From the NCBI RefSeq assembly GCF_963678185.1, contig NZ_OY782757.1:434001-498000 (forward strand): DNA of 64,000 nucleotides. Direction: 5' to 3'. A program made the position numbers and the translations under genes. The stretch's first letter is position 1. The number at the start of each line of letters is the position of its first letter. Shown here one piece after another: positions 1 to 64,000 of the stretch. This DNA is from an uncultured Tolumonas sp. Its GTDB lineage: Bacteria > Pseudomonadota > Gammaproteobacteria > Enterobacterales > Aeromonadaceae. A model generated the notes under the pieces. The model made no database searches, had not been told where the DNA came from, and was given only the letters and a program-made list of their open reading frames with translations.

Positions 1-238
1 AGAACCGAGCGCATGCACTCGAATAAGCCATAATTTCTGGACCCGCCTTGTTATTTTCATTCATATGCTGAGGCCATTTTTAGAAACAGACGCTTAAATG
101 TTGGAGAATATTTAAAACAGCCATTTAGGTTAAGCTACCGAAAAACATGGGCTATTTTTCGCGGCAGTGGGCCGCAAGTGCGTTACAAAATGCATGGTTA
201 TCACTTCAGCTAAGCTGGTAAATAGCGATGCATAGTAA
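1..238. other. no recognisable gene at left edge
   Basis: No frame gives a convincing start, ribosome binding site or family motif here. The stretch may hold the end of a gene cut by the window boundary, but I cannot support one. Confidence 0.4.
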
Positions 239-787
239 TTAGTGGGTGCGGTTATTCATTTCTGCCAGCAATTCATGCGTCGTGATGACGACGACAGAGT
301 CTCTTGGCGTGATGAGATTAGCCCAGCTCCAGTTATGGTGCTCAATAATTGATTTTGCATCCAAATGTGGGCGATCGGCGGTTGTATGGGCATCCGCAAT
401 CGCAACGACATTAAAGTTATGGCTCACGGCGGAACGCAAGGTGGTGTCGACACAAAAATCGGTCGCACATCCAGTGATAATGATGCGTTCGGGTACCAAT
501 GCTGCCAGCACTTGGTTTAATACTGTCTCATAAAAAGAGTCACAGATGGTTTTCTCAACAACGATATCAATGGGCTGTTTCTCTAATTCATCGAGGATGC
601 TCCATCCTTCAGTATGCGGTGTTAAACCTTCTTCATCTTGGCCATTGTGTTGAATGAAGACAACTTTCCCCGCGTTATTCCGAATCGCTGTTGAGAGTTG
701 ATTTATATTCGAGATAACGGTGCGGCTGTTATAGCGCGGCGTCTGGAACAGTGCTTTTTGCATATCAATAACGAGCAATACATCCAC
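239..787 (-). CDS. isochorismatase-family cysteine hydrolase
   Basis: A small alpha/beta hydrolase of the isochorismatase/nicotinamidase superfamily, which cleaves amides or enol ethers through a Cys nucleophile. The triad is visible: Asp8 in VIDMQ, Lys79 in VEKTICDSF and Cys112 in GCATDFCVDT, with the family's cis-peptide before the Cys. About 182 residues is the normal length for the single-domain branch. The open frame extends to a TTG at 796, but that codon touches the AAGGGG ribosome site. The GTG at 787 sits about 8 bases downstream of it and is the better start. The substrate cannot be told from sequence. It lies on the same strand as the next two genes but with its own gap, so operon membership is uncertain. 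Confidence 0.85.
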   Translation of the reverse strand: MDVLLVIDMQKALFQTPRYNSRTVISNINQLSTAIRNNAGKVVFIQHNGQDEEGLTPHTEGWSILDELEKQPIDIVVEKTICDSFYETVLNQVLAALVPERIIITGCATDFCVDTTLRSAVSHNFNVVAIADAHTTADRPHLDAKSIIEHHNWSWANLITPRDSVVVITTHELLAEMNNRTH

Positions 788-846
788 AACGGTCAACCCC
801 TTAATGAATAAAAACAGTTCAGAATACGCAATTTATATTATGTAAT

Positions 847-1311
847 TCAAACAAATGAGCGGGAGAGGGTTGCCGGATTACCGATGTAGGTACCTGGCGT
901 GGTGATATCTTTCGTTACCACGGCGCCAGCGCCAATAACAGCGCCAGAACAGATCTTGACCGGCAAAATAGTCACATTAGAGCCGATGGTGACATGATCT
1001 GCGATGCTCGTTTTTCCCCAAGATTGCGGATCAGGATTGGGAACACCGGTTTTGAATAAATCATTGGCAAACATAACGCCATGTCCGATGAAGCAATCAT
1101 CGCCAATAGTGACAAATTCGCAGATAAAAGTATGCGATTGCACTTTGGTTCGTTTACCAATAACGACGTTTTTCTGGATTTCAACAAAGGGGCCAATAAA
1201 GGCATCATCACCAATCTGGCTGCCATATAAATTCACCGGCTCAATAATGGTGACATTACGACCAAACTGCATATTGTGAATACCGGATTGACGTACTATG
1301 GGTTCAGCCAT
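847..1311 (-). CDS. hexapeptide-repeat acyltransferase
   Basis: A left-handed beta-helix transferase of 154 residues built almost wholly from [LIV]-G-x4 hexapeptide repeats, such as IGDDAFIGPFVEIQ, IGKRTKV, IGDDCFIGHGV and IGSNVTI. The loop with HGVMFANDLF resembles sugar O- or N-acetyltransferases of the WbbJ/FdtC type that use acetyl-CoA as trimers. There is no N-terminal catalytic extension, so this is a minimal member. The acceptor is unknown. No polysaccharide cluster surrounds it; the neighbour at 1362 is a NUDIX hydrolase on the same strand, 50 bases upstream, so the two may be co-transcribed. Confidence 0.85.
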   Translation of the reverse strand: MAEPIVRQSGIHNMQFGRNVTIIEPVNLYGSQIGDDAFIGPFVEIQKNVVIGKRTKVQSHTFICEFVTIGDDCFIGHGVMFANDLFKTGVPNPDPQSWGKTSIADHVTIGSNVTILPVKICSGAVIGAGAVVTKDITTPGTYIGNPATLSRSFV

Positions 1312-1361
1312 TTTATGACTCCGTTGTTGTGTTCCGTTTCTTATATTCAGAATAGTTATTT

Positions 1362-2099
1362 TTAAGCTTGAGCAAAGAAGGTTTCCTGTTTTTTATGTGG
1401 CCCTTCATTACCAGCCAATTGCATCAGTGCTAACCCCGATGATTGAGCTAGTGACGCAACCATCTGCCGATTGAAGAGGGCATTTTTTTCATCATGAATG
1501 TATTCGGCAATTGAAACCCACTTTGCATCTGCGATCTCATCTGTATCCTGAATACAAATCTGTTCAGATAGCGGCGTTAACCGACATACAAAATACAGGT
1601 TGGACTTTCCAAACTGGAATGGATGTTTAGTGGTAAAACCGACGATTGATTCAAACGTTGCTGCAATCCCCGTTTCTTCCAATACTTCTCGGACTATCGC
1701 TGACTCAATGCGCTCACCCAATTCAATATGGCCGCCGGGTAATTTATAACCTTTCATTCCGTGTTCTTTGATCACTAAGATCTGCCGGTGTTGATTACAC
1801 ACGATCGCACCAGCGCCCAAAGTATGTGTCGGAATAAAAGGAACAAATGTGGTGGAAGGCGCTTTACGGATCAGGGTTAATTCTGATTCCAAGCAGTTAT
1901 GAAAAACAAAACCCAGATCAGTGGCGGGTTTGACCAAATGTGATTTTTCAATTGGTAGCGTCAACCAGATCAGATTTTTATTTTCAGTGACCGCAAAGTG
2001 CGTGAGTTCTGATAGGTGTTTCTGAAATTCATCCGCACAGTCAGGAATAGAAAGCGGATCGACAATCACACCATTAAATTTATCTAACTCAAATTTCAC
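1362..2099 (-). CDS. NUDIX hydrolase with pre-NUDIX N-terminal domain
   Basis: Hydrolyses a nucleoside diphosphate linked to another moiety. The Nudix box GX5EX7REUXEEXGU is perfect at residues 123-145 (G123, E129, R137-E138, E141-E142, G144). Residues 1-85 form an extra N-terminal domain resembling the 'pre-NUDIX' domain of NUDT6-like proteins. The catalytic domain follows from about 95 to 230. The start is GTG at 2099, with AAGGA well placed upstream. The substrate cannot be predicted. The two-domain architecture is less common in bacteria than the bare domain. Confidence 0.88.
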   Translation of the reverse strand: MKFELDKFNGVIVDPLSIPDCADEFQKHLSELTHFAVTENKNLIWLTLPIEKSHLVKPATDLGFVFHNCLESELTLIRKAPSTTFVPFIPTHTLGAGAIVCNQHRQILVIKEHGMKGYKLPGGHIELGERIESAIVREVLEETGIAATFESIVGFTTKHPFQFGKSNLYFVCRLTPLSEQICIQDTDEIADAKWVSIAEYIHDEKNALFNRQMVASLAQSSGLALMQLAGNEGPHKKQETFFAQA

Positions 2100-2651
2100 G
2101 GCAGGGTCCTTCTGAGTGTTGAAAGCAAAATGATGAGGTGTAGGTAGTTATTCTCGTATTCCTGGCATGCGTTGTTGGTATTATTTCACTCCAATTAGCG
2201 ACACAAAAAGGAAGATGTTGAATATCCATATCACGAACTCCATCAGTTGATTTCAATGCTAAGCAGTCGATGAATCAGTGCTAGTGCGTCAAAAAAGACA
2301 GCAATTTGCATGGCGCACCAAGCCATTAGGCAGCATAAGAAGTGGCTTTGATAGTCATTCAAACCTCTCTTTTTCGTTATTGAAGTCTGAAATGATGTTC
2401 AATCATTGTAACTCAAGCAGCAAAGACATTTTAAGTTCAGCGCCATCCTCTTTATCCATGAGAAATTTAAACAATAAAACAGTTTTTCTGTGATTGTTCC
2501 ATTTTTAGAGATAGTCAATTCAGAAATACGTGGTTTATCTGCATGTACTGACGACGTATTCTTGCTCCAACGAAACGTGATGCGTTTCACAAAACAAAAA
2601 GAAACTTGGCTGATGCCGGTTTATAAAATGACTATCTGTGGAGTAAAAAAC
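2100..2651. other. intergenic region, no gene supported
   Basis: 552 bases between the divergent NUDIX and CusF-like genes. Short open frames (for example 2278-2493) have no ribosome site or recognisable product. The upstream promoter of the small periplasmic protein should lie in the last 100 bases. No tRNA-like fold was seen. Confidence 0.5.
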
Positions 2652-2960
2652 ATGAAAAATACATTCGCTCGTTTTGCTGCTGTTGCTGCGTTATCACTGG
2701 TTGCATTGTCTTCTCAGGCTGCTGTTGACACCTATAAAGCCCATGGTTCTGTTGTTGCTGTTAATGCAGCAAGTCAGACAGTGACCGTTAAACAAGATGC
2801 TGTATCTGAATTAGGTTGGCCAGCACGTACCATCACTTACAAAGCTGACGGTAGCAACATTCTGAAAGGTGTGACTGCGGGTCAGACTGTTGATGTGCAA
2901 TTCACCTCAACAAACGCATTTAATGCTGACGCTCACTTTGTAACACCTGTATCTCAATAA
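2652..2960 (+). CDS. CusF-like small periplasmic protein, metal ligands replaced
   Basis: A 102-residue exported protein. The signal peptide covers residues 1-26 (basic start, hydrophobic core, cut near SSQA-AVD). The rest is one small beta-barrel with the outline of the CusF/copper-binding family: GSVVAVNAASQTVTVKQDAV, a conserved Trp-Pro-Ala, then a TAGQTVDVQF strand. In CusF the silver/copper site uses one His, two Met and the Trp. Here the Met-containing PAMTM stretch reads PARTI and the His position appears to be Gln, so only the Trp remains. Metal binding is therefore doubtful. The ATG at 2652 follows GTGGAG and begins the signal peptide, so longer upstream starts are rejected. A strong terminator follows, making it monocistronic. 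Confidence 0.75.
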   Translation: MKNTFARFAAVAALSLVALSSQAAVDTYKAHGSVVAVNAASQTVTVKQDAVSELGWPARTITYKADGSNILKGVTAGQTVDVQFTSTNAFNADAHFVTPVSQ

Positions 2961-2976
2961 TTACGCAAACTGATCC

Positions 2977-3009
2977 AAGGGGTTATGTCGTTTGACATAG
3001 CCCCTTTTG
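2977..3009 (+). terminator. intrinsic terminator after CusF-like gene
   Basis: A 13-bp stem (AAGGGGTTATGTC with GACATAGCCCCTT, one G-T pair) around a four-base loop, followed by TTTT. It starts 17 bases after the stop codon. Confidence 0.85.
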
Positions 3010-3131
3010 CTTTATTGGAGCCCGAGCATTTAGGGTGTTGTTCAGCCAACCAGAAACATGGCGATTTTCTGGGTCATGGTTTGTCCAGTGAACCTTGCCG
3101 CGTGAATGAGTTTGAATTTGTTAGATTTACC

Positions 3132-3872
3132 TTATGCTAAGGATTTGATAGCCAGGCATGTTGTTAAAATGCCTGAAACAAGGATCAGATAAAGCGAAAG
3201 TTTTTTAAATGCCTGTTCGTTCACTCGATGGATAGATTTAGCACCTAAGAATGCGCCAATAATCAAACTTGGCAGCAACCAAGTTAGATGTGATTTTACA
3301 TCAGCATTGAGTAGGCCCGCAGAATAGAAACCAGCAATGGTGAATGCATTCAATATCACACCCATCGCAGTACCGTTGGCGCGGAATACTTCTTTTGATA
3401 CACCTTGGTTTGAAAGGAATAACACGACTGGCGGGCCACTCATAGAAATGCTGCCATTCAGGAGGCCGCTGATGAAACCAACCGGAAAATAAGCCAATCG
3501 TTCATGTTTAACAGGAAAGGATTTATTACCGATGAGTAACAGTGCAAAAACAGCAATGACTACACCGGATGCCAGTTTTAGATAATCGGGATCAACGAAC
3601 ATGAGTAGATAAGTGCCAATAGGTGCTGCTATCAAACTGGCTGCAATTAATAACCATACTCGAGTCAGTTGCACATCTCGCCAAGTCTGAGCCATAAGCA
3701 TGACATTGATGATCCCGCTCATGATAACCACCAAAGGAACGGCTTCTTGCAATGGTACCAATTTAGAGAGTAATGGCATTGAAATCAGGGCGAACCCGAA
3801 GCTGGTAAGACCCTGAGTAAAGCCAGCAAAAAGAATAACAATAATAGAGAGAAGAATAAGCATATAGTTCAC
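3132..3872 (-). CDS. TauE/SafE-family sulfite/anion permease
   Basis: A 246-residue integral inner-membrane protein with eight hydrophobic segments in two inverted halves, typical of TauE/SafE (formerly DUF81) transporters linked to export of sulfite, sulfoacetate or similar anions. Family signatures include GFTQGLTSFGFALISMPLL near the N-terminus and GFISGLLNGSISMSGPPVVL in the second half. The substrate is unknown. The frame begins with GTG at 3872; an ATG three codons in is an alternative, and neither has a clear ribosome site. A cupin gene lies upstream on the same strand, about 80 bases away, so the pair may be co-expressed. Confidence 0.85.
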   Translation of the reverse strand: MNYMLILLSIIVILFAGFTQGLTSFGFALISMPLLSKLVPLQEAVPLVVIMSGIINVMLMAQTWRDVQLTRVWLLIAASLIAAPIGTYLLMFVDPDYLKLASGVVIAVFALLLIGNKSFPVKHERLAYFPVGFISGLLNGSISMSGPPVVLFLSNQGVSKEVFRANGTAMGVILNAFTIAGFYSAGLLNADVKSHLTWLLPSLIIGAFLGAKSIHRVNEQAFKKLSLYLILVSGILTTCLAIKSLA

Positions 3873-3953
3873 AGATGTTTTTGGGTAAATCTAATTTTTA
3901 GTTAAACGGCGGCACGTAGCGCCGTCCAGCGAAGCGATCGGGTTTAAATTAGT

Positions 3954-4280
3954 TTAGGTATTCTTTTCTTTTAGTTCGAATACATGAACAGCCAGCCAAA
4001 CAGCCCCATCAGAAGAGCTTAAGACAGAATGCGGTAAACCAGATGGCAGAAAAACATGATCGCCTGAACAAAGTTCAACCCGCTCACCTGCAATGTTCAT
4101 CACAACCTGACCTTTCAAAAGAATGACCCACTCATCTTGTTCTTGCAGATAATCACAGGGGATTAAACTAGCCGAACTGATAATACGCTCAATATGCACA
4201 TTTTTGTGCCTTAATATTGTCGAAAAAAGTTCACCAATCTGCGGTGGTTGGCTATCTGTGAATACATTTTTAACCTGCAT
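3954..4280 (-). CDS. small cupin-domain protein
   Basis: A 108-residue single cupin. The core reads QEQDEWVILLKGQVVMNI, then GERVELCSGDHVFLPSGLPH, matching cupin motif 2 (G-D-x3-P-x2-x2-H). Motif 1 normally supplies two His and a Glu; here it has Glu/Asp but no His pair, so the metal site would be atypical. Such proteins range from sugar isomerases to sensors, and no role can be assigned. It sits upstream of the TauE-like permease on the same strand. Confidence 0.75.
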   Translation of the reverse strand: MQVKNVFTDSQPPQIGELFSTILRHKNVHIERIISSASLIPCDYLQEQDEWVILLKGQVVMNIAGERVELCSGDHVFLPSGLPHSVLSSSDGAVWLAVHVFELKEKNT

Positions 4281-4320
4281 ATGTACCTCATTGGCAGTGG
4301 TAATATGACAAGTTTAGTTG

Positions 4321-4674
4321 TTATCCCGATGTCCCATGAAAGCGAGACCAGACCATTAACAAGACAAATGCCGCGACAGCCCAGCTCAGAGCTGCTATCA
4401 GGAGTGTGTTGGCAATGTTAAATCGGATACAGAAGAAATAAACACTCACTAAATAAACGGCATAAGGAATTAGGGACCATAAGCCAAATAGGGCAGTTGT
4501 GCGCAGAGCTGTTACTGAGCGTTCAGACCCCACAATATAATGAGCAATAATGGCAAAAGTAGGGAACAAAGGGACTAAGCCCGCAATGTAAAAGCTCTTG
4601 GATTTGGAGAGTATGGCAATCAGGACAACAGCGAATGCGCCAACCAAAGATTTCAAAAACAAAGAAAACATCAT
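4321..4674 (-). CDS. glpM: GlpM family membrane protein
   Basis: A 117-residue, four-helix inner-membrane protein matching GlpM. Diagnostic stretches are KSKSFYIAGLVPLFPTFAII, then AHYIVGSERS, and LWSLIPYAVYLVSVYF. GlpM was first linked to alginate and glycerol metabolism in Pseudomonas; its biochemical role is not established. Two adjacent Met codons (4674 and 4671) compete as start. It has no linked glycerol genes here, which is the usual scattered context. Confidence 0.85.
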   Translation of the reverse strand: MMFSLFLKSLVGAFAVVLIAILSKSKSFYIAGLVPLFPTFAIIAHYIVGSERSVTALRTTALFGLWSLIPYAVYLVSVYFFCIRFNIANTLLIAALSWAVAAFVLLMVWSRFHGTSG

Positions 4675-4856
4675 AAAACTCTGAGGGATAGCTCGACGGC
4701 TTACTTTGCCATCGGGCGGTGGCTTTTACCACAAGATTGAAACTAGTACATTCGCCCTGAATAGTGCAAGTCCACTCAGCTTAACTAGTGTGGATATTCG
4801 GGAGGATATATGGACGATGATTTGTTTGCGAAGTCTTATGTATGGTTTTCCTTGTG

Positions 4857-6365
4857 TCAGATAACACAAGCTTTGTTGCGTCCATTGAGTTTTGCGTCAT
4901 ATAACGCTTTATCTGCAAAACGGAGTAGTAGTTGTATATTATTTTGCTGTTCATTCAGAGAGGTGACTCCAATCGAAACGGTATAACGGATAGGCATATC
5001 ATGTTCTGGAAAGAAAACAGCATTAGCAATTGCTCCTCGCAAGCGTTCTGCTACTTGGAAAGCGGGTTGAGTTGCTGTTTGCGGTAACACGACTGCAAAT
5101 TCCTCACCACCGATCCGGCCTATAATATCTATTTCTCGCAGTGTGTTGCGACAAATGTCACTTAGCGACTGAATAACCAAATCCCCTATATGGTGACCGT
5201 AATTGTCATTAATTTTTTTAAAATGGTCGATATCCAGCATGAGTATTGACAGTTCTCCGCCATACCGTTGTGATCGCAATAATTCATGTTCTGCTAATTG
5301 CATGAAATGTCGCCGATTGGCTAATCCGGTGAGTGGATCGGTTTGAGCTAAGCGTTTCAGTTCTTTTTCGACTTTTTTACGTTCAGTGATGTCTTGAATA
5401 ACACCAAATAAAATACGGTGCTCTCGATCAAAGGTTGCTTGGGAGTAAATATCTTTGATTTCATGGGTGTCCGCTGTACGAATTTGGTATTCAAGTTCAT
5501 AAGGAATATCATGTAAAAGAAGATTATTCAGACTAGCATCCAATTTAGGGCGATATTCAGACAGGGCCATCCCTTGGATAGCCGCCAGATCAAACTTATC
5601 GCTATCAAGACCATAGATCTTTGTTGCACCTAGTGACGCGAATATAACTTGTGCATCCAAATGCAGCTCCCAGTTTCCTGTTTTGGATGCTAATTCGGCC
5701 CTGTTTAGACGAGCTTCATTTAACCGGGTAACTTCATCGATCTGTCTCCGAACGACAAGCTCTTCATTACTAATTTCGGGGGATACTAAAAAAAACCGAA
5801 GGCTAGGTTTAATGGCATTCAAGCAATCATCGGCATTGCCACCATGGATCACCGCTTGTCGATAGCCGACATAATACAGTGACCAGATCCCAATACAGCG
5901 GGCAAAGATGTCATCCAGACCTTCCTCTGCCATCCAGTCGGCTACTGGCTTTACTAATTGACTGACTTGTTCGACGACTCGGCACTCGTGTTCTTTAGAC
6001 CACATCCAGCCAAATGCAGCGCCAACAGAACGGATCGGTAAATACTGAATATCCAGGCTATAGAGTTGTTTCAAATAAGAGCAAATGCGATCAAAGAGTG
6101 TTGTTCCGCTGACCTGTGAATAGAGTCTTGGCAATTCAGCGATCTGTTCGGTATTCAATGCGATGATGACTTCAGCGAGTATATCCGCTTTACTCAGATC
6201 AAGCCGATACACCTGAACAGGTTGCTTGCCAACAGCGCGAGCAATATCACGCATACCCACAGCTTCATAACCATATGTCATGAAGAGTGTTTTAGCCGCA
6301 TCCAATACCTGCTCTCTTAACGAGTCTGCTTTTTTTGTTAACACAGTGGCTTCATCCAAATACAC
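4857..6365 (-). CDS. TetR-like / PAS / GGDEF diguanylate cyclase fusion
   Basis: A 502-residue protein joining three modules. Residues 15-65 form a TetR-type helix-turn-helix (VLDAAKTLFMTYGYEAVGM, then DIARAVG), followed to about 195 by a TetR-like helical ligand domain. Residues 215-330 form a PAS domain ending in GVIQDITERK. Residues 335-502 form a GGDEF domain with the active site GGEEF at 419-423 and an intact inhibitory site RxxD at 410-413, five residues upstream. It should make cyclic-di-GMP with product inhibition. A DNA-binding head on a cyclase is unusual: it may be a ligand-sensing or DNA-localised cyclase. The start is GTG at 6365. No ATG exists before the HTH, so the exact start is uncertain. 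Confidence 0.88.
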   Translation of the reverse strand: MYLDEATVLTKKADSLREQVLDAAKTLFMTYGYEAVGMRDIARAVGKQPVQVYRLDLSKADILAEVIIALNTEQIAELPRLYSQVSGTTLFDRICSYLKQLYSLDIQYLPIRSVGAAFGWMWSKEHECRVVEQVSQLVKPVADWMAEEGLDDIFARCIGIWSLYYVGYRQAVIHGGNADDCLNAIKPSLRFFLVSPEISNEELVVRRQIDEVTRLNEARLNRAELASKTGNWELHLDAQVIFASLGATKIYGLDSDKFDLAAIQGMALSEYRPKLDASLNNLLLHDIPYELEYQIRTADTHEIKDIYSQATFDREHRILFGVIQDITERKKVEKELKRLAQTDPLTGLANRRHFMQLAEHELLRSQRYGGELSILMLDIDHFKKINDNYGHHIGDLVIQSLSDICRNTLREIDIIGRIGGEEFAVVLPQTATQPAFQVAERLRGAIANAVFFPEHDMPIRYTVSIGVTSLNEQQNNIQLLLRFADKALYDAKLNGRNKACVI

Positions 6366-6604
6366 TTAATCAGAATGTAAACGTGTTAACGTTAGGCGTC
6401 AAATGTCAGTTTTAATATTGCAGAGAAACTCTGCTGTAAAGGGTGTTAATGCGATGGATGAATGTGGCTGTTTTGGGGGGCGGCCAGGTATTACTTACCG
6501 GAAATAAAACACCAAAAAGCAACCTTCGTGGGATGAATTGTCTTCAGAGTTTTTTCTGCTTACAAAGATGGTCTGTCACTTAAATCTCTATTTTTCACTT
6601 TCGT

Positions 6605-6630
6605 AGAAAGGCTACGAATGCAGCCTTTCT
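6605..6630 (-). terminator. intrinsic terminator after pyruvate formate-lyase
   Basis: A perfect 9-bp stem (AGAAAGGCT with AGCCTTTCT) with an 8-base loop, 18 bases past the pfl stop. The downstream side on the minus strand is A/T rich without a clean U-run. Confidence 0.65.
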
Positions 6631-6647
6631 AATGATGTATTAACGCA

Positions 6648-8930
6648 TTAAATTGAATTCGTAAATGTTCGGGTAATAACGTCTTGCTGTTGTTCACGAG
6701 TCAGTGAATTGAAGCGAACGGCATAACCAGAGACTCGGATTGTTAGCTGAGGATATTTCTCTGGATGATCAACTGCATCTAACAACATCTCTCTATTCAA
6801 CACGTTGACGTTAAGATGCTGCCCACCCTCAATACTCTCTTCATGATGGAAATATCCATCCATCAATGCAGCAAGATTAATTTTTTGAGCATCAACCTCT
6901 TTGCCGAGGGCATTAGGCACGATGGAGAATGTGTAAGAGATACCATCTTTGGCATAAGCAAACGGCAATTTAGCCACTGAGGTTAACGAGGCCACGGCTC
7001 CTTTTGTGTCACGGCCATGCACGGGATTTGCCCCTGGGCCAAACGGTGCACCAGCACGACGACCATCCGGTGTATTACCGGTTTTTTTGCCATATACCAC
7101 ATTCGATGTAATCGTCAAAACCGATTGAGTTGGCACCGCTTTGCGATAGGTCGTTAATTTTTGAATTTTTTGCATAAATTTAGAGACTAAATCGCAGGCA
7201 ATATCATCAACCCGAGGATCATTATTGCCAAATTGAGGGTATTCACCTTCCACCTGAAAATCGACGATGAGATCATTTTCATCGCGGATCGGTTTAACTT
7301 TCGCAAATTTAATGGCCGACAATGAATCGGCTACCACCGATAAGCCAGCGATACCGCAAGCCATGGTTCGAAAGACATCCCGATCCATCAAGGCCATCAG
7401 TGATGCTTCATAACTGTATCGATCATGCGAATAATGAATAATATTTAAGGCGGTTAAATATTGCTTCGCAAGCCAATCCATCAACATGTCAAAACGCGGC
7501 ATGACGTCGTCAAAACTTAAATATTCCGAGGTCACTTTAGGAATGTCAGGGCCGATTTGTACCTTTAGTTTTTCATCAAATCCGCCGTTGATGGCATACA
7601 GTAATCCTTTGGCTAAATTGGCTCTGGCGCCAAAAAACTGCATGTGTTTACCGACAATTTGTGGGCTCACACAACATGCAATTGCATAGTCATCATTATT
7701 AAAATCAGAACGCATCAAATCGTCATTTTCATATTGGATTGACGAGGTATCAATGGAGACTTTAGCTGCAAATAATTTGAAGGGGGCTGGCAATTGTTCT
7801 GACCAGAGAATGGTTAAATTTGGCTCTGGAGCAGCCCCCATATTGTATAGCGATTGCAAATAACGGAAGGTTGTCTTAGTTACTAACGTGCGGCCATCAG
7901 TGCCCATTCCTGCCATGGATTCAGTAGCCCAAATCGGGTCGCCGGAGAACAGTGAGTCATATTCAGGCGTTCTCAGGAAACGAACCATGCGTAGTTTCAT
8001 GATGAAATGGTCGACCAGTTCCTGCGCTTGCACCTCAGTGATCACGCCGTTTTTCAAATCACGATCAATAAAGACATCAAGGAAGGTCGAGGTGCGACCC
8101 AACGACATGGCAGCACCATTTTGTGATTTTACAGCAGCCAGATAACCAAAATAGGTGAACTGAATGGCTTGTTGAGCATTGGTTGCCGGTGATGACATAT
8201 CAACGCCATAAACCAGCCCCATGCGGCGAATGTCTTCTAAGGCATGAAGTTGATCGGCCAACTCTTCGCGTAATCGCAGCGACTCTTCGACACTCGTGCC
8301 TGCTTCTAATTCAGCTTGGGTTGAATCATATTGTTTTTTCTTATCTTTGATCAGTATATCAATGCCATAGAGTGCAATTCGGCGATAGTCACCGATGATC
8401 CGCCCACGACCATATGCATCGGGTAATCCGGTGATGATGCCCGATTTACGGCAGGCCATAATTTCGGGGGTATATAATTCAAAGCAAGCTTGATTGTGTG
8501 TTTTACGGTATTCGGTAAAAGTTTTTTCTACACCGGGATCCAGTTCACGCCCATAGACTTCGCATGATGTCTTGACCATCCGAATGCCGCCATTGGCAAT
8601 AATGCCTCGTTTCAGTGGGGCATCGGTTTGGAGACCCACTATTTTTTCTAATGTTTGATCAATATAACCAGCGCCATGCGAGGTGATGGTGGATGGCAGG
8701 TCGGTATCAAAATCAATCGGCGCATGTGTCCGGTTTTCTTCTTGAATACCGAGCAGAACCTTATCCCAGAGTGTCAGTGTTGATGCTGATGGCCCAGCTA
8801 AAAAAGACTCATCACCGGTATAAGGTGTGTAGTTTTTTTGAATAAATTCTCGTACATCGACTTCAGATTGCCATGTCCCTTCAGCAAAGCCTTGCCATGC
8901 GTTGTTTGAGACTTCATAGGTGGTTTTCAT
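6648..8930 (-). CDS. pflB: formate C-acetyltransferase (pyruvate formate-lyase)
   Basis: A glycyl-radical enzyme that converts pyruvate and CoA to acetyl-CoA and formate in the anaerobic cytoplasm. It has 760 residues, the same as E. coli PflB. The catalytic Cys pair is in [11 protein letters not shown] (about 418-420). The radical Gly735 is in RVSGYAVRF near the C-terminus. No activase gene (pflA) and no focA lie nearby, so activation must come from elsewhere. The start ATG follows GGAG. Two copies of the operator shared with acuR and acuI lie upstream (8969-8985, 9098-9114), suggesting control by AcuR. A 2-ketobutyrate formate-lyase (TdcE-like) role is possible, since TdcE is close in sequence. 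Confidence 0.93.
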
Positions 8931-8968
8931 GAAATAACTCCATCGTATATGAACGTAAATTGCGAAAT

Positions 8969-8985
8969 ATAGACCGACCGTCTAT
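8969..8985. promoter_or_regulatory. AcuR-type operator upstream of pfl (proximal)
   Basis: ATAGAC-CGACC-GTCTAT, 39 bp before the pfl start codon. The arms form a perfect 6-bp inverted repeat around a 5-bp centre. It matches three other copies in this locus, so it is the likely binding site of the TetR-family protein encoded at 9296. Confidence 0.8.
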
Positions 8986-9097
8986 TAATTGATAAAAAAT
9001 TTTCCCATTCTCAATTTGGCCAAATGTCTACTCATATGAATCACAATTTCATCGTCACGATGGGATGTGGAAAGACTGGCTAATGGAAATGGCATTT

Positions 9098-9114
9098 ATA
9101 GACTGATCGTCTAT
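9098..9114. promoter_or_regulatory. AcuR-type operator in the pfl-acuR intergenic region (distal)
   Basis: ATAGAC-TGATC-GTCTAT, a perfect match to the arms of the proximal pfl site. It lies in the middle of the 365-base divergent region, which otherwise holds no gene. Confidence 0.8.
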
Positions 9115-9269
9115 ATAATTGCGACACAGTAGAGAGATTTAACCTTACAGTCAATAGGACTTTAGTTTTTTGATGGACTCATCCCACATCAGTCGCACTA
9201 AAAATTTTGCAAAATTCACATTTGTTTTGTATCAAAAAGCCGCCGAATTGATAAGATAGCGAGAGAGAT

Positions 9270-9286
9270 ATAGACGATTAGTCGGA
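9270..9286. promoter_or_regulatory. AcuR-type operator overlapping the acuR leader
   Basis: ATAGAC-GATTA-GTCGGA. The left arm is perfect and the right arm is partly degenerate (GTC kept). It ends 9 bases before the acuR start, fitting autorepression. It is weaker than the other three copies. Confidence 0.65.
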
Positions 9287-9295
9287 AATTAAGTC

Positions 9296-9928
9296 ATGAG
9301 TGAAAACACGGTCGTTACACGGCGGGGGCGGCCCCCTAAAAAGAATGCTGAAAGCGAAGATATCCGCGCCATGTTAATTCGCAGTGGCACGGTCGCTTTG
9401 ACGGAAAATAGCTTTGCTACCGTGGGTATCGATGGCATTTTACGTTCAGTCGGGGTTCCTAAAGGCTCGTTTTATTATTACTTCGAGAGTAAAGAGCATT
9501 TCGGATTAGCGGTGCTGGATAGCTACGCGGGTTACTTTGCACATAAGTTATCTAAAACGATGGGCAATAAAACACTGCAACCGCTGGATCGCATTACTGC
9601 TTTTCGGGACAGTGCGAAAGAAGGGATGGCCCGTTATGACTACAAGCGTGGTTGTATCGTGGGCAATCTTGCCCAAGAAATTGGCGTATTACCTGACGTA
9701 TTCCGAGATAAATTGAAAGGCATTTTGGATGCATGGCAAGCGGTCGCCCGTGAGTGCCTTAATGATGCCATCACTGACAATTCGATAAATGCGAGTGCCA
9801 ATACGGCCGAGTTGGCCGAGTATTTTTGGACGGGCTGGGAAGGTGCCGTCATGCGGGCAAAATTACTGGCAAGCCCAGAACCATTGGATATTTTTATTAA
9901 ACACTTTTTAGCGGGATTGCCCCGCTAA
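9296..9928 (+). CDS. acuR: TetR-family regulator, AcuR type
   Basis: A 210-residue repressor. A basic RRGRPPKK tail precedes a TetR HTH at about residues 45-68, with VPKGSFYYYFESKEHFGLAV typical of the recognition helix and following turn. The ligand domain carries GMARYDYKRGCIVGNLAQEI and FWTGWEGAVMRAKL, which I recognise from AcuR, the acrylate-responsive repressor of acuI in DMSP- and acrylate-using bacteria. Its neighbour is acuI, as expected. An operator overlaps its own leader and three more flank it. A strong terminator overlaps its stop codon, so acuI is transcribed separately. What is known (AcuR) and what I infer (control of pfl) should be kept apart. Confidence 0.85.
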   Translation: MSENTVVTRRGRPPKKNAESEDIRAMLIRSGTVALTENSFATVGIDGILRSVGVPKGSFYYYFESKEHFGLAVLDSYAGYFAHKLSKTMGNKTLQPLDRITAFRDSAKEGMARYDYKRGCIVGNLAQEIGVLPDVFRDKLKGILDAWQAVARECLNDAITDNSINASANTAELAEYFWTGWEGAVMRAKLLASPEPLDIFIKHFLAGLPR

Positions 9929-9936
9929 TTTTTTTA
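9910..9936 (+). terminator. intrinsic terminator overlapping the acuR stop codon
   Basis: Stem AGCGGG / CCCGCT with loop ATTGC, followed by AATTTTTTTT. The TAA stop of acuR lies at the base of the stem. It separates acuR from acuI. Confidence 0.88.
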
Positions 9937-9943
9937 TAATTAA

Positions 9944-9960
9944 CTAGACGATCAGTCTAT
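9944..9960. promoter_or_regulatory. AcuR-type operator in front of acuI
   Basis: CTAGAC-GATCA-GTCTAT, arms matching the pfl operators at 11 of 12 positions. It ends 11 bases before the acuI ATG, where a bound repressor would block the promoter or start region. Confidence 0.8.
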
Positions 9961-9971
9961 ATTGAGGCGTT

Positions 9972-10958
9972 ATGTATAAAGCTATTGTCGTGAACAAAGA
10001 CCCTGCGGGTTATCACTGTGAACTTGAAATAGTAGAGGAAGAAACCTTACCGCAAGGGGATGTCACGATCCAAGTGCACTATTCATCATTGAATTATAAA
10101 GATGGGTTAGCGATTTCCGGTAAAGGGCCGATCATCCGCCAGTTTCCAATGGTACCGGGGATCGACCTGACAGGCACGGTTCTCAGTTCTGAATCATCTG
10201 CTTTTTCAATCGGTGATTCTGTCATATTGACCGGCTGGGGCGTTGGTGAAAAACACCCCGGTGGGTTGGCACAAAAAGCCCGCGTGAATAGTCAGTGGTT
10301 AATTAAAAAACCTGACACAATCACCATGCAGCAGGCGATGGCGGTCGGAACGGCAGGTTTTACGGCGATGCTGTGTGTGAATGCGTTGGAAAAACAAGGC
10401 GTAACCCCAAAGAAAGGCAGTGTTCTTGTGACGGGGGCGAATGGTGGTGTTGGTGCTTTTGCTGTGAGCTTTCTCTCTCGGCTTGGCTATCAGGTCGTTG
10501 CCTCAACGGGTCGTCCAGAAGAAAGCGATTTTCTTATCCATGATCTCGGCGCGAGTGAAGTGATCAATCGCGCTGAACTGGCACAACCCGGTAAGCCATT
10601 GCAAAAAGAGCAATGGGCAGCGGTGATTGACACCGTGGGTAGCCATACGCTAGCTAATGCGTGCGCGAGTGTTATCTATGGCAGTGTAGTGGCCGCCTGT
10701 GGCATGGCTCAAGGCATGGATCTTCCTGCATCCGTTGCGCCATTTATATTACGAGGCGTCACACTGGTTGGTGTCGACAGTGTCATGTATCCGCAAGCAG
10801 AGCGTCAGGCGGTGTGGGAACGGATTGCAAGTTTAGTCGATGAAAATCTGCTCAACAAAATTTGCACTACCGTTTCGCTGGGGCAAGTGAAAGAAATGGC
10901 GGCGAAATTACTGGATGGCAAAGTGCGTGGTCGAGTCGTCGTAGACTGCCAAGCATAA
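9972..10958 (+). CDS. acuI: acrylyl-CoA reductase (NADPH), AcuI/YhdH family
   Basis: A 328-residue medium-chain dehydrogenase/reductase that reduces acryloyl-CoA to propionyl-CoA, removing a toxic electrophile. Family marks are YSSLNYKDGLAISGKGPI and FPMVPGIDLTGTV in the catalytic domain, and the nucleotide-binding VLVTGANGGVGAFAVSFL (about 153-171). No zinc-binding Cys cluster is present, as expected for the YhdH/AcuI branch. The start ATG follows GAGG. An operator lies immediately upstream and acuR is adjacent, which supports AcuI over a generic quinone reductase. Confidence 0.9.
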   Translation: MYKAIVVNKDPAGYHCELEIVEEETLPQGDVTIQVHYSSLNYKDGLAISGKGPIIRQFPMVPGIDLTGTVLSSESSAFSIGDSVILTGWGVGEKHPGGLAQKARVNSQWLIKKPDTITMQQAMAVGTAGFTAMLCVNALEKQGVTPKKGSVLVTGANGGVGAFAVSFLSRLGYQVVASTGRPEESDFLIHDLGASEVINRAELAQPGKPLQKEQWAAVIDTVGSHTLANACASVIYGSVVAACGMAQGMDLPASVAPFILRGVTLVGVDSVMYPQAERQAVWERIASLVDENLLNKICTTVSLGQVKEMAAKLLDGKVRGRVVVDCQA

Positions 10959-11370
10959 ATATACCGAAATCATCCGGCTGACAGCTTTCTGTGAGCCGGA
11001 TATAGATATAGTTAAGATGATCACCTCCGCTGTATTGCCAAAGTAAACGAAGCAGCGAAAATACTGATGAGTTAGCTAGGAATTAGTGAAATTACAGCGC
11101 TCGGAATGTTGGCAATCATCGTTTCGTATTTGAAATGGGGGGCATTATCGGAATGTCTCTCTGGTTACGATCTGACATCAATAAATCGTGTATCTCGTGA
11201 TTTTTTGTCAGAACCCATACAAAGTCGGTTTAGAGTCTGAATAATAGTTTTTCAACTCGCCGGTTTTTTTGTCCTGTATCCCCGACTTACAATTTCGTAG
11301 CTAAACTTCTGGATCAGATATAAATACGCCTGCCATTTTTCAGATTTATTACACAGATGAGGCTCTGCCC
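10959..11370. other. intergenic region with one hairpin
   Basis: 412 bases with no gene. A stem-loop at 10972-11001 (ATCCGGCT with AGCCGGAT, extended by ACAG/CTGT) lies 14 bases after acuI and probably ends its transcript, although the U-tract is poor. The remainder looks like spacer DNA. Confidence 0.5.
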
Positions 11371-12198
11371 ATGATAAAAACAGAACAGGTACAGGAGTAT
11401 AAACAAGGAATTGCACGATTCTATTCGCAGCGTAGCCAATCCTACGATGACAGTGCGTGGCACGACAAGATAGCCCGTAAGCTGGTTGACTACTCAAATA
11501 TAGCTGTTAATTCTAAAGTCCTTGATATTGCAACGGGAACAGGAATGGTGACGTTCTATGTCGCTACTAAGTTAGGTCCACATGGCTCAGTAATTGGGAT
11601 AGATATTGCCGAAGGAATGATTGAACGGGCCAAGGCGAAACTGAACGATAAATCTAACCCAAACGTGCGATTTGAGATTGGTGACGGGGAGGACCTAGCG
11701 TTTCCCCCCCATACCTTTGATTACATTTTTTGTAGTTCAGCGTTGATCTGGATGGCTGACCTAAATGCTGCACTGAGTCACTGGCGGACAAGGCTGCGTC
11801 CTAACGGAAGGGTCGGCTTTCATGCTTTTTCGGAAAATGCTTTTGTGACAGGGACAGTGGCACAATCAGTGCTATCAAACTTCGGCATATCGTATTTGAT
11901 GAGTCAACCGACGGGAACTCCAGAAAAATGTCGCGCATTACTGACAGATGCAGGCTATAGGAATATTGAGGTGATTGTGCTGGAGGATGGTGAGTATATC
12001 AGCCTAGAAGAGGCGAAAGGTTCATGGGTTAGTGCGTCTTATCCTGCTCCAGGCCAATATCCTCATCCTCTTACACTGATGACAAATGAACAGTTGGCTG
12101 AGGCTCAAGCTGAATTCGATCGCCAGCTGGAAATATTGAATTCCCGCGAAGGTATTTGGAATGATATGACCACCTTTTGCGTCTACGGGGAAAAATAG
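11371..12198 (+). CDS. class I SAM-dependent methyltransferase
   Basis: A 275-residue methyltransferase of the UbiE/Methyltransf_11 type. Motif I is VLDIATGTGMVTFYVA (about 50-65), followed by GSVIGIDIAEGMIERAK and the acidic motif EIGDGEDLAFP. A distinct C-terminal third binds the unknown substrate. The start follows GAGGCTCTGCCC. It is bordered downstream by an IS630-type remnant whose 5' region begins right after its stop, so it may be an acquired gene. Nothing in the context tells the substrate. Confidence 0.8.
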   Translation: MIKTEQVQEYKQGIARFYSQRSQSYDDSAWHDKIARKLVDYSNIAVNSKVLDIATGTGMVTFYVATKLGPHGSVIGIDIAEGMIERAKAKLNDKSNPNVRFEIGDGEDLAFPPHTFDYIFCSSALIWMADLNAALSHWRTRLRPNGRVGFHAFSENAFVTGTVAQSVLSNFGISYLMSQPTGTPEKCRALLTDAGYRNIEVIVLEDGEYISLEEAKGSWVSASYPAPGQYPHPLTLMTNEQLAEAQAEFDRQLEILNSREGIWNDMTTFCVYGEK

Positions 12199-12287
12199 GT
12201 CGGCGACCATCAGATGGTGTTGATTCTATTATGCAACAGCAACGAGCAACTACGCTGCACAACCGCCCCCAAAACCGAGTTATATCA

Positions 12288-13045
12288 ATGTTACCAGTTT
12301 TATCTCGTGCCGAACGCAGACGCATTGAAAAAATTATTCATAAAACCAGTGATAAAGAACACGCGCGGCGTTTGACTGCCATTTTAATGTTACATCAGGG
12401 GCAAACCGTGTCAGTTGTTCATCAGCTAACTGCCGCAGCGCGTTCTTCTATTCAGCGTTGGATTAGCTGGTATCAATAGTGCGGTATATCTGGACTCGAA
12501 AGTAAACAGCGAGGGCGATTTTGTTCTTTGCTATACCAACAGATCCGACTCATTCTTTAGCTGCTTATTCAGTTTTCGTCTGAAGATTTTGGTTATCAAC
12601 GCTCTCGTTGGAGTTCAGCACTTTTTGCATCACTTATTCATCGTCTGTGTCCAGAACACAATATTGCCGCTTCAACCATTCGCCGTTGGTTACCTAAAAT
12701 GGGCATTCTCTGGCGCTGGCCTGCACCGACACTCCATATTCGAGACCCGCACCGCGATGAGAAAATAGCATTCATAAACAATGCATTACAACGGCATTCT
12801 GTTGATGAACCCGTTTTTTATGTTGATGAAGCAGATATTGACCTGAATCCTAAAATTGGTGCGGATTGGATGCGTTGTCATCAACAAAAACGCATTCCTA
12901 CACCAGGAAAAAACGAAAAACACTATGTTGCTGGCGCGCTGAATAGTCAGACGGGCAAAGAAAATTATTCTGGTCCTTGATAATTACGTGATCCATAAAA
13001 GCCAAAAAACGCAAATATGGCGCAAGAATAACCCGAAATTCGAAT
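12288..13045 (+). pseudogene. IS630-family transposase remnant
   Basis: Broken pieces of an IS630/Tc1-type DDE transposase. The first piece (12288-12479) has the N-terminal HTH (LSRAERRRIEKIIHKTSDKE) and stops early. A middle part is readable only in other frames. The piece at 12699-12980 carries VFYVDEADIDLNPKIGADWM with the first catalytic Asp. Past its stop, another frame continues with ILVLDNYVIHKSQKTQIW, the second catalytic Asp region, then the sequence ends abruptly where homology to the hsd-linked gene copy begins (13077). There are at least two frameshifts plus a truncated 3' end. No terminal inverted repeats were identified. Confidence 0.85.
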
Positions 13046-13076
13046 TGCTTGATTTCAAAATAAGAATATGATTGCA

Positions 13077-13624
13077 GTAGGTCATTGTGACACATTCTAT
13101 GATTTGCATTCTCATTGCATTGAAGAAATAGAACCCGAATTTAACAGTGAAAAACTCAATTACTCTGGTAAAATCAATTCATTACTCTATATAGATATAG
13201 ATATAAAAGCATTTTTAAAAACCAGTAAGTTTGGCAAAAGAGTGACGTTTGATTATCTCAAAACCCGACAGGGTGCCAAGGCTTATTCCATTATCAATAA
13301 CCTGAATAGTAATAAATTTAAGAAATTCAACATCTTAATCATTGATAAAGTAACTGAAGCGGTTAAATCACAACTCGACCAGTGGATCACGCAGATAACG
13401 AGTTTAAAACAAAACAATGAATTCGATAAATTCAGCATCAAAGAGAATGAGCTGTTATACGCCAGCACGAACATTATGTTAAATAGGCTGTCATTTTTTC
13501 AATCATATGAGCAGGAATACTTACTGAATAGCAGGCACAAGAACAACGTTGAGGAAGACTATTTATTACACAGAACTGTAAAGGTGATGATTTGTTCGGC
13601 TTAGTAAAGCAATACACATCTTGA
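13077..13624 (+). pseudogene. truncated, frameshifted copy of the hsd-operon fourth gene
   Basis: It encodes a degenerate version of the 281-residue protein at 23224-24069 in the opposite orientation: both have TFYDLHS, SEKLNYS, KFGK, TFDYLKTRQGAKAY, and NEFDKFSIKEN. About 95 N-terminal residues are missing, replaced by the IS630 remnant. Near the end a frameshift at about 13580 separates the copy from its natural C-terminus; the alternative frame ends in LFGLVKQYTS and TGA at 13622-13624. It forms the outer part of the left arm of the inverted repeat around the prophage. Confidence 0.85.
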
Positions 13625-13788
13625 AAACCAGATAACAGCACAAGCAGTGAGAGCACGATATTCCGTACTGTGATGAAAACTAAAGCTCCGCATCAGCAAT
13701 AAACCCAGTCACAAGCGCACGCTATAATAGTCATCCAACTCCAAACTCAGCGAGCACTAAAAATCTAAAATTTTCTTGCAAACCAGAT

Positions 13789-13852
13789 CGCGCTACGTGA
13801 AAAAGTGAAGAGAACCATAGCCAATTCTTTAAACTTTTCACGTAGGAGCGCG
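13789..13852. repeat. palindromic repeat element, copy 1
   Basis: A 64-base imperfect hairpin with arms CGCGCTACGTGAAAAA and TTTTCACGTAGGAGCGCG, a 3-base bulge and an asymmetric inner loop. Copies in this window are at 22991-23054 (inverted relative to this one) and 47177-47238 (more diverged). Confidence 0.75.
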
Positions 13853-13966
13853 TTAGTGGAAACTGGATGGGCAAGAATACAGTTTTATCGGAAAAATACA
13901 GTTCTGTATTGGAAGTCCCAGCAAAAGACACACAGTGCATATAAGTTTTAGTAACTCAAATAGTTA

Positions 13967-14078
13967 ATTTCGCATAATAACCCCCGCGTTATGTTAAATA
14001 CTGGCGCGGCAAAATATCAATGGCCGCGCCACTGCGAGGGGACTGAGTGTTTTTAATATAACGGGCATTATGCGAAAT
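13967..14078 (+). other. left attachment site with CTX-phi-like folded attP
   Basis: Site 1: XerC arm ATTTCGCATAA (13967-13977), an 11-base centre TAACCCCCGCG, and XerD arm TTATGTTAAAT (13989-13999). Site 2 is inverted: TTTTAATATAA, centre CGGGCA (14062-14067), and TTATGCGAAAT (14068-14078). Read as single strand, sites 1 and 2 pair to make one long forked stem, with an inner GC hairpin between them (GGCGCGGC with GCCGCGCC, about 14003-14030). This is the CTX-phi arrangement, in which folded plus-strand DNA is the XerCD substrate. Confidence 0.88.
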
Positions 14079-14531
14079 CTCGTTATTATTTGTTTCTAAT
14101 ATTAATAAATTAATTTACTCGTTATTTTTGTTTATGTGTTTTTTGTCGTTTCGTTATTTAAATCAAATTTCATGACCGCACAAAAAATAAGAATTTATTG
14201 TTTCTGGAATTGGGAAATTAATTCAGAAGTTGGGGGTCAGGCGGAAAACACCCCGCCAGTAATACGGGGTGAAAACCCTTATTAACTTTCTGATTCTGAT
14301 AAATTAAATATACAAATCTATAAATTTGAAAAAATATTATTCCACCACTATTGACTGCATTTTGTATCAATGATCTAATACTCTCATGCCGTGGAAATTG
14401 TATTCCATGACATTCCCGCTAACGCGGCTAAAATTTTTTGATTGCTCTTCGGAGCTTAGGATTTTTCGAAATAGTTTTTGTCACCTGATTTTTTCAGGCG
14501 ACTCGAAATCATTCTATGCGCCGAGGGTCAC
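14079..14531. other. phage intergenic region with candidate replication-origin hairpin
   Basis: No gene. A stem-loop at 14249-14271 (CACCCCG with CGGGGTG, 9-base loop) stands in otherwise A/T-rich DNA upstream of rep. It is a candidate plus-strand origin or signal, but no nick site can be assigned by eye. Promoters for the early genes presumably lie in 14340-14500. Confidence 0.45.
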
Positions 14532-14747
14532 ATGAAATTTTTCATCTATTATCAATACGAAACTGACGGGAGCCTCACATGGTTCCATCCGCTTGTCGGT
14601 TTTTGTGACTCCCCATCGCTGACCAGCCTGTATGCCGAAATCGCCCTCGAATTTGGCGATAATTTTGATCTCTGCGAGTGTTTGACCGATTTTTGCGATC
14701 TGCGTGATCGCGGGTTCCTCGATTACGAAATCGGGGGTGCTGTATGA
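14532..14747 (+). CDS. inovirus hypothetical protein upstream of rep
   Basis: 71 residues, acidic and Cys-rich (DLCECLTDFCDLRD), with no family recognised. The ATG at 14532 follows CCGAGGG, a good ribosome site, which favours it over the longer frame. Its TGA overlaps the rep ATG as ATGA, so the two are translationally coupled. A regulatory or replication accessory role would fit the position but is a guess. Confidence 0.7.
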   Translation: MKFFIYYQYETDGSLTWFHPLVGFCDSPSLTSLYAEIALEFGDNFDLCECLTDFCDLRDRGFLDYEIGGAV

Positions 14748-16174
14748 GCGCTCAGCACACAAAAATCGATTATTTCACCGCTGTTTTTTCACTGCCGCTG
14801 CTGTCTGACGTCGCTAAAAATTGCGCAGATTTGCAGTATCTAGCATCAAATCCTTCTTATGAAATCGCTGTTTTTCTGCATGATGCACATGTTGTTGCAT
14901 ATAAACGTCATATCAAAAAAACTCGTCGCGATTTTTCTGATATCGCAAAACGCGCTGCCGCTGCGCAGCAAATTTTCACAGAAATCATCGGTCACGACCG
15001 GCCGCTTCAGTGGCAATCTGCGCCCTCCGCCGCGCTGGAGCAGTGCTCTCGCGGAAAACTGCAAAAAGAATTCACTCAGAAAACGCTTGAAATGTTGATG
15101 CCGTTTTTTGGCGGCGAGGCTGAGCTGAACGAGCTTTTTCTCGATTGCATTATCGTTTCGTTGTCAAAAATTTATGGAAAAAACTGGGAAATCAACCGCC
15201 GCGCCGGCAAAAAATTCTTTTACGAAAACTGGGGCGAGCTGACGCTCGACGGCATGCCTGCCGGTCTTGTCGCGTGGGATTTTAAAAATATGGGCGCCAT
15301 GTTTTCACTCAGCGGGGCCGGTTGTAACTCCACCGATTTTCGGCGTGTTCATCGACTGCTGACTCACGACGATATGTCGATTTTTAAACCTAAAATTTCT
15401 CGTGTCGACATCGCTATGGATGATTTGACCGGCGAAAAAATAAGCTATCAAAAAATGCGGACCCACGCGATCAGCGGGTTGTTTACACCGGCGCGCGGTG
15501 CATCACCACGTTATAGTGCAATCGAGTCCGGCCATGTTGTTATCGGTCGATACAATCGTGAAAAGGGCATTTTAGAGCCCCACACGAAACTTGATTTCTT
15601 TCCTGATCGCGGTTGTTCGTTGTATGTCGGCTCTCGTGAAAGCGGCAAAATGTGTCGCGGATACGAAAAAGGGATTCAGATGAAATCTGAGGAGTTCCCG
15701 CGTTGGTTTCGTGTCGAGTATGAGTTGCGTGCCGTTGATCGCGTTTTGCCTCCTGAAATTCTTCTCAATCACGACCGATTTTTCTGCGGCTGCTCTGCCG
15801 CGGCCGCGCGTATTTTTAGTGATGTTACTGATGCTCAAGCCGAACCCGTGCATATTTTGACGTTCCGCGCGCAGGTTCACGCGGGTGTTGAGCATGTCAA
15901 AAAATTTGCCGCCCTGCAGGCTGCTCGCGTTGTTGTCTGGATGCGTGAGGTCGAGGAGATGGGGGATACCCAGATCGTTGATTTTCTCATCGCGCGACTA
16001 GATGGCCGCTGCGAAAAAGATCGAATTCCGAAACGGCTGGCCGTTCCCGTGCCGTATTCGTCGCTCCCGCGTCGCGGCCCCGATCCTGAAAACCGACCGT
16101 CATCAAAAACCACAAATCCGGTGCTAGTTGAGACCAAAACACTAAACGACTTTTTTGCTGCACTGACAGCGTAG
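14744..16174 (+). CDS. rolling-circle replication initiator (Rep_trans/RstA-like)
   Basis: A 476-residue phage replication protein that should nick the double-stranded form at the plus origin. It carries the Rep_trans pattern GCNSTDFRRVHRLL, then ISRVDIAMDDLTG (about 216-229, with the paired acidic residues), SLYVGSRESGKMCRGYEKG and WFRVEYELRA. This is the same layout as RstA of CTX-phi and Rep of other dif-integrating inoviruses. It is somewhat longer than RstA, with an N-terminal extension of about 100 residues. It is coupled by ATGA to the gene before it and followed 9 bases later by the likely ssDNA-binding protein. Confidence 0.85.
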   Translation: MSAQHTKIDYFTAVFSLPLLSDVAKNCADLQYLASNPSYEIAVFLHDAHVVAYKRHIKKTRRDFSDIAKRAAAAQQIFTEIIGHDRPLQWQSAPSAALEQCSRGKLQKEFTQKTLEMLMPFFGGEAELNELFLDCIIVSLSKIYGKNWEINRRAGKKFFYENWGELTLDGMPAGLVAWDFKNMGAMFSLSGAGCNSTDFRRVHRLLTHDDMSIFKPKISRVDIAMDDLTGEKISYQKMRTHAISGLFTPARGASPRYSAIESGHVVIGRYNREKGILEPHTKLDFFPDRGCSLYVGSRESGKMCRGYEKGIQMKSEEFPRWFRVEYELRAVDRVLPPEILLNHDRFFCGCSAAAARIFSDVTDAQAEPVHILTFRAQVHAGVEHVKKFAALQAARVVVWMREVEEMGDTQIVDFLIARLDGRCEKDRIPKRLAVPVPYSSLPRRGPDPENRPSSKTTNPVLVETKTLNDFFAALTA

Positions 16175-16183
16175 GAGATTCAA

Positions 16184-16489
16184 ATGAGCAATTTATTATC
16201 AGGTGTTATCGTCAATCGTGTCTACAAAATGTCCGGCATTTCCAAGGCTGGGAGTCAATATAGTCTTGCTCGTCTTGAGTACCTGATCCCCGCACGAGGA
16301 TTTTCCAATGAAAAAACTACAATAGTTTCAGTCGGTTACGATCTGCGTGAAATTACAGTTTCAGAGCCCGCGTTTCAATCGCTGGCAGAAATTCCATTTT
16401 TGACTCACGTCGACCTGACCCTGACAGCTGACCCGCGCGATCCGACCAAAAACGTCGTTTCTGGCTGGGCTCCACACGGCGACAAATAG
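16184..16489 (+). CDS. probable ssDNA-binding protein (gene V-like)
   Basis: 101 residues, predicted mostly beta, placed directly after Rep, where inoviruses carry the ssDNA-binding protein that coats the plus strand before assembly. Features are a central SLARLEYLIPARGF and an end rich in polar residues (GWAPHGDK). I do not see a strong family motif, so the call rests on size and position. TAGGAG precedes the ATG. Confidence 0.55.
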   Translation: MSNLLSGVIVNRVYKMSGISKAGSQYSLARLEYLIPARGFSNEKTTIVSVGYDLREITVSEPAFQSLAEIPFLTHVDLTLTADPRDPTKNVVSGWAPHGDK

Positions 16490-16506
16490 GTTTTAGGGGG
16501 GCGGGT

Positions 16507-16605
16507 ATGAGTATCTATAGTGCGATTATCGATTTTTACGCCATAGCCTCTGGATTTTTATACATGTTTTTCGTCGATCCGCTGATTTTTGGAGACTCCA
16601 AATGA
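16507..16605 (+). CDS. 32-residue hydrophobic protein (minor coat candidate)
   Basis: A short frame: MSIYSAIIDFYAIASG then a hydrophobic run to FFVDPLIFGDSK. It has one membrane segment, and its size equals Ff pVII/pIX (32-33 residues), the end-cap proteins. The ribosome site GGGGGGCGGG precedes it, and its TGA overlaps the next ATG (16602) as ATGA, which supports real translation. Assignment as pVII or pIX is inference. Confidence 0.6.
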   Translation: MSIYSAIIDFYAIASGFLYMFFVDPLIFGDSK

Positions 16606-16943
16606 TCATTTTTATTTCTGGTGTCTGCGGCTCAGGCAAAACCGCGCTGGCTCGCGGTCTTGTCGACATGATGAAAAATAACCATCCCGAAATTTTTTCT
16701 AATTATGAAATTTTGGGTACGAAAATCGACTCGCTGATCCCGTTTTCTGACAAAAAAAACTGTCTTTTTGTTATAGACGAGGCTCAGTCGTTTGATCTGA
16801 GTCCACTCATCAATAATGAAATTTTTGTCGGTTCAAACAAATTTTTGATTGTCTGTCAGCATGAAAAATTGCTGCCAAAAAACTTTATGCGGCTCGTCAG
16901 TGAGCGCATAACGCTGACTCGAAAAATTATCTATGAGCGTTGA
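16602..16943 (+). CDS. short P-loop ATPase resembling the Zot N-terminus
   Basis: A 113-residue protein with Walker A GVCGSGKT (7-14) and Walker B CLFVIDEAQ (54-62). The spacing and the LFVIDEAQ string are identical to those in the full-length Zot/pI of the same phage, where Walker A is also at residues 7-14. Unlike Zot it has no membrane segment and no periplasmic domain. It could be an assembly or replication ATPase, or a truncated Zot paralogue. Coupled by ATGA to the 32-residue gene upstream and overlapping the 38-residue gene downstream. GGAG precedes the start. Confidence 0.75.
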   Translation: MIIFISGVCGSGKTALARGLVDMMKNNHPEIFSNYEILGTKIDSLIPFSDKKNCLFVIDEAQSFDLSPLINNEIFVGSNKFLIVCQHEKLLPKNFMRLVSERITLTRKIIYER

Positions 16944-17049
16944 ATCATTTAATTTTTTCAGCGATCCAGTTTTTCGCGACTGGATCGTCGAAACGATCGT
17001 TTGCTGGAATCTGGCGTACGGATTTCGGCTACTGAGAAAAAATTTATAA
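16933..17049 (+). CDS. 38-residue small protein (minor coat candidate)
   Basis: Begins MSVESFNFFSDPVFRDW, then an amphipathic or weakly hydrophobic stretch and a basic end (FRLLRKNL). It overlaps the 3' end of the P-loop gene by 11 bases and lies just before pVIII, where small end-cap proteins occur in Ff phages. A membrane orientation with a basic cytoplasmic tail is plausible. No homology recognised. Confidence 0.5.
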   Translation: MSVESFNFFSDPVFRDWIVETIVCWNLAYGFRLLRKNL

Positions 17050-17085
17050 CCGCCATTTTTGGCATTTACACACGAGGAAAAAACC

Positions 17086-17328
17086 ATGAAAAAACTGAAA
17101 AATTTGGCTTTGACTGCTGCTGTCGCGGTTCTGGCATCTCCAATGGCCGCGTTTGCTGCTGATCCTACTGAGGGTGTGACCCTACTAACGGAGACCCAAA
17201 CGAGCAACATTACTACCTATATCGCAGGCTGCGGTGTCGTGATTTCTGGTGTCATGATCGCGTGGCTTGTCGTTCATTTGGGGGTCTCCGGATTTAAAGC
17301 GCTTCGCGGTGCCGCCAAGGGTGCCTAA
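17086..17328 (+). CDS. major coat protein precursor (pVIII-like)
   Basis: An 80-residue precursor. The signal peptide is residues 1-24, with cleavage after AAFA, giving a 56-residue mature protein. The mature chain has a short acidic N-terminus (ADPTEG), one membrane helix (IAGCGVVISGVMIAWLVVHL) and a small basic C-terminus (KALRGAAKGA) for DNA contact, the standard pVIII plan. A Cys within the helix is unusual. GAGGA at 17073-17077 sets the ATG at 17086. A GC-rich GNRA hairpin follows, probably limiting readthrough so that coat protein is made in excess. Confidence 0.9.
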   Translation: MKKLKNLALTAAVAVLASPMAAFAADPTEGVTLLTETQTSNITTYIAGCGVVISGVMIAWLVVHLGVSGFKALRGAAKGA

Positions 17329-17333
17329 GTAAT

Positions 17334-17351
17334 GGGGCGGGCAACCGCCCC
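17334..17351 (+). terminator. GNRA-loop hairpin after the major coat gene
   Basis: Stem GGGGCGG / CCGCCCC closed by a GCAA tetraloop, starting 5 bases after the pVIII stop. There is no U-run, so it is more likely an attenuator or mRNA 3'-end stabiliser. Ff phages carry their central terminator at the same place, between genes VIII and III. Confidence 0.7.
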
Positions 17352-17371
17352 ACATTGGAGGTCAAATTCAA

Positions 17372-17428
17372 ATGTTTCTGCTTTTTGCTATCACCGTTTT
17401 GGGTTCTTTTTGGATCTTTTTTGCATGA
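17372..17428 (+). CDS. 18-residue hydrophobic peptide
   Basis: Reads MFLLFAITVLGSFWIFFA: a single membrane-length segment with no polar residues. GGAGG lies 10 bases upstream, and its TGA overlaps the pIII ATG as ATGA. It may be a minor coat peptide or a translational-coupling leader for pIII, which has no ribosome site of its own. Confidence 0.5.
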   Translation: MFLLFAITVLGSFWIFFA

Positions 17429-18666
17429 AAAAATCTCTGACCGCCATGCTGATTGTCGCCGCCCTGACCGGTTCTTTTGGTGCATGGGCTAACGCGGCCA
17501 CAATCACGATGTCGGATGGAACCATTGCCGCGATTGATGAGTTTTTATCTATGACTGCCGCCAGAATTTCGTGGATCAAAAATGGCGTTAAATTTTCTGC
17601 TACTGCCACACTGACCCCGCTGAGATCACAAATCGCTACTGCTGCCCGCGGTGTCTTGTCTGTTACTCGAACGGGACCATGGTCAAAATTAGCTGCGGTT
17701 TCCATTGTTTCCGCGTTGCTGCTTGAGTCTGCTACTGAGTCCGGCTATACAACCACCGCGGACGGAAGCTACATAAAAATTCAATCAAACGTGGGATGGA
17801 CTATCTGCCAATCAAGTCTTTTTAACAACATAAAGGACTCAACCGACGTCAATCATTCGGGTGTTTATGCATATCTGCCGTGTGCGAATTACAATTCGGA
17901 CGGGCTTTTGTATCTGCGCACTGTCACGCCGCTCGATTCTGCAACGTTGGCCGCACTCGCTGAGAACGGTTATTCGCTCTATACGAATCCCTACTTTATG
18001 ACGTCGTGGTATCTCCGAGGGGGCTCAACTGTAGCCGAGAAGGGTTTTTATCGTCAATCGTTTAAAATCGCTGCCACCACATCAAAAACCATCGACACGA
18101 TACCCGCGGTTTCTGAGGTTGTTACCGACGATGCGTATGTCAATGCGCTCAACAATCCAGCAATTTTAAATCAAATTGCCACCGATGCCGCGGTCACTGG
18201 CGCGCTTGACGGCTATTTCGATCTTGCGAGCGTTGGCACTACAACTCGCTCAATTACCGATTTATCTGATTCGCCGAACATTTATCCGACGCCGACAGCC
18301 GGCACTACCACAGGCACAACGACCGGCACCACCGCTGGCACGGCTGCGGGTTCGACTACCATCGATGATTCAACTGCCGATTTTGATAGCCCGAATTCGT
18401 TGCAAAATTGGTCGTTTGACCTGCGGAATTATTTTTCGTTCGAGTCTCGCTGGCTGCCGCATGCGTGCCCAGATTTTCACAGCGATACCACAAAAATTCG
18501 CTGGGACAATGATTGGGCCGGAATTCATGTCGCATTTGACATCGCAGATTACATACCAGTTGATAAGTTTTGCCCAACTTTTGAGCAGATCTCTCAAATC
18601 ATTTCAAAAATTATCGCAATGTTGTTATTCATTCGAATCGCATTTCGTGACGAGGGGGTCTCATGA
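17425..18666 (+). CDS. adsorption protein pIII-like (TspB-related)
   Basis: A 413-residue secreted minor coat protein. The signal peptide is residues 1-24 (ends WANA). A long N-terminal receptor-binding region follows, then a Thr/Gly-rich linker near residues 295-312 (repeats of TTTG and TTAG), then a C-terminal domain with WLPHACPDF and paired Cys, ending in a hydrophobic anchor (ISKIIAMLLFIRIA). This is the layout of pIII and of Neisseria TspB-like inovirus proteins. The start at 17425 is coupled to the 18-residue peptide. Longer upstream starts are rejected because the signal peptide begins here. ATGA overlap with pVI. Confidence 0.82.
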   Translation: MKKSLTAMLIVAALTGSFGAWANAATITMSDGTIAAIDEFLSMTAARISWIKNGVKFSATATLTPLRSQIATAARGVLSVTRTGPWSKLAAVSIVSALLLESATESGYTTTADGSYIKIQSNVGWTICQSSLFNNIKDSTDVNHSGVYAYLPCANYNSDGLLYLRTVTPLDSATLAALAENGYSLYTNPYFMTSWYLRGGSTVAEKGFYRQSFKIAATTSKTIDTIPAVSEVVTDDAYVNALNNPAILNQIATDAAVTGALDGYFDLASVGTTTRSITDLSDSPNIYPTPTAGTTTGTTTGTTAGTAAGSTTIDDSTADFDSPNSLQNWSFDLRNYFSFESRWLPHACPDFHSDTTKIRWDNDWAGIHVAFDIADYIPVDKFCPTFEQISQIISKIIAMLLFIRIAFRDEGVS

Positions 18667-18935
18667 GTCTTTGTGGGTATTTTACTCGCACCGCGGCGGG
18701 GTCGTTTGTCACCAGAATTTTGTTATCCCTCGGCATCGGATTTCTGACTTACGCTGGATTTTCCGAGGTTTTGCAGCTCGCAATGACCAGAATTCAGTCT
18801 CTGCTCTCCGGCGTCCCGCTTGCAACGCTGAATCTCGCCGGGCTTTCGGGTGTCGATTACATCATCAACGCATTTTTTGCTGCGTATACCGCCCGCGTCG
18901 CGATGCGAGCGGGCAAAAAAATGATGGTGAAATAA
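18663..18935 (+). CDS. minor coat protein pVI-like (DUF2523 type)
   Basis: A 90-residue hydrophobic protein with three membrane segments (ILLSLGIGFLTYAGFSEVL, a middle helix, and the GVDYIINAFFAAYTARVAM region) and a basic tail (RAGKKMMVK). Its size, position between pIII and Zot, and the IINAFFAAYTAR pattern match the DUF2523/pVI family that anchors pIII in the virion tip. It overlaps pIII by ATGA and Zot by one base. Confidence 0.82.
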   Translation: MSLCGYFTRTAAGSFVTRILLSLGIGFLTYAGFSEVLQLAMTRIQSLLSGVPLATLNLAGLSGVDYIINAFFAAYTARVAMRAGKKMMVK

Positions 18936-19978
18936 TGATCAACCTGTTTACTGCCGTCCCAGGGGCGGGAAAAACACAATATGTTGTCGAAAAACTTCTC
19001 AATTTGCGACTTGATGAAGAAAAAAACGGCACAGAAAAACGAGTCATTTTTACTAATATTGCCGAGCTCGATCCAAGCCTCGGCTGCTGCGCAATGCTCG
19101 ATTTCACCGATTGGCGCATGGCTCCAGACGGCACATTATTTGTTATCGATGAAGCTCAGTATGTTTTTCCGACGCGAAATAGTTCTCAAAAAGCGCCAGA
19201 GTGGATTGAGTCTCTATCGACACATCGGCACCGCGGCTACGATTTTTGGATCATCAGTCAAAATCCAAAATTGATTGATCCGCATGTCCGTAGTCTCGTC
19301 GACGGACATTGGCACGGCTACAGGCCATTCGGCGCCCCGCACACGATCTGGAATTTTTACAACGAGTGTTGTGACAATCCAGCGTCTCGCGTCAAACCAC
19401 TGAAAGAAAAGCGAAAATTTAATCCTGAAATTTTCAAGTTTTATAAGTCGACGACCATCGATACGTATAAATCTCGATGGCCGTGGAAGCTGTTTTTGAA
19501 ATACGGCGTCATGATTTTTGTTGCCGTTTCCATGCTGGGCGGGTCGATTTTTTATATGAGGTCGTTATCGACTGGCGATATGTTGAACGATAATAAACCG
19601 TCTAAAACCGTTCCCGAGACGGCTGTTTCTCAGTCATCGACTGTAGCCACCACGACTGCCGTCGCACCGGTCAAGCCCGAGCCAAAGCAGCTGAAATATT
19701 TGGGTTTTTCGGGTTTCCAATCGTCAGATCCGAATCAAAAAATCGTGTCATTTTTGCTGTGTGAGCCGATGTCTGGCTCGAGTTCCGTCGGTCAGTTTTC
19801 GGTGCCGCAATCGTCATCTGGTGATTGCCAGATCCGAAAATTAAATGATTTTTCCAAATGGCGAATCGATGGTTCTCGAGTTTTGCTGTTTTTGTTAGAT
19901 GATGATGAAAATCCGCAATTTTTTGTGTCCAATCCAAAAATTTTACGTGATTTAGACCGCATGCAAATGCTGCCGTAG
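18935..19978 (+). CDS. zot: Zot/pI assembly ATPase
   Basis: A 347-residue inner-membrane protein powering phage extrusion. Walker A is AVPGAGKT (7-14), Walker B is TLFVIDEAQYVF (67-78), and HRHRGYDFWIISQNP is the conserved arginine-rich region (about 97-111). One membrane helix spans about 188-208, followed by a periplasmic domain that would contact the pIV secretin. The ATG at 18935 overlaps the pVI stop (TAATG). The reading frame is open far upstream across pIII and pVI, but those longer starts are not real because the Walker A motif must lie near the N-terminus. Confidence 0.92.
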   Translation: MINLFTAVPGAGKTQYVVEKLLNLRLDEEKNGTEKRVIFTNIAELDPSLGCCAMLDFTDWRMAPDGTLFVIDEAQYVFPTRNSSQKAPEWIESLSTHRHRGYDFWIISQNPKLIDPHVRSLVDGHWHGYRPFGAPHTIWNFYNECCDNPASRVKPLKEKRKFNPEIFKFYKSTTIDTYKSRWPWKLFLKYGVMIFVAVSMLGGSIFYMRSLSTGDMLNDNKPSKTVPETAVSQSSTVATTTAVAPVKPEPKQLKYLGFSGFQSSDPNQKIVSFLLCEPMSGSSSVGQFSVPQSSSGDCQIRKLNDFSKWRIDGSRVLLFLLDDDENPQFFVSNPKILRDLDRMQMLP

Positions 19979-20063
19979 CGGGTAGGCGAGGGCGAGAGCC
20001 GAGGAGTGCCGACGAGGCGCGTGCACGCGACGAACCGCCATCGCAAAATGCCGGAGATATATA

Positions 20064-21341
20064 ATGAATAGATTTTTTTTGCTGATTTTTTTCTGTTTCA
20101 CGGCTCAGGCTGCGCCACCTGCTGCGCCTGCTGATTACGCGGTAAACCTCGATTTTGATGCTGTGCCGCTGGGTCAATTTTTGCAGTCGACATATGGTGA
20201 TGTACTGCACGCCGATTATGCTGTGGACCCGTCGATTGTGAGTGCAAAAATGATTTCGATTCATGCTCGTGTGCCGCTGTCCCGCGTCCAGCAGACTGTC
20301 GATGATTTACTATCCGGCTCCGGCGTTGGTGTTCGCCGCATCGGTGATGTAACCCAATTTGTGCCAGCATCAATGTCTGAAAATCGGGGGCAGGGTGGTG
20401 ATTTATCAGAAATTTCAGACATTTATGATTTTCGCAAAACTGCAAAAAATGATCCTGTTCAATCGCTGCCGTCCGCGGTCGATCCGCTGCCGGTCGCGGG
20501 CTCAGGTCAGAATTTTGATCGCGTTGAATTTTATCGACCGAAATTTCGGCGTCCCGCGGATGTGCAGAAAATCGTTAATCAGTTTTTGCACACAAATTTC
20601 GAGCCGCAGCTCGATAGTGTTTTGCTCGCTGGTTCTGACGCTGACATGCAAAAAATTCACACGATTTTGAGCGCGTTTGATGCGCCTGTGGCCGAGGTTT
20701 CGGTTCGCGGCGCAATCATTGAGTACACCGAAAATTCGTCCGACTCCCGAGGTTTCGGTCTCGCAATTGACGCTCTCAAATCCAGTGTTTCAGCCACCGC
20801 CGGCGCGATTTCACCGGCCGGCAACTATCTGAAAATTGAGAAATCCTCTGTGTCTGCTGTTTTGTCAGCAATCTCGGGCGATAGTCGATTTTCGCTGGTC
20901 TCTGCACCGAGCCTTCGGATTCGAACGGGCCAAAAAGGTCATATTCAAATCGGCGATTCTACGCCGACTTTGTCATCAACAACGACCAGCGGCTCCGGAG
21001 CTGTCACACAAGCTGTCGATTACCGCGATTCCGGCGTCATTCTCGATGTCACGCCGACGATTTTGTCTGAAACTGTCGATCTCGAAATTAGTCGGCAGCT
21101 CAGCAGTTTTTCTCAAAATTCGACATCTGAAATCGACTCTCCGACGCTGTCAAAACGTGAATTGTCGACGCTGGTCAGTGCCAAAAATGGCGAGCTGATC
21201 GTTCTCGGTGGGCTTGATTCTAACGAGCAAACCGACGCGAATTCTGGGTTTTCTCTGCTGCCGCGTTGGCTGCGCACAAACACAAAAAGCGGTAAAAAAT
21301 CTCAAATTCTTTTGGTGTTGCAGATTCAGCGAATCAATTAA
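20064..21341 (+). CDS. outer-membrane secretin pIV-like
   Basis: A 425-residue secretin forming the phage exit channel. The signal peptide is residues 1-16 (ends AQA). An N0-like domain follows (VNLDFDAVPLGQFLQS), then an N1 region around 150-215, then the secretin barrel with RFSLVSAPSLRIRTGQKG, IQIGDSTP, and LGGLDSNEQTD near the end. CTX-phi lacks its own secretin and borrows one from the host; this phage is Ff-like in carrying its own. The 85 bases between zot and this gene are very GC-rich and purine-skewed (19979-20050) and may form structure. CGGAG sits 9 bases before the ATG. Confidence 0.92.
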   Translation: MNRFFLLIFFCFTAQAAPPAAPADYAVNLDFDAVPLGQFLQSTYGDVLHADYAVDPSIVSAKMISIHARVPLSRVQQTVDDLLSGSGVGVRRIGDVTQFVPASMSENRGQGGDLSEISDIYDFRKTAKNDPVQSLPSAVDPLPVAGSGQNFDRVEFYRPKFRRPADVQKIVNQFLHTNFEPQLDSVLLAGSDADMQKIHTILSAFDAPVAEVSVRGAIIEYTENSSDSRGFGLAIDALKSSVSATAGAISPAGNYLKIEKSSVSAVLSAISGDSRFSLVSAPSLRIRTGQKGHIQIGDSTPTLSSTTTSGSGAVTQAVDYRDSGVILDVTPTILSETVDLEISRQLSSFSQNSTSEIDSPTLSKRELSTLVSAKNGELIVLGGLDSNEQTDANSGFSLLPRWLRTNTKSGKKSQILLVLQIQRIN

Positions 21342-21379
21342 TAAAAAACGATAAAATCATATATTTCAATCACATGCAT

Positions 21380-21421
21380 AGGTACGTCATGTCAAATAGG
21401 AAGGTACGTCATGTCAAATAG
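21380..21421 (+). repeat. tandem duplication of a ribosome site and start codon
   Basis: AGGTACGTCATGTCAAATAG occurs at 21380-21399 and again at 21402-21421, with period 22. The second copy starts the gene at 21411. The first opens a 10-codon frame (MSNRKVRHVK) whose TAG overlaps the second start, making an accidental or functional leader peptide. Confidence 0.85.
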
Positions 21422-21623
21422 AGCTAAAATTCGTATTGAGCGGCTGACAAAAAACGAGCTTTTGCGTAGGCGAGGGGACCTATCCAGCTGTCGAATTTTT
21501 ATCGATGCTGATAACGTGGTCCACGTTAGATTTTATCAAAATGATGCATTGTGTTTTATGCCAATTTCGCTCAACGGTTCCGAACGTGAGTTTAAAACAC
21601 TGAAATCGTTGAATAATTTTTAG
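21411..21623 (+). CDS. inovirus hypothetical basic protein
   Basis: 70 residues, strongly basic at the start (AKIRIERLTKNELLRRR), then a small beta-rich part (IFIDADNVVHVRFY). No family recognised. Placed after the morphogenesis genes in a likely regulatory segment. Expression may be tuned by the duplicated start region just upstream. Confidence 0.6.
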   Translation: MSNRAKIRIERLTKNELLRRRGDLSSCRIFIDADNVVHVRFYQNDALCFMPISLNGSEREFKTLKSLNNF

Positions 21624-21732
21624 CTGAATTTTCATTCGAGTCGAATTTTGTGAGTACGGCTATCGAAAGCCGCCATTAATGATGTTGTCGCCGATAACAC
21701 AATTTATCGGCAATAGCGAAACGGGGATTTGT

Positions 21733-21945
21733 ATGTCCAGATTTGATGCGTATCCGCCTGAGAAAACGCTGGTTTTAGCTCGTCAGCGTATGCAGCGCGT
21801 CGTCGATGCGTTTAAAAAATCGGTTTCTGATACCGCGGCGAAACCTGATTCTCAGCCACCGGAGTCTGAAAAAAACATCACACCGGAAAGCAAGCTTTTG
21901 ATTTTTTGCTCACGTGACGATGATTCTGATGACGGTCAGTGCTAA
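21733..21945 (+). CDS. inovirus hypothetical protein
   Basis: 70 residues beginning MSRFDAYPPEKTLVLARQRM. An N-terminal helical, basic half (RQRMQRVVDAFKKS) is followed by a low-complexity acidic tail (SRDDDSDDGQC). The ATG at 21733 is preceded by GGGGA and is preferred to a longer frame from 21679. No known family; the bipolar charge could suit a DNA mimic or regulator, but this is speculation. Confidence 0.55.
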   Translation: MSRFDAYPPEKTLVLARQRMQRVVDAFKKSVSDTAAKPDSQPPESEKNITPESKLLIFCSRDDDSDDGQC

Positions 21946-21953
21946 AAATATCT

Positions 21954-22059
21954 ATCAGAGTATCTATTAATGTATCTATTAATAAAATGCTGCAAACCCG
22001 CGCCATTGCTGGGTTTTGTCTGTTAAAAACAATCAGAGTATCTATTAATGAATCTATTA
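21954..22059. repeat. pair of 28-bp direct repeats flanking a hairpin
   Basis: ATCAGAGTATCTATTAATG then a near-repeat TATCTATTA occurs at 21954-21981 and again at 22032-22059 with one mismatch. Between them lies a stem-loop AAACCC...GGGTTT (about 21993-22014). The repeats sit directly upstream of the two AbrB-like genes and look like operator sites. Confidence 0.7.
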
Positions 22060-22075
22060 TTTGGTGGAGTTTTTC

Positions 22076-22420
22076 ATGATTGTGACTGTTGAACGTTTAA
22101 ATACCGAAGAAGTTTTTTTGCCGGTGCCTGACGAAATTCTGCAAAAGCTGAACTGCAAAATCGGTGATGGTTTTTGGATTTCAGTTGTTCAGCCGAACAT
22201 CATTCATTTGACTCGTTGTCCGCACGCTGATGCTGACAAAAATTCGGTCGTAGACGCACTGCGAAAATATTTCGATGGTGATGAAGATGCGGTTATTCGA
22301 TGGCTGTATCGACCGTCGATATATCTAGATGAAAAAACACCGATTTCTGTTATGTCCACATCAGCCGGTATTGAACGAGTTTTTGAGTTGGTCATGCGGT
22401 TGGGGCATGGAATGTTATGA
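22076..22420 (+). CDS. AbrB/MazE-like swapped-hairpin protein 1
   Basis: 114 residues. The N-terminal 45 follow the SpoVT/AbrB pattern: short strand, LPVPDEILQKLNCKIGDGFW, then a closing strand (ISVVQPNIIHL). The C-terminal half is helical and unassigned. GTGGAG precedes the ATG at 22076; the frame opens earlier at a TTG. Such domains bind DNA as dimers and often autoregulate. Here it follows two direct repeats. It overlaps gene 2 by ATGA. In this phage it may replace the RstR-type repressor, which is inference. Confidence 0.65.
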   Translation: MIVTVERLNTEEVFLPVPDEILQKLNCKIGDGFWISVVQPNIIHLTRCPHADADKNSVVDALRKYFDGDEDAVIRWLYRPSIYLDEKTPISVMSTSAGIERVFELVMRLGHGML

Positions 22421-22677
22421 TTATGAAAATCACCGTTGAATCTGTAAATGATGAAATTTTTCTTCGGATACCAGCCGAAATTTTAAATTTTCTCGGTTGT
22501 CACGTTGGCGATAAATTCTACGTCGGCGCAATCCAGCCAGAAACGATTCTTCTAATGTTGTCACCGGAGTCATTTCGTTCGCGCCGAAATTCCTCGTTGG
22601 ATTCGAATGATGATGTAGCAGATTTTGAAGCATTTTATCTCGCTAATTGTCGTCGCAATGACGCTGACAACACATAA
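22417..22677 (+). CDS. AbrB/MazE-like swapped-hairpin protein 2
   Basis: 86 residues, clearly related to the preceding protein: MKITVES, FLRIPAEILNFLGCHVGDKF, then IQPETILLM. The C-terminus is acidic and polar. Two adjacent, coupled paralogues suggest a duplication or a heterodimer. The closest known function is the antitoxin or transition-state regulator fold, but no toxin partner is visible, so a phage regulator is more likely. Confidence 0.65.
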   Translation: MIMKITVESVNDEIFLRIPAEILNFLGCHVGDKFYVGAIQPETILLMLSPESFRSRRNSSLDSNDDVADFEAFYLANCRRNDADNT

Positions 22678-22742
22678 CATTCTTATGTGATTTCGCGCGG
22701 CATGATTTTATAAGATCGGTTTTTGTTATAATTCGTTTGAGC

Positions 22743-22822
22743 GCGCGAGATGTTCCCTGATTTTTTCATAACGCTCGCGCCAACTCGGGGCCGGTGCCTG
22801 AACTAAGTACGGCGTTGGCCCC
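22743..22822. other. two GC-rich hairpins at the prophage right end
   Basis: Stem GCGCGAG / CTCGCGC (22743-22749 with 22774-22780), then GGGGCC / GGCCCC (22787-22792 with 22817-22822) followed by ACAAAAAATC. The second could terminate transcription. The pair is a candidate inovirus packaging signal or minus-strand origin, since such hairpins usually lie in the phage intergenic region. Confidence 0.55.
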
Positions 22823-22843
22823 ACAAAAAATCGCTAATCTGTT

Positions 22844-22871
22844 ATTTCGCATAATGTATATTATGTTAAAT
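22844..22871 (+). other. dif: dif site (right prophage junction)
   Basis: XerC arm ATTTCGCATAA, centre TGTATA, XerD arm TTATGTTAAAT. The centre and XerD arm are identical to E. coli dif, and the XerC arm keeps GCATAA. It marks the chromosome-dimer resolution site and the terminus. With the non-canonical 11-base centre in the left copy, this is the only complete functional dif here. Confidence 0.95.
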
Positions 22872-22922
22872 CCAATCCACCTGTAATCTACTACACGTTC
22901 TATTCTGTTGGTTTAATGGGAC

Positions 22923-23790
22923 TGGGACTTCCGATACAGAACCGTATTTGTCCGATAAAACTGTATTCTTGCCCATCCTGTTTCCACTACCGCGCTCCTA
23001 CGTGAAAAATTTAAAGAATTGGCTATGGTTCTCTTCACTTTTTCACGTAGCGCGATCTGGTTTGGGTGCTCATTTCTGATTTTTAGTGCTCTGTTGAGTG
23101 TAGTTAGTCGTTTCTGGCCGGATGACTATTATTTGTAACTGGATTTGTTGCTGATGCGGATCTTGAGTTTTCATTACAGTGCGGAATTATCGTGTTCTCA
23201 CTGCTTGCGTGGTTATCCGGTTTTCATGATATGTATTGCTTTGCCAGTTTACCGAACAAATGCATCATCACTGCACTGTGTAATAAACAGCCTGTGTCAA
23301 AGTTGCTTTCATGTTTGCTTTTCAGTAAGTATTCCAGCTCATATGATTGCAAAAATGACAGTGTATTTAACATAATGTTCATGCGGGCGTATAACCTGTC
23401 ATTTTCTTTAATGCTGAATTTATCGAATTCATTATCTTGTTTTAAACCCGTTAGCTGCGTGTGCCACTGGTCGAGTTGTGATTTATTGATGGTGTAAATG
23501 CAGGTAGCTTCGGTGATTTTATCAATAATTAACGTGTTGATTTTCTTCAGTTCGTTACTGTTCAGACCATTGATAATGGCATAAGCCTTGGCACCCTGTC
23601 GGGTTTTGAGATAATCAAACGTTACTGTTTTGCCAAATTTGCCGGTTTTCAAAAATGGTTTTATATCGAAGCCGATATCAAGTAATGAACTGATTTTACG
23701 AGAATAATTGAGTTTTTCACTGTCGAATTCAGGTTCTAATTCTTCAATGCAGAAAGAATGCAAATCATAAAATGTGTGCCGTAATGGCCT
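22923..23790 (-). repeat. right arm of the ~0.85-kb inverted repeat around the prophage
   Basis: Matches the reverse complement of 13077-13920, beginning at TGGGACTTCC about 50 bases outside dif and extending into codons near residue 95 of the hsd-linked gene. Identity by eye is roughly 80-85 percent, so the duplication is old. Confidence 0.85.
22991..23054. repeat. palindromic repeat element, copy 2
   Basis: CGCGCTCCTACGTGAAAAA pairs with TTTTTCACGTAGCGCG across a loop containing GAATTGGCTATGGTTC. It lies about 170 bases downstream of the hsd fourth gene and could terminate that operon. Confidence 0.75.
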
Positions 23791-24069
23791 GTTATCGGCA
23801 TATTCTGATTTTGATGTCAGCGCATCCAGGTTTCTGGCAATGTCATTCAGTTCATATTCACCCTTCAGAATGGAATCCATTTGCTCAATGACAGGTTTGC
23901 TTTGCAACCAGATTTGTTTAATCACTTGTTTGTAATCGTTCAAATGGGTTTGCACGGCAATATCGTGGTTCAATGTGTGCGATTTATAAAAAGTGAACAC
24001 GCTGACGGCGATGGCCATCAGCGATAAACCGGCACTCAACAGCGAAATGAGCGTGGAAAAGTCGCTCAT
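23224..24069 (-). CDS. membrane-anchored protein, fourth gene of the hsd operon
   Basis: 281 residues. One membrane helix near the N-terminus (LISLLSAGLSLMAIAVSVFTF, about 8-28) is followed by a cytoplasmic helical domain with TFYDLHSFCIEELEPEF and TFDYLKTRQGAKAYAI. I do not recognise the family; a single N-terminal anchor plus helical domain is seen in some phage-exclusion proteins, but this is not evidence. Its ATG overlaps the hsdS stop by 4 bases, so it is translated with the R-M system. A truncated inverted copy lies across the prophage at 13077-13624. Confidence 0.7.
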   Translation of the reverse strand: MSDFSTLISLLSAGLSLMAIAVSVFTFYKSHTLNHDIAVQTHLNDYKQVIKQIWLQSKPVIEQMDSILKGEYELNDIARNLDALTSKSEYADNRPLRHTFYDLHSFCIEELEPEFDSEKLNYSRKISSLLDIGFDIKPFLKTGKFGKTVTFDYLKTRQGAKAYAIINGLNSNELKKINTLIIDKITEATCIYTINKSQLDQWHTQLTGLKQDNEFDKFSIKENDRLYARMNIMLNTLSFLQSYELEYLLKSKHESNFDTGCLLHSAVMMHLFGKLAKQYIS

Positions 24070-25445
24070 GCTGCCTTCCCTTTCTTTTTCTTGCCGTGAA
24101 GAGCTGCTTTGGCGGTTTGAATTTTTGCCAGCAAGGCTTCGGCGCTGTTTTCACCGCTGATTAATTCTAGGTGTTCGGCGCGCCAATCGGCTGTCAGTTC
24201 ACCACGGAATGCTTTGGCGAGAATAGATTGTGTGAGTTTATCTACACGGGATTTTGCATCGTTGAGGCGTTGTTCGATTTGATCGGAAAATGTGAATAAT
24301 TGGTCAACTCGGCGGACTATTTCTTCTTGCTCTTTATCTGACGGCTTCGGTAAATCAATATCTAATAATGATGATTGCCCGATATTGCGCATGGATAATT
24401 GGTTTCCTGTAGATCGAGACTCTATTTCATATCGTCCCACACTGGAACGTAAAAACAACGATAGCCATTTTTTATTTTTATCATTCATAACTAAGCGTAA
24501 AACTTTGTCACTTAACATTAAATTTTTTGTTACTTTTTCAACGATTACGGGATTGCCTAATAATTCTATTGTATTTGCACGTGATATTAAAAAATCACCA
24601 GCATTAACTCTTCTATCTTCTATAAATAAATTTGGGTTTGGTAATGTTTTGCTTTCATTTTCGTCGAAAACACCCCAAGTGACCGCGCTAATTTTTATAA
24701 TTCCATATTCGTCATTTTGAGGTGGTATTTCAATGCATTTGAGGCTTTTACCAGCTTCAATTTTAGTGACTATATCTTCAACTTTCAGCTCTAGCCAAGG
24801 ATCGGTATAGTTATTATCTGATCTCCACTCCTCCGTCAATTTCCCGCTCACCGCAGCAGATAGCACGGATTGGCGGAAGCGTTTGAGAATGGCTGGAATG
24901 GCATCAAGGCGGGCTTTGATAGTGTCAACTTGAGCAAGTAATTCGTCTAATCTTTGTGCGATTTGGTGTTGTTCGGCGAGTGGTGGAATTGATATTTCAT
25001 GCTCTTTAATTAAAGATTGAGAAATATTTGGTTGTGCTCCACCTTTTCCTTTAGCAATAAAATTATCTTTTTCGCTTCGTAATAAATAGTAGAGAAATGC
25101 AGTCGATGTTATTTCTGATTGCGGAATAGCAACAGCGCAAGCTTGATTTGTTGTTGCATCAATTCCTAAAATCGATGTTTTACCAATAGTTGCACCATAC
25201 ATAGCAATGGCAACCGAGTTTTTAGGGAAAAATTTTGCACTAGAATTTTTAACTGCTTCCTCGGTGATATATTCATCAACAGTTTTAATAATTTTAGGGC
25301 CAAGATCACCGGTTTTAACCCAAGGAATTGTTCCACCATAATATTCTGAATTGTTCCTTGATGGTGTACCGCCTGAACCCCATTGTGCTACGCTACCCAA
25401 ATCTGTATTTATCCACCCTTCCGGCAAAGTCATTTCCGCACTCAT
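24066..25445 (-). CDS. hsdS: type I restriction-modification specificity subunit
   Basis: 459 residues with two target-recognition domains (about 5-150 and 205-370), each followed by a conserved helical spacer (EQHQIAQRLDELLAQVDTIK, then IVRRVDQLFTFSDQIEQRL). Each TRD reads half of a bipartite DNA site. The N-terminus (GWINTDLGSVAQWGSGGTPS) is typical of HsdS. The start overlaps hsdM by ATGA, the stop overlaps the fourth gene. The TRDs are A/T-richer than the spacers, as expected of exchanged domains. The recognition sequence cannot be read from the protein. Confidence 0.93.
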   Translation of the reverse strand: MSAEMTLPEGWINTDLGSVAQWGSGGTPSRNNSEYYGGTIPWVKTGDLGPKIIKTVDEYITEEAVKNSSAKFFPKNSVAIAMYGATIGKTSILGIDATTNQACAVAIPQSEITSTAFLYYLLRSEKDNFIAKGKGGAQPNISQSLIKEHEISIPPLAEQHQIAQRLDELLAQVDTIKARLDAIPAILKRFRQSVLSAAVSGKLTEEWRSDNNYTDPWLELKVEDIVTKIEAGKSLKCIEIPPQNDEYGIIKISAVTWGVFDENESKTLPNPNLFIEDRRVNAGDFLISRANTIELLGNPVIVEKVTKNLMLSDKVLRLVMNDKNKKWLSLFLRSSVGRYEIESRSTGNQLSMRNIGQSSLLDIDLPKPSDKEQEEIVRRVDQLFTFSDQIEQRLNDAKSRVDKLTQSILAKAFRGELTADWRAEHLELISGENSAEALLAKIQTAKAALHGKKKKGKAA

Positions 25446-27013
25446 GCCTTCACCTCGTCACCCATTCCCAACACATCCGCCAATAATTTCTTCTGGCTTT
25501 CCGCTTCATCACACGCCCCTAATGCATTGAGCAGCCCATCTAATTCGCGTAACGCTTCGGTGAGTTCACTCATGGCTTCGGCAGCCAGAATTTCAGGGTC
25601 GGGTAAATTGGCGGCATCGACACTGTTGTTGTCTTTCAGCCATGAAATATCGAGTGAATCGCCTTTGGTTTCACGAATCCACTCACGGTTGAATACGCGC
25701 CAGCGGCTGTTTTCCTGTGTTTGCTCGGTATCATCAGCAGTGAAACTCCACTCGCCTTCGCTGCGTTGGCTCTCGCCCAGCGGGCTTTCGCCATAAATAG
25801 TTTCAAACGGTGTTAAATGCGATTCGCCAAACGGGGTTCGTTTGCCAAAACTGGGCATATTGGTGCGCAAGTCATAGACCCAGACTTGTTGTGTGCAGCC
25901 TTCGGTTTGCTGTGGATTGGCGGCGGTGCCTTTGGTGAAAAACAGCACGTTGGTTTTCACGCCCTGCGCGTAAAAAATGCCGGTTGGCAGGCGCAAAATG
26001 GTGTGCAGTGTGCATTTTTCCATTAAATCGCGGCGCACATCGGTGCCAACACCCGCTTCAAATAACACGTTATCGGGCAAAACTACGGCGGCACGGCCAC
26101 CGGCTTTCAGGTTGCGATAAATGTGCTGCAAGAATGCGAGCTGTTTGTTGTTGGTTTTATAGGTCAGGTCGTCGCGGGTAATAGCCGCATTACCACCTTT
26201 CGATGAGCCAAACGGCGGGTTAGCTAAAATCACATCGGCACGTGGTAAGTTTTTTCCCGCCTCGCCCAGCGAATTCCCTTGATGGATCACGCCTTCGTCG
26301 TCGCCTTCCATGCCATGCAGCAGGCAGTTCATTAGCGCCATCTGGCGGGTTTTCGGCACCAGTTCAACACCCACAAAGGCATGATCACGCTGAAAGACTT
26401 TTTGTTTAGCGTCGAGATCAAACAGGTCGTCGGTTTGTTGCTTGATATAGGCATCGGCGGCAATCAGAAAGCCTGCCGTTCCCGCTGCGGGGTCTTGAAT
26501 TAACTCACCTGCCTGCGGTTTGACGCAACGCACCATGCTGTTGATCAGTTCACGCGGAGTGAAATATTGGCCAGCACCTGATTTGGTTTCGGTGGCGTTC
26601 TTTTCCAGCAGACCTTCATAGAGGTCGCCCAGCCCGTCTTTTTGCGCACTAAACCAGTCGATTTGATCAAGCGATTTAATCAATTGCTCTAAATGACGCG
26701 GCTCGCGCAGGCTTGACTGGGCTTCGGCATAGATGGCGGCAATCATGGGGTCGCTGTCTTTCGATAAGTCGAGCAGCATCTGTTTGTAATAGTTGAGCAG
26801 CGCAATGCCCGATTTGCCTTCGCTGATATCGGGCCAGCGTTTTCCTTCCGGCAGAAAATGTTTGTTTAATACGCCACTTTCGGTGTTTTCATGCACCATC
26901 TTGATAAACAGCAACTGAACCAGCTCTGAGACATAATCGGAATAATTAATGCCGTCGTCTTTTAATACGTCACACAGGTTCCAGAGTTTCTGAACGATAT
27001 CGTTGTTAGTCAT
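25442..27013 (-). CDS. hsdM: type I restriction-modification DNA methyltransferase
   Basis: N6-adenine methyltransferase subunit. The helical N-terminal domain (NDIVQKLWNLCDVLKDDGIN) is followed by the catalytic domain with SAM motif I DPAAGTAGFL and motif IV ANPPFG, diagnostic of HsdM. The frame extends seven codons to 27034, but HsdM proteins usually begin near MTNND and GAG lies upstream of the ATG at 27013, so I chose that start; residue counts differ little. Separated from hsdR by about 118 bases and overlapping hsdS by 4. It should methylate host sites and, with HsdR and HsdS, restrict unmodified DNA. Confidence 0.93.
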   Translation of the reverse strand: MTNNDIVQKLWNLCDVLKDDGINYSDYVSELVQLLFIKMVHENTESGVLNKHFLPEGKRWPDISEGKSGIALLNYYKQMLLDLSKDSDPMIAAIYAEAQSSLREPRHLEQLIKSLDQIDWFSAQKDGLGDLYEGLLEKNATETKSGAGQYFTPRELINSMVRCVKPQAGELIQDPAAGTAGFLIAADAYIKQQTDDLFDLDAKQKVFQRDHAFVGVELVPKTRQMALMNCLLHGMEGDDEGVIHQGNSLGEAGKNLPRADVILANPPFGSSKGGNAAITRDDLTYKTNNKQLAFLQHIYRNLKAGGRAAVVLPDNVLFEAGVGTDVRRDLMEKCTLHTILRLPTGIFYAQGVKTNVLFFTKGTAANPQQTEGCTQQVWVYDLRTNMPSFGKRTPFGESHLTPFETIYGESPLGESQRSEGEWSFTADDTEQTQENSRWRVFNREWIRETKGDSLDISWLKDNNSVDAANLPDPEILAAEAMSELTEALRELDGLLNALGACDEAESQKKLLADVLGMGDEVKA

Positions 27014-27131
27014 GGTTTTCTCGAATGTTGGCATGCAGCGGCGCAGATGGCCGCTATTGTATGCCGGAAATGGTGTAATTCTGCTTTATTTGCAATGCGT
27101 GCAAATTAGTTGGCGAATTAAACAGCAATGC

Positions 27132-30100
27132 TTAACTGGCTTGCCACAAATAGGTGTTTAACTCGTCAATGACGATATCAAGCTGATTGTTGAGTAACTT
27201 GTTCATACCTTTTACGCCGCCGGTGTTGGCAAACACATCATTAATAAACAGGCTGTCGATAACCACTTCATGGGTGAGTTGTTTGGCTAAACGATCAAGC
27301 CATTTTCGTTGTGGCGGTGTCCAGTTGTGGGCGGCATAGATTTTTGTCATCGCATTGGCAACGCGCTGTTCAAACGATAACAGCGGTTCACCCAATGCCG
27401 CCCGACGAATATGGCCGATAATGCTGGCGGCAATATCCTGGTTGGTTTGCTGACGCCATGCGGTTTGCAGTTTGGCTTCACTAAAACCCGCGCCATCTAA
27501 CAGCAGTTTGATTTCACGAAGCTGTTCGCGGGTGAGATCGCGCGGTTTATTGACCACCACCGCTAATGCTGCCGATTGGTTGATCTGGTTTTGCACAAAA
27601 TCGCTGAAGCTATCGAGATAATCTTCGGGTTTAGCATAAGCACCGTAAGTTTGTTCCCGCACCAGAAATTCATCTTCATGATGTGAAATAACCGGATAAC
27701 GATCAGAACCAATCAGCTGGCTGATCTCATCCAGTTGATTCAATAAATTGCCGTGTTGTTGAATAAACTGTGCGGTCTGTTTCGGGCCAATGGCGTGAAA
27801 GTGTTGGTGTAATTTCTCGGGTTCAACGCCCCAGATCGACGCCATTTCACGCAGTTTTTCCCGCACAGCTGGTTTTGATTCGGCTTTGTTTTTGGCTTTG
27901 CGCAAAATACGCATTACTTTCTGGCTGAACTGGTTGAGCACATCATCGGCATGAGAGGAATCGGGTTGTTCTCCTTTGGTATTCAGCGCGTTTTCCAATA
28001 ACTCAGGGGTCGTCAGTTCGTTGGCCAATTGTTCCAGCGTGATATTCGGGTCTTTCACTAACGGTTTCATGGTGGTGACATCTTGCAACGTGGCATAGAT
28101 ATCAACCGGATCATAAATCTTGAACACGGTTTTGCCGATATCATCGCAACGGCGGGTGGCACGGCCAATCATCTGTTCATAGAGAATGCGAGAGCGCACG
28201 CGACGCATAAACACCAGATGCGCAATCGCGGGTACATCAATGCCGGTGGTTAACAAATCGACGGTAATCGCGACATTGGGGTATTGTTCGTTTTTATAAC
28301 GACGAATGAGTTTATCGACTTGATCGCTCTTGCCGGTAATTTTTTCAACTGCCGCTTCGTTATAAGATTCACCATATATGTCTTTGAATGCTTCGCTCAA
28401 CAGGCGTTTAACCATATCGGCATGGTTGTCAGTGGCGCAGAAAATCATGGTTTTTTCTGGGCCGAATGGATCAAGCTCATTCGCGAGTTGTTCGCAGATC
28501 ACGCGATTGAAGTCGCTGTTGATCACTTGTTTGTTAAATTGACTAACATCAAAGCTCAGTTCATCATCCAGGTCGCTGGTTTCAATTTCCCCCGTCAGGG
28601 TGTTGATGACTTCAACTTGTTCACCTTTGACGAATTTTATGCCTTTCTGACTCAGTAATGTGCCATAACGGATCGGCGGTTCATGGTCGATCAACCAGTC
28701 GTCAGCAACCGCTTCACGGTAGGAATAGGTATAAACCGGTTTGCCAAAGATCTCGGTGGTGTGTTTGGCGGGTGTTGCCGTTAAACCGATTTTGACAGCA
28801 TCAAAATAATCAATCACCCGACGATAAGCCGACAGATATTGCGCAGCATCGCGGGTGGCCAGTTCGCCATCGGTCATCTCTTGATCGAGCGTATAACCAC
28901 GGTGCGCTTCATCGACAATGATGCAATCGTAGCTATCGAGCGGCAATGGTGTATCGCTGGCAAAAATTCGACTGACCATCGCTTGCACGGTTGCCACCTG
29001 AATACGGGTTTCCGCCGCAGGCGTCATATCGCCTAATTCCGCGATAATATAGTTATTGAATAAGGTGTGGCCCTGTTCAAGCGGCATCTCTTTAAATGCG
29101 TCGAGTGATTGATCGCCCAAGGCGGTGCGATCGACTAAAAACAGAATGCGTTTAAAACGCTCTGTTTTTAAGAACCGATACATCAAGCCAATAATGGTGC
29201 GGGTTTTACCAGTGCCGGTCGCCATGGCGAGCAGACAGTTGCGCTGGTTATTGGCTAAGGCAACTTCCACCGCTTGAATGGCTTTCTGTTGATATTCTCG
29301 TAGTTTGAGATAACCAAAACCCTCTTGCTTTAGTTTAGCTTCGGCGGCTTCACGCTGGCGTTTTAGTTTATCGAGCAGCCCTTCCGGGGTATGAAATTTA
29401 CTGAGTGCATGCGCCAGATTGGAAGGATGACGCACATCGCGAAACCAGATCCCTGATTTTTCAGCTAGTTGTGGCACATATTCACGGCCATTGCAGGAAT
29501 AGACAAACGGTAACTGATAGCTGCCGCCATGTTGATCATCCCACGGTTTAGTGCGGCCTTCCAACGTCCACGGTGCAATCAGAGGCGTAGCGATATTAAA
29601 GTCATAAGCATAACGTTCTGCTTGTTTGATTTTGCCAGAGACATCGACGTTCTCTTTTTTCGCTTCGACAGCGGCAACGGGCGTTAAACCGATAAATAGC
29701 AGATAGTCGGCACGGCCTTTTTTACCATTCATATGTGTTGGGCATTCTGCAATGGCTCGGTTATGACCTTTTTCAGGGCGTGCCCCTTTGCGCCAATCGA
29801 GCTGTTCGGTGTCAACTTCCCAGCCCGCTTCGCGCAGTTGTTCATCGATAAGAATGCGGGTGAGTTCTTCATTTAACGAAAAGGATTTTGATGCGCTGGC
29901 AGTTTTCTTCACGACAGCATCACGTTGTTGCTGCAACGTTTTGCGGGTGGCGTCAGACTCTTCCTGCCACGCTTTATTCAAATCAGCCAGTCGCTTCTCG
30001 AAGGCTGCTTGCTGGGCTTTTAAAGCTGCTTCATGCGCTTTGGCTTGCTGGCTAAATTGATTGGCTTCCGTTTCCATCTGATAAGCCAGAGTTGCGTATT

Positions 30101-30683
30101 CTTCTTTTTCTTTACTCAGCAAATCGGTGAGTTGATGATTTGATTCAACCTGTTGATTTGCTTCGCTCAGTTTGGTTCTTAGCTCTGCGATCTGTGTTTG
30201 TAAGTCGCGCAAGTGCTGGCTTGGATCGGAAGGCGGAATAAACGGTCCTGCTTTGAAGCTGGTTCCTGATTTACCCATGGCATGGTGATACCAAACGGCT
30301 AAACTGCGACCGAGTTTCAGCCCTTCTAATGCTTCTTTATGTTGTGTACGAAATTGGTGTGCCGCTTTGTTGCCTGCAATGCGTAAAGCATGGAAAACAT
30401 TTCGAATATCGAGATCGAGAGATAGCTCTCGGCTAACTTGATAGAGCAGATCGCTTTGCGAAACCCGTTCATCAAAAGTGATGCCGCAGCGCGTTGCCAG
30501 ATCTTGCGCTATCGCTTCACCAAATTGCCGCATTTTGATTAAGGTCGTGTTGGGGTCGCGAACAAAGGCTTGTTCAGCACTATTTGCCAGCACAAAGAAC
30601 AGTGGGTCGTGTTCTTTTAAGAAACCAAAGTTACTGTTTTCACTGTTGTTTGGCGTTGATTGCGGCATTCCTTCCCCATACAT
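27132..30683 (-). CDS. hsdR: type I restriction endonuclease/translocase subunit
   Basis: 1183 residues. Order: DUF4145-like N-terminus (about 25-130), a coiled coil (about 165-265), the HSDR_N nuclease with GRADYLLFIG and AVEAKKEN (about 320-345, PD-D/ExK type), the SF2 helicase with Walker A ATGTGKT (about 487-493) and DEAH (about 590), and an EcoEI-type C-terminal domain to the end. The 5' ATG at 30683 lacks a ribosome site; an ATG five codons in directly follows GGGGAAGGA, so either may be used. Intact, so the system is probably active. Confidence 0.93.
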   Translation of the reverse strand: MYGEGMPQSTPNNSENSNFGFLKEHDPLFFVLANSAEQAFVRDPNTTLIKMRQFGEAIAQDLATRCGITFDERVSQSDLLYQVSRELSLDLDIRNVFHALRIAGNKAAHQFRTQHKEALEGLKLGRSLAVWYHHAMGKSGTSFKAGPFIPPSDPSQHLRDLQTQIAELRTKLSEANQQVESNHQLTDLLSKEKEEYATLAYQMETEANQFSQQAKAHEAALKAQQAAFEKRLADLNKAWQEESDATRKTLQQQRDAVVKKTASASKSFSLNEELTRILIDEQLREAGWEVDTEQLDWRKGARPEKGHNRAIAECPTHMNGKKGRADYLLFIGLTPVAAVEAKKENVDVSGKIKQAERYAYDFNIATPLIAPWTLEGRTKPWDDQHGGSYQLPFVYSCNGREYVPQLAEKSGIWFRDVRHPSNLAHALSKFHTPEGLLDKLKRQREAAEAKLKQEGFGYLKLREYQQKAIQAVEVALANNQRNCLLAMATGTGKTRTIIGLMYRFLKTERFKRILFLVDRTALGDQSLDAFKEMPLEQGHTLFNNYIIAELGDMTPAAETRIQVATVQAMVSRIFASDTPLPLDSYDCIIVDEAHRGYTLDQEMTDGELATRDAAQYLSAYRRVIDYFDAVKIGLTATPAKHTTEIFGKPVYTYSYREAVADDWLIDHEPPIRYGTLLSQKGIKFVKGEQVEVINTLTGEIETSDLDDELSFDVSQFNKQVINSDFNRVICEQLANELDPFGPEKTMIFCATDNHADMVKRLLSEAFKDIYGESYNEAAVEKITGKSDQVDKLIRRYKNEQYPNVAITVDLLTTGIDVPAIAHLVFMRRVRSRILYEQMIGRATRRCDDIGKTVFKIYDPVDIYATLQDVTTMKPLVKDPNITLEQLANELTTPELLENALNTKGEQPDSSHADDVLNQFSQKVMRILRKAKNKAESKPAVREKLREMASIWGVEPEKLHQHFHAIGPKQTAQFIQQHGNLLNQLDEISQLIGSDRYPVISHHEDEFLVREQTYGAYAKPEDYLDSFSDFVQNQINQSAALAVVVNKPRDLTREQLREIKLLLDGAGFSEAKLQTAWRQQTNQDIAASIIGHIRRAALGEPLLSFEQRVANAMTKIYAAHNWTPPQRKWLDRLAKQLTHEVVIDSLFINDVFANTGGVKGMNKLLNNQLDIVIDELNTYLWQAS

Positions 30684-31392
30684 CTGACAGGTATATACAC
30701 TTAGCCGTAGAATGACAAAAGAAGCGTCATTTGTGAATGATTTTGCGCAGGTTTAGGTATGTTTTGATTGATGATTATGTTGTTCATGAAAACTTTTGGG
30801 TTTGTTGTTTATCCGTTAATACAAATGAAAATGCAAATATCAATGCGTCCTAGAAAGTAGAATAAAGAAGCGCTTCTGTTAAGGATTTACTGATATCCAT
30901 TTTTACATCTGAACGATGTTAGTTCGTTTTATGCGTTATGGGTTAACTACAATTACTGAAAAAATTGCAAATAAAATATTTCAGTAAGGTGTGCCTAGCG
31001 TAGTTATTGGAGGATTACGAGATTATGGATAACCAATTAATTTATAATAAGTTTTAAAAATTCAATAGGTTTATGCATTAAGCCGAATAAAAAATAAGAG
31101 AGAGGTTTCGTTATATTTTGTTTTCATAACAAACATGTATTTTTATGAAAACAAAATATAACGAAAATTGTAGAATATTGATCTGTCTCATTGACTAAAA
31201 TTTAAAACCAAAAAACTGGACTCATATGGGTTTATATTTTCGACAATATTGAATTAATATAGCAATAATTAATTAATTTTACAATGGGTATGCAGCATCT
31301 ATCCAACTAGCCTTAGTGATGACAAACGAATAAAAACTATCTAACCTGTTTTCATGCATTTAATAAAAAGGTGAAAAGGATGAAATAATAAA
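30684..31392. other. AT-rich intergenic region, likely outer end of Tn7-like element 1
   Basis: 709 bases with no supported gene. Divergent promoters for hsdR and tnsA must lie here. In Tn7-like elements one end lies just upstream of tnsA, so the left end and its TnsB sites are expected between about 30800 and 31350. I could not identify the exact terminus or a target duplication. Confidence 0.5.
31106..31166. repeat. perfect 23-bp inverted repeat upstream of tnsA
   Basis: Left arm 31106-31128 begins TTTCGTTATATTTTG and ends TTTTCATA; the right arm 31144-31166 is its exact reverse complement; the loop is 15 bases. It lies 227 bases upstream of tnsA. It could be an operator, a recombination site or an element-end structure. 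Confidence 0.85.
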
Positions 31393-32016
31393 ATGGGTGT
31401 TAGATTCTTGGATAGAATGTCAAGAGTTAAACCCTCAATCTCATTTCACTCACATAAAATGCAACGGACTATGTATGCGGAAAGTAGGAATGAACTTGCC
31501 TATTTATATAAACTGGAATTTGATGAAACAGTTTTATGCTACATAACACAACCACAGACATTTCAATATGAGTTTGAAGGGAAAAAGAGAGTTTATACAC
31601 CGGACTATCTAATTAATTATATCGACGGTACATATAGATTTATTGATACAAAAGTCGATGCAGATAAAAGCAATCCGATTTTGTTGAAAAAGTTTTATAT
31701 TTTAGAGCGACACTTTAAATATAAGTTAAAAGTGCCACTTTCGTTAGCATTTAATGGCGATTTCAACAAGGGTTTTTCTGTAAGAAATCTAAAATTCTTA
31801 TATGGATACCTAATGTTGGCAAAACCTGATACGGAATTTAAAATTTTGAGTGAAAAAATATGTGTAAAGGCGATTAAATATGGAGACCTAATATCAATAT
31901 GCAAAGATCTTGGTTTTGATGAATGCATTCCTGCATCTCTTATTGCACATTCATATTACAAATTCAATATTGAAAAAGAATTCATAAGCCATGACACGGA
32001 GGTTGTCCGTATATGA
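31393..32016 (+). CDS. tnsA: TnsA-like endonuclease
   Basis: 207 residues. TnsA cuts the 5' ends of the transposon during cut-and-paste movement, working with TnsB. The PD-(D/E)xK nuclease fold is visible: an early Glu in AESRNELAYLY, then QPQTFQYEFEGKKRVYTPDY (metal-binding Asp) and RFIDTKVD (the catalytic Lys; Tn7 TnsA has QxK here, this protein DTK). The C-terminal part is the TnsC-contacting winged-helix region. AAAAGGA lies before the ATG, and the stop overlaps tnsB by ATGA. It is shorter than Tn7 TnsA (273). Confidence 0.85.
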   Translation: MGVRFLDRMSRVKPSISFHSHKMQRTMYAESRNELAYLYKLEFDETVLCYITQPQTFQYEFEGKKRVYTPDYLINYIDGTYRFIDTKVDADKSNPILLKKFYILERHFKYKLKVPLSLAFNGDFNKGFSVRNLKFLYGYLMLAKPDTEFKILSEKICVKAIKYGDLISICKDLGFDECIPASLIAHSYYKFNIEKEFISHDTEVVRI

Positions 32017-33956
32017 TAAACAATTCATTCCGCTGCGATCAGGTTTTATTGATAGACCTGAGACCTGGAAAGATCATAAATACAAACAGTAATTGTTGCT
32101 ATATAGAGTTTGAAGATTCAGCTATTGTTCGATATGAGTTAGACGAATTGTTGACGTTGTTTAAAAATGGCAAGTTAATCTTTGCTAAAGAAAGCGCCCC
32201 TTCATCATCTATAAATATCCTAGGCGACACCAAAAATAAAGCTCTAGCAAGGCAAGAGGCGTATGTAAGTGCCTTGAAATGGAAAGATAAACCAGGTTCC
32301 AGAAACACAATTCGTTCCGTAATTGATTCGGTAAGTATGGAGTTAAAAGATCTTAATCCGCCTTCCGTAAGCGCGGTTAATAATTGGTACAGGAAATACT
32401 GCTTAAGTGGTAATTCAATGTCAGTACTAATTAAGCTGAAAGAAAAAAGCAGGCAAAAACGCATAAAACCAGAAATAATCAATTTAATATTTGAAACGTT
32501 AGATAAGTATTATTTAGATAATAAAGCAAATACGCGACGTGCAGTTTCGCATAGACTTTTTGTCGCTGAGTACAAAAAAAGAGGCTACGATCCATCAGAA
32601 ATGCCTGCTCGTTCAACTTATTATGAATATGCCAAGCAATTAGAACCAATTAAAGTATTAAAAGCTAAATTAGGCAGTATTGGAGCAAGAAAAGCTCTTA
32701 GATTATGTAAGGATAAACATAATGCTGATTTTTTATTGGAGCAAGTTCAGTTTGATTCGGTAAAGGTCAGTATAGTAATTATTGATAAAGATGGTAACGT
32801 GATTGGTTCTCCTCAGATTTATCTAATGATAGATGTTTATTCTAGATTAATTACTGGTTTTTCAATTACATATGGTGAGAAAGGTGAGACTGTATCTGCA
32901 ATAATTGAATGCTTAAAACATAGTATGCTACCTAAATCTAGAGATAGATATCCATATTTAAGAAATGAATGGCCTGCATTCGGAATCCCAACTAATCTTG
33001 TTATTGATGGCGGTGGTGCGTTTAATTCAGGCATTATTACATCATTGCTTAATGATCAAAATATAACTCGACTGACGACAGAAACTAGGCAGCCATGGAA
33101 AAAACCACATATTGAATCATTTAATAATACAATTAAAGTAATGCTCTTGGAGACATTGCCAGGTTATGTCGCCAAGTATAGAGAAAATAAGAGTCAGGAA
33201 TATGATAAAAATGATCTGGCGTGTTTGTATGAGGATGAATTCGAGCAATTGGTTGTTAGTTACATTTGTGATGAATATCATATAAAGCCACATGATGATC
33301 TGAAGAAAGAAACTCCATTATCTATGTGGCATAAAGGTACATATTTAGCTCCACCTAGACTGCCGCCTCATATTTCAGATATTGAAAAATTTGCTGGTGT
33401 AATGCGGAAGTGTACGATTAGTGATCACAAAGGTATTAAAATTAACTCGCAAAGATACAATAATGAACAACTAAAAGATTTGTATCTTGTTATGTCGCAG
33501 CATGGAGATAAAAAGAACAAAGTAGATGTTATGTACAATGAATTTGACATATCCAGGATAACAGTTATCAGCCCTTATGACAGCTCCTGGTTTTTTGTTT
33601 CATGTGTTGATAGATCTATTGCTCCAAATACTAGATTAAAAAAACACAAGCAAAGAAACCTGGCGATTCATGCAGAAATGCCAACACCAATTATTTTTGA
33701 TAATCCAATAATAGCTACTGCTAAGCAACGGCAAAAAACACGAATGAATAGTAACCATAAAATAAAGCGAAGATCGATTAATCCAAGAGATGATACCGCA
33801 CTGACACCTGATGAATTAAATGAAATGATTTCTTCAGAGCAGCAACGGCAATCTAAGAACTTTAATTTTAAAGAGTTCTTAGGAGAAGATGATCCATCTT
33901 TTCACGATAATAACAATATTGATTTTAATGACTTAAGTGGCTTTGATATTGAATAG
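32013..33956 (+). CDS. tnsB: TnsB-like DDE transposase
   Basis: 647 residues of the Mu/Tn7 transposase family, which joins the 3' transposon ends to target DNA. N-terminal helical DNA-binding domains (1-235) precede the RNase H-like core with catalytic Asp248 (FDSVKV), Asp332 (VIDGGGAF) and Glu368 (KKPHIESFNNT), a DD35E spacing. A beta-barrel and a lysine-rich C-terminal tail follow; the tail in Tn7 contacts TnsC. The gene is intact. Base composition is distinctly A/T-rich compared with hsdR, which supports foreign origin. Confidence 0.92.
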   Translation: MINNSFRCDQVLLIDLRPGKIINTNSNCCYIEFEDSAIVRYELDELLTLFKNGKLIFAKESAPSSSINILGDTKNKALARQEAYVSALKWKDKPGSRNTIRSVIDSVSMELKDLNPPSVSAVNNWYRKYCLSGNSMSVLIKLKEKSRQKRIKPEIINLIFETLDKYYLDNKANTRRAVSHRLFVAEYKKRGYDPSEMPARSTYYEYAKQLEPIKVLKAKLGSIGARKALRLCKDKHNADFLLEQVQFDSVKVSIVIIDKDGNVIGSPQIYLMIDVYSRLITGFSITYGEKGETVSAIIECLKHSMLPKSRDRYPYLRNEWPAFGIPTNLVIDGGGAFNSGIITSLLNDQNITRLTTETRQPWKKPHIESFNNTIKVMLLETLPGYVAKYRENKSQEYDKNDLACLYEDEFEQLVVSYICDEYHIKPHDDLKKETPLSMWHKGTYLAPPRLPPHISDIEKFAGVMRKCTISDHKGIKINSQRYNNEQLKDLYLVMSQHGDKKNKVDVMYNEFDISRITVISPYDSSWFFVSCVDRSIAPNTRLKKHKQRNLAIHAEMPTPIIFDNPIIATAKQRQKTRMNSNHKIKRRSINPRDDTALTPDELNEMISSEQQRQSKNFNFKEFLGEDDPSFHDNNNIDFNDLSGFDIE

Positions 33957-34020
33957 CTTTATGATGTCGTATTTATTTGTACTTGAAGCAACTATACATG
34001 TTTTATGTTGAGGCATAATA

Positions 34021-34911
34021 ATGAATTTGCAATCTTTAAGAAAAAAAGAAACTGATGAGTATATTTCAAGAGTCATCATGCACCCACGGGCTAAAGATGT
34101 ATTAATGGCTATGGGGAGATGTTATAAAACATCTGGTAATTTACCAAAAGGTTTTTTGTTGACAGGCCCAAGTGGTGCTGGAAAAACCACTCTCATCCAG
34201 CATTTTATTGACAAAAATTTAGAAACAGAATTATCCAAGTTCATCTTAAAAGTTGATCTAACATCTGATGCAACAATAAGATCAACAATGATGACAATTT
34301 TAAAAGAATTAGGTTGCCCCGCTCCTGATAAAGGAACAAAGGGATCTATGAGGACCCGAATTTTTCGATTGTTGCATGAACACGGTACAAGAATGATTAT
34401 TTTTGATGAATGTCATCATTTGCTAGAGAATCAACCACGTGCAACTCAGGATGTAATTAATTTCATAAAAGGGTTTATGAATGAATCAAATATTCCTGTC
34501 ATGCTAGTTGGTTTGCCTCAAGCCGATAGAATTGTTGAAAGTGACATTCAGTTAAAAAGCAGATTCTCAGCGACTAAGAAACTTACTCTTTTTTCGATTA
34601 GAGATGAGAATGAAGTTAAATACTTTGCTTCCTTTATGTTGAGCATTCAGTCGATATTACCGATCCCAACAATTAATTTATATGATGAAACAATGCTACT
34701 CAGATTTTTTGCGGCAACTGGTGGTAGCATTCGAACCATTTCCTCTATTTTAGTTGAACTGATTGAGAATGTGGCTCCAGAAAAAGCAACATTAGAACAT
34801 TTAGCAATTGCATATTCATATGCAGTCTCTGAGGTAATTTCGGATAGTAAAAATCCATTTTTATGCTCAATGTCTGAGTTAAGAAAATTAGTTTCAGGAG
34901 GGAATGGATGA
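34021..34911 (+). CDS. tnsC: TnsC-like AAA+ ATPase
   Basis: A 296-residue regulator that links target selection (TniQ) to the transposase. Walker A GPSGAGKT at 49-56, Walker B MIIFDECHH with Asp129-Glu130, and a sensor-like stretch MLVGLPQADR. Shorter than Tn7 TnsC (555) and close to the minimal TnsC/TniB size. The tniQ ATG overlaps its stop by four bases. Confidence 0.9.
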   Translation: MNLQSLRKKETDEYISRVIMHPRAKDVLMAMGRCYKTSGNLPKGFLLTGPSGAGKTTLIQHFIDKNLETELSKFILKVDLTSDATIRSTMMTILKELGCPAPDKGTKGSMRTRIFRLLHEHGTRMIIFDECHHLLENQPRATQDVINFIKGFMNESNIPVMLVGLPQADRIVESDIQLKSRFSATKKLTLFSIRDENEVKYFASFMLSIQSILPIPTINLYDETMLLRFFAATGGSIRTISSILVELIENVAPEKATLEHLAIAYSYAVSEVISDSKNPFLCSMSELRKLVSGGNG

Positions 34912-36554
34912 AAAACGATGTTTTATTCGCTATTAAAGTATTACCAAAAATTGGCGAAAGCTACATGAGTTTTTTAGTTCGAGTCGCACTGCGCAATGGC
35001 TGGTCTTCTGTGAATGAGGCTCTTTCTGTGGTTAAAATTATGCCAATAAAGAGCCACAGTCATTTCATTCGAGCTATTCCCGCACTCAACATTGCCCTAA
35101 AAATTCATGATGGGTCGCTTATTGATGCTTTCACTGGTGGTTTTTCGCACCATTATTACGATAGTGCCCGCAGCATTCGCAATATCGAAATTGCTTCTGT
35201 ACGTCTTTGTCCTGAGTGTACAAAAAATAATGGTGTATTAGATGTAACGTGGAATCTTTTGCCCGTCACACATTGCCAAGAGCATCGCAGGGCTTTGATT
35301 GATACATGCCCTATCTGCAATAAATCGTTAACTTGGCATGCAATGGTTGGTGTGAAGTGTGGTTTTTGTAATTTTGAATGGTTGAATGCAGAGGTAGTTC
35401 ATGAAGATACCCCTGAATACCAACGTGAGTTTTTAAGCAGCCAGACAAATGTAACATCGTGGCTAAGGCGTTTTACAGATGCTCTTCTAGTGGTTTTACG
35501 TCCATTTGATAACCTAATGATTTCATTGGAACGCGTACCTGAAATACCGAGACTAAATGAATATATCAGAGCAGCTTATGAGTTGTTAACCGATCAAGCC
35601 ACACAAATCATTTTTGCAAAAAATGTGTGCCAAACTCGTTGTACTTTGATCGCGGTTAGCTCGAAGGCAGTGCAATTGCCCCTTGCTCGGCTAGAAATGG
35701 AAACTTTCAGAGTAGGCGATTTAGTGTTGGAACAAAATGATAAACCAATGCTGCCTGAGGTAGATTCTGTTATCCCATTGAAACGTAAAAAACTAGTAAG
35801 TTGTGGAATGACCGCATCAGATTTGAACGATCACGTTAATGCCGACCAGATAATATCTGTATTTGGTATTAGTAAACAAACATTAGGAATGCTTGTCGAG
35901 GCGAACGTAATCAATCCCGTTAACAGAACCGCAGTTACACGAGATTTGCTATTCCTGCTCTCTAGCATCGCAACTATCTTTTCAAAAATACCTACTTTTA
36001 GTGACCACAGGCTATTACCGCATGAATCAATTTCGATGGAAGCTGCCAGTCGGTTATCAACAGTTTATGGTGGTAATACTGATCTTCTCAAATTTTGGGC
36101 TATATCCGGGAAAATTATAGCCTATCGATTAAAGGACTCGCCAGATGAATTGGGTTCCATATGGGTGGATATGAATTCATTGAAGGTTGAACTGGATGCA
36201 TATCTTGATGATTTATTGAATGGTGATTTGGCTATTGCTCTCGTAGCAAAAATTTTGAATATCCATATCAATACCGTTGAAGAGTTGGTTGAATTAGGTT
36301 TATTAGCTAGATCCAAATGGTATCGATATGGTGAAAAATTAGCAGGAACATCTCTTCGAATTTTTATGTCTCAACATTTTTGCTTAGATCGCTGGGGGAA
36401 GCTGAATTTTGAGTCTATATCAAGACTGCAAAATATATTAAATAAAAATAATTTTTTGGAAATACCGCTATCAAAGAAAAAGCGTGGATCTATTTATCCT
36501 GACAAGTGCATTATTGAGTCGATGCTTAATAAATCACAAAAAAAGAAGGTATAA
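34908..36554 (+). CDS. tniQ: TniQ/TnsD-family target-selection protein
   Basis: 548 residues. The N-terminal TniQ domain has a short helical part (GESYMSFLVRVALRNGW), then zinc-finger pairs (CPECTKN, CQEHRRALIDTCPIC, CGFC), and a long C-terminal half with several helix-turn-helix-like stretches (DQIISVFGISKQTLGMLVEA, AKILNIHINTVEELVELGLL). TnsD proteins of this length read a fixed attachment site, whereas short TniQ proteins serve CRISPR-guided elements, so this one probably uses a specific chromosomal site. That site is not apparent here. Confidence 0.85.
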   Translation: MKNDVLFAIKVLPKIGESYMSFLVRVALRNGWSSVNEALSVVKIMPIKSHSHFIRAIPALNIALKIHDGSLIDAFTGGFSHHYYDSARSIRNIEIASVRLCPECTKNNGVLDVTWNLLPVTHCQEHRRALIDTCPICNKSLTWHAMVGVKCGFCNFEWLNAEVVHEDTPEYQREFLSSQTNVTSWLRRFTDALLVVLRPFDNLMISLERVPEIPRLNEYIRAAYELLTDQATQIIFAKNVCQTRCTLIAVSSKAVQLPLARLEMETFRVGDLVLEQNDKPMLPEVDSVIPLKRKKLVSCGMTASDLNDHVNADQIISVFGISKQTLGMLVEANVINPVNRTAVTRDLLFLLSSIATIFSKIPTFSDHRLLPHESISMEAASRLSTVYGGNTDLLKFWAISGKIIAYRLKDSPDELGSIWVDMNSLKVELDAYLDDLLNGDLAIALVAKILNIHINTVEELVELGLLARSKWYRYGEKLAGTSLRIFMSQHFCLDRWGKLNFESISRLQNILNKNNFLEIPLSKKKRGSIYPDKCIIESMLNKSQKKKV

Positions 36555-36792
36555 AATGAAGGGAAAGTGAATTTTTAAAAAAAAGTAATTTTTTATCTAT
36601 TTGTGAACAAACTCTTTTTTCTTTCCTTGCTTCGCAAGAATTAAACCATAAATGATTTTTTATCACTAATTGGCTTTTTCTTTTAACTTATATAACTAAT
36701 TTTATCATATTTTTTAGTTAAAAATCAAGTGTTTGACAAAATAAATTCGGTTGTTATGTTTTTGATTATTATCTTAATTATAAGGGTTATAT

Positions 36793-37002
36793 ATGAACGT
36801 ATCGGTGTTAGTCATTACGCAAAAAGGTGTTTTAATTTTAGTTGATCATAAGCAATATATGTTCTACTTCGATAAGTTTCCTGAATTATCAAAATCCCCT
36901 GCTCTATCGTTGTTTAATATTAGCTATGTGTGGCCAGATATTATTTTATTTGACGATATTGATATAAAAATTGCTATATCTGAAAGTGTTTGTACAGCTT
37001 AG
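36793..37002 (+). CDS. small protein, possibly DUF2442-like
   Basis: 69 residues beginning MNVSVLVITQKGVLILVDHK. The order of short beta strands and the late SYVWPDIILFDDIDIKIAIS recall DUF2442 proteins (WP-x-D-I-x), some of which accompany toxin-antitoxin genes. AAGGG precedes the ATG. It lies alone between tniQ and the helicase gene, at the edge of the presumed cargo. Function unknown. Confidence 0.45.
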   Translation: MNVSVLVITQKGVLILVDHKQYMFYFDKFPELSKSPALSLFNISYVWPDIILFDDIDIKIAISESVCTA

Positions 37003-37428
37003 CATGATGTTTTTCTGACATTGTTACTTCAACAAGAGCCCGTGTTCAGTCATGCAAAAATGAGACATGGATGTTTGGCGTTATTTGAATCCTTATTGGC
37101 TTTTATCTGACACGGTTTCCTGAATTTTTAGGTACGAATTGTTTTGTGAAGACAGTATGTTGATAATTTTTTAATCATACATGTCTGTAATTTAGGATAA
37201 ATCTTATAAAAACTGATCTTAATCAATTGTAAGCATTTGAACCCTAACATTTATGAGGTAGTTTAAACTGTTGTATCTAACAGTGGTATGCGATGATTTC
37301 AGCAGTTCAGAAACATGATTAAGCAAAAAAATCGTTTCATGTTAATTGCTGGTTTGATAATCCGACTGTTATGTATCAAAAATCAATTTTGCAGCCCGCA
37401 TTTAACAAAGATAGAACTATAAAAGCAT
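37003..37428. other. intergenic region before the Hhe-like gene
   Basis: 426 bases, A/T-rich, with no gene or clear repeat. It should hold the promoter of the large helicase-nuclease gene. Confidence 0.4.
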
Positions 37429-40400
37429 ATGGACTCATTGAAACGAAAACTGGAAATCAGCCGCCTAGAACTGTTAGATATGGGATTACGTGGCAATACA
37501 TTGCTTCATTTTCGTTCATCGACAACTAGTCTGGAAGTTGTTGATGAACATGCGGTAGAAATTTTCAGAATTTTAGTATCAGAACTGAAAGCAATGACGT
37601 TTATTCCTATTCCTAAGGAATTAGTAGACAAAAATGACAAACCAGAACATCACTCATTATTAGACGATTTGGAGGTCATGTATGGTGATGGACGTCATAC
37701 AGATACCCGTCTCCAAACAAAACTAAGCGCTGATGCATTAGACAAAAAATTACTCAAAATTAGCACTGAGGCAGAAAGTTATTACCAAGAACAAGGCGTA
37801 GATATTCTCTATTTAGCTCTAGGGTTTTTGACATGGTTTGAAGACCCTAATTCAGATAAGCCTCGAAAAGCACCGCTGATACTTGTACCTGTATCTCTTG
37901 TACGCGGTAATGCCAAAGAGAATTACAAGGTAACATATACCCAAGCAGATTTAAGTTCCAATCTGACTTTATCTGCTAAGTTGAAGATGGATTTTCAAGT
38001 TTCTTTACCATCATTTAGTGATGATTTTGATGTCAATTCTTATATTGATGATGTTGCTGAATGTATAAAAAATCAGCCCCGATGGCGCGTAAATAAAGAT
38101 GAAATTGCATTGGGGTTCTTTTCATTCGGCAAATTTCAAATGTACCAAGATTTGGACCCTGATAATTGGCCGGAGGATAAAAAACCCCATAACCATAAAG
38201 TTTTTCAGCACCTACTCGGCAATGGATTTTGTGATTCAGAAAATAATTTTTCGCCATCTCGTAATGTAAGTTCTTCATCATTAGATCAAGATTTAACAAA
38301 ATTAAATTTTGTTAAAGATGCGGACTCCAGTCAGACGGAAGCGGTCATTGCTGTCAAACAAGGTCATGACTTAGTAATTCAAGGACCACCTGGTACTGGT
38401 AAATCACAAACGATTACCAATATCATTGCTGAATCGCTTGCAGATGGTAAAACGGTACTCTTTGTTGCAGAAAAAATGGCTGCATTAGAGGTTGTTAAAC
38501 GACGGTTAGATGAAAGTTATTTAGGTGATGCCGTTCTTGAACTTCATAGCCATAAAAGTAACAAACGTGCTGTTCTCGATGAATTAAAAAGAACCTTAGA
38601 ACTTGGTTCTCCTGTATTAGAAGATCGAACAAATGAGAAATTGCGTCACGCAAATCTCCGAGAACAACTTGACGCATATTGCTCTCAGGTCAACACCCCC
38701 ATCCTGACATCGGAAACAACTTACATTGATGCGTTGGGTTGTCAGCTCAAGCTACAACAAGAAGCCGATGGTTTTGTGCTGCCGGAACTCGATTTCTCTA
38801 CATTTCGTCACTGGGACAATAATGCTTTTCTTGCTGCCTGCGGGCATGTTCGTGAGATGGTTGAGCATCTTAAAGTAATGGGGGTTCCGTCTCAGAATCC
38901 ATTCTCATTGTCTACTCTAGATTATTTTTCTCCTGTTGAGCAAAACCATGTAATTAATCATCTTATTCAAGCGCAAAAATTATTAGCTGAATTACGGACT
39001 TTAGGTGATCAATTTTCAGTTGAGATGCTATTAAAAACACCAGAAACCATTACTGAAATTGACTCTATATGTAGAGCAGCCAAAAGAGCATTAGAGGCAC
39101 CTCATGTTCAGGGATTGAAGCTGACCACTGATGATTGGCAACAACGTCGAGATCAAATTAAAGACCTTATCGATGCTGGCATAGGAATGACTGATATTCA
39201 GGCACAGCATGGTGATAAGTTTATTGATCAAGCATGGCAAGCAGATATGCTGAAAACCCGCCAAGTTTGGGCAACTACTGGCCGTAAGTGGTGGCGTTTT
39301 ATATCCGGCGAATTCCGACAAGCCAAACAGCATCTGCAAGGTGTTTTGAAAGCAGAACTTCCTACTTCAGTACAAGACTGTGTATCAATGCTTGATGGTA
39401 TTCTGAAATACCAAACATTGAACCAGAAATACAACAACTATGAACGTTTAGGTGAGAGTTTATTTGGAGCACAGTGGCAAGGTAAACGTAGTGAATGGAG
39501 TGTGCTTAAAACAATAAATAGTTGGGTTATTGAAGTTTATCAAGATGTTGGTAAAGGAGATATTCCGGAAGGATTATTAAAATTCATTGAAGGTGGCTCA
39601 GAGCTTAGTGGCTGGGAAAGTCGTTTGGATCATCTAAACGCATCAGCTGAGAAATTTGTTTCTCTGATTGATAATATTACTACTCGTTTGTCAGCCCAAC
39701 TACCAGAGGTTGAGGAGCTGGAAACCTATCCCCTTGATAAGTTAGATGCATTGTTATCATGCTGGATCAATCAAATCGATAGCCTCTATTTGATGACTCG
39801 ATATAACAATTTGCGGAAAAAATTATGTAATAATGAGTTGTCAGAAATTGATCAACTGTCATATACATGGGATCTTCCAGCAGAATTGCTGTTAGTTACA
39901 TTAAAAAAATCTTGGTATGAAGGGTTAGTAAATCAAGCATATCGTCAAAACCAAGCACTGAAATTCTTTGATCGTGTAAGTCATGAAAATATCATTAATG
40001 AATTCAAAAGATTAGATCATGAATTATTCCATTATGCTCAAGAAGCCTTAGTATTGAAGCATTACCAGCGTCTACCTACTATTAATGCTGCCGGTGAGAT
40101 GGCAATTATCCGTCGTGAGATGAATAAGAAACAACGCCATATTCCAATACGCAGACTTATAGTAGAAGCAGGTCATGCGATTCAACAAATAAAACCTGTA
40201 TTCATGATGAGTCCAATGTCAGTTGCTACCTATTTAACTCAAGGGGCACTTGAATTTGATTTAGTCGTTTTCGACGAAGCCAGTCAGGTTAAAGTCGTTG
40301 ATGCTATTGGTCCAATATTACGTGGCAAGCAAGTCGTTGTAGTCGGCGATACACGTCAAATGCCTCCAACTGATTTTTTTGGTAAGGCGCTCGAACTAGA

Positions 40401-42141
40401 TGACGAAGATGCAGAGGAAAGTAATACTGCCGATATCGAAAGTATCTTGAGTATGTTTCTCTCCCAAGGCGCTCCAGAGACAATGCTCAAATGGCATTAC
40501 CGCAGTCGTCATGATTCATTGATCAGTGTATCTAACCAAGAATTTTATGATGGACGCCTCATGATTTTCCCTAGCCCAGGGATAAATCCACACGCGAAAG
40601 GACTCAAATTTAATCATTTACCACATTCAGTATACGAGCGTGGCGGATCTCGAACAAATCCAATTGAAGCTAGGGCTGTGGCAGATGCAGTTTTTGAGCA
40701 TGTCAAAAAACATCCCAACCAGACTCTTGGCGTAGTGGCTTTTTCAACCGCACAACGGGACTGTATTTTATTAGAAGTGGAACGACTACGTCGAGAAGAC
40801 CCAAGTTGTGAATCTTTTTTCTCCACTAACGAACAAGAAGGATTTTTTGTAAAAAATCTGGAAAATGTTCAAGGTGATGAACGAGACGTAATTTTTATAA
40901 GTATTGGCTACGGAAGAACCGCTACTGGGAACGTAACAAAGAGTTTTGGCCCATTGAATCGAGATGGTGGTGAGAGACGGCTTAATGTTTTAATAACACG
41001 CGCTAGATTGGCCATGACCGTTTTCTGCAATTTCACAGCAGATGACATGAACACTCAAAATGATTCCCCTTTTGGTGTAAGGTCTTTAAAAAACTTCTTA
41101 CATTTTGCTCAAACTGGCGAATTAAATAATCGCCATGAAACAGGAAAAGATACTGATTCTCCGTTTGAAGATGAAGTTATTTCTGCAATTAAGAAATTAG
41201 GATATGAAGTCGAGCCGCAAGTAGGTTCAGCCGGTTTTTATATTGATATTGGTGTAAAAGATCCGAAGAAACCAGGTCGGTACATTTTAGCAGTTGAATG
41301 TGATGGTGCTAGCTATCATAGTTCCGCCAATGCTCGTGATCGTGATCGATTACGTCAAGGTGTTTTGGAGGGATTAGGTTGGCGGTTTCATCGTATCTGG
41401 AGTACCGACTGGTTTCGAAATGCATATAAAGAAACCGAACGCTTAAAAGATGCTATTGAACAATCAATTTATTTCTATTCAGAACTAGAAGAAAACAATA
41501 AGCTGAAAGTTACTCCTGCTAAGGATACTGCGCCAAAAATTCCGTCTAAACGTATAGAGCGAAATCAACTTACAGAGGCGGATAGTTTCAATATTGATGC
41601 ATATATCATAGCTGATGGGAATTTAGGTATCCCTCTATTAACTGATATTCATGAATTACCACTTGAATTAGTTGCTAAAGCAATACGCAAAGTGATTGAT
41701 ATTGAAGGCCCGGTACATACGAAAGAAGTTGCAAAAAGAATTGCCGAAACAGCTGGTTTTTCGAAAGTTGGTTCAAGAATGTTATGTCATATTGAACAAG
41801 CTGCTCTGTATGGCTACCGGAACGGATTTATTCATGTAGAGAATGATTTCTTATTCAGTGATAGCAGCAAGCCCGTAAAGATTCGTGACCGTTCTAATTT
41901 ACCTTCGACCGCAAAGAAGATTGAACTAGTACCTAAAGAGGAAATTAGTGAAGCTCTAATTGTAGCAATAACATCTGGATTTAGTTTGTCGGAAGATGAA
42001 GCTATTTCAGAAGCTTTATCTATGATGGGTTTTCAACGATCTACTGCGAAAGCTAAAGATTATGTTAATACAGTTCTTGACCAGCTCATATACAACAACA
42101 TTCTTAGGAATGAAAATAATAAGTTATCACTGTTCCAATAA
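37429..42141 (+). CDS. DUF4011 / SF1 helicase / Vsr-like nuclease protein (Hhe-like defence)
   Basis: 1570 residues. The N-terminal third matches the DUF4011 type (LLDMGLRGNTLLHFRSS, APLILVPVSLVRG). The SF1 helicase core is split around a long helical insert: Walker A QGPPGTGKSQ (about 318-327), then VVFDEASQV, NVQGDERDVIFISIGYGR and RRLNVLITRARLAMTVF. A Vsr/MTES_1575-type nuclease follows (about 1244-1345) with YIDIGVKDP and LAVECDGASYH. A DUF3320-like winged region ends the protein (about 1400-1490). The same architecture is known as the single-gene anti-phage system Hhe. A strong terminator follows, so it forms its own unit. Confidence 0.82.
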   Translation: MDSLKRKLEISRLELLDMGLRGNTLLHFRSSTTSLEVVDEHAVEIFRILVSELKAMTFIPIPKELVDKNDKPEHHSLLDDLEVMYGDGRHTDTRLQTKLSADALDKKLLKISTEAESYYQEQGVDILYLALGFLTWFEDPNSDKPRKAPLILVPVSLVRGNAKENYKVTYTQADLSSNLTLSAKLKMDFQVSLPSFSDDFDVNSYIDDVAECIKNQPRWRVNKDEIALGFFSFGKFQMYQDLDPDNWPEDKKPHNHKVFQHLLGNGFCDSENNFSPSRNVSSSSLDQDLTKLNFVKDADSSQTEAVIAVKQGHDLVIQGPPGTGKSQTITNIIAESLADGKTVLFVAEKMAALEVVKRRLDESYLGDAVLELHSHKSNKRAVLDELKRTLELGSPVLEDRTNEKLRHANLREQLDAYCSQVNTPILTSETTYIDALGCQLKLQQEADGFVLPELDFSTFRHWDNNAFLAACGHVREMVEHLKVMGVPSQNPFSLSTLDYFSPVEQNHVINHLIQAQKLLAELRTLGDQFSVEMLLKTPETITEIDSICRAAKRALEAPHVQGLKLTTDDWQQRRDQIKDLIDAGIGMTDIQAQHGDKFIDQAWQADMLKTRQVWATTGRKWWRFISGEFRQAKQHLQGVLKAELPTSVQDCVSMLDGILKYQTLNQKYNNYERLGESLFGAQWQGKRSEWSVLKTINSWVIEVYQDVGKGDIPEGLLKFIEGGSELSGWESRLDHLNASAEKFVSLIDNITTRLSAQLPEVEELETYPLDKLDALLSCWINQIDSLYLMTRYNNLRKKLCNNELSEIDQLSYTWDLPAELLLVTLKKSWYEGLVNQAYRQNQALKFFDRVSHENIINEFKRLDHELFHYAQEALVLKHYQRLPTINAAGEMAIIRREMNKKQRHIPIRRLIVEAGHAIQQIKPVFMMSPMSVATYLTQGALEFDLVVFDEASQVKVVDAIGPILRGKQVVVVGDTRQMPPTDFFGKALELDDEDAEESNTADIESILSMFLSQGAPETMLKWHYRSRHDSLISVSNQEFYDGRLMIFPSPGINPHAKGLKFNHLPHSVYERGGSRTNPIEARAVADAVFEHVKKHPNQTLGVVAFSTAQRDCILLEVERLRREDPSCESFFSTNEQEGFFVKNLENVQGDERDVIFISIGYGRTATGNVTKSFGPLNRDGGERRLNVLITRARLAMTVFCNFTADDMNTQNDSPFGVRSLKNFLHFAQTGELNNRHETGKDTDSPFEDEVISAIKKLGYEVEPQVGSAGFYIDIGVKDPKKPGRYILAVECDGASYHSSANARDRDRLRQGVLEGLGWRFHRIWSTDWFRNAYKETERLKDAIEQSIYFYSELEENNKLKVTPAKDTAPKIPSKRIERNQLTEADSFNIDAYIIADGNLGIPLLTDIHELPLELVAKAIRKVIDIEGPVHTKEVAKRIAETAGFSKVGSRMLCHIEQAALYGYRNGFIHVENDFLFSDSSKPVKIRDRSNLPSTAKKIELVPKEEISEALIVAITSGFSLSEDEAISEALSMMGFQRSTAKAKDYVNTVLDQLIYNNILRNENNKLSLFQ

Positions 42142-42170
42142 ATAAATTTGTATTTAAACAGTTTTGCGCT

Positions 42171-42206
42171 AGAACACCTGCGATTGATTGCAGGTGTTCT
42201 TAATAA
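42171..42206 (+). terminator. intrinsic terminator after the Hhe-like gene
   Basis: Perfect 11-bp stem AGAACACCTGC / GCAGGTGTTCT with an 8-base loop, followed by TAATAATTTA. It lies 29 bases past the stop codon. Confidence 0.8.
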
Positions 42207-42361
42207 TTTAGATCATTTTACATAAACAGATCAGTACGTCACCGGTTTTTATATATGGTTCATGTGTAGTTGCCTCTAATTAATTTTATTGTTGATGTGG
42301 TTGTGCCACTACATATCGCAATCTTGGTTGTGGTACGGATTATTTTATTGGGGAGGACGAT

Positions 42362-43834
42362 TTGAGTACTCACTTAAAACTTGCAATAACTACAATTGGT
42401 GATTTGTTGCTAAATAATGCAATCACTCGAGATAAAGACGACAAACCGATTTCTGACATGAAATTGGTGATACCAAATTATCAACGACCTTATAAATGGA
42501 CGGCAAAAAAAGCAATTCAACTGCTGGATGACATAGTTGATGCAAAAAATGAAAATAAAGAAACCTACCGACTTGGAACTCTTATCCTCCACCAAGACCA
42601 GAACAAAAGTAAAGAAACATATAACATTGTCGATGGACAACAGAGGATTATCACCTTTACGCTGCTACTAAAGGCAATTAATACTGATTTGAATATAGAC
42701 TTTTTAGAACAACCTCTCACAGGAAATCCGCATAATATCCGAAATATACCTAACAATTATCTAGCACTCGAAAGACGAGTAAGTAAATTCAGCGATAGCA
42801 GAGAAAAATCGGAACTGTGTGATTACATTAAAAAAAATTGCGAACTCATAGTTGTGATCACTGATGACATTTCAGAAGCCTTTCAGTTTTTTGATTCGCA
42901 AAATGCTCGAGGCAAAAAACTATACCCCCATGATTTACTCAAGGCTTACCATCTTCGAGAGATGAATGATTTAGATGTCATAGAAACAGAGAAGGTTGTA
43001 AAAAACTGGGAGGATTTAGATCAAAAAGAGCTTTCAGCACTATTCAGTGATTATCTTTATCGTGTCAAAGAATGGACTAAAGGCAACAAAGCTTGGATAT
43101 TAACAGAGCATAATATACATAAATTTAAGGGTATTACTCGGCAGGACAACTTTCCTTATGCGCAATTCTACAAAGGGGCTTTTGCCTATGCCGATATGCT
43201 CAATCATTCCTCAATGCCATTTGTTTCAGGCATCCGAGAACTGAAATCATTTCAGTTGGATACACCAATCGTTGCTGGAAAACCGTTCTTTGACTATGCA
43301 AGACACTATTTTGAAATTCTTAAGGACATTAAGAACAACGATAAATATGAAGGCTACTTCATCAATGACAACAAAATCGTAAAAACTCTTGATCTGAGAA
43401 CGTATAAAAATGGTGTTGGCAATTTGATCACTCGTTTGCTATTCGACACTACTATCTTGCTTTACGTTGATAGGTTCTGTCCTGAACGCCCCGCAAAAAT
43501 AGATTTGGAAATGTTAGAACAATTTGTTGTGTTTGCCTTTGTCTGGGCTTATTCGCTTAGAGCACAATACACTAATCTTAGTTGGCAATCAGCACAAAAC
43601 TACATTATGGGTAACGATGTTAAAAACTCGTTCAATATGTATAAAACAATTACCGAATCAGATTCACCGGTTTCGCTTTTAAGCACTCTCTCCGATCGGG
43701 TGAATCCGCTGTCATTTAATGACATAAAAGCTAAAAAAGATAATGTAAATGAACAGCGCGATGATGGTATTTATAAGAACTATCTCCATTTTTTCAAACA
43801 ATACAAATTCCTGGAAGGCAAATATGAAAACTAA
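42362..43834 (+). CDS. DUF262 protein without nuclease domain
   Basis: 490 residues. DUF262 is a ParB-like nucleotide-dependent domain found in GmrSD-type modification-dependent restriction and related systems. Visible: IPNYQRPYKW (37-46) and the hallmark DGQQR (91-95), then FDSQNARGKKLYPHDLLKA. The C-terminal part lacks the DUF1524 HNH motif that its neighbour has, so it may be the sensor half of a two-protein system. The start is TTG with GGGGAGGA correctly spaced; no nearby ATG competes. The downstream DUF262 gene overlaps its 3' end by 11 bases. Confidence 0.82.
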   Translation: MSTHLKLAITTIGDLLLNNAITRDKDDKPISDMKLVIPNYQRPYKWTAKKAIQLLDDIVDAKNENKETYRLGTLILHQDQNKSKETYNIVDGQQRIITFTLLLKAINTDLNIDFLEQPLTGNPHNIRNIPNNYLALERRVSKFSDSREKSELCDYIKKNCELIVVITDDISEAFQFFDSQNARGKKLYPHDLLKAYHLREMNDLDVIETEKVVKNWEDLDQKELSALFSDYLYRVKEWTKGNKAWILTEHNIHKFKGITRQDNFPYAQFYKGAFAYADMLNHSSMPFVSGIRELKSFQLDTPIVAGKPFFDYARHYFEILKDIKNNDKYEGYFINDNKIVKTLDLRTYKNGVGNLITRLLFDTTILLYVDRFCPERPAKIDLEMLEQFVVFAFVWAYSLRAQYTNLSWQSAQNYIMGNDVKNSFNMYKTITESDSPVSLLSTLSDRVNPLSFNDIKAKKDNVNEQRDDGIYKNYLHFFKQYKFLEGKYEN

Positions 43835-45812
43835 GACTCTGCCGCTCAAAGAACTGTCCATTAGCGACATTTATAATGGCGACAAAGTTACTTATGAAGT
43901 TCCTATATACCAGAGAAACTATGCGTGGGAAAAAGATGAGATTTCTGCTCTTATTCAAGATGTATACGATGCATATGTCACCAAAAAACAAACTTATTTT
44001 ATAGGAACTTTGGTGTCATATCACAAAGGAGACCAGATCTATGAAGTAATTGATGGTCAACAGAGACTTACAACAATCAATATTGTACTAGGTGCAATGG
44101 GTGTTTCACTCCAAAATAAACTGACTTATCGGGCACGCAAAAAATCAAACGATACCATTAAAAATATTCCTGATTTTGAGATTGATGAAAAAGACTATGG
44201 AATTGTGAACGGCTTTAAATATGCAATAGCTGCAATTAATGAGATAGTTCCGAATACCGACCAAAACGAATTCAAAGCTTATTTTCAGAAAAACGTTCAC
44301 TTAATTCATTACCAAGTACCGAAAGATATAGACTTAAACCACTACTTTGAAATCATGAATTCAAGAGGCGAACAACTTGAAAAACATGAAATTATTAAAG
44401 CCCGCCTAATAGAAAAACTGAATGATTCGGATAAAACAAAGTTTAGTCGCCTGTGGGAATCTTGCAGCGAAATGAATGTCTACATACAACAAAGATACCC
44501 AGAAACTAAAATTTTTGGTAAGAATCTTTGCGATTTTGAGAGTTCAAATTTTGATGAGTTTCCTGATGTAGATGACAATGAAGACTCAGTTAAAATCAGT
44601 GACCTTATCGCATTCAGTGTCACTGATAAACAACCGATTGAACAAGATACTATCGATACGTTCCAACCGATTATGGACTTTTCAAACTTCTTACTGATTG
44701 TGTTGAAAATTACACGTATGGAAGAAAGTGGCTTTACGCCTACAAGTTTAAACCTCGATGATAAAGAGTTGATTCGAGAGTTTGACAAGGTAAAAGATGA
44801 TGAAACTTTTGTAAAACGGTTCGGATTTAATTTGCTCAGGGCCAAGTTTCTACTGGACAACTATCTTGTGCATCATTCAAACGAAAATGACACGATTGAG
44901 AGCAACCCCTGGAAGCTGCAATATTGGCAAAAAGAAGGTAAAAATGGTTATCTGAAAAATCTTGATGGCGAAAGCGATAACCAACATAAATTGGTGCACT
45001 TGCTTTCGATGTTAGAAGTGTCATTTACAGCAAGGCAAAGGAAGAACTATCTTTTCTATTGCTTGCTACATCTATTTAATTCTGATGATAGAAATATTAG
45101 CAGTTATCTCAAGTTCGTATCTGAATTGGCAGATAAATACTTCATAGATGTGTATTTGGTGGCTGAAAATCTTAACGAGATAAATACACCCAAGCCTGGT
45201 AGCTTCGATAACACGGTCCTCTATAACAATGCCCTTAATATTAAGCTAAGCAATGACAACCGTGATTTTTCTGAAATCTATGGAGATGGCACTGCAATAT
45301 CAAAGGGTATTCCGTTATTCATTTTCAACTATCTTGACTATAAATTGTGGGAGAGATATGCAAATGAACTTCGCGGTAATAGCACAAAAGTAGGCGATAA
45401 AGACAGAGATAATTTTTTTGATTCACTTGGATGTAGTGATTTTGGACTGAAAGTATTTGAAGAATTTTATTTTTCTAGGTCACGCCGGAGTTTAGAACAT
45501 TACTACCCACAATCCAATGCTAATGGAAACGATGGGGCACCAAATCAAGAACAAATAAATTGCTTGGGTAACTTCGCTATGATTGGTAGTGAGGCGAATA
45601 GCTCAGGATCAAATTGGAGCCCGAAAACTAAGCTTGATCATTATTTAGATACATCAGGAAAAATTAAACAAGTCAGCGTAGCATCAATCAAATTCATGAT
45701 TATGATGCAGAAATGCAGAGACAATCAAAGCACTCGTAAACTAGGGCTGGAATGGGTTTTTGATGATATACAAGAGCATCAAGAAAATATGTTAGCAGTA
45801 TTGCTTGGTTGA
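43824..45812 (+). CDS. DUF262-DUF1524 (GmrSD-like) HNH protein
   Basis: 662 residues from the ATG at 43824 (GGAAGG upstream). The N-terminal DUF262 has VPIYQRNYAW and DGQQRLTTINIV (77-88). The C-terminal DUF1524 nuclease carries RRSLEHYYPQ and the later CLGNFAMIGSEANSSGSNWS, the His-containing HNH pattern. This is the GmrSD fused layout seen in type IV restriction of modified phage DNA. With the preceding nuclease-less DUF262 it forms a coupled pair, so the two probably act as one complex. DUF262-DUF1524 genes occur in several defence contexts; the exact target is unknown. Confidence 0.85.
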   Translation: MKTKTLPLKELSISDIYNGDKVTYEVPIYQRNYAWEKDEISALIQDVYDAYVTKKQTYFIGTLVSYHKGDQIYEVIDGQQRLTTINIVLGAMGVSLQNKLTYRARKKSNDTIKNIPDFEIDEKDYGIVNGFKYAIAAINEIVPNTDQNEFKAYFQKNVHLIHYQVPKDIDLNHYFEIMNSRGEQLEKHEIIKARLIEKLNDSDKTKFSRLWESCSEMNVYIQQRYPETKIFGKNLCDFESSNFDEFPDVDDNEDSVKISDLIAFSVTDKQPIEQDTIDTFQPIMDFSNFLLIVLKITRMEESGFTPTSLNLDDKELIREFDKVKDDETFVKRFGFNLLRAKFLLDNYLVHHSNENDTIESNPWKLQYWQKEGKNGYLKNLDGESDNQHKLVHLLSMLEVSFTARQRKNYLFYCLLHLFNSDDRNISSYLKFVSELADKYFIDVYLVAENLNEINTPKPGSFDNTVLYNNALNIKLSNDNRDFSEIYGDGTAISKGIPLFIFNYLDYKLWERYANELRGNSTKVGDKDRDNFFDSLGCSDFGLKVFEEFYFSRSRRSLEHYYPQSNANGNDGAPNQEQINCLGNFAMIGSEANSSGSNWSPKTKLDHYLDTSGKIKQVSVASIKFMIMMQKCRDNQSTRKLGLEWVFDDIQEHQENMLAVLLG

Positions 45813-45835
45813 AGAAGATAAAACCTAAGTGGTAT

Positions 45836-45899
45836 TAGTTCAGACCAGATCCGATAGATATCTATTAAAAATTGGTAACAGTCATATCAGTCTGAACTA
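45836..45899. repeat. 10-bp inverted repeat after the DUF262 pair
   Basis: TAGTTCAGAC (45836-45845) and GTCTGAACTA (45890-45899) are perfect reverse complements 44 bases apart, just past the last cargo gene. It could be a terminator fold or a recombination scar. Confidence 0.6.
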
Positions 45900-46027
45900 G
45901 TACATTTGAATCGTAGCTTTCGTAAAACACCCCCTGCCGCAGAGCAACGAACTAGAGCCGGATGTCAGTAAAGTGAAACTGTCGTCACACCATCCGTAAT
46001 ATCGATTATCAGTACCAAATGGAGCAT

Positions 46028-46510
46028 TTAATCTTTTCGCCATATAACGTGGCCGCCAGATACAATAATGCTGCTCTTTACTTGTTCAAATAAGCGATAT
46101 TCCGCCTGTTTATCAATTAATTTAGCTTCTAAAGACATATTTTGAAGGTTACTGTTCAACATTTGAATTGCTATTTCAATAGCTTTGTCTTCAATAATTT
46201 GCTCAATAGGTTTTCGAGGAACCAAGGTATACGTTAAATCACAACTAAGTTGTTCAGCAAGGGTTTTTAATTGGTTGAGAGTAATTTCGCCTTCTGTTTC
46301 TTTTCGTTCGAGTACCGAAATTCTATTGCGGCTTACACCTAATCGTTTTGCAAGTTGTGCTCCCGACATGTCGAGTGCCTTACGAACAGTTCGTATCCAA
46401 CCTTCTTTTGGAATACGCGGTAATTTTTGGCCAAGAGATGAGTTTGCAATAGTTCTATACTGTTGAAGTACCGTCTGTTTAACAATGTTTGTTGATTTGA
46501 TCGTACGCAA
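46028..46510 (-). CDS. mobile mystery protein A (XRE-type HTH), orphan
   Basis: 160 residues of the 'mobile mystery protein A' family: LPRIPKEGWIRTVRKALDM, HTH QLAKRLGVSRNRISVLERKE, then ITLNQLKTLAEQLSCDLTY and a long C-terminal helical tail. In known cases it is paired with mobile mystery protein B, a Fic-domain protein encoded next to it, as a probable antitoxin-toxin pair. No Fic gene exists on either side here. The start is TTG at 46510 with GGAG 7 bases upstream. On the opposite strand to the cargo genes. Confidence 0.82.
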   Translation of the reverse strand: MRTIKSTNIVKQTVLQQYRTIANSSLGQKLPRIPKEGWIRTVRKALDMSGAQLAKRLGVSRNRISVLERKETEGEITLNQLKTLAEQLSCDLTYTLVPRKPIEQIIEDKAIEIAIQMLNSNLQNMSLEAKLIDKQAEYRLFEQVKSSIIVSGGHVIWRKD

Positions 46511-48152
46511 AATATGGCTCCATTTCTTGGATTACTGTTTGATAAATTGTAACCCAATTCAAAGACGTAATCATGATATCGTCTTTGAATTGGGTCGCAT
46601 ATTTCTAACGACAGAATCAGCGACAATTACCAGCTTGGCATAAATAGATTCGATAGGTCTAATAATATGGACTAATATAGATAAATGCGATGTTGATTAA
46701 TTTCTCCAATGGTTTATATACTATTCCATATAATAAAAATCAATCTGGACTTGATCATGCTTAAAAATAATAAATTTCATGAAAATAACATTTCAACAAT
46801 ACAAAAATAAATGGGATTTTTTAACTAAATACAGATTTTAATCAGACGAATAAAAAGTGTTAATCGGATTTGTAATATAAGATATTGATTTTATTGGTGT
46901 AATAATACTGAGACTAATCATATTTCCCATTAAGTTAATAATGAGATTGATATCATGAGCGTGTCTAAACTTATTGCTGTAATTTCAATTGGTTATGGCT
47001 TGAAATTACAGGTTAGACTACGCGTGTGAAATTAAGCGTGAGATTTATCTTTTATTGTTGTGAAAGCCTCTACTTGTGAGTTCATAACAATATTATTTCA
47101 TTAATTAATTATTACACATTTCCTGTATTTTGTGGAATATCATCGGACAGACATCGCTGTTTATAGCTCGGTTAGCCGCGTTCCTGCGTGAAAAATTTGA
47201 AAAATTGGCTACTGTTCTCCTCACTTTTTTACATAGCACACTCTGGTTTCTACCAAATTTGTGCTTATGGGGATTTATTTATCGAGTTTTGTTAGCCCAA
47301 TTGTCGCTGAGCGGACTTCGCAGGTGAGCATGCATAGAGAGTTACCTTGCTGTCCTTGACGTAGATTTTCAATGACCAAACAAATAAATTCATCTAAGAC
47401 TACATAGCAATTTCTTTTATTTAACATAATAATTGCGCTGTAGAGGGCTCTTTAAGGCCCCTAAGACTTATGCAGTAGATTGTTTGGATATCCATTAACT
47501 TGAGTCGGTTTAGATATGCCTGCTACGACAGTAAGCGCTCATCGTTAGCTACCCAACAGACCGAGTGTAAAATCATGCAGACTCCAATACTGTAAATGTT
47601 CTACCAGTGAAATGTTTTTCAGTTAATCATTGATGGTTTCATTATCAACCAAATAGATGACATCCGTTGGTCAATTTTTTCACCGGTTTACGGTTATCAA
47701 CTTTGGGAATTGGGTGTAATTGAAGGAAACTAATATAGAAATTTTTGAAATCACGGTGATGTGATATATGGAAAGCAATAACAAGTTCCATCCTTGTCTT
47801 AAATTTTTATCCTGAGCTCAGATTAATTACAATGAGAATGATCGCCACCCTCCTCCATTGCTAACGCTAATTCAGACGTTTTTCCTACTTAACAAACATT
47901 TTACATTAATACAATGGATTGCTGTATAAAAAGTGCACGCCTACTTCATTTGGTTATCAATATGTTAATTTAGTGATATTTTTGGATTATTCAAGCTAGG
48001 TATTGCTTGTTTATTTGAAATAATACCATTTATATCAATTAGTTAGCTTAAATTTAGTTTGCCTTATAAAAAATCAGTAAAATCAATAACTTGTTTCTTG
48101 ACGATAATACTTTCGCTTTCTAAACTCTTTTAAACTGATTTAGAGGTGGAAT
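46511..48152. other. 1.6-kb AT-rich gene-poor region between cargo and Tn7-like module 2
   Basis: No gene is supported. It contains an 11-bp perfect inverted repeat (CTGTAATTTCA, 46977-46987, with 47001-47011) and the third palindromic element at 47177-47238. The outer end of the second Tn7-like element, upstream of its tnsA, is expected in the last few hundred bases, but no terminus was recognised. Confidence 0.5.
47177..47238. repeat. palindromic repeat element, copy 3 (diverged)
   Basis: CGCGTTCCTGCGTGAAAAAT, then AAATTGGCTACTGTTCTCC and CACTTTTTTACATAGCAC: about 80 percent like copy 2 including the inner loop. It shows that the element is dispersed and not just part of the prophage-flanking duplication. 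Confidence 0.65.
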
Positions 48153-48765
48153 ATGATAAAACCTAAAAAACAAGCAAAACAAAGTGCTGTCAGATCAACT
48201 AGCATCTTTTATCATCCTCTTTCTAAAACATCTATTCTAGATAGTGATCTCGAACTCGATTATTTATTATTTAAAATTTTTCCAGCAGGAATCGGAATAT
48301 TTAAAGACCCAGCCAGAGCCGATTTTTTTAAATGTTAATGGGAAGATGAGACGCTATACACCGGATTTGGAATCCATCGAATCTGGCAATGGTTTTATAG
48401 ATGAGGTAAAGCATTCCACAAAAGCCATATTGCCTGAAAATATTGATAAATTTTACATAATTTCAGAAGCTTGTGCAGACCAAGCTAAAACGTTTCGTGT
48501 GATGACAGAAAAGGAAATTCATAATGGTGAACGTCACAAAAATCTGAGATATCTCGCCCCTGTTCTAAGACATCCCTCACCTATCGAGGAAGTGCAAATA
48601 CTTATTGCCAGTCTAGATTGTAAATCAATGCACATAAAAGAATTGATGCAGCATATAAAAATGATGGGCATGAAACCATGTCTCATTAGGCGCGCATTAG
48701 CTCATAAGCTGCTGATTTGTGATCTCACAAAAAAATATTCCGATTTGATCATTTCTTGGGCTTAG
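48153..48765 (+). pseudogene. tnsA: tnsA of Tn7-like module 2, frameshifted
   Basis: Start to about 48280 reads MIKPKKQAKQSAVRS then LELDYLLFK in frame 1. From about 48285 the family sequence continues one base out of frame: QQESEYLKTQPEPIFL, GKMRRYTPDLES, GNGFIDEVKHSTKA, and the C-terminal region to 48765. The break falls in the run AAAATTTTT. All expected TnsA parts are present apart from that single shift. GAGGTGGA precedes the ATG. If ribosomes or polymerase do not slip there, no full TnsA is made. Confidence 0.82.
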
Positions 48766-48807
48766 ACACCGATAATTCAAATTTTTTTCCTGCTAAGGTT
48801 GGTTAAT

Positions 48808-50742
48808 ATGGCACTAACGTTACATTCAAATACGGGTCTTTTAGCTATCAATGGTATGACTTGTATTTATCATAAATTACCAAATAGTTATATATCTATT
48901 AGCTATCAAGGTGTCAATACCCCGCCCAGCGTCTTACATATTTCGGAAGTGGAATCAAAGTTAAATAAGGAAATTTTTCTTATTTCAACTAAGGAAAAAT
49001 TTGCTAGCAAATTTATGACGCTGACACATTCTCAGCAGGCAGAAGTGGCTTGGCGTAAACGTTGTGTTGATTATTTATACGATCGTATTGGGCGCGGTAA
49101 AATTGGCGGGACAACTGTGCGAAAAGAAGTCGCAGCACAATTAATGACTGAGAACCCGAACATGACGGTAAGTGCTGCAACCCTCGCCCGTTGGGCTAAA
49201 TATGACCAAGAGCATGCGTTAGGTGTTGCGGCGGACATACTGAAAGCACCAACAAGTAGAGAATCAAAATATTCTGAAGATGTTATCCAATTAGCTCTTG
49301 ATGCAATCGATGATCATTTGCTTAAACCGAGTATGCCCACCATACAATCGGCCTATGATATTTTTAAAGAAGAATTTGAGGAAAAATTTGGCGCTAATGC
49401 TGAACGGCCTTGCTATCGTATATTTAATGACTGGTTTAAAAAACTCTGTTGTCCAATCGATGCATTGCAAAAAATGCATGGTCGATTTTCAGCGAGGTAA
49501 TCATTACGTAATGCCGTCAGACAAATCATAGTTGAGAGGCCATTAGAACGTGTAGAAGCAGATGCAGTATATGTGGGTGTGGGTTTAGTGGACGAAGAAG
49601 GCAACTACCTCGGGACGCCAGTGATTTTTTTCGTGATTGATTGTTTTTCTCGTTCAGTTTTGGGTCTACACATGCAAATAGGAAAAGGTGAATCTTCAGT
49701 TAGTGTACAAGATTCTATTAGGCATGCCATGTTACCCAAAGATGCTGAAACTGAGGGCGATTGGCCAATGTATGGTTTGTTCGAACGACTGTATACCGAT
49801 GGTGGTCCTGGCTACACAGCTCTCGATACAACATCTTTTGCGCTTTATTATCAGTGTACAGTGACGACAGTAAAAACGGGCCGTGGTTCATGCAAACCGT
49901 TTATTGAACGATTTATCGGTACAACGAGACAGTGTTTATTTTCAACATTGCCAGGTTATGTTGGCAAACTTAAAGATAAACGAATGCATGATTTATCGGT
50001 AAAAGAGCAAGCGGTTACAACGCCGCAGGCTTTTCTTCGAATGCTAAAATACTGGATCGTGAATGAGTACCACCATAAGCCGCATCGTGGGTTAAATGAC
50101 AAAACCCCATATCAAGTTTGGAATGAATCCGTTGAATTGTATCCTCCAACGTTACCTGCAAACTACCAGGAGCTTGCTACAACCGTTGGTGTAACAGAAT
50201 ACAAAAAAATTCATGGTGCACAGTGCCACCAAGGCATATTGATAAATAACGTTTATTATAACGATGCAGAGAGAGTATTAAAAAATATTGGCTTGAAATT
50301 GATTCACATGAATCAAGAACCAACTGTCGAGTGCCGTTACTCCAGTAATGATATTTCAAAGATTTCCGTGTTAAACGAATTTGATGGGCAAAGATATTTG
50401 ATCCCTGCGGTTGACCCTGCTGTGCTACCCGGTATGTCATTAGCAGAGTATCAGGCTAAACATCCATCTACTTATAGTAATAAAGGGTTTGGTCATAAGC
50501 GTGTCATGCCAGATCACCCTGATTTTAAAGCATCAAAGGATGCTATTGATGCCAAATTAAAACAACAACACTCAAGAAAACAACGCAATGCCATACCGGA
50601 AGACTATGACGCCAAAATTGAAGCGATGCAATCTAACTCGACTGTCAATAGATCTGCTGAACTTCAGCAAGAGGACAAGACAAAATCTAATATTTTTGGT
50701 GATATCGATCTGAATAATCTAAAAGGGCACAGTAATGTTTAA
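48808..50742 (+). pseudogene. tnsB: tnsB of Tn7-like module 2, one in-frame ochre codon
   Basis: A 644-codon frame broken only by TAA at 49498-49500 (codon 231). The frame reads HGRFSAR-stop-SLRNAVRQIIVERPLERVEA without loss of register. Aligning with module 1, GARKALRL pairs with SAR-stop-SLRN, so one AAA to TAA change explains it. The DDE triad lies wholly after the stop: EADAVYV, YTDGGPGY and KPFIERFIGT. The N-terminal DNA-binding part before the stop is intact. The ATG at 48808 is preferred over a TTG at 48799. Confidence 0.85.
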
Positions 50743-51754
50743 TTCTAAAGTTCCATTTGCCCTAGATGGCGACCTCATGAGTCGAGTACCAAATGCTAAG
50801 TTACCTCGTGTTGCCCGAGAGTTTTATGATTTAGCATTGAATCATGCTCAGTTTAATCATGCTTTAGAGTCTTTGGGAAAAACTCATGCAATGAGTGGCA
50901 TGATGGGGTGTGGGATGATCCTTGATGGAGACCCAGGTCTGGGTAAAACGACGGCATTAAATGTTTATGTCCGAAGTATTTACGATCAAGAGTGCTATCA
51001 GCCGACAGACACCCTCACACCATTACCAGTCCTCAAAGTTCGTTTACCAGGAAGACCAACAATCCCTCGCGTCATTGAAAAGTTATTACTGACATCAAAT
51101 CATCTACTCCCTACGTCGCGTAAATCTCAGACGCTTGAACATCGTCTGCATCAACTAATTACGCGACAGCAGGTAGAAATGATTATATTTGATGAATATC
51201 AGCACCTGCTTCGTAAACATGCACAAATAACGACTAACGATACAGTAAATTTTATCAAGGTACTGGCTGATGATTACAAATTAGCCATTGTTTTTGCTGG
51301 CTTGCCAGAAGGCAGAGAAATTTTAAGTAACTTTCCCGAATTGAACGAAAGAATGTCTTTTGAATCAGCCCGATTGACGGCATTTAATATTGAAAGTGGC
51401 CAAGCTACTCAAGAATATGCTCGTTACATTATCGGTATACAAGAACATTTAGACCGGATTGGTGTAAAAATATGCTCGCTAGCCGATCAAGGTATGTTGA
51501 TCAGAATTTTACTAGCGACTCAGGGTAGCCCTCGATTTATTAATCGTTTGTTTATGCGTCTATTAATGCGATTTGGCGACCAAAAGAAAATCACGATAAA
51601 AGAATTTGAACAGGAATATTCGAGCCCAATTTTCGGTGGGCATCTTGGACTTTTTAATCCTTTTTCTGCAACGGATGAAGCTGTTTTAGAAAAGTTAAAC
51701 GAACTAAAAGCAGGAAGAAACAGCAAACATTCAAAAATCGTGACGAAGAAATAA
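50735..51754 (+). CDS. tnsC: TnsC-like AAA+ ATPase (module 2)
   Basis: 339 residues with Walker A GDPGLGKT (65-72), Walker B MIIFDEYQH (Asp153-Glu154), and IVFAGLPEGRE as the sensor region. Same role as in module 1 but clearly a different lineage: longer N-terminus and GDPGLGKT instead of GPSGAGKT. Its start overlaps the tnsB stop by 8 bases. Intact, so it could still work with a functional TnsAB supplied in trans. Confidence 0.9.
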   Translation: MFNSKVPFALDGDLMSRVPNAKLPRVAREFYDLALNHAQFNHALESLGKTHAMSGMMGCGMILDGDPGLGKTTALNVYVRSIYDQECYQPTDTLTPLPVLKVRLPGRPTIPRVIEKLLLTSNHLLPTSRKSQTLEHRLHQLITRQQVEMIIFDEYQHLLRKHAQITTNDTVNFIKVLADDYKLAIVFAGLPEGREILSNFPELNERMSFESARLTAFNIESGQATQEYARYIIGIQEHLDRIGVKICSLADQGMLIRILLATQGSPRFINRLFMRLLMRFGDQKKITIKEFEQEYSSPIFGGHLGLFNPFSATDEAVLEKLNELKAGRNSKHSKIVTKK

Positions 51755-51765
51755 GGGATGAACCA

Positions 51766-53229
51766 ATGAAGCAACTGGGGGTTCGGCCCTATCCTGAAAA
51801 AAATGAATCCTTGTCAGGCTATTTATTACGACTAGCTAGTTGGAATGGTTTTGTTTCTATCAATGAGTTGCTTCATGCTATTGGCGTTCATAAACCGAAA
51901 GCTCGGCTTTGGGGATTATGGAAAAATGAAGAAATTGAAGATGCTTTTACATGTTTAAGTGTTGTACTCAACAGAACAGTCGAGGTTATAGCTGATCCTT
52001 TTAAGGTTCAATCGCAACGCTGGATGTTTTCGGAACGCCATCTTTTACAGGAATTACGAGTTGATTTTCCTAGGATATGTCCAGAATGCATGAAGCAAGA
52101 ACAAACAATTGATTGGCGCTGGAGCATTGCGAGTGTAGCTCGATGCAATCATCACAGCACTTTACTCGTCGATCATTGTCCAGAATGTCATCAGACATTT
52201 AATTGGGGTTATCGGCTTTTTAATGGTTGTTCTCATTGCAAATTCAAATGGAAAACATATAAATCAGAACGAATTTCATCCAGTTCGCTATTAGAGCAAC
52301 GTTTATATCCGAAAGATGATGGTAGCATGGTAGCCGGACCACAAGAATTGACCTTGTTTGTGAAAACTATGATGTTTATGGCTCGGCCTTATGATGCAAG
52401 AATTGACGCATTACAGCGAGTTCCGTTCAGTCCAAATCATTCTCAACTGATATTAAATGCATTAGCTTTACTTGAAAATCCGTCTGTTAAGATAGAATGG
52501 CAAGCGCGAAATCAGAAAAAAAATGGACTATTTTCAGCTGCGATTATAAAACCTAAACTCAAGCAGCTGGATAACTATAAAAAAACAGAAACAATATCCA
52601 TTGATGCTAATTTTATTGAACGCCCAGAATATATCAGTAGAGCAAGAAATAAGCTTCTAATGAATGATCAAGGTGAATCTCTACCTTATCAGGTTTTTCA
52701 TGATGATTTGGCTGGTTTATTTTCAATCCGCAAAGAAGATCTGATTGATCTGATTCATAAGAAAGCATTGTTCTCGTTAAATAGTACCGAGGTGCTACGA
52801 GATAAAATCTTTGACTACCGCGTACTTGCACAATTCATAGAAACTAAATTTTTCGAGGTGATGCCCATAGGATGGATTGAAATTAATCGAAAATCACCTT
52901 TTTTACATCAAAACCTTACCGAATATGGCAGCCTATTAACAGCGATCCTTACTAAGAATGTTCTTGGTGGATTCACGGATAAAGTTAATATTTCATCCGT
53001 GATTGTCGAACCTGAAAGTTTCAAGAAATGGCTTCAACTACAAATAAAATTGATTTGCTCAGAATCTGTATCGCCCAAGGCAGCAGCCCAAGCCTTGCAA
53101 TGTTCACGGGATGAAATTGATAATCTGGTTAAGCAAGGAGTTTTGAAATGGGCCTCTTGGCAAAGAGGGACAAATGTAGTTGATGGGCCTTCTTTATACA
53201 AATATTTGTGTCAAAGGCAGTTGATGTAG
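51766..53229 (+). CDS. tniQ: TniQ/TnsD-family target-selection protein (module 2)
   Basis: 487 residues. The N-terminal TniQ domain begins GVRPYPEKNESLSGYLLRLA and carries zinc ligands in ICPECMKQ, CNHHSTLLVDHCPECH and CSHCKF. A long C-terminal part has HTH-like segments (VSPKAAAQALQCSRDEIDNL near the end). Its layout is of the TnsD type. AGGGATGAACC precedes the ATG. It is intact although the transposase genes are not. Low similarity to the first TniQ outside the zinc region suggests a different target. Confidence 0.87.
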   Translation: MKQLGVRPYPEKNESLSGYLLRLASWNGFVSINELLHAIGVHKPKARLWGLWKNEEIEDAFTCLSVVLNRTVEVIADPFKVQSQRWMFSERHLLQELRVDFPRICPECMKQEQTIDWRWSIASVARCNHHSTLLVDHCPECHQTFNWGYRLFNGCSHCKFKWKTYKSERISSSSLLEQRLYPKDDGSMVAGPQELTLFVKTMMFMARPYDARIDALQRVPFSPNHSQLILNALALLENPSVKIEWQARNQKKNGLFSAAIIKPKLKQLDNYKKTETISIDANFIERPEYISRARNKLLMNDQGESLPYQVFHDDLAGLFSIRKEDLIDLIHKKALFSLNSTEVLRDKIFDYRVLAQFIETKFFEVMPIGWIEINRKSPFLHQNLTEYGSLLTAILTKNVLGGFTDKVNISSVIVEPESFKKWLQLQIKLICSESVSPKAAAQALQCSRDEIDNLVKQGVLKWASWQRGTNVVDGPSLYKYLCQRQLM

Positions 53230-53251
53230 CGCTGTCGTTATCATTGATTTT

Positions 53252-53313
53252 TGTCCATTGCGTGTTGGCTCAATGAACTAACACGTTTCTGTCCATAGGC
53301 GCATTAGCCAATG
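53252..53313. repeat. two related 24-bp repeats after tniQ of module 2
   Basis: TGTCCATTGCGTGTTGGCTC-AATG (53252-53275) and TGTCCATAGGCGCATTAGCC-AATG (53290-53313), period 38. Size, spacing and location suit TnsB-binding sites at a transposon end. I found no matching sites upstream of tnsA, so the call is tentative. Confidence 0.45.
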
Positions 53314-53485
53314 CTAGCGCATTCCTTGCACCAAAGTAAGTTAGTACTAATCTTTGAATTAGGTCACTGAGCTGCGTTTGGGCTATTTTATCTAAGTCTT
53401 TCATTACGCACATATAGAGGTCATTAGACACCTTGCATGCAATCCGTGACTCTTATTAAAAACCTTTATAATCATAGTCATATGT

Positions 53486-55294
53486 TTATATTTCAGGTTC
53501 AATCCAGGTTGATTTAAAATCAAACCAGCCAAGATTGTTTAAGTGAATGCCTTTTGCTTGTTCAGGGCCTTTCAAGCGCATCCAATGGTGAAACAGCGGT
53601 TGTAACCAACCGGAAGTGGTTGTAAATCTCATTAACTCTTCCGCGTTAATGGTGTTATTCCGCCATTTGGTCATCAAATCATTCAAATGCGAAATATCTC
53701 CGCCGGAAATTGATTGTCGCAATAGCGGTGTGCCAAGTAGCCAACAACCAACATTCCAGACTTCTGGCACCGCAAAGTTGACTGTGCCCAGCCACAGATC
53801 AACATCTGCATTGCCATCAGCCCAATCCGTATAGCTAAGTTCTACTGTCTCTAACGCAACACCCTCTTGTGCCAATACATTTGCCATCAGCACAGTCAGC
53901 ATATGATATTCCGGATGCTGTTCATGATAAGCCAACCGAAGTACCGGTTTAGTGTTCTGGTCTAAACGAAAGGGGCTTGCTGAATTACAGGACTTCATGC
54001 AGTGAAACCAGGTTGGCAGCAGACTACCGGTCGGAACCCAAAAATGACGTATAGGCTCAACTAACTGTTGCAGTAACACATGGGGGCTTAATTTTTCCCG
54101 CAACCAACGCCGCTGTTCCACATTCTGCCAATATGATGATCGGCTATCGCAAAGTAAAAAATAGCCTCCTTTCTCCAGGAACATTTCACTAAATACATCT
54201 GATGGCTTGCCAGTAAAACTTGCCGCCAGACCAGCAGCATAATCAACATCACTCAAACTGGAACTTAACCAGGTCGCCGTTGCAGTGGAGATTTTGGTGG
54301 TGGGTTTCACTTTATCCGTGGCTGATTTTCGTAGATGAGCTTGTTGTTCATCTAACTGTGGCGGCACGCTTAATTCGGGCCACATTAAAATTTCCACTTC
54401 ATCAAGTAATGCCCGCAAGCCAAAATAATGATCAAAGGCTTTAAGGCGCAGATGCCAACCATCGTTTTCAGCCACACAATATGGGCCAGTGCCGATAGGC
54501 TTAGCGGCAAAAGCAACTCGCGAGGCATGATCTGCTGGCAAAATCATGGCTTCAATATTCGATAGCAGTAAGGGCAGATGGTTATCGGCTTCAGCAAGCT
54601 GAATATCAACACCGAGAGTTCCAAACTGACTGATCTGGGCAATATGCGAATAGAAGGGTAACTGAGCGCAACGCGTCAATGAAGCTACCACATCCGCGGC
54701 ACATAATTCACGACCATCGTGAAATTGCACAGCTGGGCGCAAATAAAATCGCCAATGCAGCGGATCTAACATCCGCCAGTGGTGAGCCAAGTCGGCCTCT
54801 ACTTCCCCTTTTTCCTCATTTATACGCGTTAAGCCGTTAAAGATCTGTCTGACCAGATGCAACTCGGAACGACGTAAGGGCGTGCCCGGATAAAGATTTG
54901 GCATCGTCCGGTAATAAGGCACCCGCAAGGTCTGATGATCAGCGCGGATGCTGTAGCCCAGTTTGGCCCGTAATAGCGGTGCAATGAGTTGCTTTTCTTC
55001 GCCTAGCAACTCAATTGCCTCGCTAAAGCAGCCAGAATCAAGCAATTTGACTGCTTTATCACTCAGTAATTGATGTTCATTTCGTAGCAATTGCAGATAT
55101 GAACGCCGCCCACGCCCCGCTTCTGCCTGCCAGTTGATCCAGCCTATCGCCTGCATTTGCGTTAACAAATTGCGCATGTGGCGCCGGGTACAGCAGAGTC
55201 GATCGGCCAGTTCTTGTAACGTGGTCGTTACTTCGAGCAAACCAAATTGACCAAGTAATTTCAGATATTGGTGTTCAAGACGCCGTCCGGACAT
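53486..55294 (-). CDS. sgrR: SgrR-family transcriptional regulator
   Basis: 602 residues. The N-terminal winged helix (LLEVTTTLQELADRLCCTRR, then HMRNLLTQMQAIGWINW) binds DNA. The remainder (about 105-600) is a solute-binding domain of the oligopeptide type (LRRSELHLVRQIFNGLTRIN, LHWRFYLRPAVQFHDGREL). In E. coli SgrR activates the sgrS small RNA during glucose-phosphate stress. It is about 50 residues longer than E. coli SgrR. No sgrS-like RNA or setA is evident beside it; instead a shikimate-dehydrogenase-like gene and a fructose PTS gene run divergently from it, and are plausible targets. Confidence 0.85.
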   Translation of the reverse strand: MSGRRLEHQYLKLLGQFGLLEVTTTLQELADRLCCTRRHMRNLLTQMQAIGWINWQAEAGRGRRSYLQLLRNEHQLLSDKAVKLLDSGCFSEAIELLGEEKQLIAPLLRAKLGYSIRADHQTLRVPYYRTMPNLYPGTPLRRSELHLVRQIFNGLTRINEEKGEVEADLAHHWRMLDPLHWRFYLRPAVQFHDGRELCAADVVASLTRCAQLPFYSHIAQISQFGTLGVDIQLAEADNHLPLLLSNIEAMILPADHASRVAFAAKPIGTGPYCVAENDGWHLRLKAFDHYFGLRALLDEVEILMWPELSVPPQLDEQQAHLRKSATDKVKPTTKISTATATWLSSSLSDVDYAAGLAASFTGKPSDVFSEMFLEKGGYFLLCDSRSSYWQNVEQRRWLREKLSPHVLLQQLVEPIRHFWVPTGSLLPTWFHCMKSCNSASPFRLDQNTKPVLRLAYHEQHPEYHMLTVLMANVLAQEGVALETVELSYTDWADGNADVDLWLGTVNFAVPEVWNVGCWLLGTPLLRQSISGGDISHLNDLMTKWRNNTINAEELMRFTTTSGWLQPLFHHWMRLKGPEQAKGIHLNNLGWFDFKSTWIEPEI

Positions 55295-55523
55295 AAAAGA
55301 GGAACCAACTTACTTAAAATTCAGCAATTTTTAATAACATCTTTTTAGTTCATTCTTTTCTCAACAGCAAGCTATCACGCTAAAGAAAAATAAATTCCCG
55401 CTAAATGAAATTTATTCATTTTGGAACTGCATAGCGAAAGATCCCTGCTGCCATGAAGAGAAACACCGTCTGGTTAATTTTACTTAATCAGTCACCCCAT
55501 CATTTATTTATGGAACTAAGACG

Positions 55524-56342
55524 ATGACAAAACATCTGAATAAAGACACAACTATTTGTATGTCACTGGCGGCAAGACCCAGTAATTTTGGCACTCGGTT
55601 TCATAACTATTTATATGATGCATTAGATCTGGATTATTTATACAAAGCCTTCACCACAACCGATCTCCAATCTGCAATTGGCGGTGTACGCGCATTAGGT
55701 GTTCGTGGCTGCGCGATCTCGATGCCATTTAAAGAAGCCTGCATTCCGATGGTGGATGAATTAGATCCCTCTGCCAAATCAATTAACTCTGTGAATACGA
55801 TCGTTAATACCGATGGCTATTTGAAAGCATACAACACCGACTATATCGCCATTGCAAAATTGCTGGCGCAATACCAAGTGCCTACTGATTATGTTTTTGC
55901 CTTAAAAGGCAGTGGTGGCATGGCTAAAGCGGTTGCTTGTGCTTTAAGAGATGCCGGATTTAAGAACGGTTACATCGTCGCAATTGAAGAGAAAACCGGT
56001 AAACAACTCGCTGAACTGTGTGGGTTTGAATGGAAGTTAACGATGGATGGTATTCAAGCCGACCTGTTGATCAATGCCACACCGATTGGTATGTCCGGTG
56101 GACCAGACAGTGACAAATTGGCGTACAACGAAGCAGAAGTGCAGCAAGCCAAAGTGATTTTTGATGTGGTCGCATTGCCTGCCGAAACGCCATTGATCCG
56201 TTATGCCAAATCGCAAAATAAAACCGTGATCACCGGTTCCGAAGTATTTGCCATACAAGCCGTTGAACAATTCGCGTTATACACCGGCATTCGCCCTAGC
56301 GATGAATTATTCCGTCAGGCGGCAAAATATTCCCGGGAATAA
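55524..56342 (+). CDS. shikimate dehydrogenase-like protein (HI0607/SdhL type)
   Basis: 272 residues. The N-terminal substrate domain has the usual order (GVRALGVRGCAISMPFKEAC, then INSVNTIVN and NTDYIA), and the NADP-binding loop reads LKGSGGMAKAV (GSGGxxxA). The opening ICMSLAARPSNFGTRFHN and the missing classic SLSP motif place it in the SDH-like branch, which oxidises shikimate poorly and whose real substrate is unsettled. Start ATG at 55524 with GGAAC upstream. 102 bases before the PTS gene, so possibly the same operon, divergent from sgrR. Confidence 0.82.
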   Translation: MTKHLNKDTTICMSLAARPSNFGTRFHNYLYDALDLDYLYKAFTTTDLQSAIGGVRALGVRGCAISMPFKEACIPMVDELDPSAKSINSVNTIVNTDGYLKAYNTDYIAIAKLLAQYQVPTDYVFALKGSGGMAKAVACALRDAGFKNGYIVAIEEKTGKQLAELCGFEWKLTMDGIQADLLINATPIGMSGGPDSDKLAYNEAEVQQAKVIFDVVALPAETPLIRYAKSQNKTVITGSEVFAIQAVEQFALYTGIRPSDELFRQAAKYSRE

Positions 56343-56443
56343 TATTTCGACCAGCCGATTTAAAAACGACAAGCACAGCAGAGACAGTGAAGTACTGACG
56401 TGCTTGTTATTCAGCAAACAAAAATAAACCTAAGGTGTCCCCC

Positions 56444-57823
56444 ATGAGCAAACGTATTGTTGCTATAACCGCCTGTCCAACCGGTGTTGCCCATACTTTT
56501 ATGGCAGCCGAGGCATTAGAAGAAGAAGCCAAAAAACGAGGATATTGGATAAAAGTAGAAACGCGAGGTTCTGTTGGTGCTAAAAATGCGTTAACCACAG
56601 AAGAGATCGCGCAAGCCGATATTGTGATTATTGCTGCCGATATCGAACTCGATCTATCCCGTTTTGCCGGGAAAAAACTCTACAAAACCAGCACCGGTGC
56701 GGCACTGAAAAAAACGGCACAAGAAATTGATCATGCGCTGACTACGCAAACCGTGTTTAAAGGTAATTCAGCAACAACCCAATCTCATTCCGGCAAAGCG
56801 GAACTACCCGGTGTTTACAAACATTTGATGACTGGCGTTTCACACATGCTGCCGTTGGTCGTCGCGGGTGGTTTGTGCATTGCCCTCTCTTTTGTCTTTG
56901 GCATCACCGCATTCAAAGAGCCCGGCACCTTAGCTGCCGCGTTAATGCAGATCGGTGGCGGAGCCGGTGCTTTTGGGTTGATGGTCCCCGTACTGGCTGG
57001 GTTCATCGCCTTTTCAATTGCTGACCGCCCTGGTCTGGCACCGGGTTTGATCGGTGGTATGCTGGCCACTTCTGCGGGAGCCGGTTTTCTTGGCGGGATC
57101 GTCGCAGGTTTCCTTGGCGGTTACAGTGCTAAATTTGTCGCCGATAACGTTAAATTGCCGCAAACCATGGAAGCGTTAAAGCCCATCCTGATCATCCCGC
57201 TCATCTCTAGTTTAGTCACCGGGCTTATCATGATCTATGTCGTCGGCGGCCCGGTTGCTGCAGCCATGGCGGGGCTAACGCACTTCCTGGCGGGCATGAC
57301 TTCAGCAAATGCAGTTCTGCTTGGGGTTATTTTGGGGGCAATGCAATGCTTCGATTTGGGTGGCCCAGTCAATAAAGCAGCCTATACCTTTGGTGTTGGC
57401 TTGTTAGCCTCTCAATCATATCTTCCGATGGCTGCAATTATGGCCGCAGGTATGGTTCCAGCATTGGGTATGGGGGTAGCAACCTTTGTGGCTCGCGACA
57501 AATTCACCGAAGCTGAACGCGAAGCTGGTAAAGCCTCTTTTGTTTTGGGTCTGTGTTTTATCTCTGAAGGTGCGATCCCGTTTGCGGCACGTGATCCAAT
57601 GCGAGTTATTCCTTCCACTATGGCGGGTGGCGCATTAGCGGGCGCACTGTCTATGTTATTTGGTTGCACCTTGATGGCACCCCATGGCGGTCTATTTGTA
57701 CTGGCCATTCCAAATGCAGTAGGTCATGTTGGTATGTATCTGATTGCGATTGCAGCAGGTACCGCGCTCACCGGCTTAATGTATGCGGTACTGAAACCAG
57801 CAATGGAAGTTCAGGAAGCGTAA
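56444..57823 (+). CDS. PTS fructose-type transporter subunit IIBC
   Basis: 459 residues. Residues 1-100 form the IIB domain with the phosphoryl-accepting Cys11 in ITACPTGVAHTFMAAEALEE. From about 125 the IIC channel domain follows with GVSHMLPLVVAGGLCIALSF and GGPVNKAAYTFGVGLL, about ten membrane helices. No IIA domain is fused, so a separate IIA/FPr must serve it. TAAGG is 8 bases before the ATG at 56444, which I prefer to a GTG three codons upstream. It imports and phosphorylates fructose or a related sugar. A strong terminator follows. Confidence 0.9.
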   Translation: MSKRIVAITACPTGVAHTFMAAEALEEEAKKRGYWIKVETRGSVGAKNALTTEEIAQADIVIIAADIELDLSRFAGKKLYKTSTGAALKKTAQEIDHALTTQTVFKGNSATTQSHSGKAELPGVYKHLMTGVSHMLPLVVAGGLCIALSFVFGITAFKEPGTLAAALMQIGGGAGAFGLMVPVLAGFIAFSIADRPGLAPGLIGGMLATSAGAGFLGGIVAGFLGGYSAKFVADNVKLPQTMEALKPILIIPLISSLVTGLIMIYVVGGPVAAAMAGLTHFLAGMTSANAVLLGVILGAMQCFDLGGPVNKAAYTFGVGLLASQSYLPMAAIMAAGMVPALGMGVATFVARDKFTEAEREAGKASFVLGLCFISEGAIPFAARDPMRVIPSTMAGGALAGALSMLFGCTLMAPHGGLFVLAIPNAVGHVGMYLIAIAAGTALTGLMYAVLKPAMEVQEA

Positions 57824-57844
57824 TTCAAATTTGTGCGTCCTCTT

Positions 57845-57872
57845 CCCCGGCTGAATAAGCCGGGGCTTTTTG
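57845..57872 (+). terminator. intrinsic terminator after the PTS gene
   Basis: Stem CCCCGGCT / AGCCGGGG with loop GAATA followed by CTTTTTG, 22 bases past the stop. Confidence 0.92.
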
Positions 57873-58303
57873 AGTAACCGATGAAAGAAACCGAGACAAG
57901 GGAAAAACATAATGTTGAGCATTGCTGAACTTTTTGTTGATGTCATAAGGGTTTGCTGAGCTTTCATTTTGATTACTGTGTAGCTAAAAGAGAATACTGG
58001 TATGGTGATTCTCTTTTTTATTTCTATAGGTTTCTACAGGTTAAAGTGGGAGAAATGTATGTAGTCCCGCGGGAAATTGAACACAAAACCTTTCCGACAG
58101 CGAAATCAAACTTATGGTTATCGTGCCTCACAGTATGTTGAACACCAGTCATGAAGGGGGGCGACGCACTGCGGTAAATGATGTCTGGATTTGATCAAAC
58201 CACAATACGCTGGCGATTTTACGACATATGTTGTCAGTTTTACGCCAGTTTAAATACCCGTATTACGCCAGGATAGAATAAAACCTAGACCTGGAGAATC
58301 AGA
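57873..58303. other. intergenic region before leuA, with hairpin
   Basis: No supported gene. A stem-loop AAAGAGAAT / ATTCTCTTT (57987-57995 with 58008-58016) ending in TTTTTT resembles another terminator. The last 100 bases hold repeated TTACGCCAG-type sequences listed separately. Confidence 0.5.
58217..58271. promoter_or_regulatory. three direct repeats upstream of leuA (possible AraC-type operator)
   Basis: TTTTACGACAT (58217-58227), TTTTACGCCAG (58238-58248) and TATTACGCCAG (58261-58271), spaced 21 and 23 bp, about two helical turns. AraC-family proteins bind such direct repeats; the linked regulator at 59965-60729 is the natural candidate. Confidence 0.55.
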
Positions 58304-59968
58304 ATGCTACAAAAACCCTCCCAAAAATACCGGGCATATCCGCCGATTGCTTTACCTAAACGTCAATGGCCCGTCAAAGTACTGAGCCATGCCCCTCGCT
58401 GGTTATCAACCGATCTGCGCGACGGTAACCAGGCGCTGGCCGAACCCATGGACAGCACACGTAAACTGCGTTTTTGGGAACTATTGATCAACTGTGGATT
58501 TAAAGAAATTGAGGTAGCATTTCCGGCGGCGTCGGAGACAGATTTTCAGTTCGTTCGCCAGTTAATTGAAGAAAAACGAATTCCCGAGGATGTGACTATT
58601 CAAGTGTTAACTCAGGCGCGTAGTGATCTGATTGAACGCACGTTTGCTGCTCTTGACGGAGCAAACCGTGCCACAATCCATTTGTATAATGCTACCGCGC
58701 CGCTGTTCCGCCAGTTGGTGTTTCGTCAGAGCAAAGAGGAAATTATCCAATTGGCGGTCAACGCTTCCAGGCAAATACGAGCGCTGTGTGAAGCCAACTC
58801 CAAAACACGATGGAGCTATGAATATTCGCCGGAAACCTTTTGTTTTACAGAACCTGAGTTTGCCTTACAGATCTGTGAGGCTGTCGCAGAAGTTTGGGAA
58901 CCATCTGCTGAACGACCTATGATAATCAATTTGCCGGCGACCGTAGAGGTCAATACACCAAACGTTTATGCAGATCAGATAGAATATTTCTGTCAAAATT
59001 TTTCAAGACGCAGCGAAGTCTGCATTAGTGTTCATCCTCATAATGATCGAGGCACTGGCGTTGCCTGCGCGGAACTGGCGATGCTTGCTGGTGCTGATCG
59101 CGTGGAAGGTTGCTTGTTTGGTAACGGGGAGCGTACTGGAAACGTCTGCCTGGTGACCCTGGCAATGAACCTATACAGCCAGGGCATTCCGCCAAAACTT
59201 GATTTTAGCGACATGAAACAAGTTGTGGAGCGTGTAGAACAGTGTAACCAATTGCCGGTGCACCCTCGTCATCCCTATGCTGGAAAGCTGGCATTCACCG
59301 CCTTTTCCGGTTCACATCAGGATGCAATTAAGAAAGGATTTAGCGCGCGCCAGTCATCACCGTCCCCGTATTGGGAAATGCCCTATCTTCCCGTTGATCC
59401 TAACGACATTGGCTGTACCTACGAAGCGGTTATCCGTGTGAATAGCCAATCAGGCAAAAGCGGAGCAGCGTGGATACTGGAGCAAAATCATGGTTTATCG
59501 TTGCCGCGAGGTCTACAGCAAGATTTTAGTCGCCACGTCCAAGCTCAAACAGACTGTGATGGCAATGAAATGACTCAAGCTGCTCTCTGGCATTTATTTC
59601 GAGAATTGTATGGTCCTCATTCAGTTGCCAAATATCAGTTATTGGAATATCGAAGTAACAGTCTGGCAAATGGAACTTTGAATTTGTGGGCGTGTGTGCA
59701 GACGCATCATGGCACTGTGACATTGCAGGGAACTGGAAACGGACTGCTTTCGGCCACTGTCGACGCGCTTAAATCACGGTTTAACATCTCTCTGGCTATT
59801 GATAATTATCATGAGCATACACTCGGCAGACATAGCGAAAGTCGTTCAGCTGCTTATCTTCGCTGCACCTTCGCTAACGGTGAAAGTCGGTGGGGCGTAG
59901 ATATAGATAACGATGTGTCACGAGCCTCTCTGCAAGCATTGTTTAATACACTACTCGCACAGGACTAA
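58304..59968 (+). CDS. leuA: 2-isopropylmalate synthase (long form)
   Basis: 554 residues: condenses acetyl-CoA with 2-ketoisovalerate in leucine synthesis. The catalytic barrel opens with STDLRDGNQALAEPMD and holds the metal-binding HPHNDRGTG and the GCLFGNGERTGN loop. A linker (350-430) leads to the LeuA dimer regulatory domain (about 440-554). This length and N-terminus match the type-2 LeuA of pseudomonads and actinobacteria, not the approximately 520-residue enterobacterial form. It is not linked to leuBCD. GGAGAATCAG precedes the ATG. Its 3' end overlaps the convergent araC-type gene by four bases. Confidence 0.9.
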   Translation: MLQKPSQKYRAYPPIALPKRQWPVKVLSHAPRWLSTDLRDGNQALAEPMDSTRKLRFWELLINCGFKEIEVAFPAASETDFQFVRQLIEEKRIPEDVTIQVLTQARSDLIERTFAALDGANRATIHLYNATAPLFRQLVFRQSKEEIIQLAVNASRQIRALCEANSKTRWSYEYSPETFCFTEPEFALQICEAVAEVWEPSAERPMIINLPATVEVNTPNVYADQIEYFCQNFSRRSEVCISVHPHNDRGTGVACAELAMLAGADRVEGCLFGNGERTGNVCLVTLAMNLYSQGIPPKLDFSDMKQVVERVEQCNQLPVHPRHPYAGKLAFTAFSGSHQDAIKKGFSARQSSPSPYWEMPYLPVDPNDIGCTYEAVIRVNSQSGKSGAAWILEQNHGLSLPRGLQQDFSRHVQAQTDCDGNEMTQAALWHLFRELYGPHSVAKYQLLEYRSNSLANGTLNLWACVQTHHGTVTLQGTGNGLLSATVDALKSRFNISLAIDNYHEHTLGRHSESRSAAYLRCTFANGESRWGVDIDNDVSRASLQALFNTLLAQD

Positions 59969-60729
59969 TTGGTAAGAAAATAATCACTTGGTGAGACGCC
60001 GAGCGTACGACGGAACATGGCACTGAAGGCACTGTGGCTTTCATAGCCCAGGTCCAGCGCAACTCTAAGCACAGATTGCCCTTGAGCGAGACGACTTAGA
60101 GCCTCCAACAGCCTCGCCCGTCTCACCCATTCGCTGAATGCCAGCCCCGTCTGCTGACGAAAATGGCGTAGCAAAGTCCGCTCACTGATACAGAGTTGTT
60201 GTGCTGCGAGTGCCGTGGTCCACTCTTTACCCGGTTCAGCCTGGATCTGACGACATAGTGTTAGCAGTGTAATCGCTTTCGGTTGAGGAAGATTAAAAGG
60301 CAGTTCAGCCATCATGCGGATCTCATCAAGTATCAGCTCGTAGAGTCGCTCTTCCCGACTGCCAGAAAGGTATCGTTCGGGTAATGATAATGAGGCAATA
60401 ATCAGCTCACGTAACAACGCCGAGATTTGTACAACCTGACATGTCGAAGGCAAATCTGCTCTGGCAAAGGGATCAACAAATAATGTTCTAGCTGCCACGA
60501 TCCCTGTTACCTGCAATCGATGGCGAGTTCCGGCTGGCAGCCAAACGCCGCGGCTGGGCGGCACAATCCAATAGCCCTGATTTGTTTCTACGCGTACTAC
60601 ACCGCTTAGTGTATGCAGTAGTTGTGCACAGTCATGGCTATGCCAAGGTTCCTGCGCCCCGTGAGGGTAGTCATGGGCAAAGGGAACCACAGGGCGGGTT
60701 GCAAAGTTAAACTGGACGCTGATAGACAT
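59965..60729 (-). CDS. AraC-family transcriptional regulator with cupin sensor
   Basis: 254 residues. The cupin-like N-terminal sensor has HDYPHGAQEPWHSHDCAQLL and PPSRGVWLPAGTRH. The C-terminal pair of HTH motifs (about 155-250) ends in VALDLGYESHSAFSAMFRRT and LGVSPSDYF, the AraC signature. Convergent with leuA and overlapping it by 4 bases, an arrangement seen when a leuA paralogue and its regulator move together. Direct repeats upstream of leuA may be its site. Effector unknown. Confidence 0.85.
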   Translation of the reverse strand: MSISVQFNFATRPVVPFAHDYPHGAQEPWHSHDCAQLLHTLSGVVRVETNQGYWIVPPSRGVWLPAGTRHRLQVTGIVAARTLFVDPFARADLPSTCQVVQISALLRELIIASLSLPERYLSGSREERLYELILDEIRMMAELPFNLPQPKAITLLTLCRQIQAEPGKEWTTALAAQQLCISERTLLRHFRQQTGLAFSEWVRRARLLEALSRLAQGQSVLRVALDLGYESHSAFSAMFRRTLGVSPSDYFLTN

Positions 60730-61159
60730 TATTAACTACTGCTAGAAACTAACACTGAGTATACGCTAAGCATAAAAAAGAGCCATAAAGCTATAATGGG
60801 GTCTGAAATTCAGCGAAATTATTCGATGGGAATTTCAGAGGCCGGAGTTGTCTTTTTGCTAGACGTGTGTCGAGGGCTGTTTGCGTTTGGTCAAATTGGG
60901 GTGGATCAAAATTCAACGCAAAAAAGTGAGTCAGTTTTAAACGCATATCAACACATGTTCTCGCAGTCGAAAACTTCAAATCGCGAAACTCACTTCTGCC
61001 CCAAAATGAGTTTACCTAACAACCTAACTAATCATTTCTTACAAAATATTGGATTAATTTTTATCCACTGAAACAGGATACAAAATTAAATATTCCAACA
61101 ACGACCACGCTTGATTGCCAAAATTTATGTTGACCAAAAACACCAAATCGGAGGTCAAC
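60730..61159. other. intergenic region with inverted repeat
   Basis: 430 bases with no supported gene. TCTGAAATT (60802-60810) and AATTTCAGA (60831-60839) form a perfect 9-bp inverted repeat about 75 bases upstream of the araC-type start, a candidate operator or element end. Confidence 0.45.
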
Positions 61160-61756
61160 ATGAAAAAAACAGCTTTAGGCAAATGTACTGGCATAAAAAG
61201 ACCATTCAAGTTAGAAGAGATCTGGCGTATTCGTACTCGGCTTGAACTTGAAAATAACTTAATGGAGTTAGCACTCTTAAACTTGGCCATTGATAGCAAA
61301 TTGAGAGCCAGTGATTTACTGAAAACCCATGTCTACGATATTGCTTCTCAAGGGATCATCAATAATCGAGTGCAGTGTGTCCAACAAAAGACAGGTACTG
61401 ATGTCCATTATGAAATCACGCCTAGAACACAACAAAGTCTCAGTCTTTGGATACATTCTGCTGCTCTTAATGCTCAGAGCTTTTTATTCCCTAGTTGTCG
61501 TCGGAAAAACCAAGCAATCAGCTACTCTTTTTATCGTGCGATTATTCGACGTTGGGCAATAAAGCTTGGGCTAAACGCAGACTATTATGGAACACATTCG
61601 ATGCGTCGGACCAAAGCGACTCTAATCTATGCTAGAACGAAGAACATTCGTGCTGTGCAGATCTTACTGGGCCACGCAAAACTTGATAACACCATTCGTT
61701 ACTTGGGTGTTGAGTTGGAGGACGCGCTTAAACTATCAGAGCAAACAGATTGCTAA
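61160..61756 (+). CDS. solitary tyrosine recombinase (short, FimB/FimE size)
   Basis: 198 residues, catalytic domain only. The active-site set is complete: Arg in KLRASDLL, Lys in VQQKTGTD, His-x-x-Arg in GTHSMRRTKATLIY, His in LLGHAKLDNT, and the nucleophile Tyr in TIRYLGVE. It lacks the N-terminal core-binding domain of phage integrases, and its size matches FimB/FimE invertases. GGAGGTCAAC sets the ATG at 61160. No obvious linked invertible element or island; its target is not evident. Confidence 0.87.
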   Translation: MKKTALGKCTGIKRPFKLEEIWRIRTRLELENNLMELALLNLAIDSKLRASDLLKTHVYDIASQGIINNRVQCVQQKTGTDVHYEITPRTQQSLSLWIHSAALNAQSFLFPSCRRKNQAISYSFYRAIIRRWAIKLGLNADYYGTHSMRRTKATLIYARTKNIRAVQILLGHAKLDNTIRYLGVELEDALKLSEQTDC

Positions 61757-61766
61757 ACTAATTGAT

Positions 61767-61797
61767 ACGGGCTTTTCTTGGTATAAGAGAAGCCTGT
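61767..61797 (+). terminator. hairpin after the recombinase gene
   Basis: ACGGGCTTTTCTT pairs with AAGAGAAGCCTGT (with G-U pairs) around GGTAT, 11 bases after the stop codon. No U-run follows. Two smaller hairpins come next (CCCACAAGTTGTGGG at 61827 and TTGGTTG/CAACCAA at about 61848). Confidence 0.55.
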
Positions 61798-61872
61798 GCA
61801 CCTGAATCGCCGTGTGATCTAGAGGTCCCACAAGTTGTGGGTTAATTGGTTGGTAAAACAACCAAACCTTAA

Positions 61873-62388
61873 TTATTCATATTTTTTCAAATTACGTTGA
61901 AATGCTGACAAGTGGTTTTTTGAAGCATTCATTAAGCTATTGAATAGCGTTTTCACTTCAGCATTTTCTGGCTTAGATAGCATTGGGTTATCAAGAAAAG
62001 CCTGGTACATGGCGATATTATCAATTTCAGCCTGCACACCTGCTTGTAACGCATCATGAAGTGACGTTGGGGTACTCACTGTATTGGCTGTTGTATCTCT
62101 GGGTAATGTTAACCCGCGATGTTCATAAACAACGGAAAGCATTTTGATATGTTGTGACTCTGCTTTGATGATGTTTGTGAACGGTTTTGTATTGCCGAAT
62201 TTCTCAATAATTAACTCATATTCACGATGGGCTAAGTATTCATCTTGAATCGCATACTGCATCATTTCATTCAGGGTCGGCGTACTATTCATTTGAGCAG
62301 CTTTAGCGCCAATGACAGTGTTATTTGCAGATGCAAACCCAACAGTAGTAAGTAATGCAATAAAAATTAGAGAGCGGATTTTGTTCAT
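61873..62388 (-). CDS. DUF2202 ferritin-like exported protein
   Basis: 171 residues. A signal peptide (1-21, ends FASA) precedes a four-helix bundle of the DUF2202/ferritin-like type: LNEMMQYAIQDEYLAHREYE with paired Glu/His, IKAESQHIKMLS, and QAEIDNIAMYQAFLD. The E...E-x-x-H pattern suits a di-iron or similar metal site. Divergent from a Dps gene 330 bases away, so the two may share stress or iron control. A 22-bp palindrome lies 35 bases upstream. Confidence 0.85.
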   Translation of the reverse strand: MNKIRSLIFIALLTTVGFASANNTVIGAKAAQMNSTPTLNEMMQYAIQDEYLAHREYELIIEKFGNTKPFTNIIKAESQHIKMLSVVYEHRGLTLPRDTTANTVSTPTSLHDALQAGVQAEIDNIAMYQAFLDNPMLSKPENAEVKTLFNSLMNASKNHLSAFQRNLKKYE

Positions 62389-62718
62389 GGCAATTTCCAG
62401 ATAGTTGTAGAGTTACCATAATGTACTTTAGTATCGTCTAAAGTATGTCAAAAGTTTCTAAATTTGTAATAACTAATATTGTTGCTTTTTTGAATCAAGC
62501 TTTGTACTTGAGCAACCAATTAACATAATCACTATCGGCGTATCAGCAACAAACCATTTCCACTCAAATGAATGCAATTACGCACATAATCTGTAAATTA
62601 CCTGTCTTATGCTAAAAATCAATGAAATGCGACATCTATTAACGCCTTTTAGGAACTATCCAATTATAGTCTAGACAGAAACTTGATTTGATCTATAGAC
62701 ATACAAAAGGAGCTCAAT
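62389..62718. promoter_or_regulatory. divergent promoter region DUF2202/dps with palindrome
   Basis: TACTTTAG-TATCGT-CTAAAGTA at 62424-62445 is a perfect inverted repeat with a 6-base centre, placed where the promoter of the DUF2202 gene should be. The rest is A/T-rich spacer. The binding regulator is unknown. Confidence 0.6.
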
Positions 62719-63195
62719 GTGAACACTCAAGCCATCAATATTGGTATTAATGAGTCAGATCGGTTGGACATCGCGACAGGTTTATCACGTCTATTAGCTG
62801 ATAGTTATACGCTTTATCTGAAAACACACTATTACCACTGGAATGTTACTGGCCCAATGTTCAATACATTGCATCTAATGTTTGAAACACAGTACAACGA
62901 ATTGGCATTAGCGGTGGATTTGATCGCTGAACGCATTCGTGCTTTAGGCGTCTATGCGCCAGGAACATATAAAGAATTCGCTAAATTAACAGTGATTGCA
63001 GAGGATGCAGACGTACCGAAAGCACAAGAAATGATCAAGAATCTAGTTGAAGGTCAAGAAGCTGTTGTTCGCACTGCTCGTTCGCTCTTTTCTATTGTTG
63101 AAAAAGCAAATGACGAAGCATCCGCTGATTTGCTCACACAACGTATCCAATTACATGAAAAAACAGCGTGGATGTTGCGTAGCTTATTAGAATAA
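62719..63195 (+). CDS. dps: Dps-family DNA-binding / iron-storage protein
   Basis: 158 residues; a mini-ferritin that oxidises iron with peroxide and protects DNA. The intersubunit ferroxidase ligands fit exactly: His40 (YYHWNVTGP), His52, Glu56, Asp67 and Glu71, with E. coli Dps spacing (Glu56 replaces Asp). The basic N-terminal tail of E. coli Dps is absent, so DNA binding may be weaker. The start is GTG, with AAGGAG upstream; no ATG is in frame nearby. Confidence 0.9.
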
Positions 63196-63313
63196 ACACG
63201 TAAAGGTCTTGTGTATCTTTTGCCTGTTCTTGACTCTGTTGTTTCGACTTATATTGAACGAAGGCGGAGAGAACAGGCATGAAAATATCCCCAGTGATAG
63301 ATGGATAAATTCA

Positions 63314-63907
63314 ATGTGGAACGAAAAATACAGCGACCCAAGATTTATTTATGGCTCAGCACCAAATGATTTTCTGAAACAATCTGTGCATCATTTAAAG
63401 ATTGGTGGAAAAATTTTATGCATCGCCGAAGGCGAAGGTCGGAATGCTGTCTGGCTGGCAGAACTGGGTTTCAAAGTGACGGCTGTTGACGCCTCTGAAG
63501 TAGGACTGAACAAAGGGCAAACACTGGCAAAGTCAAAAGGGGTTAAGATCGACTGGATACATGCAGATTTACAACATTACAATCCAGGTCAACAAGCATG
63601 GGATGGCGTGGTGGCAATATTTGCTCATCTTCCTCCAGATCTACGCTCGCAAGTACATGCAGATTGTGTGGAAAGCCTGAAAGCAGGAGGCGTATTACTG
63701 CTGGAAGCCTATACTCCCGAACAGCTTAGATTTAGAACAGGTGGTCCATCAAACCCAGATTGGTTAATGACACCAGAAATGCTGGAACAGGAATTACGGG
63801 GTCTGACGTTCGAGCGGTTACAAAAAGTTGAACGACAAATCATCGAAGGCATTGGACATACAGGGACAGGTTCTGTTGTGCAAGTCATTGGTGTACGGCA
63901 TCTATAA
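63314..63907 (+). CDS. class I SAM-dependent methyltransferase (TehB/thiopurine-like)
   Basis: 197 residues from the ATG at 63314. The opening MWNEKYSDPRFIYGSAPNDF is typical of small TehB-like or thiopurine-type methyltransferases. Motif I is LCIAEGEGRNAVWLAELG, motif II KVTAVDASEVGL, then WDGVVAIFAHLP. The upstream open stretch from 63209 has no ribosome site and is not included. The substrate is unknown; related proteins detoxify tellurite or other electrophiles. Confidence 0.82.
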   Translation: MWNEKYSDPRFIYGSAPNDFLKQSVHHLKIGGKILCIAEGEGRNAVWLAELGFKVTAVDASEVGLNKGQTLAKSKGVKIDWIHADLQHYNPGQQAWDGVVAIFAHLPPDLRSQVHADCVESLKAGGVLLLEAYTPEQLRFRTGGPSNPDWLMTPEMLEQELRGLTFERLQKVERQIIEGIGHTGTGSVVQVIGVRHL

Positions 63908-64000
63908 CACTGCATCAATGATATTACGGCAAAATTCATGCTACTGATGTTCTTCATACTAACTTTTTAATATGTCAGAATTTTTTGATGCTGCCGCCCC

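Follow-up and report, generated by a model that had tools for sequence, protein, structure and literature searches.

The window, that is, the whole 64-kb stretch of DNA analysed here, covers positions 434001-498000 of the 3.95-Mb Tolumonas host genome, which consists of a single contig (G000:C1). Three neighbouring genes in this window are the subject of this report. On the minus strand, pfl2 (6648 to 8930) encodes a classical pyruvate formate-lyase (PFL) of 760 amino acids, which scored 1257 bits against TIGR01255 (cut-off, 994). Divergent from it, beyond a gap of 365 bases, the plus strand carries acuR (9296 to 9928), which encodes a repressor of the TetR family (NF051457, 285 bits; curated cut-off, 247), followed by acuI (9972 to 10958), which encodes an NADPH-dependent acrylyl-CoA reductase (NF051456, 522 bits; curated cut-off, 440). 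The products of all three genes scored above the curated NCBIfam equivalog cut-offs. An intrinsic terminator-like hairpin on the plus strand (9908 to 9935), with an 8-pair stem and a T run, overlaps the end of acuR and is kept in the homologous loci L145 and L225; four such terminator-like sites were observed in the stretch scanned, compared to 1.0 in shuffled sequences.

PFL2 is a second PFL

Elsewhere in the genome we found a separate canonical locus, ycaO-focA-pflB-pflA, with each gene above its curated cut-off, and pfl2 thus encodes a second, additional PFL. The other pfl on which the reading in an earlier note on this DNA depended therefore exists. PFL2 and the canonical copy (G000:C1:3601623-3603875) share 75% identity. 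In a tree otherwise made up of the top matches for PFL2 and two E. coli proteins, a sampling that leans toward close relatives, PFL2 was placed apart from the canonical Tolumonas copies and as sister to the second PFLs of five f22 genomes (100/100). The PFL of a Vibrio plasmid joined this PFL2/f22 group when added. The level of identity and the grouping with the f22 second copies rule out that PFL2 is a recent duplicate of the canonical pflB.

No pflA homologue was detected within the 64-kb window or in the corresponding units of two further Tolumonas genomes, G399 and G400, and the earlier remark that the cluster contains no activase gene was thus borne out. A PflA homologue above the cut-off is encoded at the canonical locus, and PFL2 is presumably activated by it in trans.

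All 11 catalytic, radical and pocket residues of PFL2 that we checked were identical to those of E. coli PflB. They include C418, C419 and G734, as well as R176, R435, W333, F327, F432, A272 and A273 (E. coli numbering); outside the first three, the roles of the checked residues are those we presume for them. Comparison of two PFL2 sequences with 42 others revealed 13 PFL2-specific positions at which at least 95% of the others agree, none of them among the checked residues. The earlier note had proposed a replacement or a tolerant PFL. Since the checked residues are unchanged, an acrylate-tolerant PFL2 appears unsupported; effects of the other changes are possible.

Operators at the pfl2-acuR-acuI locus

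Three exact copies of the inverted repeat TAGAC-N5-GTCTA are present at the locus. Operator 1 (8970 to 8984) lies within the pfl2 promoter, enclosed by promoter-like hexamers on the minus strand (8966 to 8995; TTATCA-N18-TATATT, 9 of 12 consensus bases) that form the sole such site of the region, compared to 2.9 in shuffles, and are weak taken alone. Operator 2 (9099 to 9113) is located 168 nt from the start of pfl2 and 182 nt from that of acuR, and being nearly midway between the divergent genes, it may serve either of them. At both of these operators, L145 and L225 differ in the spacer only. Operator 4 (9945 to 9959), in the acuI promoter region, is identical in L145 and L225, and it has the GTCTATATT join in common with operator 1.

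The earlier note had counted four copies, two of them at pfl. The attribution of operator 2 to pfl was loosely worded, and the copy it saw at acuR is not exact. This operator 3 (9271 to 9285) is degenerate (TAGACGATTAGTCGG, two mismatches) and stops 10 nt short of the acuR ATG; it is nevertheless conserved, its counterpart in L145 and L225 being TAGACGATTGGTCGA, with one mismatch. Matches with up to two mismatches numbered 17 in the window against 14.9 expected, which is no excess over chance.

A chance origin of the exact operators was ruled out by dinucleotide shuffling. Between positions 6000 and 11500, the three observed sites compare to a mean of 0.0015 and a maximum of 1 in 2000 shuffles, and for the whole 64-kb window, they compare to a mean of 0.02 and a maximum of 1 in 200 shuffles. 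Scanning the entire genome yielded five exact sites. This total is unremarkable, since the reversed control pattern gave three; what is unusual is the clustering and the position of the sites. All five are intergenic and lie before genes, three at pfl2-acuR-acuI and two at 1.093 Mb.

The motif is conserved at acuR and acuI across the order

AcuR was found above the cut-off in 74 of 394 genomes drawn from the order of the host. From this order we analysed 75 stretches, representing 73 of the 74 AcuR genomes (the window's own being left aside) and two genomes with weaker matches. An acuR gene at no less than 40% identity was present in 74 of these stretches, each of which also had an acuI match. 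Within 250 bases upstream, an exact site was found at acuR in 50 of the 74 loci and at acuI in 56; both genes had one in 40 loci, either gene in 66, and neither in 8. In R. sphaeroides, the acuR operator has been described as TAATAGAC-n6-GTCTATTA, and mutating the site led to constitutive expression (PMC3017554, available part). Given the R. sphaeroides operator and the 66 of 74 loci with an exact site preceding acuR or acuI, TAGAC-N5-GTCTA is, by conservation and position, an AcuR-type operator, as the earlier note had supposed, and AcuR would be expected to bind it at pfl2 as well. We thus regard pfl2 as probably a real new member of the AcuR regulon. A response of AcuR to acrylate has been published for R. 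sphaeroides, and acrylate may likewise induce pfl2.

The two sites at 1.093 Mb lie in the divergent gap between a gene for a CurR-like TetR protein (259 bits, short of the 300 required for CurR) and a cluster that encodes CurA, above its cut-off, and two proteins scoring below theirs, one DJ-1/PfpI-like and the other a YqhD-like alcohol dehydrogenase. Judged by position, the same kind of operator may also serve the CurR-like regulator, and since this cluster has the same 15-mer operator type, AcuR need not be the sole regulator. The inducer of pfl2 could then be a wider class of electrophiles sensed through the CurR-like protein, alone or together with AcuR, and pfl2 would form part of a carbonyl-stress response. 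Such a role would agree with the exact operators and the gene content of the 1.093-Mb cluster and with the HTH stretch VPKGSFY.YF, which is nearly the same in both regulators. We consider it improbable all the same: acuR is inside the conserved unit described below and the CurR-like gene outside it, and three genomes in which the unit was not found (G395, G402 and G403) have paired exact sites near a weaker CurR-like TetR match, so that the CurR-like regulator appears to have targets of its own without pfl2.

Conservation and distribution of the unit

When G399 and G400 were compared with the first 20 kb of the window, homology ended at 6647 and at about 11020-11025. On the left, G399 and G400 have neighbours in common that differ from those in the window; on the right, each of the three has its own. 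These borders and the differing neighbours delimit a conserved unit that consists of the three genes and their operators. The AcuR proteins of G399 and G400 share 92% identity with that of the window. Across the unit L145 and G400 hardly differ, and they therefore count as about one witness.

Between the window and L145, the half-sites of the three intergenic operators were identical at 29 of 30 positions, compared to 11 of 15 for their spacers and 235 of 323 for the remaining gap. In the same two-sequence comparison, dN/dS was 0.040 for pfl2, 0.062 for acuR and 0.070 for acuI, and by this measure pfl2 is under strong purifying selection, stronger than that on acuR and acuI. Both the selection on pfl2 and the conserved half-sites in its promoter gap argue against the view that pfl2 is a passenger carried along beside acuR-acuI, for which control by AcuR would be of no use. 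That view, which could draw on the occurrence of the unit in only three genomes and on an IS5-family element that interrupts pfl2 in G400, seems very unlikely to us, even though the insertion means that pfl2 is dispensable in G400.

The unit, with three exact sites in each case, was found in 3 of 11 Tolumonas genomes (G000, G399 and G400) and was not found in the other 8, several of which are incomplete. G394 and G397, also Tolumonas, carry an acuR relative and acuI with no pfl seen adjoining, the contig in G397 being only 3.9 kb long. No pfl was detected beside acuR in any of the 75 stretches from the order or at any of 11 further loci from the class, two of which are only about 3.5 kb long. 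In another set of 80 loci (27 of them AcuR-like at 41% identity or more), 79 were without it, and the sole exception was Tolumonas. Contig ends clip some of the stretches compared, and any pfl lying past such an end would have escaped notice. None was annotated in three plasmid stretches with AcuR relatives, for which the gene table is incomplete by design. A general linkage of pfl to acuR was thus rejected for the loci covered in the order, the class, the set of 80 and the plasmid stretches. So was a plasmid copy of the whole unit, as none of 260 matching records covered 80% of it in one place.

The operator scan of PFL loci took in 45 of them, namely three pfl2 loci, one distant glycyl radical enzyme (L238) and 41 other PFL loci, made up of 10 canonical Tolumonas copies and 31 from other genomes. 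Exact sites were present at all three pfl2 loci, and sites with at most one mismatch were found at none of the 41 others within at most 1.5 kb per side.

A proposed role in acrylate damage

The earlier note cited the inactivation of PFL by methacrylate. This extends to acrylate, which irreversibly inhibits E. coli PFL and adds to C418 in vitro, faster than methacrylate, both at 200 mM (PMC10591478, available part). It has also been suggested that acrylate harms anaerobically growing cells through PFL, in the part of PMC4029986 available to us, which cites Kandasamy 2013 and Arya 2013; the same text describes the removal of acrylyl-CoA by AcuI. Since acrylate damages PFL and AcuI removes the poison, placing pfl2 behind an acrylate repressor has a direct rationale. 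The idea of a replacement PFL, the other half of the earlier proposal, fits because acrylate has been published to inactivate PFL at C418. PFL2 keeps this cysteine and would itself be alkylated, so that it would help only as a resupply or after detoxification.

With moderate confidence, we propose that pfl2-acuR-acuI is a self-contained unit for the AcuR-controlled resupply of PFL and the removal of acrylyl-CoA. Bound to its operators at the pfl2 promoter, at the acuI promoter and close to acuR, AcuR would keep expression low, and acrylate, or a related acrylyl electrophile, would cause it to let go. AcuI would then clear acrylyl-CoA, and newly made PFL2, charged by PflA from the canonical locus, would take over from housekeeping PFL that had been alkylated at its catalytic cysteine by acrylate and acrylyl-CoA. 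Anaerobic production of acetyl-CoA and formate could in this way go on until the poison is gone. Points that weigh against this proposal are the degenerate operator 3, the 8 of 74 order loci lacking an exact site, the operator type shared with the CurR-like regulator, the insertion in pfl2 of G400 and the acuR-acuI carriers outside Tolumonas that do without a linked pfl. We rejected acrylate formation within the cell by a DMSP lyase as far as the one lyase family searched is concerned: DMSP_lyase (PF16867) had no match in four Tolumonas genomes, and 2 of 14 control genomes gave weak matches, none over the cut-off.

Alternatively, the unit might serve catabolism. AcuI makes propionyl-CoA (PMC4029986, available part), and PFL2 might link propionyl-CoA and formate to 2-oxobutyrate, or act in reverse, within an acrylate/propionate pathway. 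E. coli TdcE belongs to the same class of enzymes and carries the annotation 2-oxobutanoate formate-lyase/pyruvate formate-lyase 4. PflB-type enzymes may accept both pyruvate and 2-oxobutyrate. On the other hand, PFL2 groups with the f22 second PFLs and the Vibrio plasmid enzyme and not with TdcE, itself on a long branch, and the conserved unit comprises three genes only, with no tdc-like genes among them. Position 272 is Ala in PFL2, as in PflB, and Gly in TdcE, although this is one residue and a weak argument. A catabolic role thus appears rather unlikely, and PFL resupply remains the reading that we prefer.

A detoxifying enzyme and a second PFL behind an acrylate repressor would, if resupply is their role, be independent evolutionary evidence that PFL is the target of acrylate that matters in vivo, and the unit makes this question testable by the removal of one gene.

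Relation to known systems

The unit resembles acuR-acuI-dddL of R. sphaeroides in its AcuR-type repressor, in AcuI and in an inverted-repeat operator overlapping the acuR promoter. According to the available part of PMC3017554, a single promoter serves acuR-acuI-dddL, whereas Tolumonas acuI has its own operator behind the terminator-like hairpin; the third gene is dddL, for a DMSP lyase, in R. sphaeroides and, in Tolumonas, a pfl that runs divergently and has an operator to itself; and the operator spacer is N6 in the former and N5 in the latter. Control of acuI by AcuR is already known, and it is pfl as an AcuR target that is probably new. No paper title on an AcuR-controlled pfl was found in the open-licence literature searched, which makes this a weak indication, and formate is not mentioned in the available part of PMC3338564.

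PFL2 is of the same class as the E. coli PFL of focA-pflB-pflA and TdcE and has the checked residues in common with PflB, but it differs in having no adjoining focA or pflA, in the AcuR-type operators of its promoter and in belonging to a separate clade. Its sister group consists of the lone second PFLs of the f22 genomes G178, G141, G316, G154 and G307 and the PFL of plasmid pTHAF190c_b from Vibrio sp. THAF190c (100/100); from the tree, our guess is that the five f22 genomes are Vibrio-like. As with PFL2, no pflA match was found in the five f22 stretches and none is annotated on the pTHAF190c_b stretch. Unlike PFL2, these enzymes have no acuR or acuI nearby (by annotation, in the case of the plasmid) and no exact operator in the stretches covered. 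One N6 site with one mismatch lies upstream of the second PFL in G316, which is about the chance level for a few loci.

PFL2 could conceivably be one of a broader group of inducible stand-in PFLs, found in Tolumonas, f22 and the Vibrio plasmid, forming one clade with no adjoining activase, that are placed behind sensors of thiol-reactive compounds and resupply a suicide-inhibited enzyme. We offer this as a speculation that is more doubtful than not by a wide measure; on the THAF190c plasmid, the sensor would perhaps be a MarR regulator found with a DJ-1/PfpI gene. Such a group, if real, would combine target replacement with detoxification, both governed by a single natural sensor of a metabolic poison.

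GrcA/YfiD, which is encoded above the cut-off in the host genome, is a spare part for damaged PFL; it replaces the oxygen-cut C-terminal part of the enzyme and restores capacity after damage. PFL2 would work similarly in restoring PFL capacity, but GrcA is a part of PFL that counters oxygen damage, whereas with PFL2 the complete enzyme would be supplied, and the injury proposed here is cysteine alkylation. The Enterobacter IncHI2A plasmid pEclE4-1 carries a gene for an AcuR relative next to one for an MDR family oxidoreductase, an arrangement like that of acuR-acuI; it differs from Tolumonas in that no pfl is annotated there and in that the neighbours include the formaldehyde detoxification genes frmR, frmA and fghA.

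Operators and relatives of the pfl2-acuR-acuI unit elsewhere

A cluster elsewhere in the window's own genome (L015:7600-11303, corresponding to G000:C1 ~1.0926-1.0963 Mb) encodes a CurR-like TetR regulator, a YqhD-like alcohol dehydrogenase, CurA and a DJ-1/PfpI-like protein. Its divergent gap contains two exact operators of the same type as those at pfl2-acuR-acuI, and cross-talk between AcuR and this CurR-like cluster is possible.

In another Tolumonas genome (G400), pfl2 itself is interrupted by an IS5-family element (L225:6217-7091); the acuR and acuI frames there remain open. A lone pflB that shares a clade with PFL2 was found on a Vibrio plasmid (L333:4614-8285; NZ_CP045340.1) whose source was a microplastic particle, where it neighbors genes for DJ-1/PfpI and for a MarR regulator. 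The second PFL copies of the f22 genomes (L308 to L312) are preceded by a common TGCAT-rich stretch and TTTACTCA, as seen by eye, both dissimilar to the AcuR operators; upstream of one of these copies, at L310:6175, lies an N6 version of the operator with one mismatch.

Relatives of AcuR were detected in 172 plasmid records (threshold E up to 1e-30). On both an IncHI2A Enterobacter plasmid (L330; NZ_CP048697.1), with frmR, frmA and fghA near, and an Acinetobacter plasmid (L331; NZ_CP118964.1), with IS genes close by, the AcuR relative adjoins an MDR oxidoreductase gene.

Other genes in the window

Judged by eye from the translations, positions 12177-20264 hold transposase-like pieces followed by genes that look like those of a filamentous phage, including ones for Zot-like P-loop proteins and a replication-like protein; an NCBIfam search with two frames of this region gave no match. 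Positions 4857-6365 encode a single 502-aa protein that combines a TetR-type N-terminal domain with a GGDEF domain.
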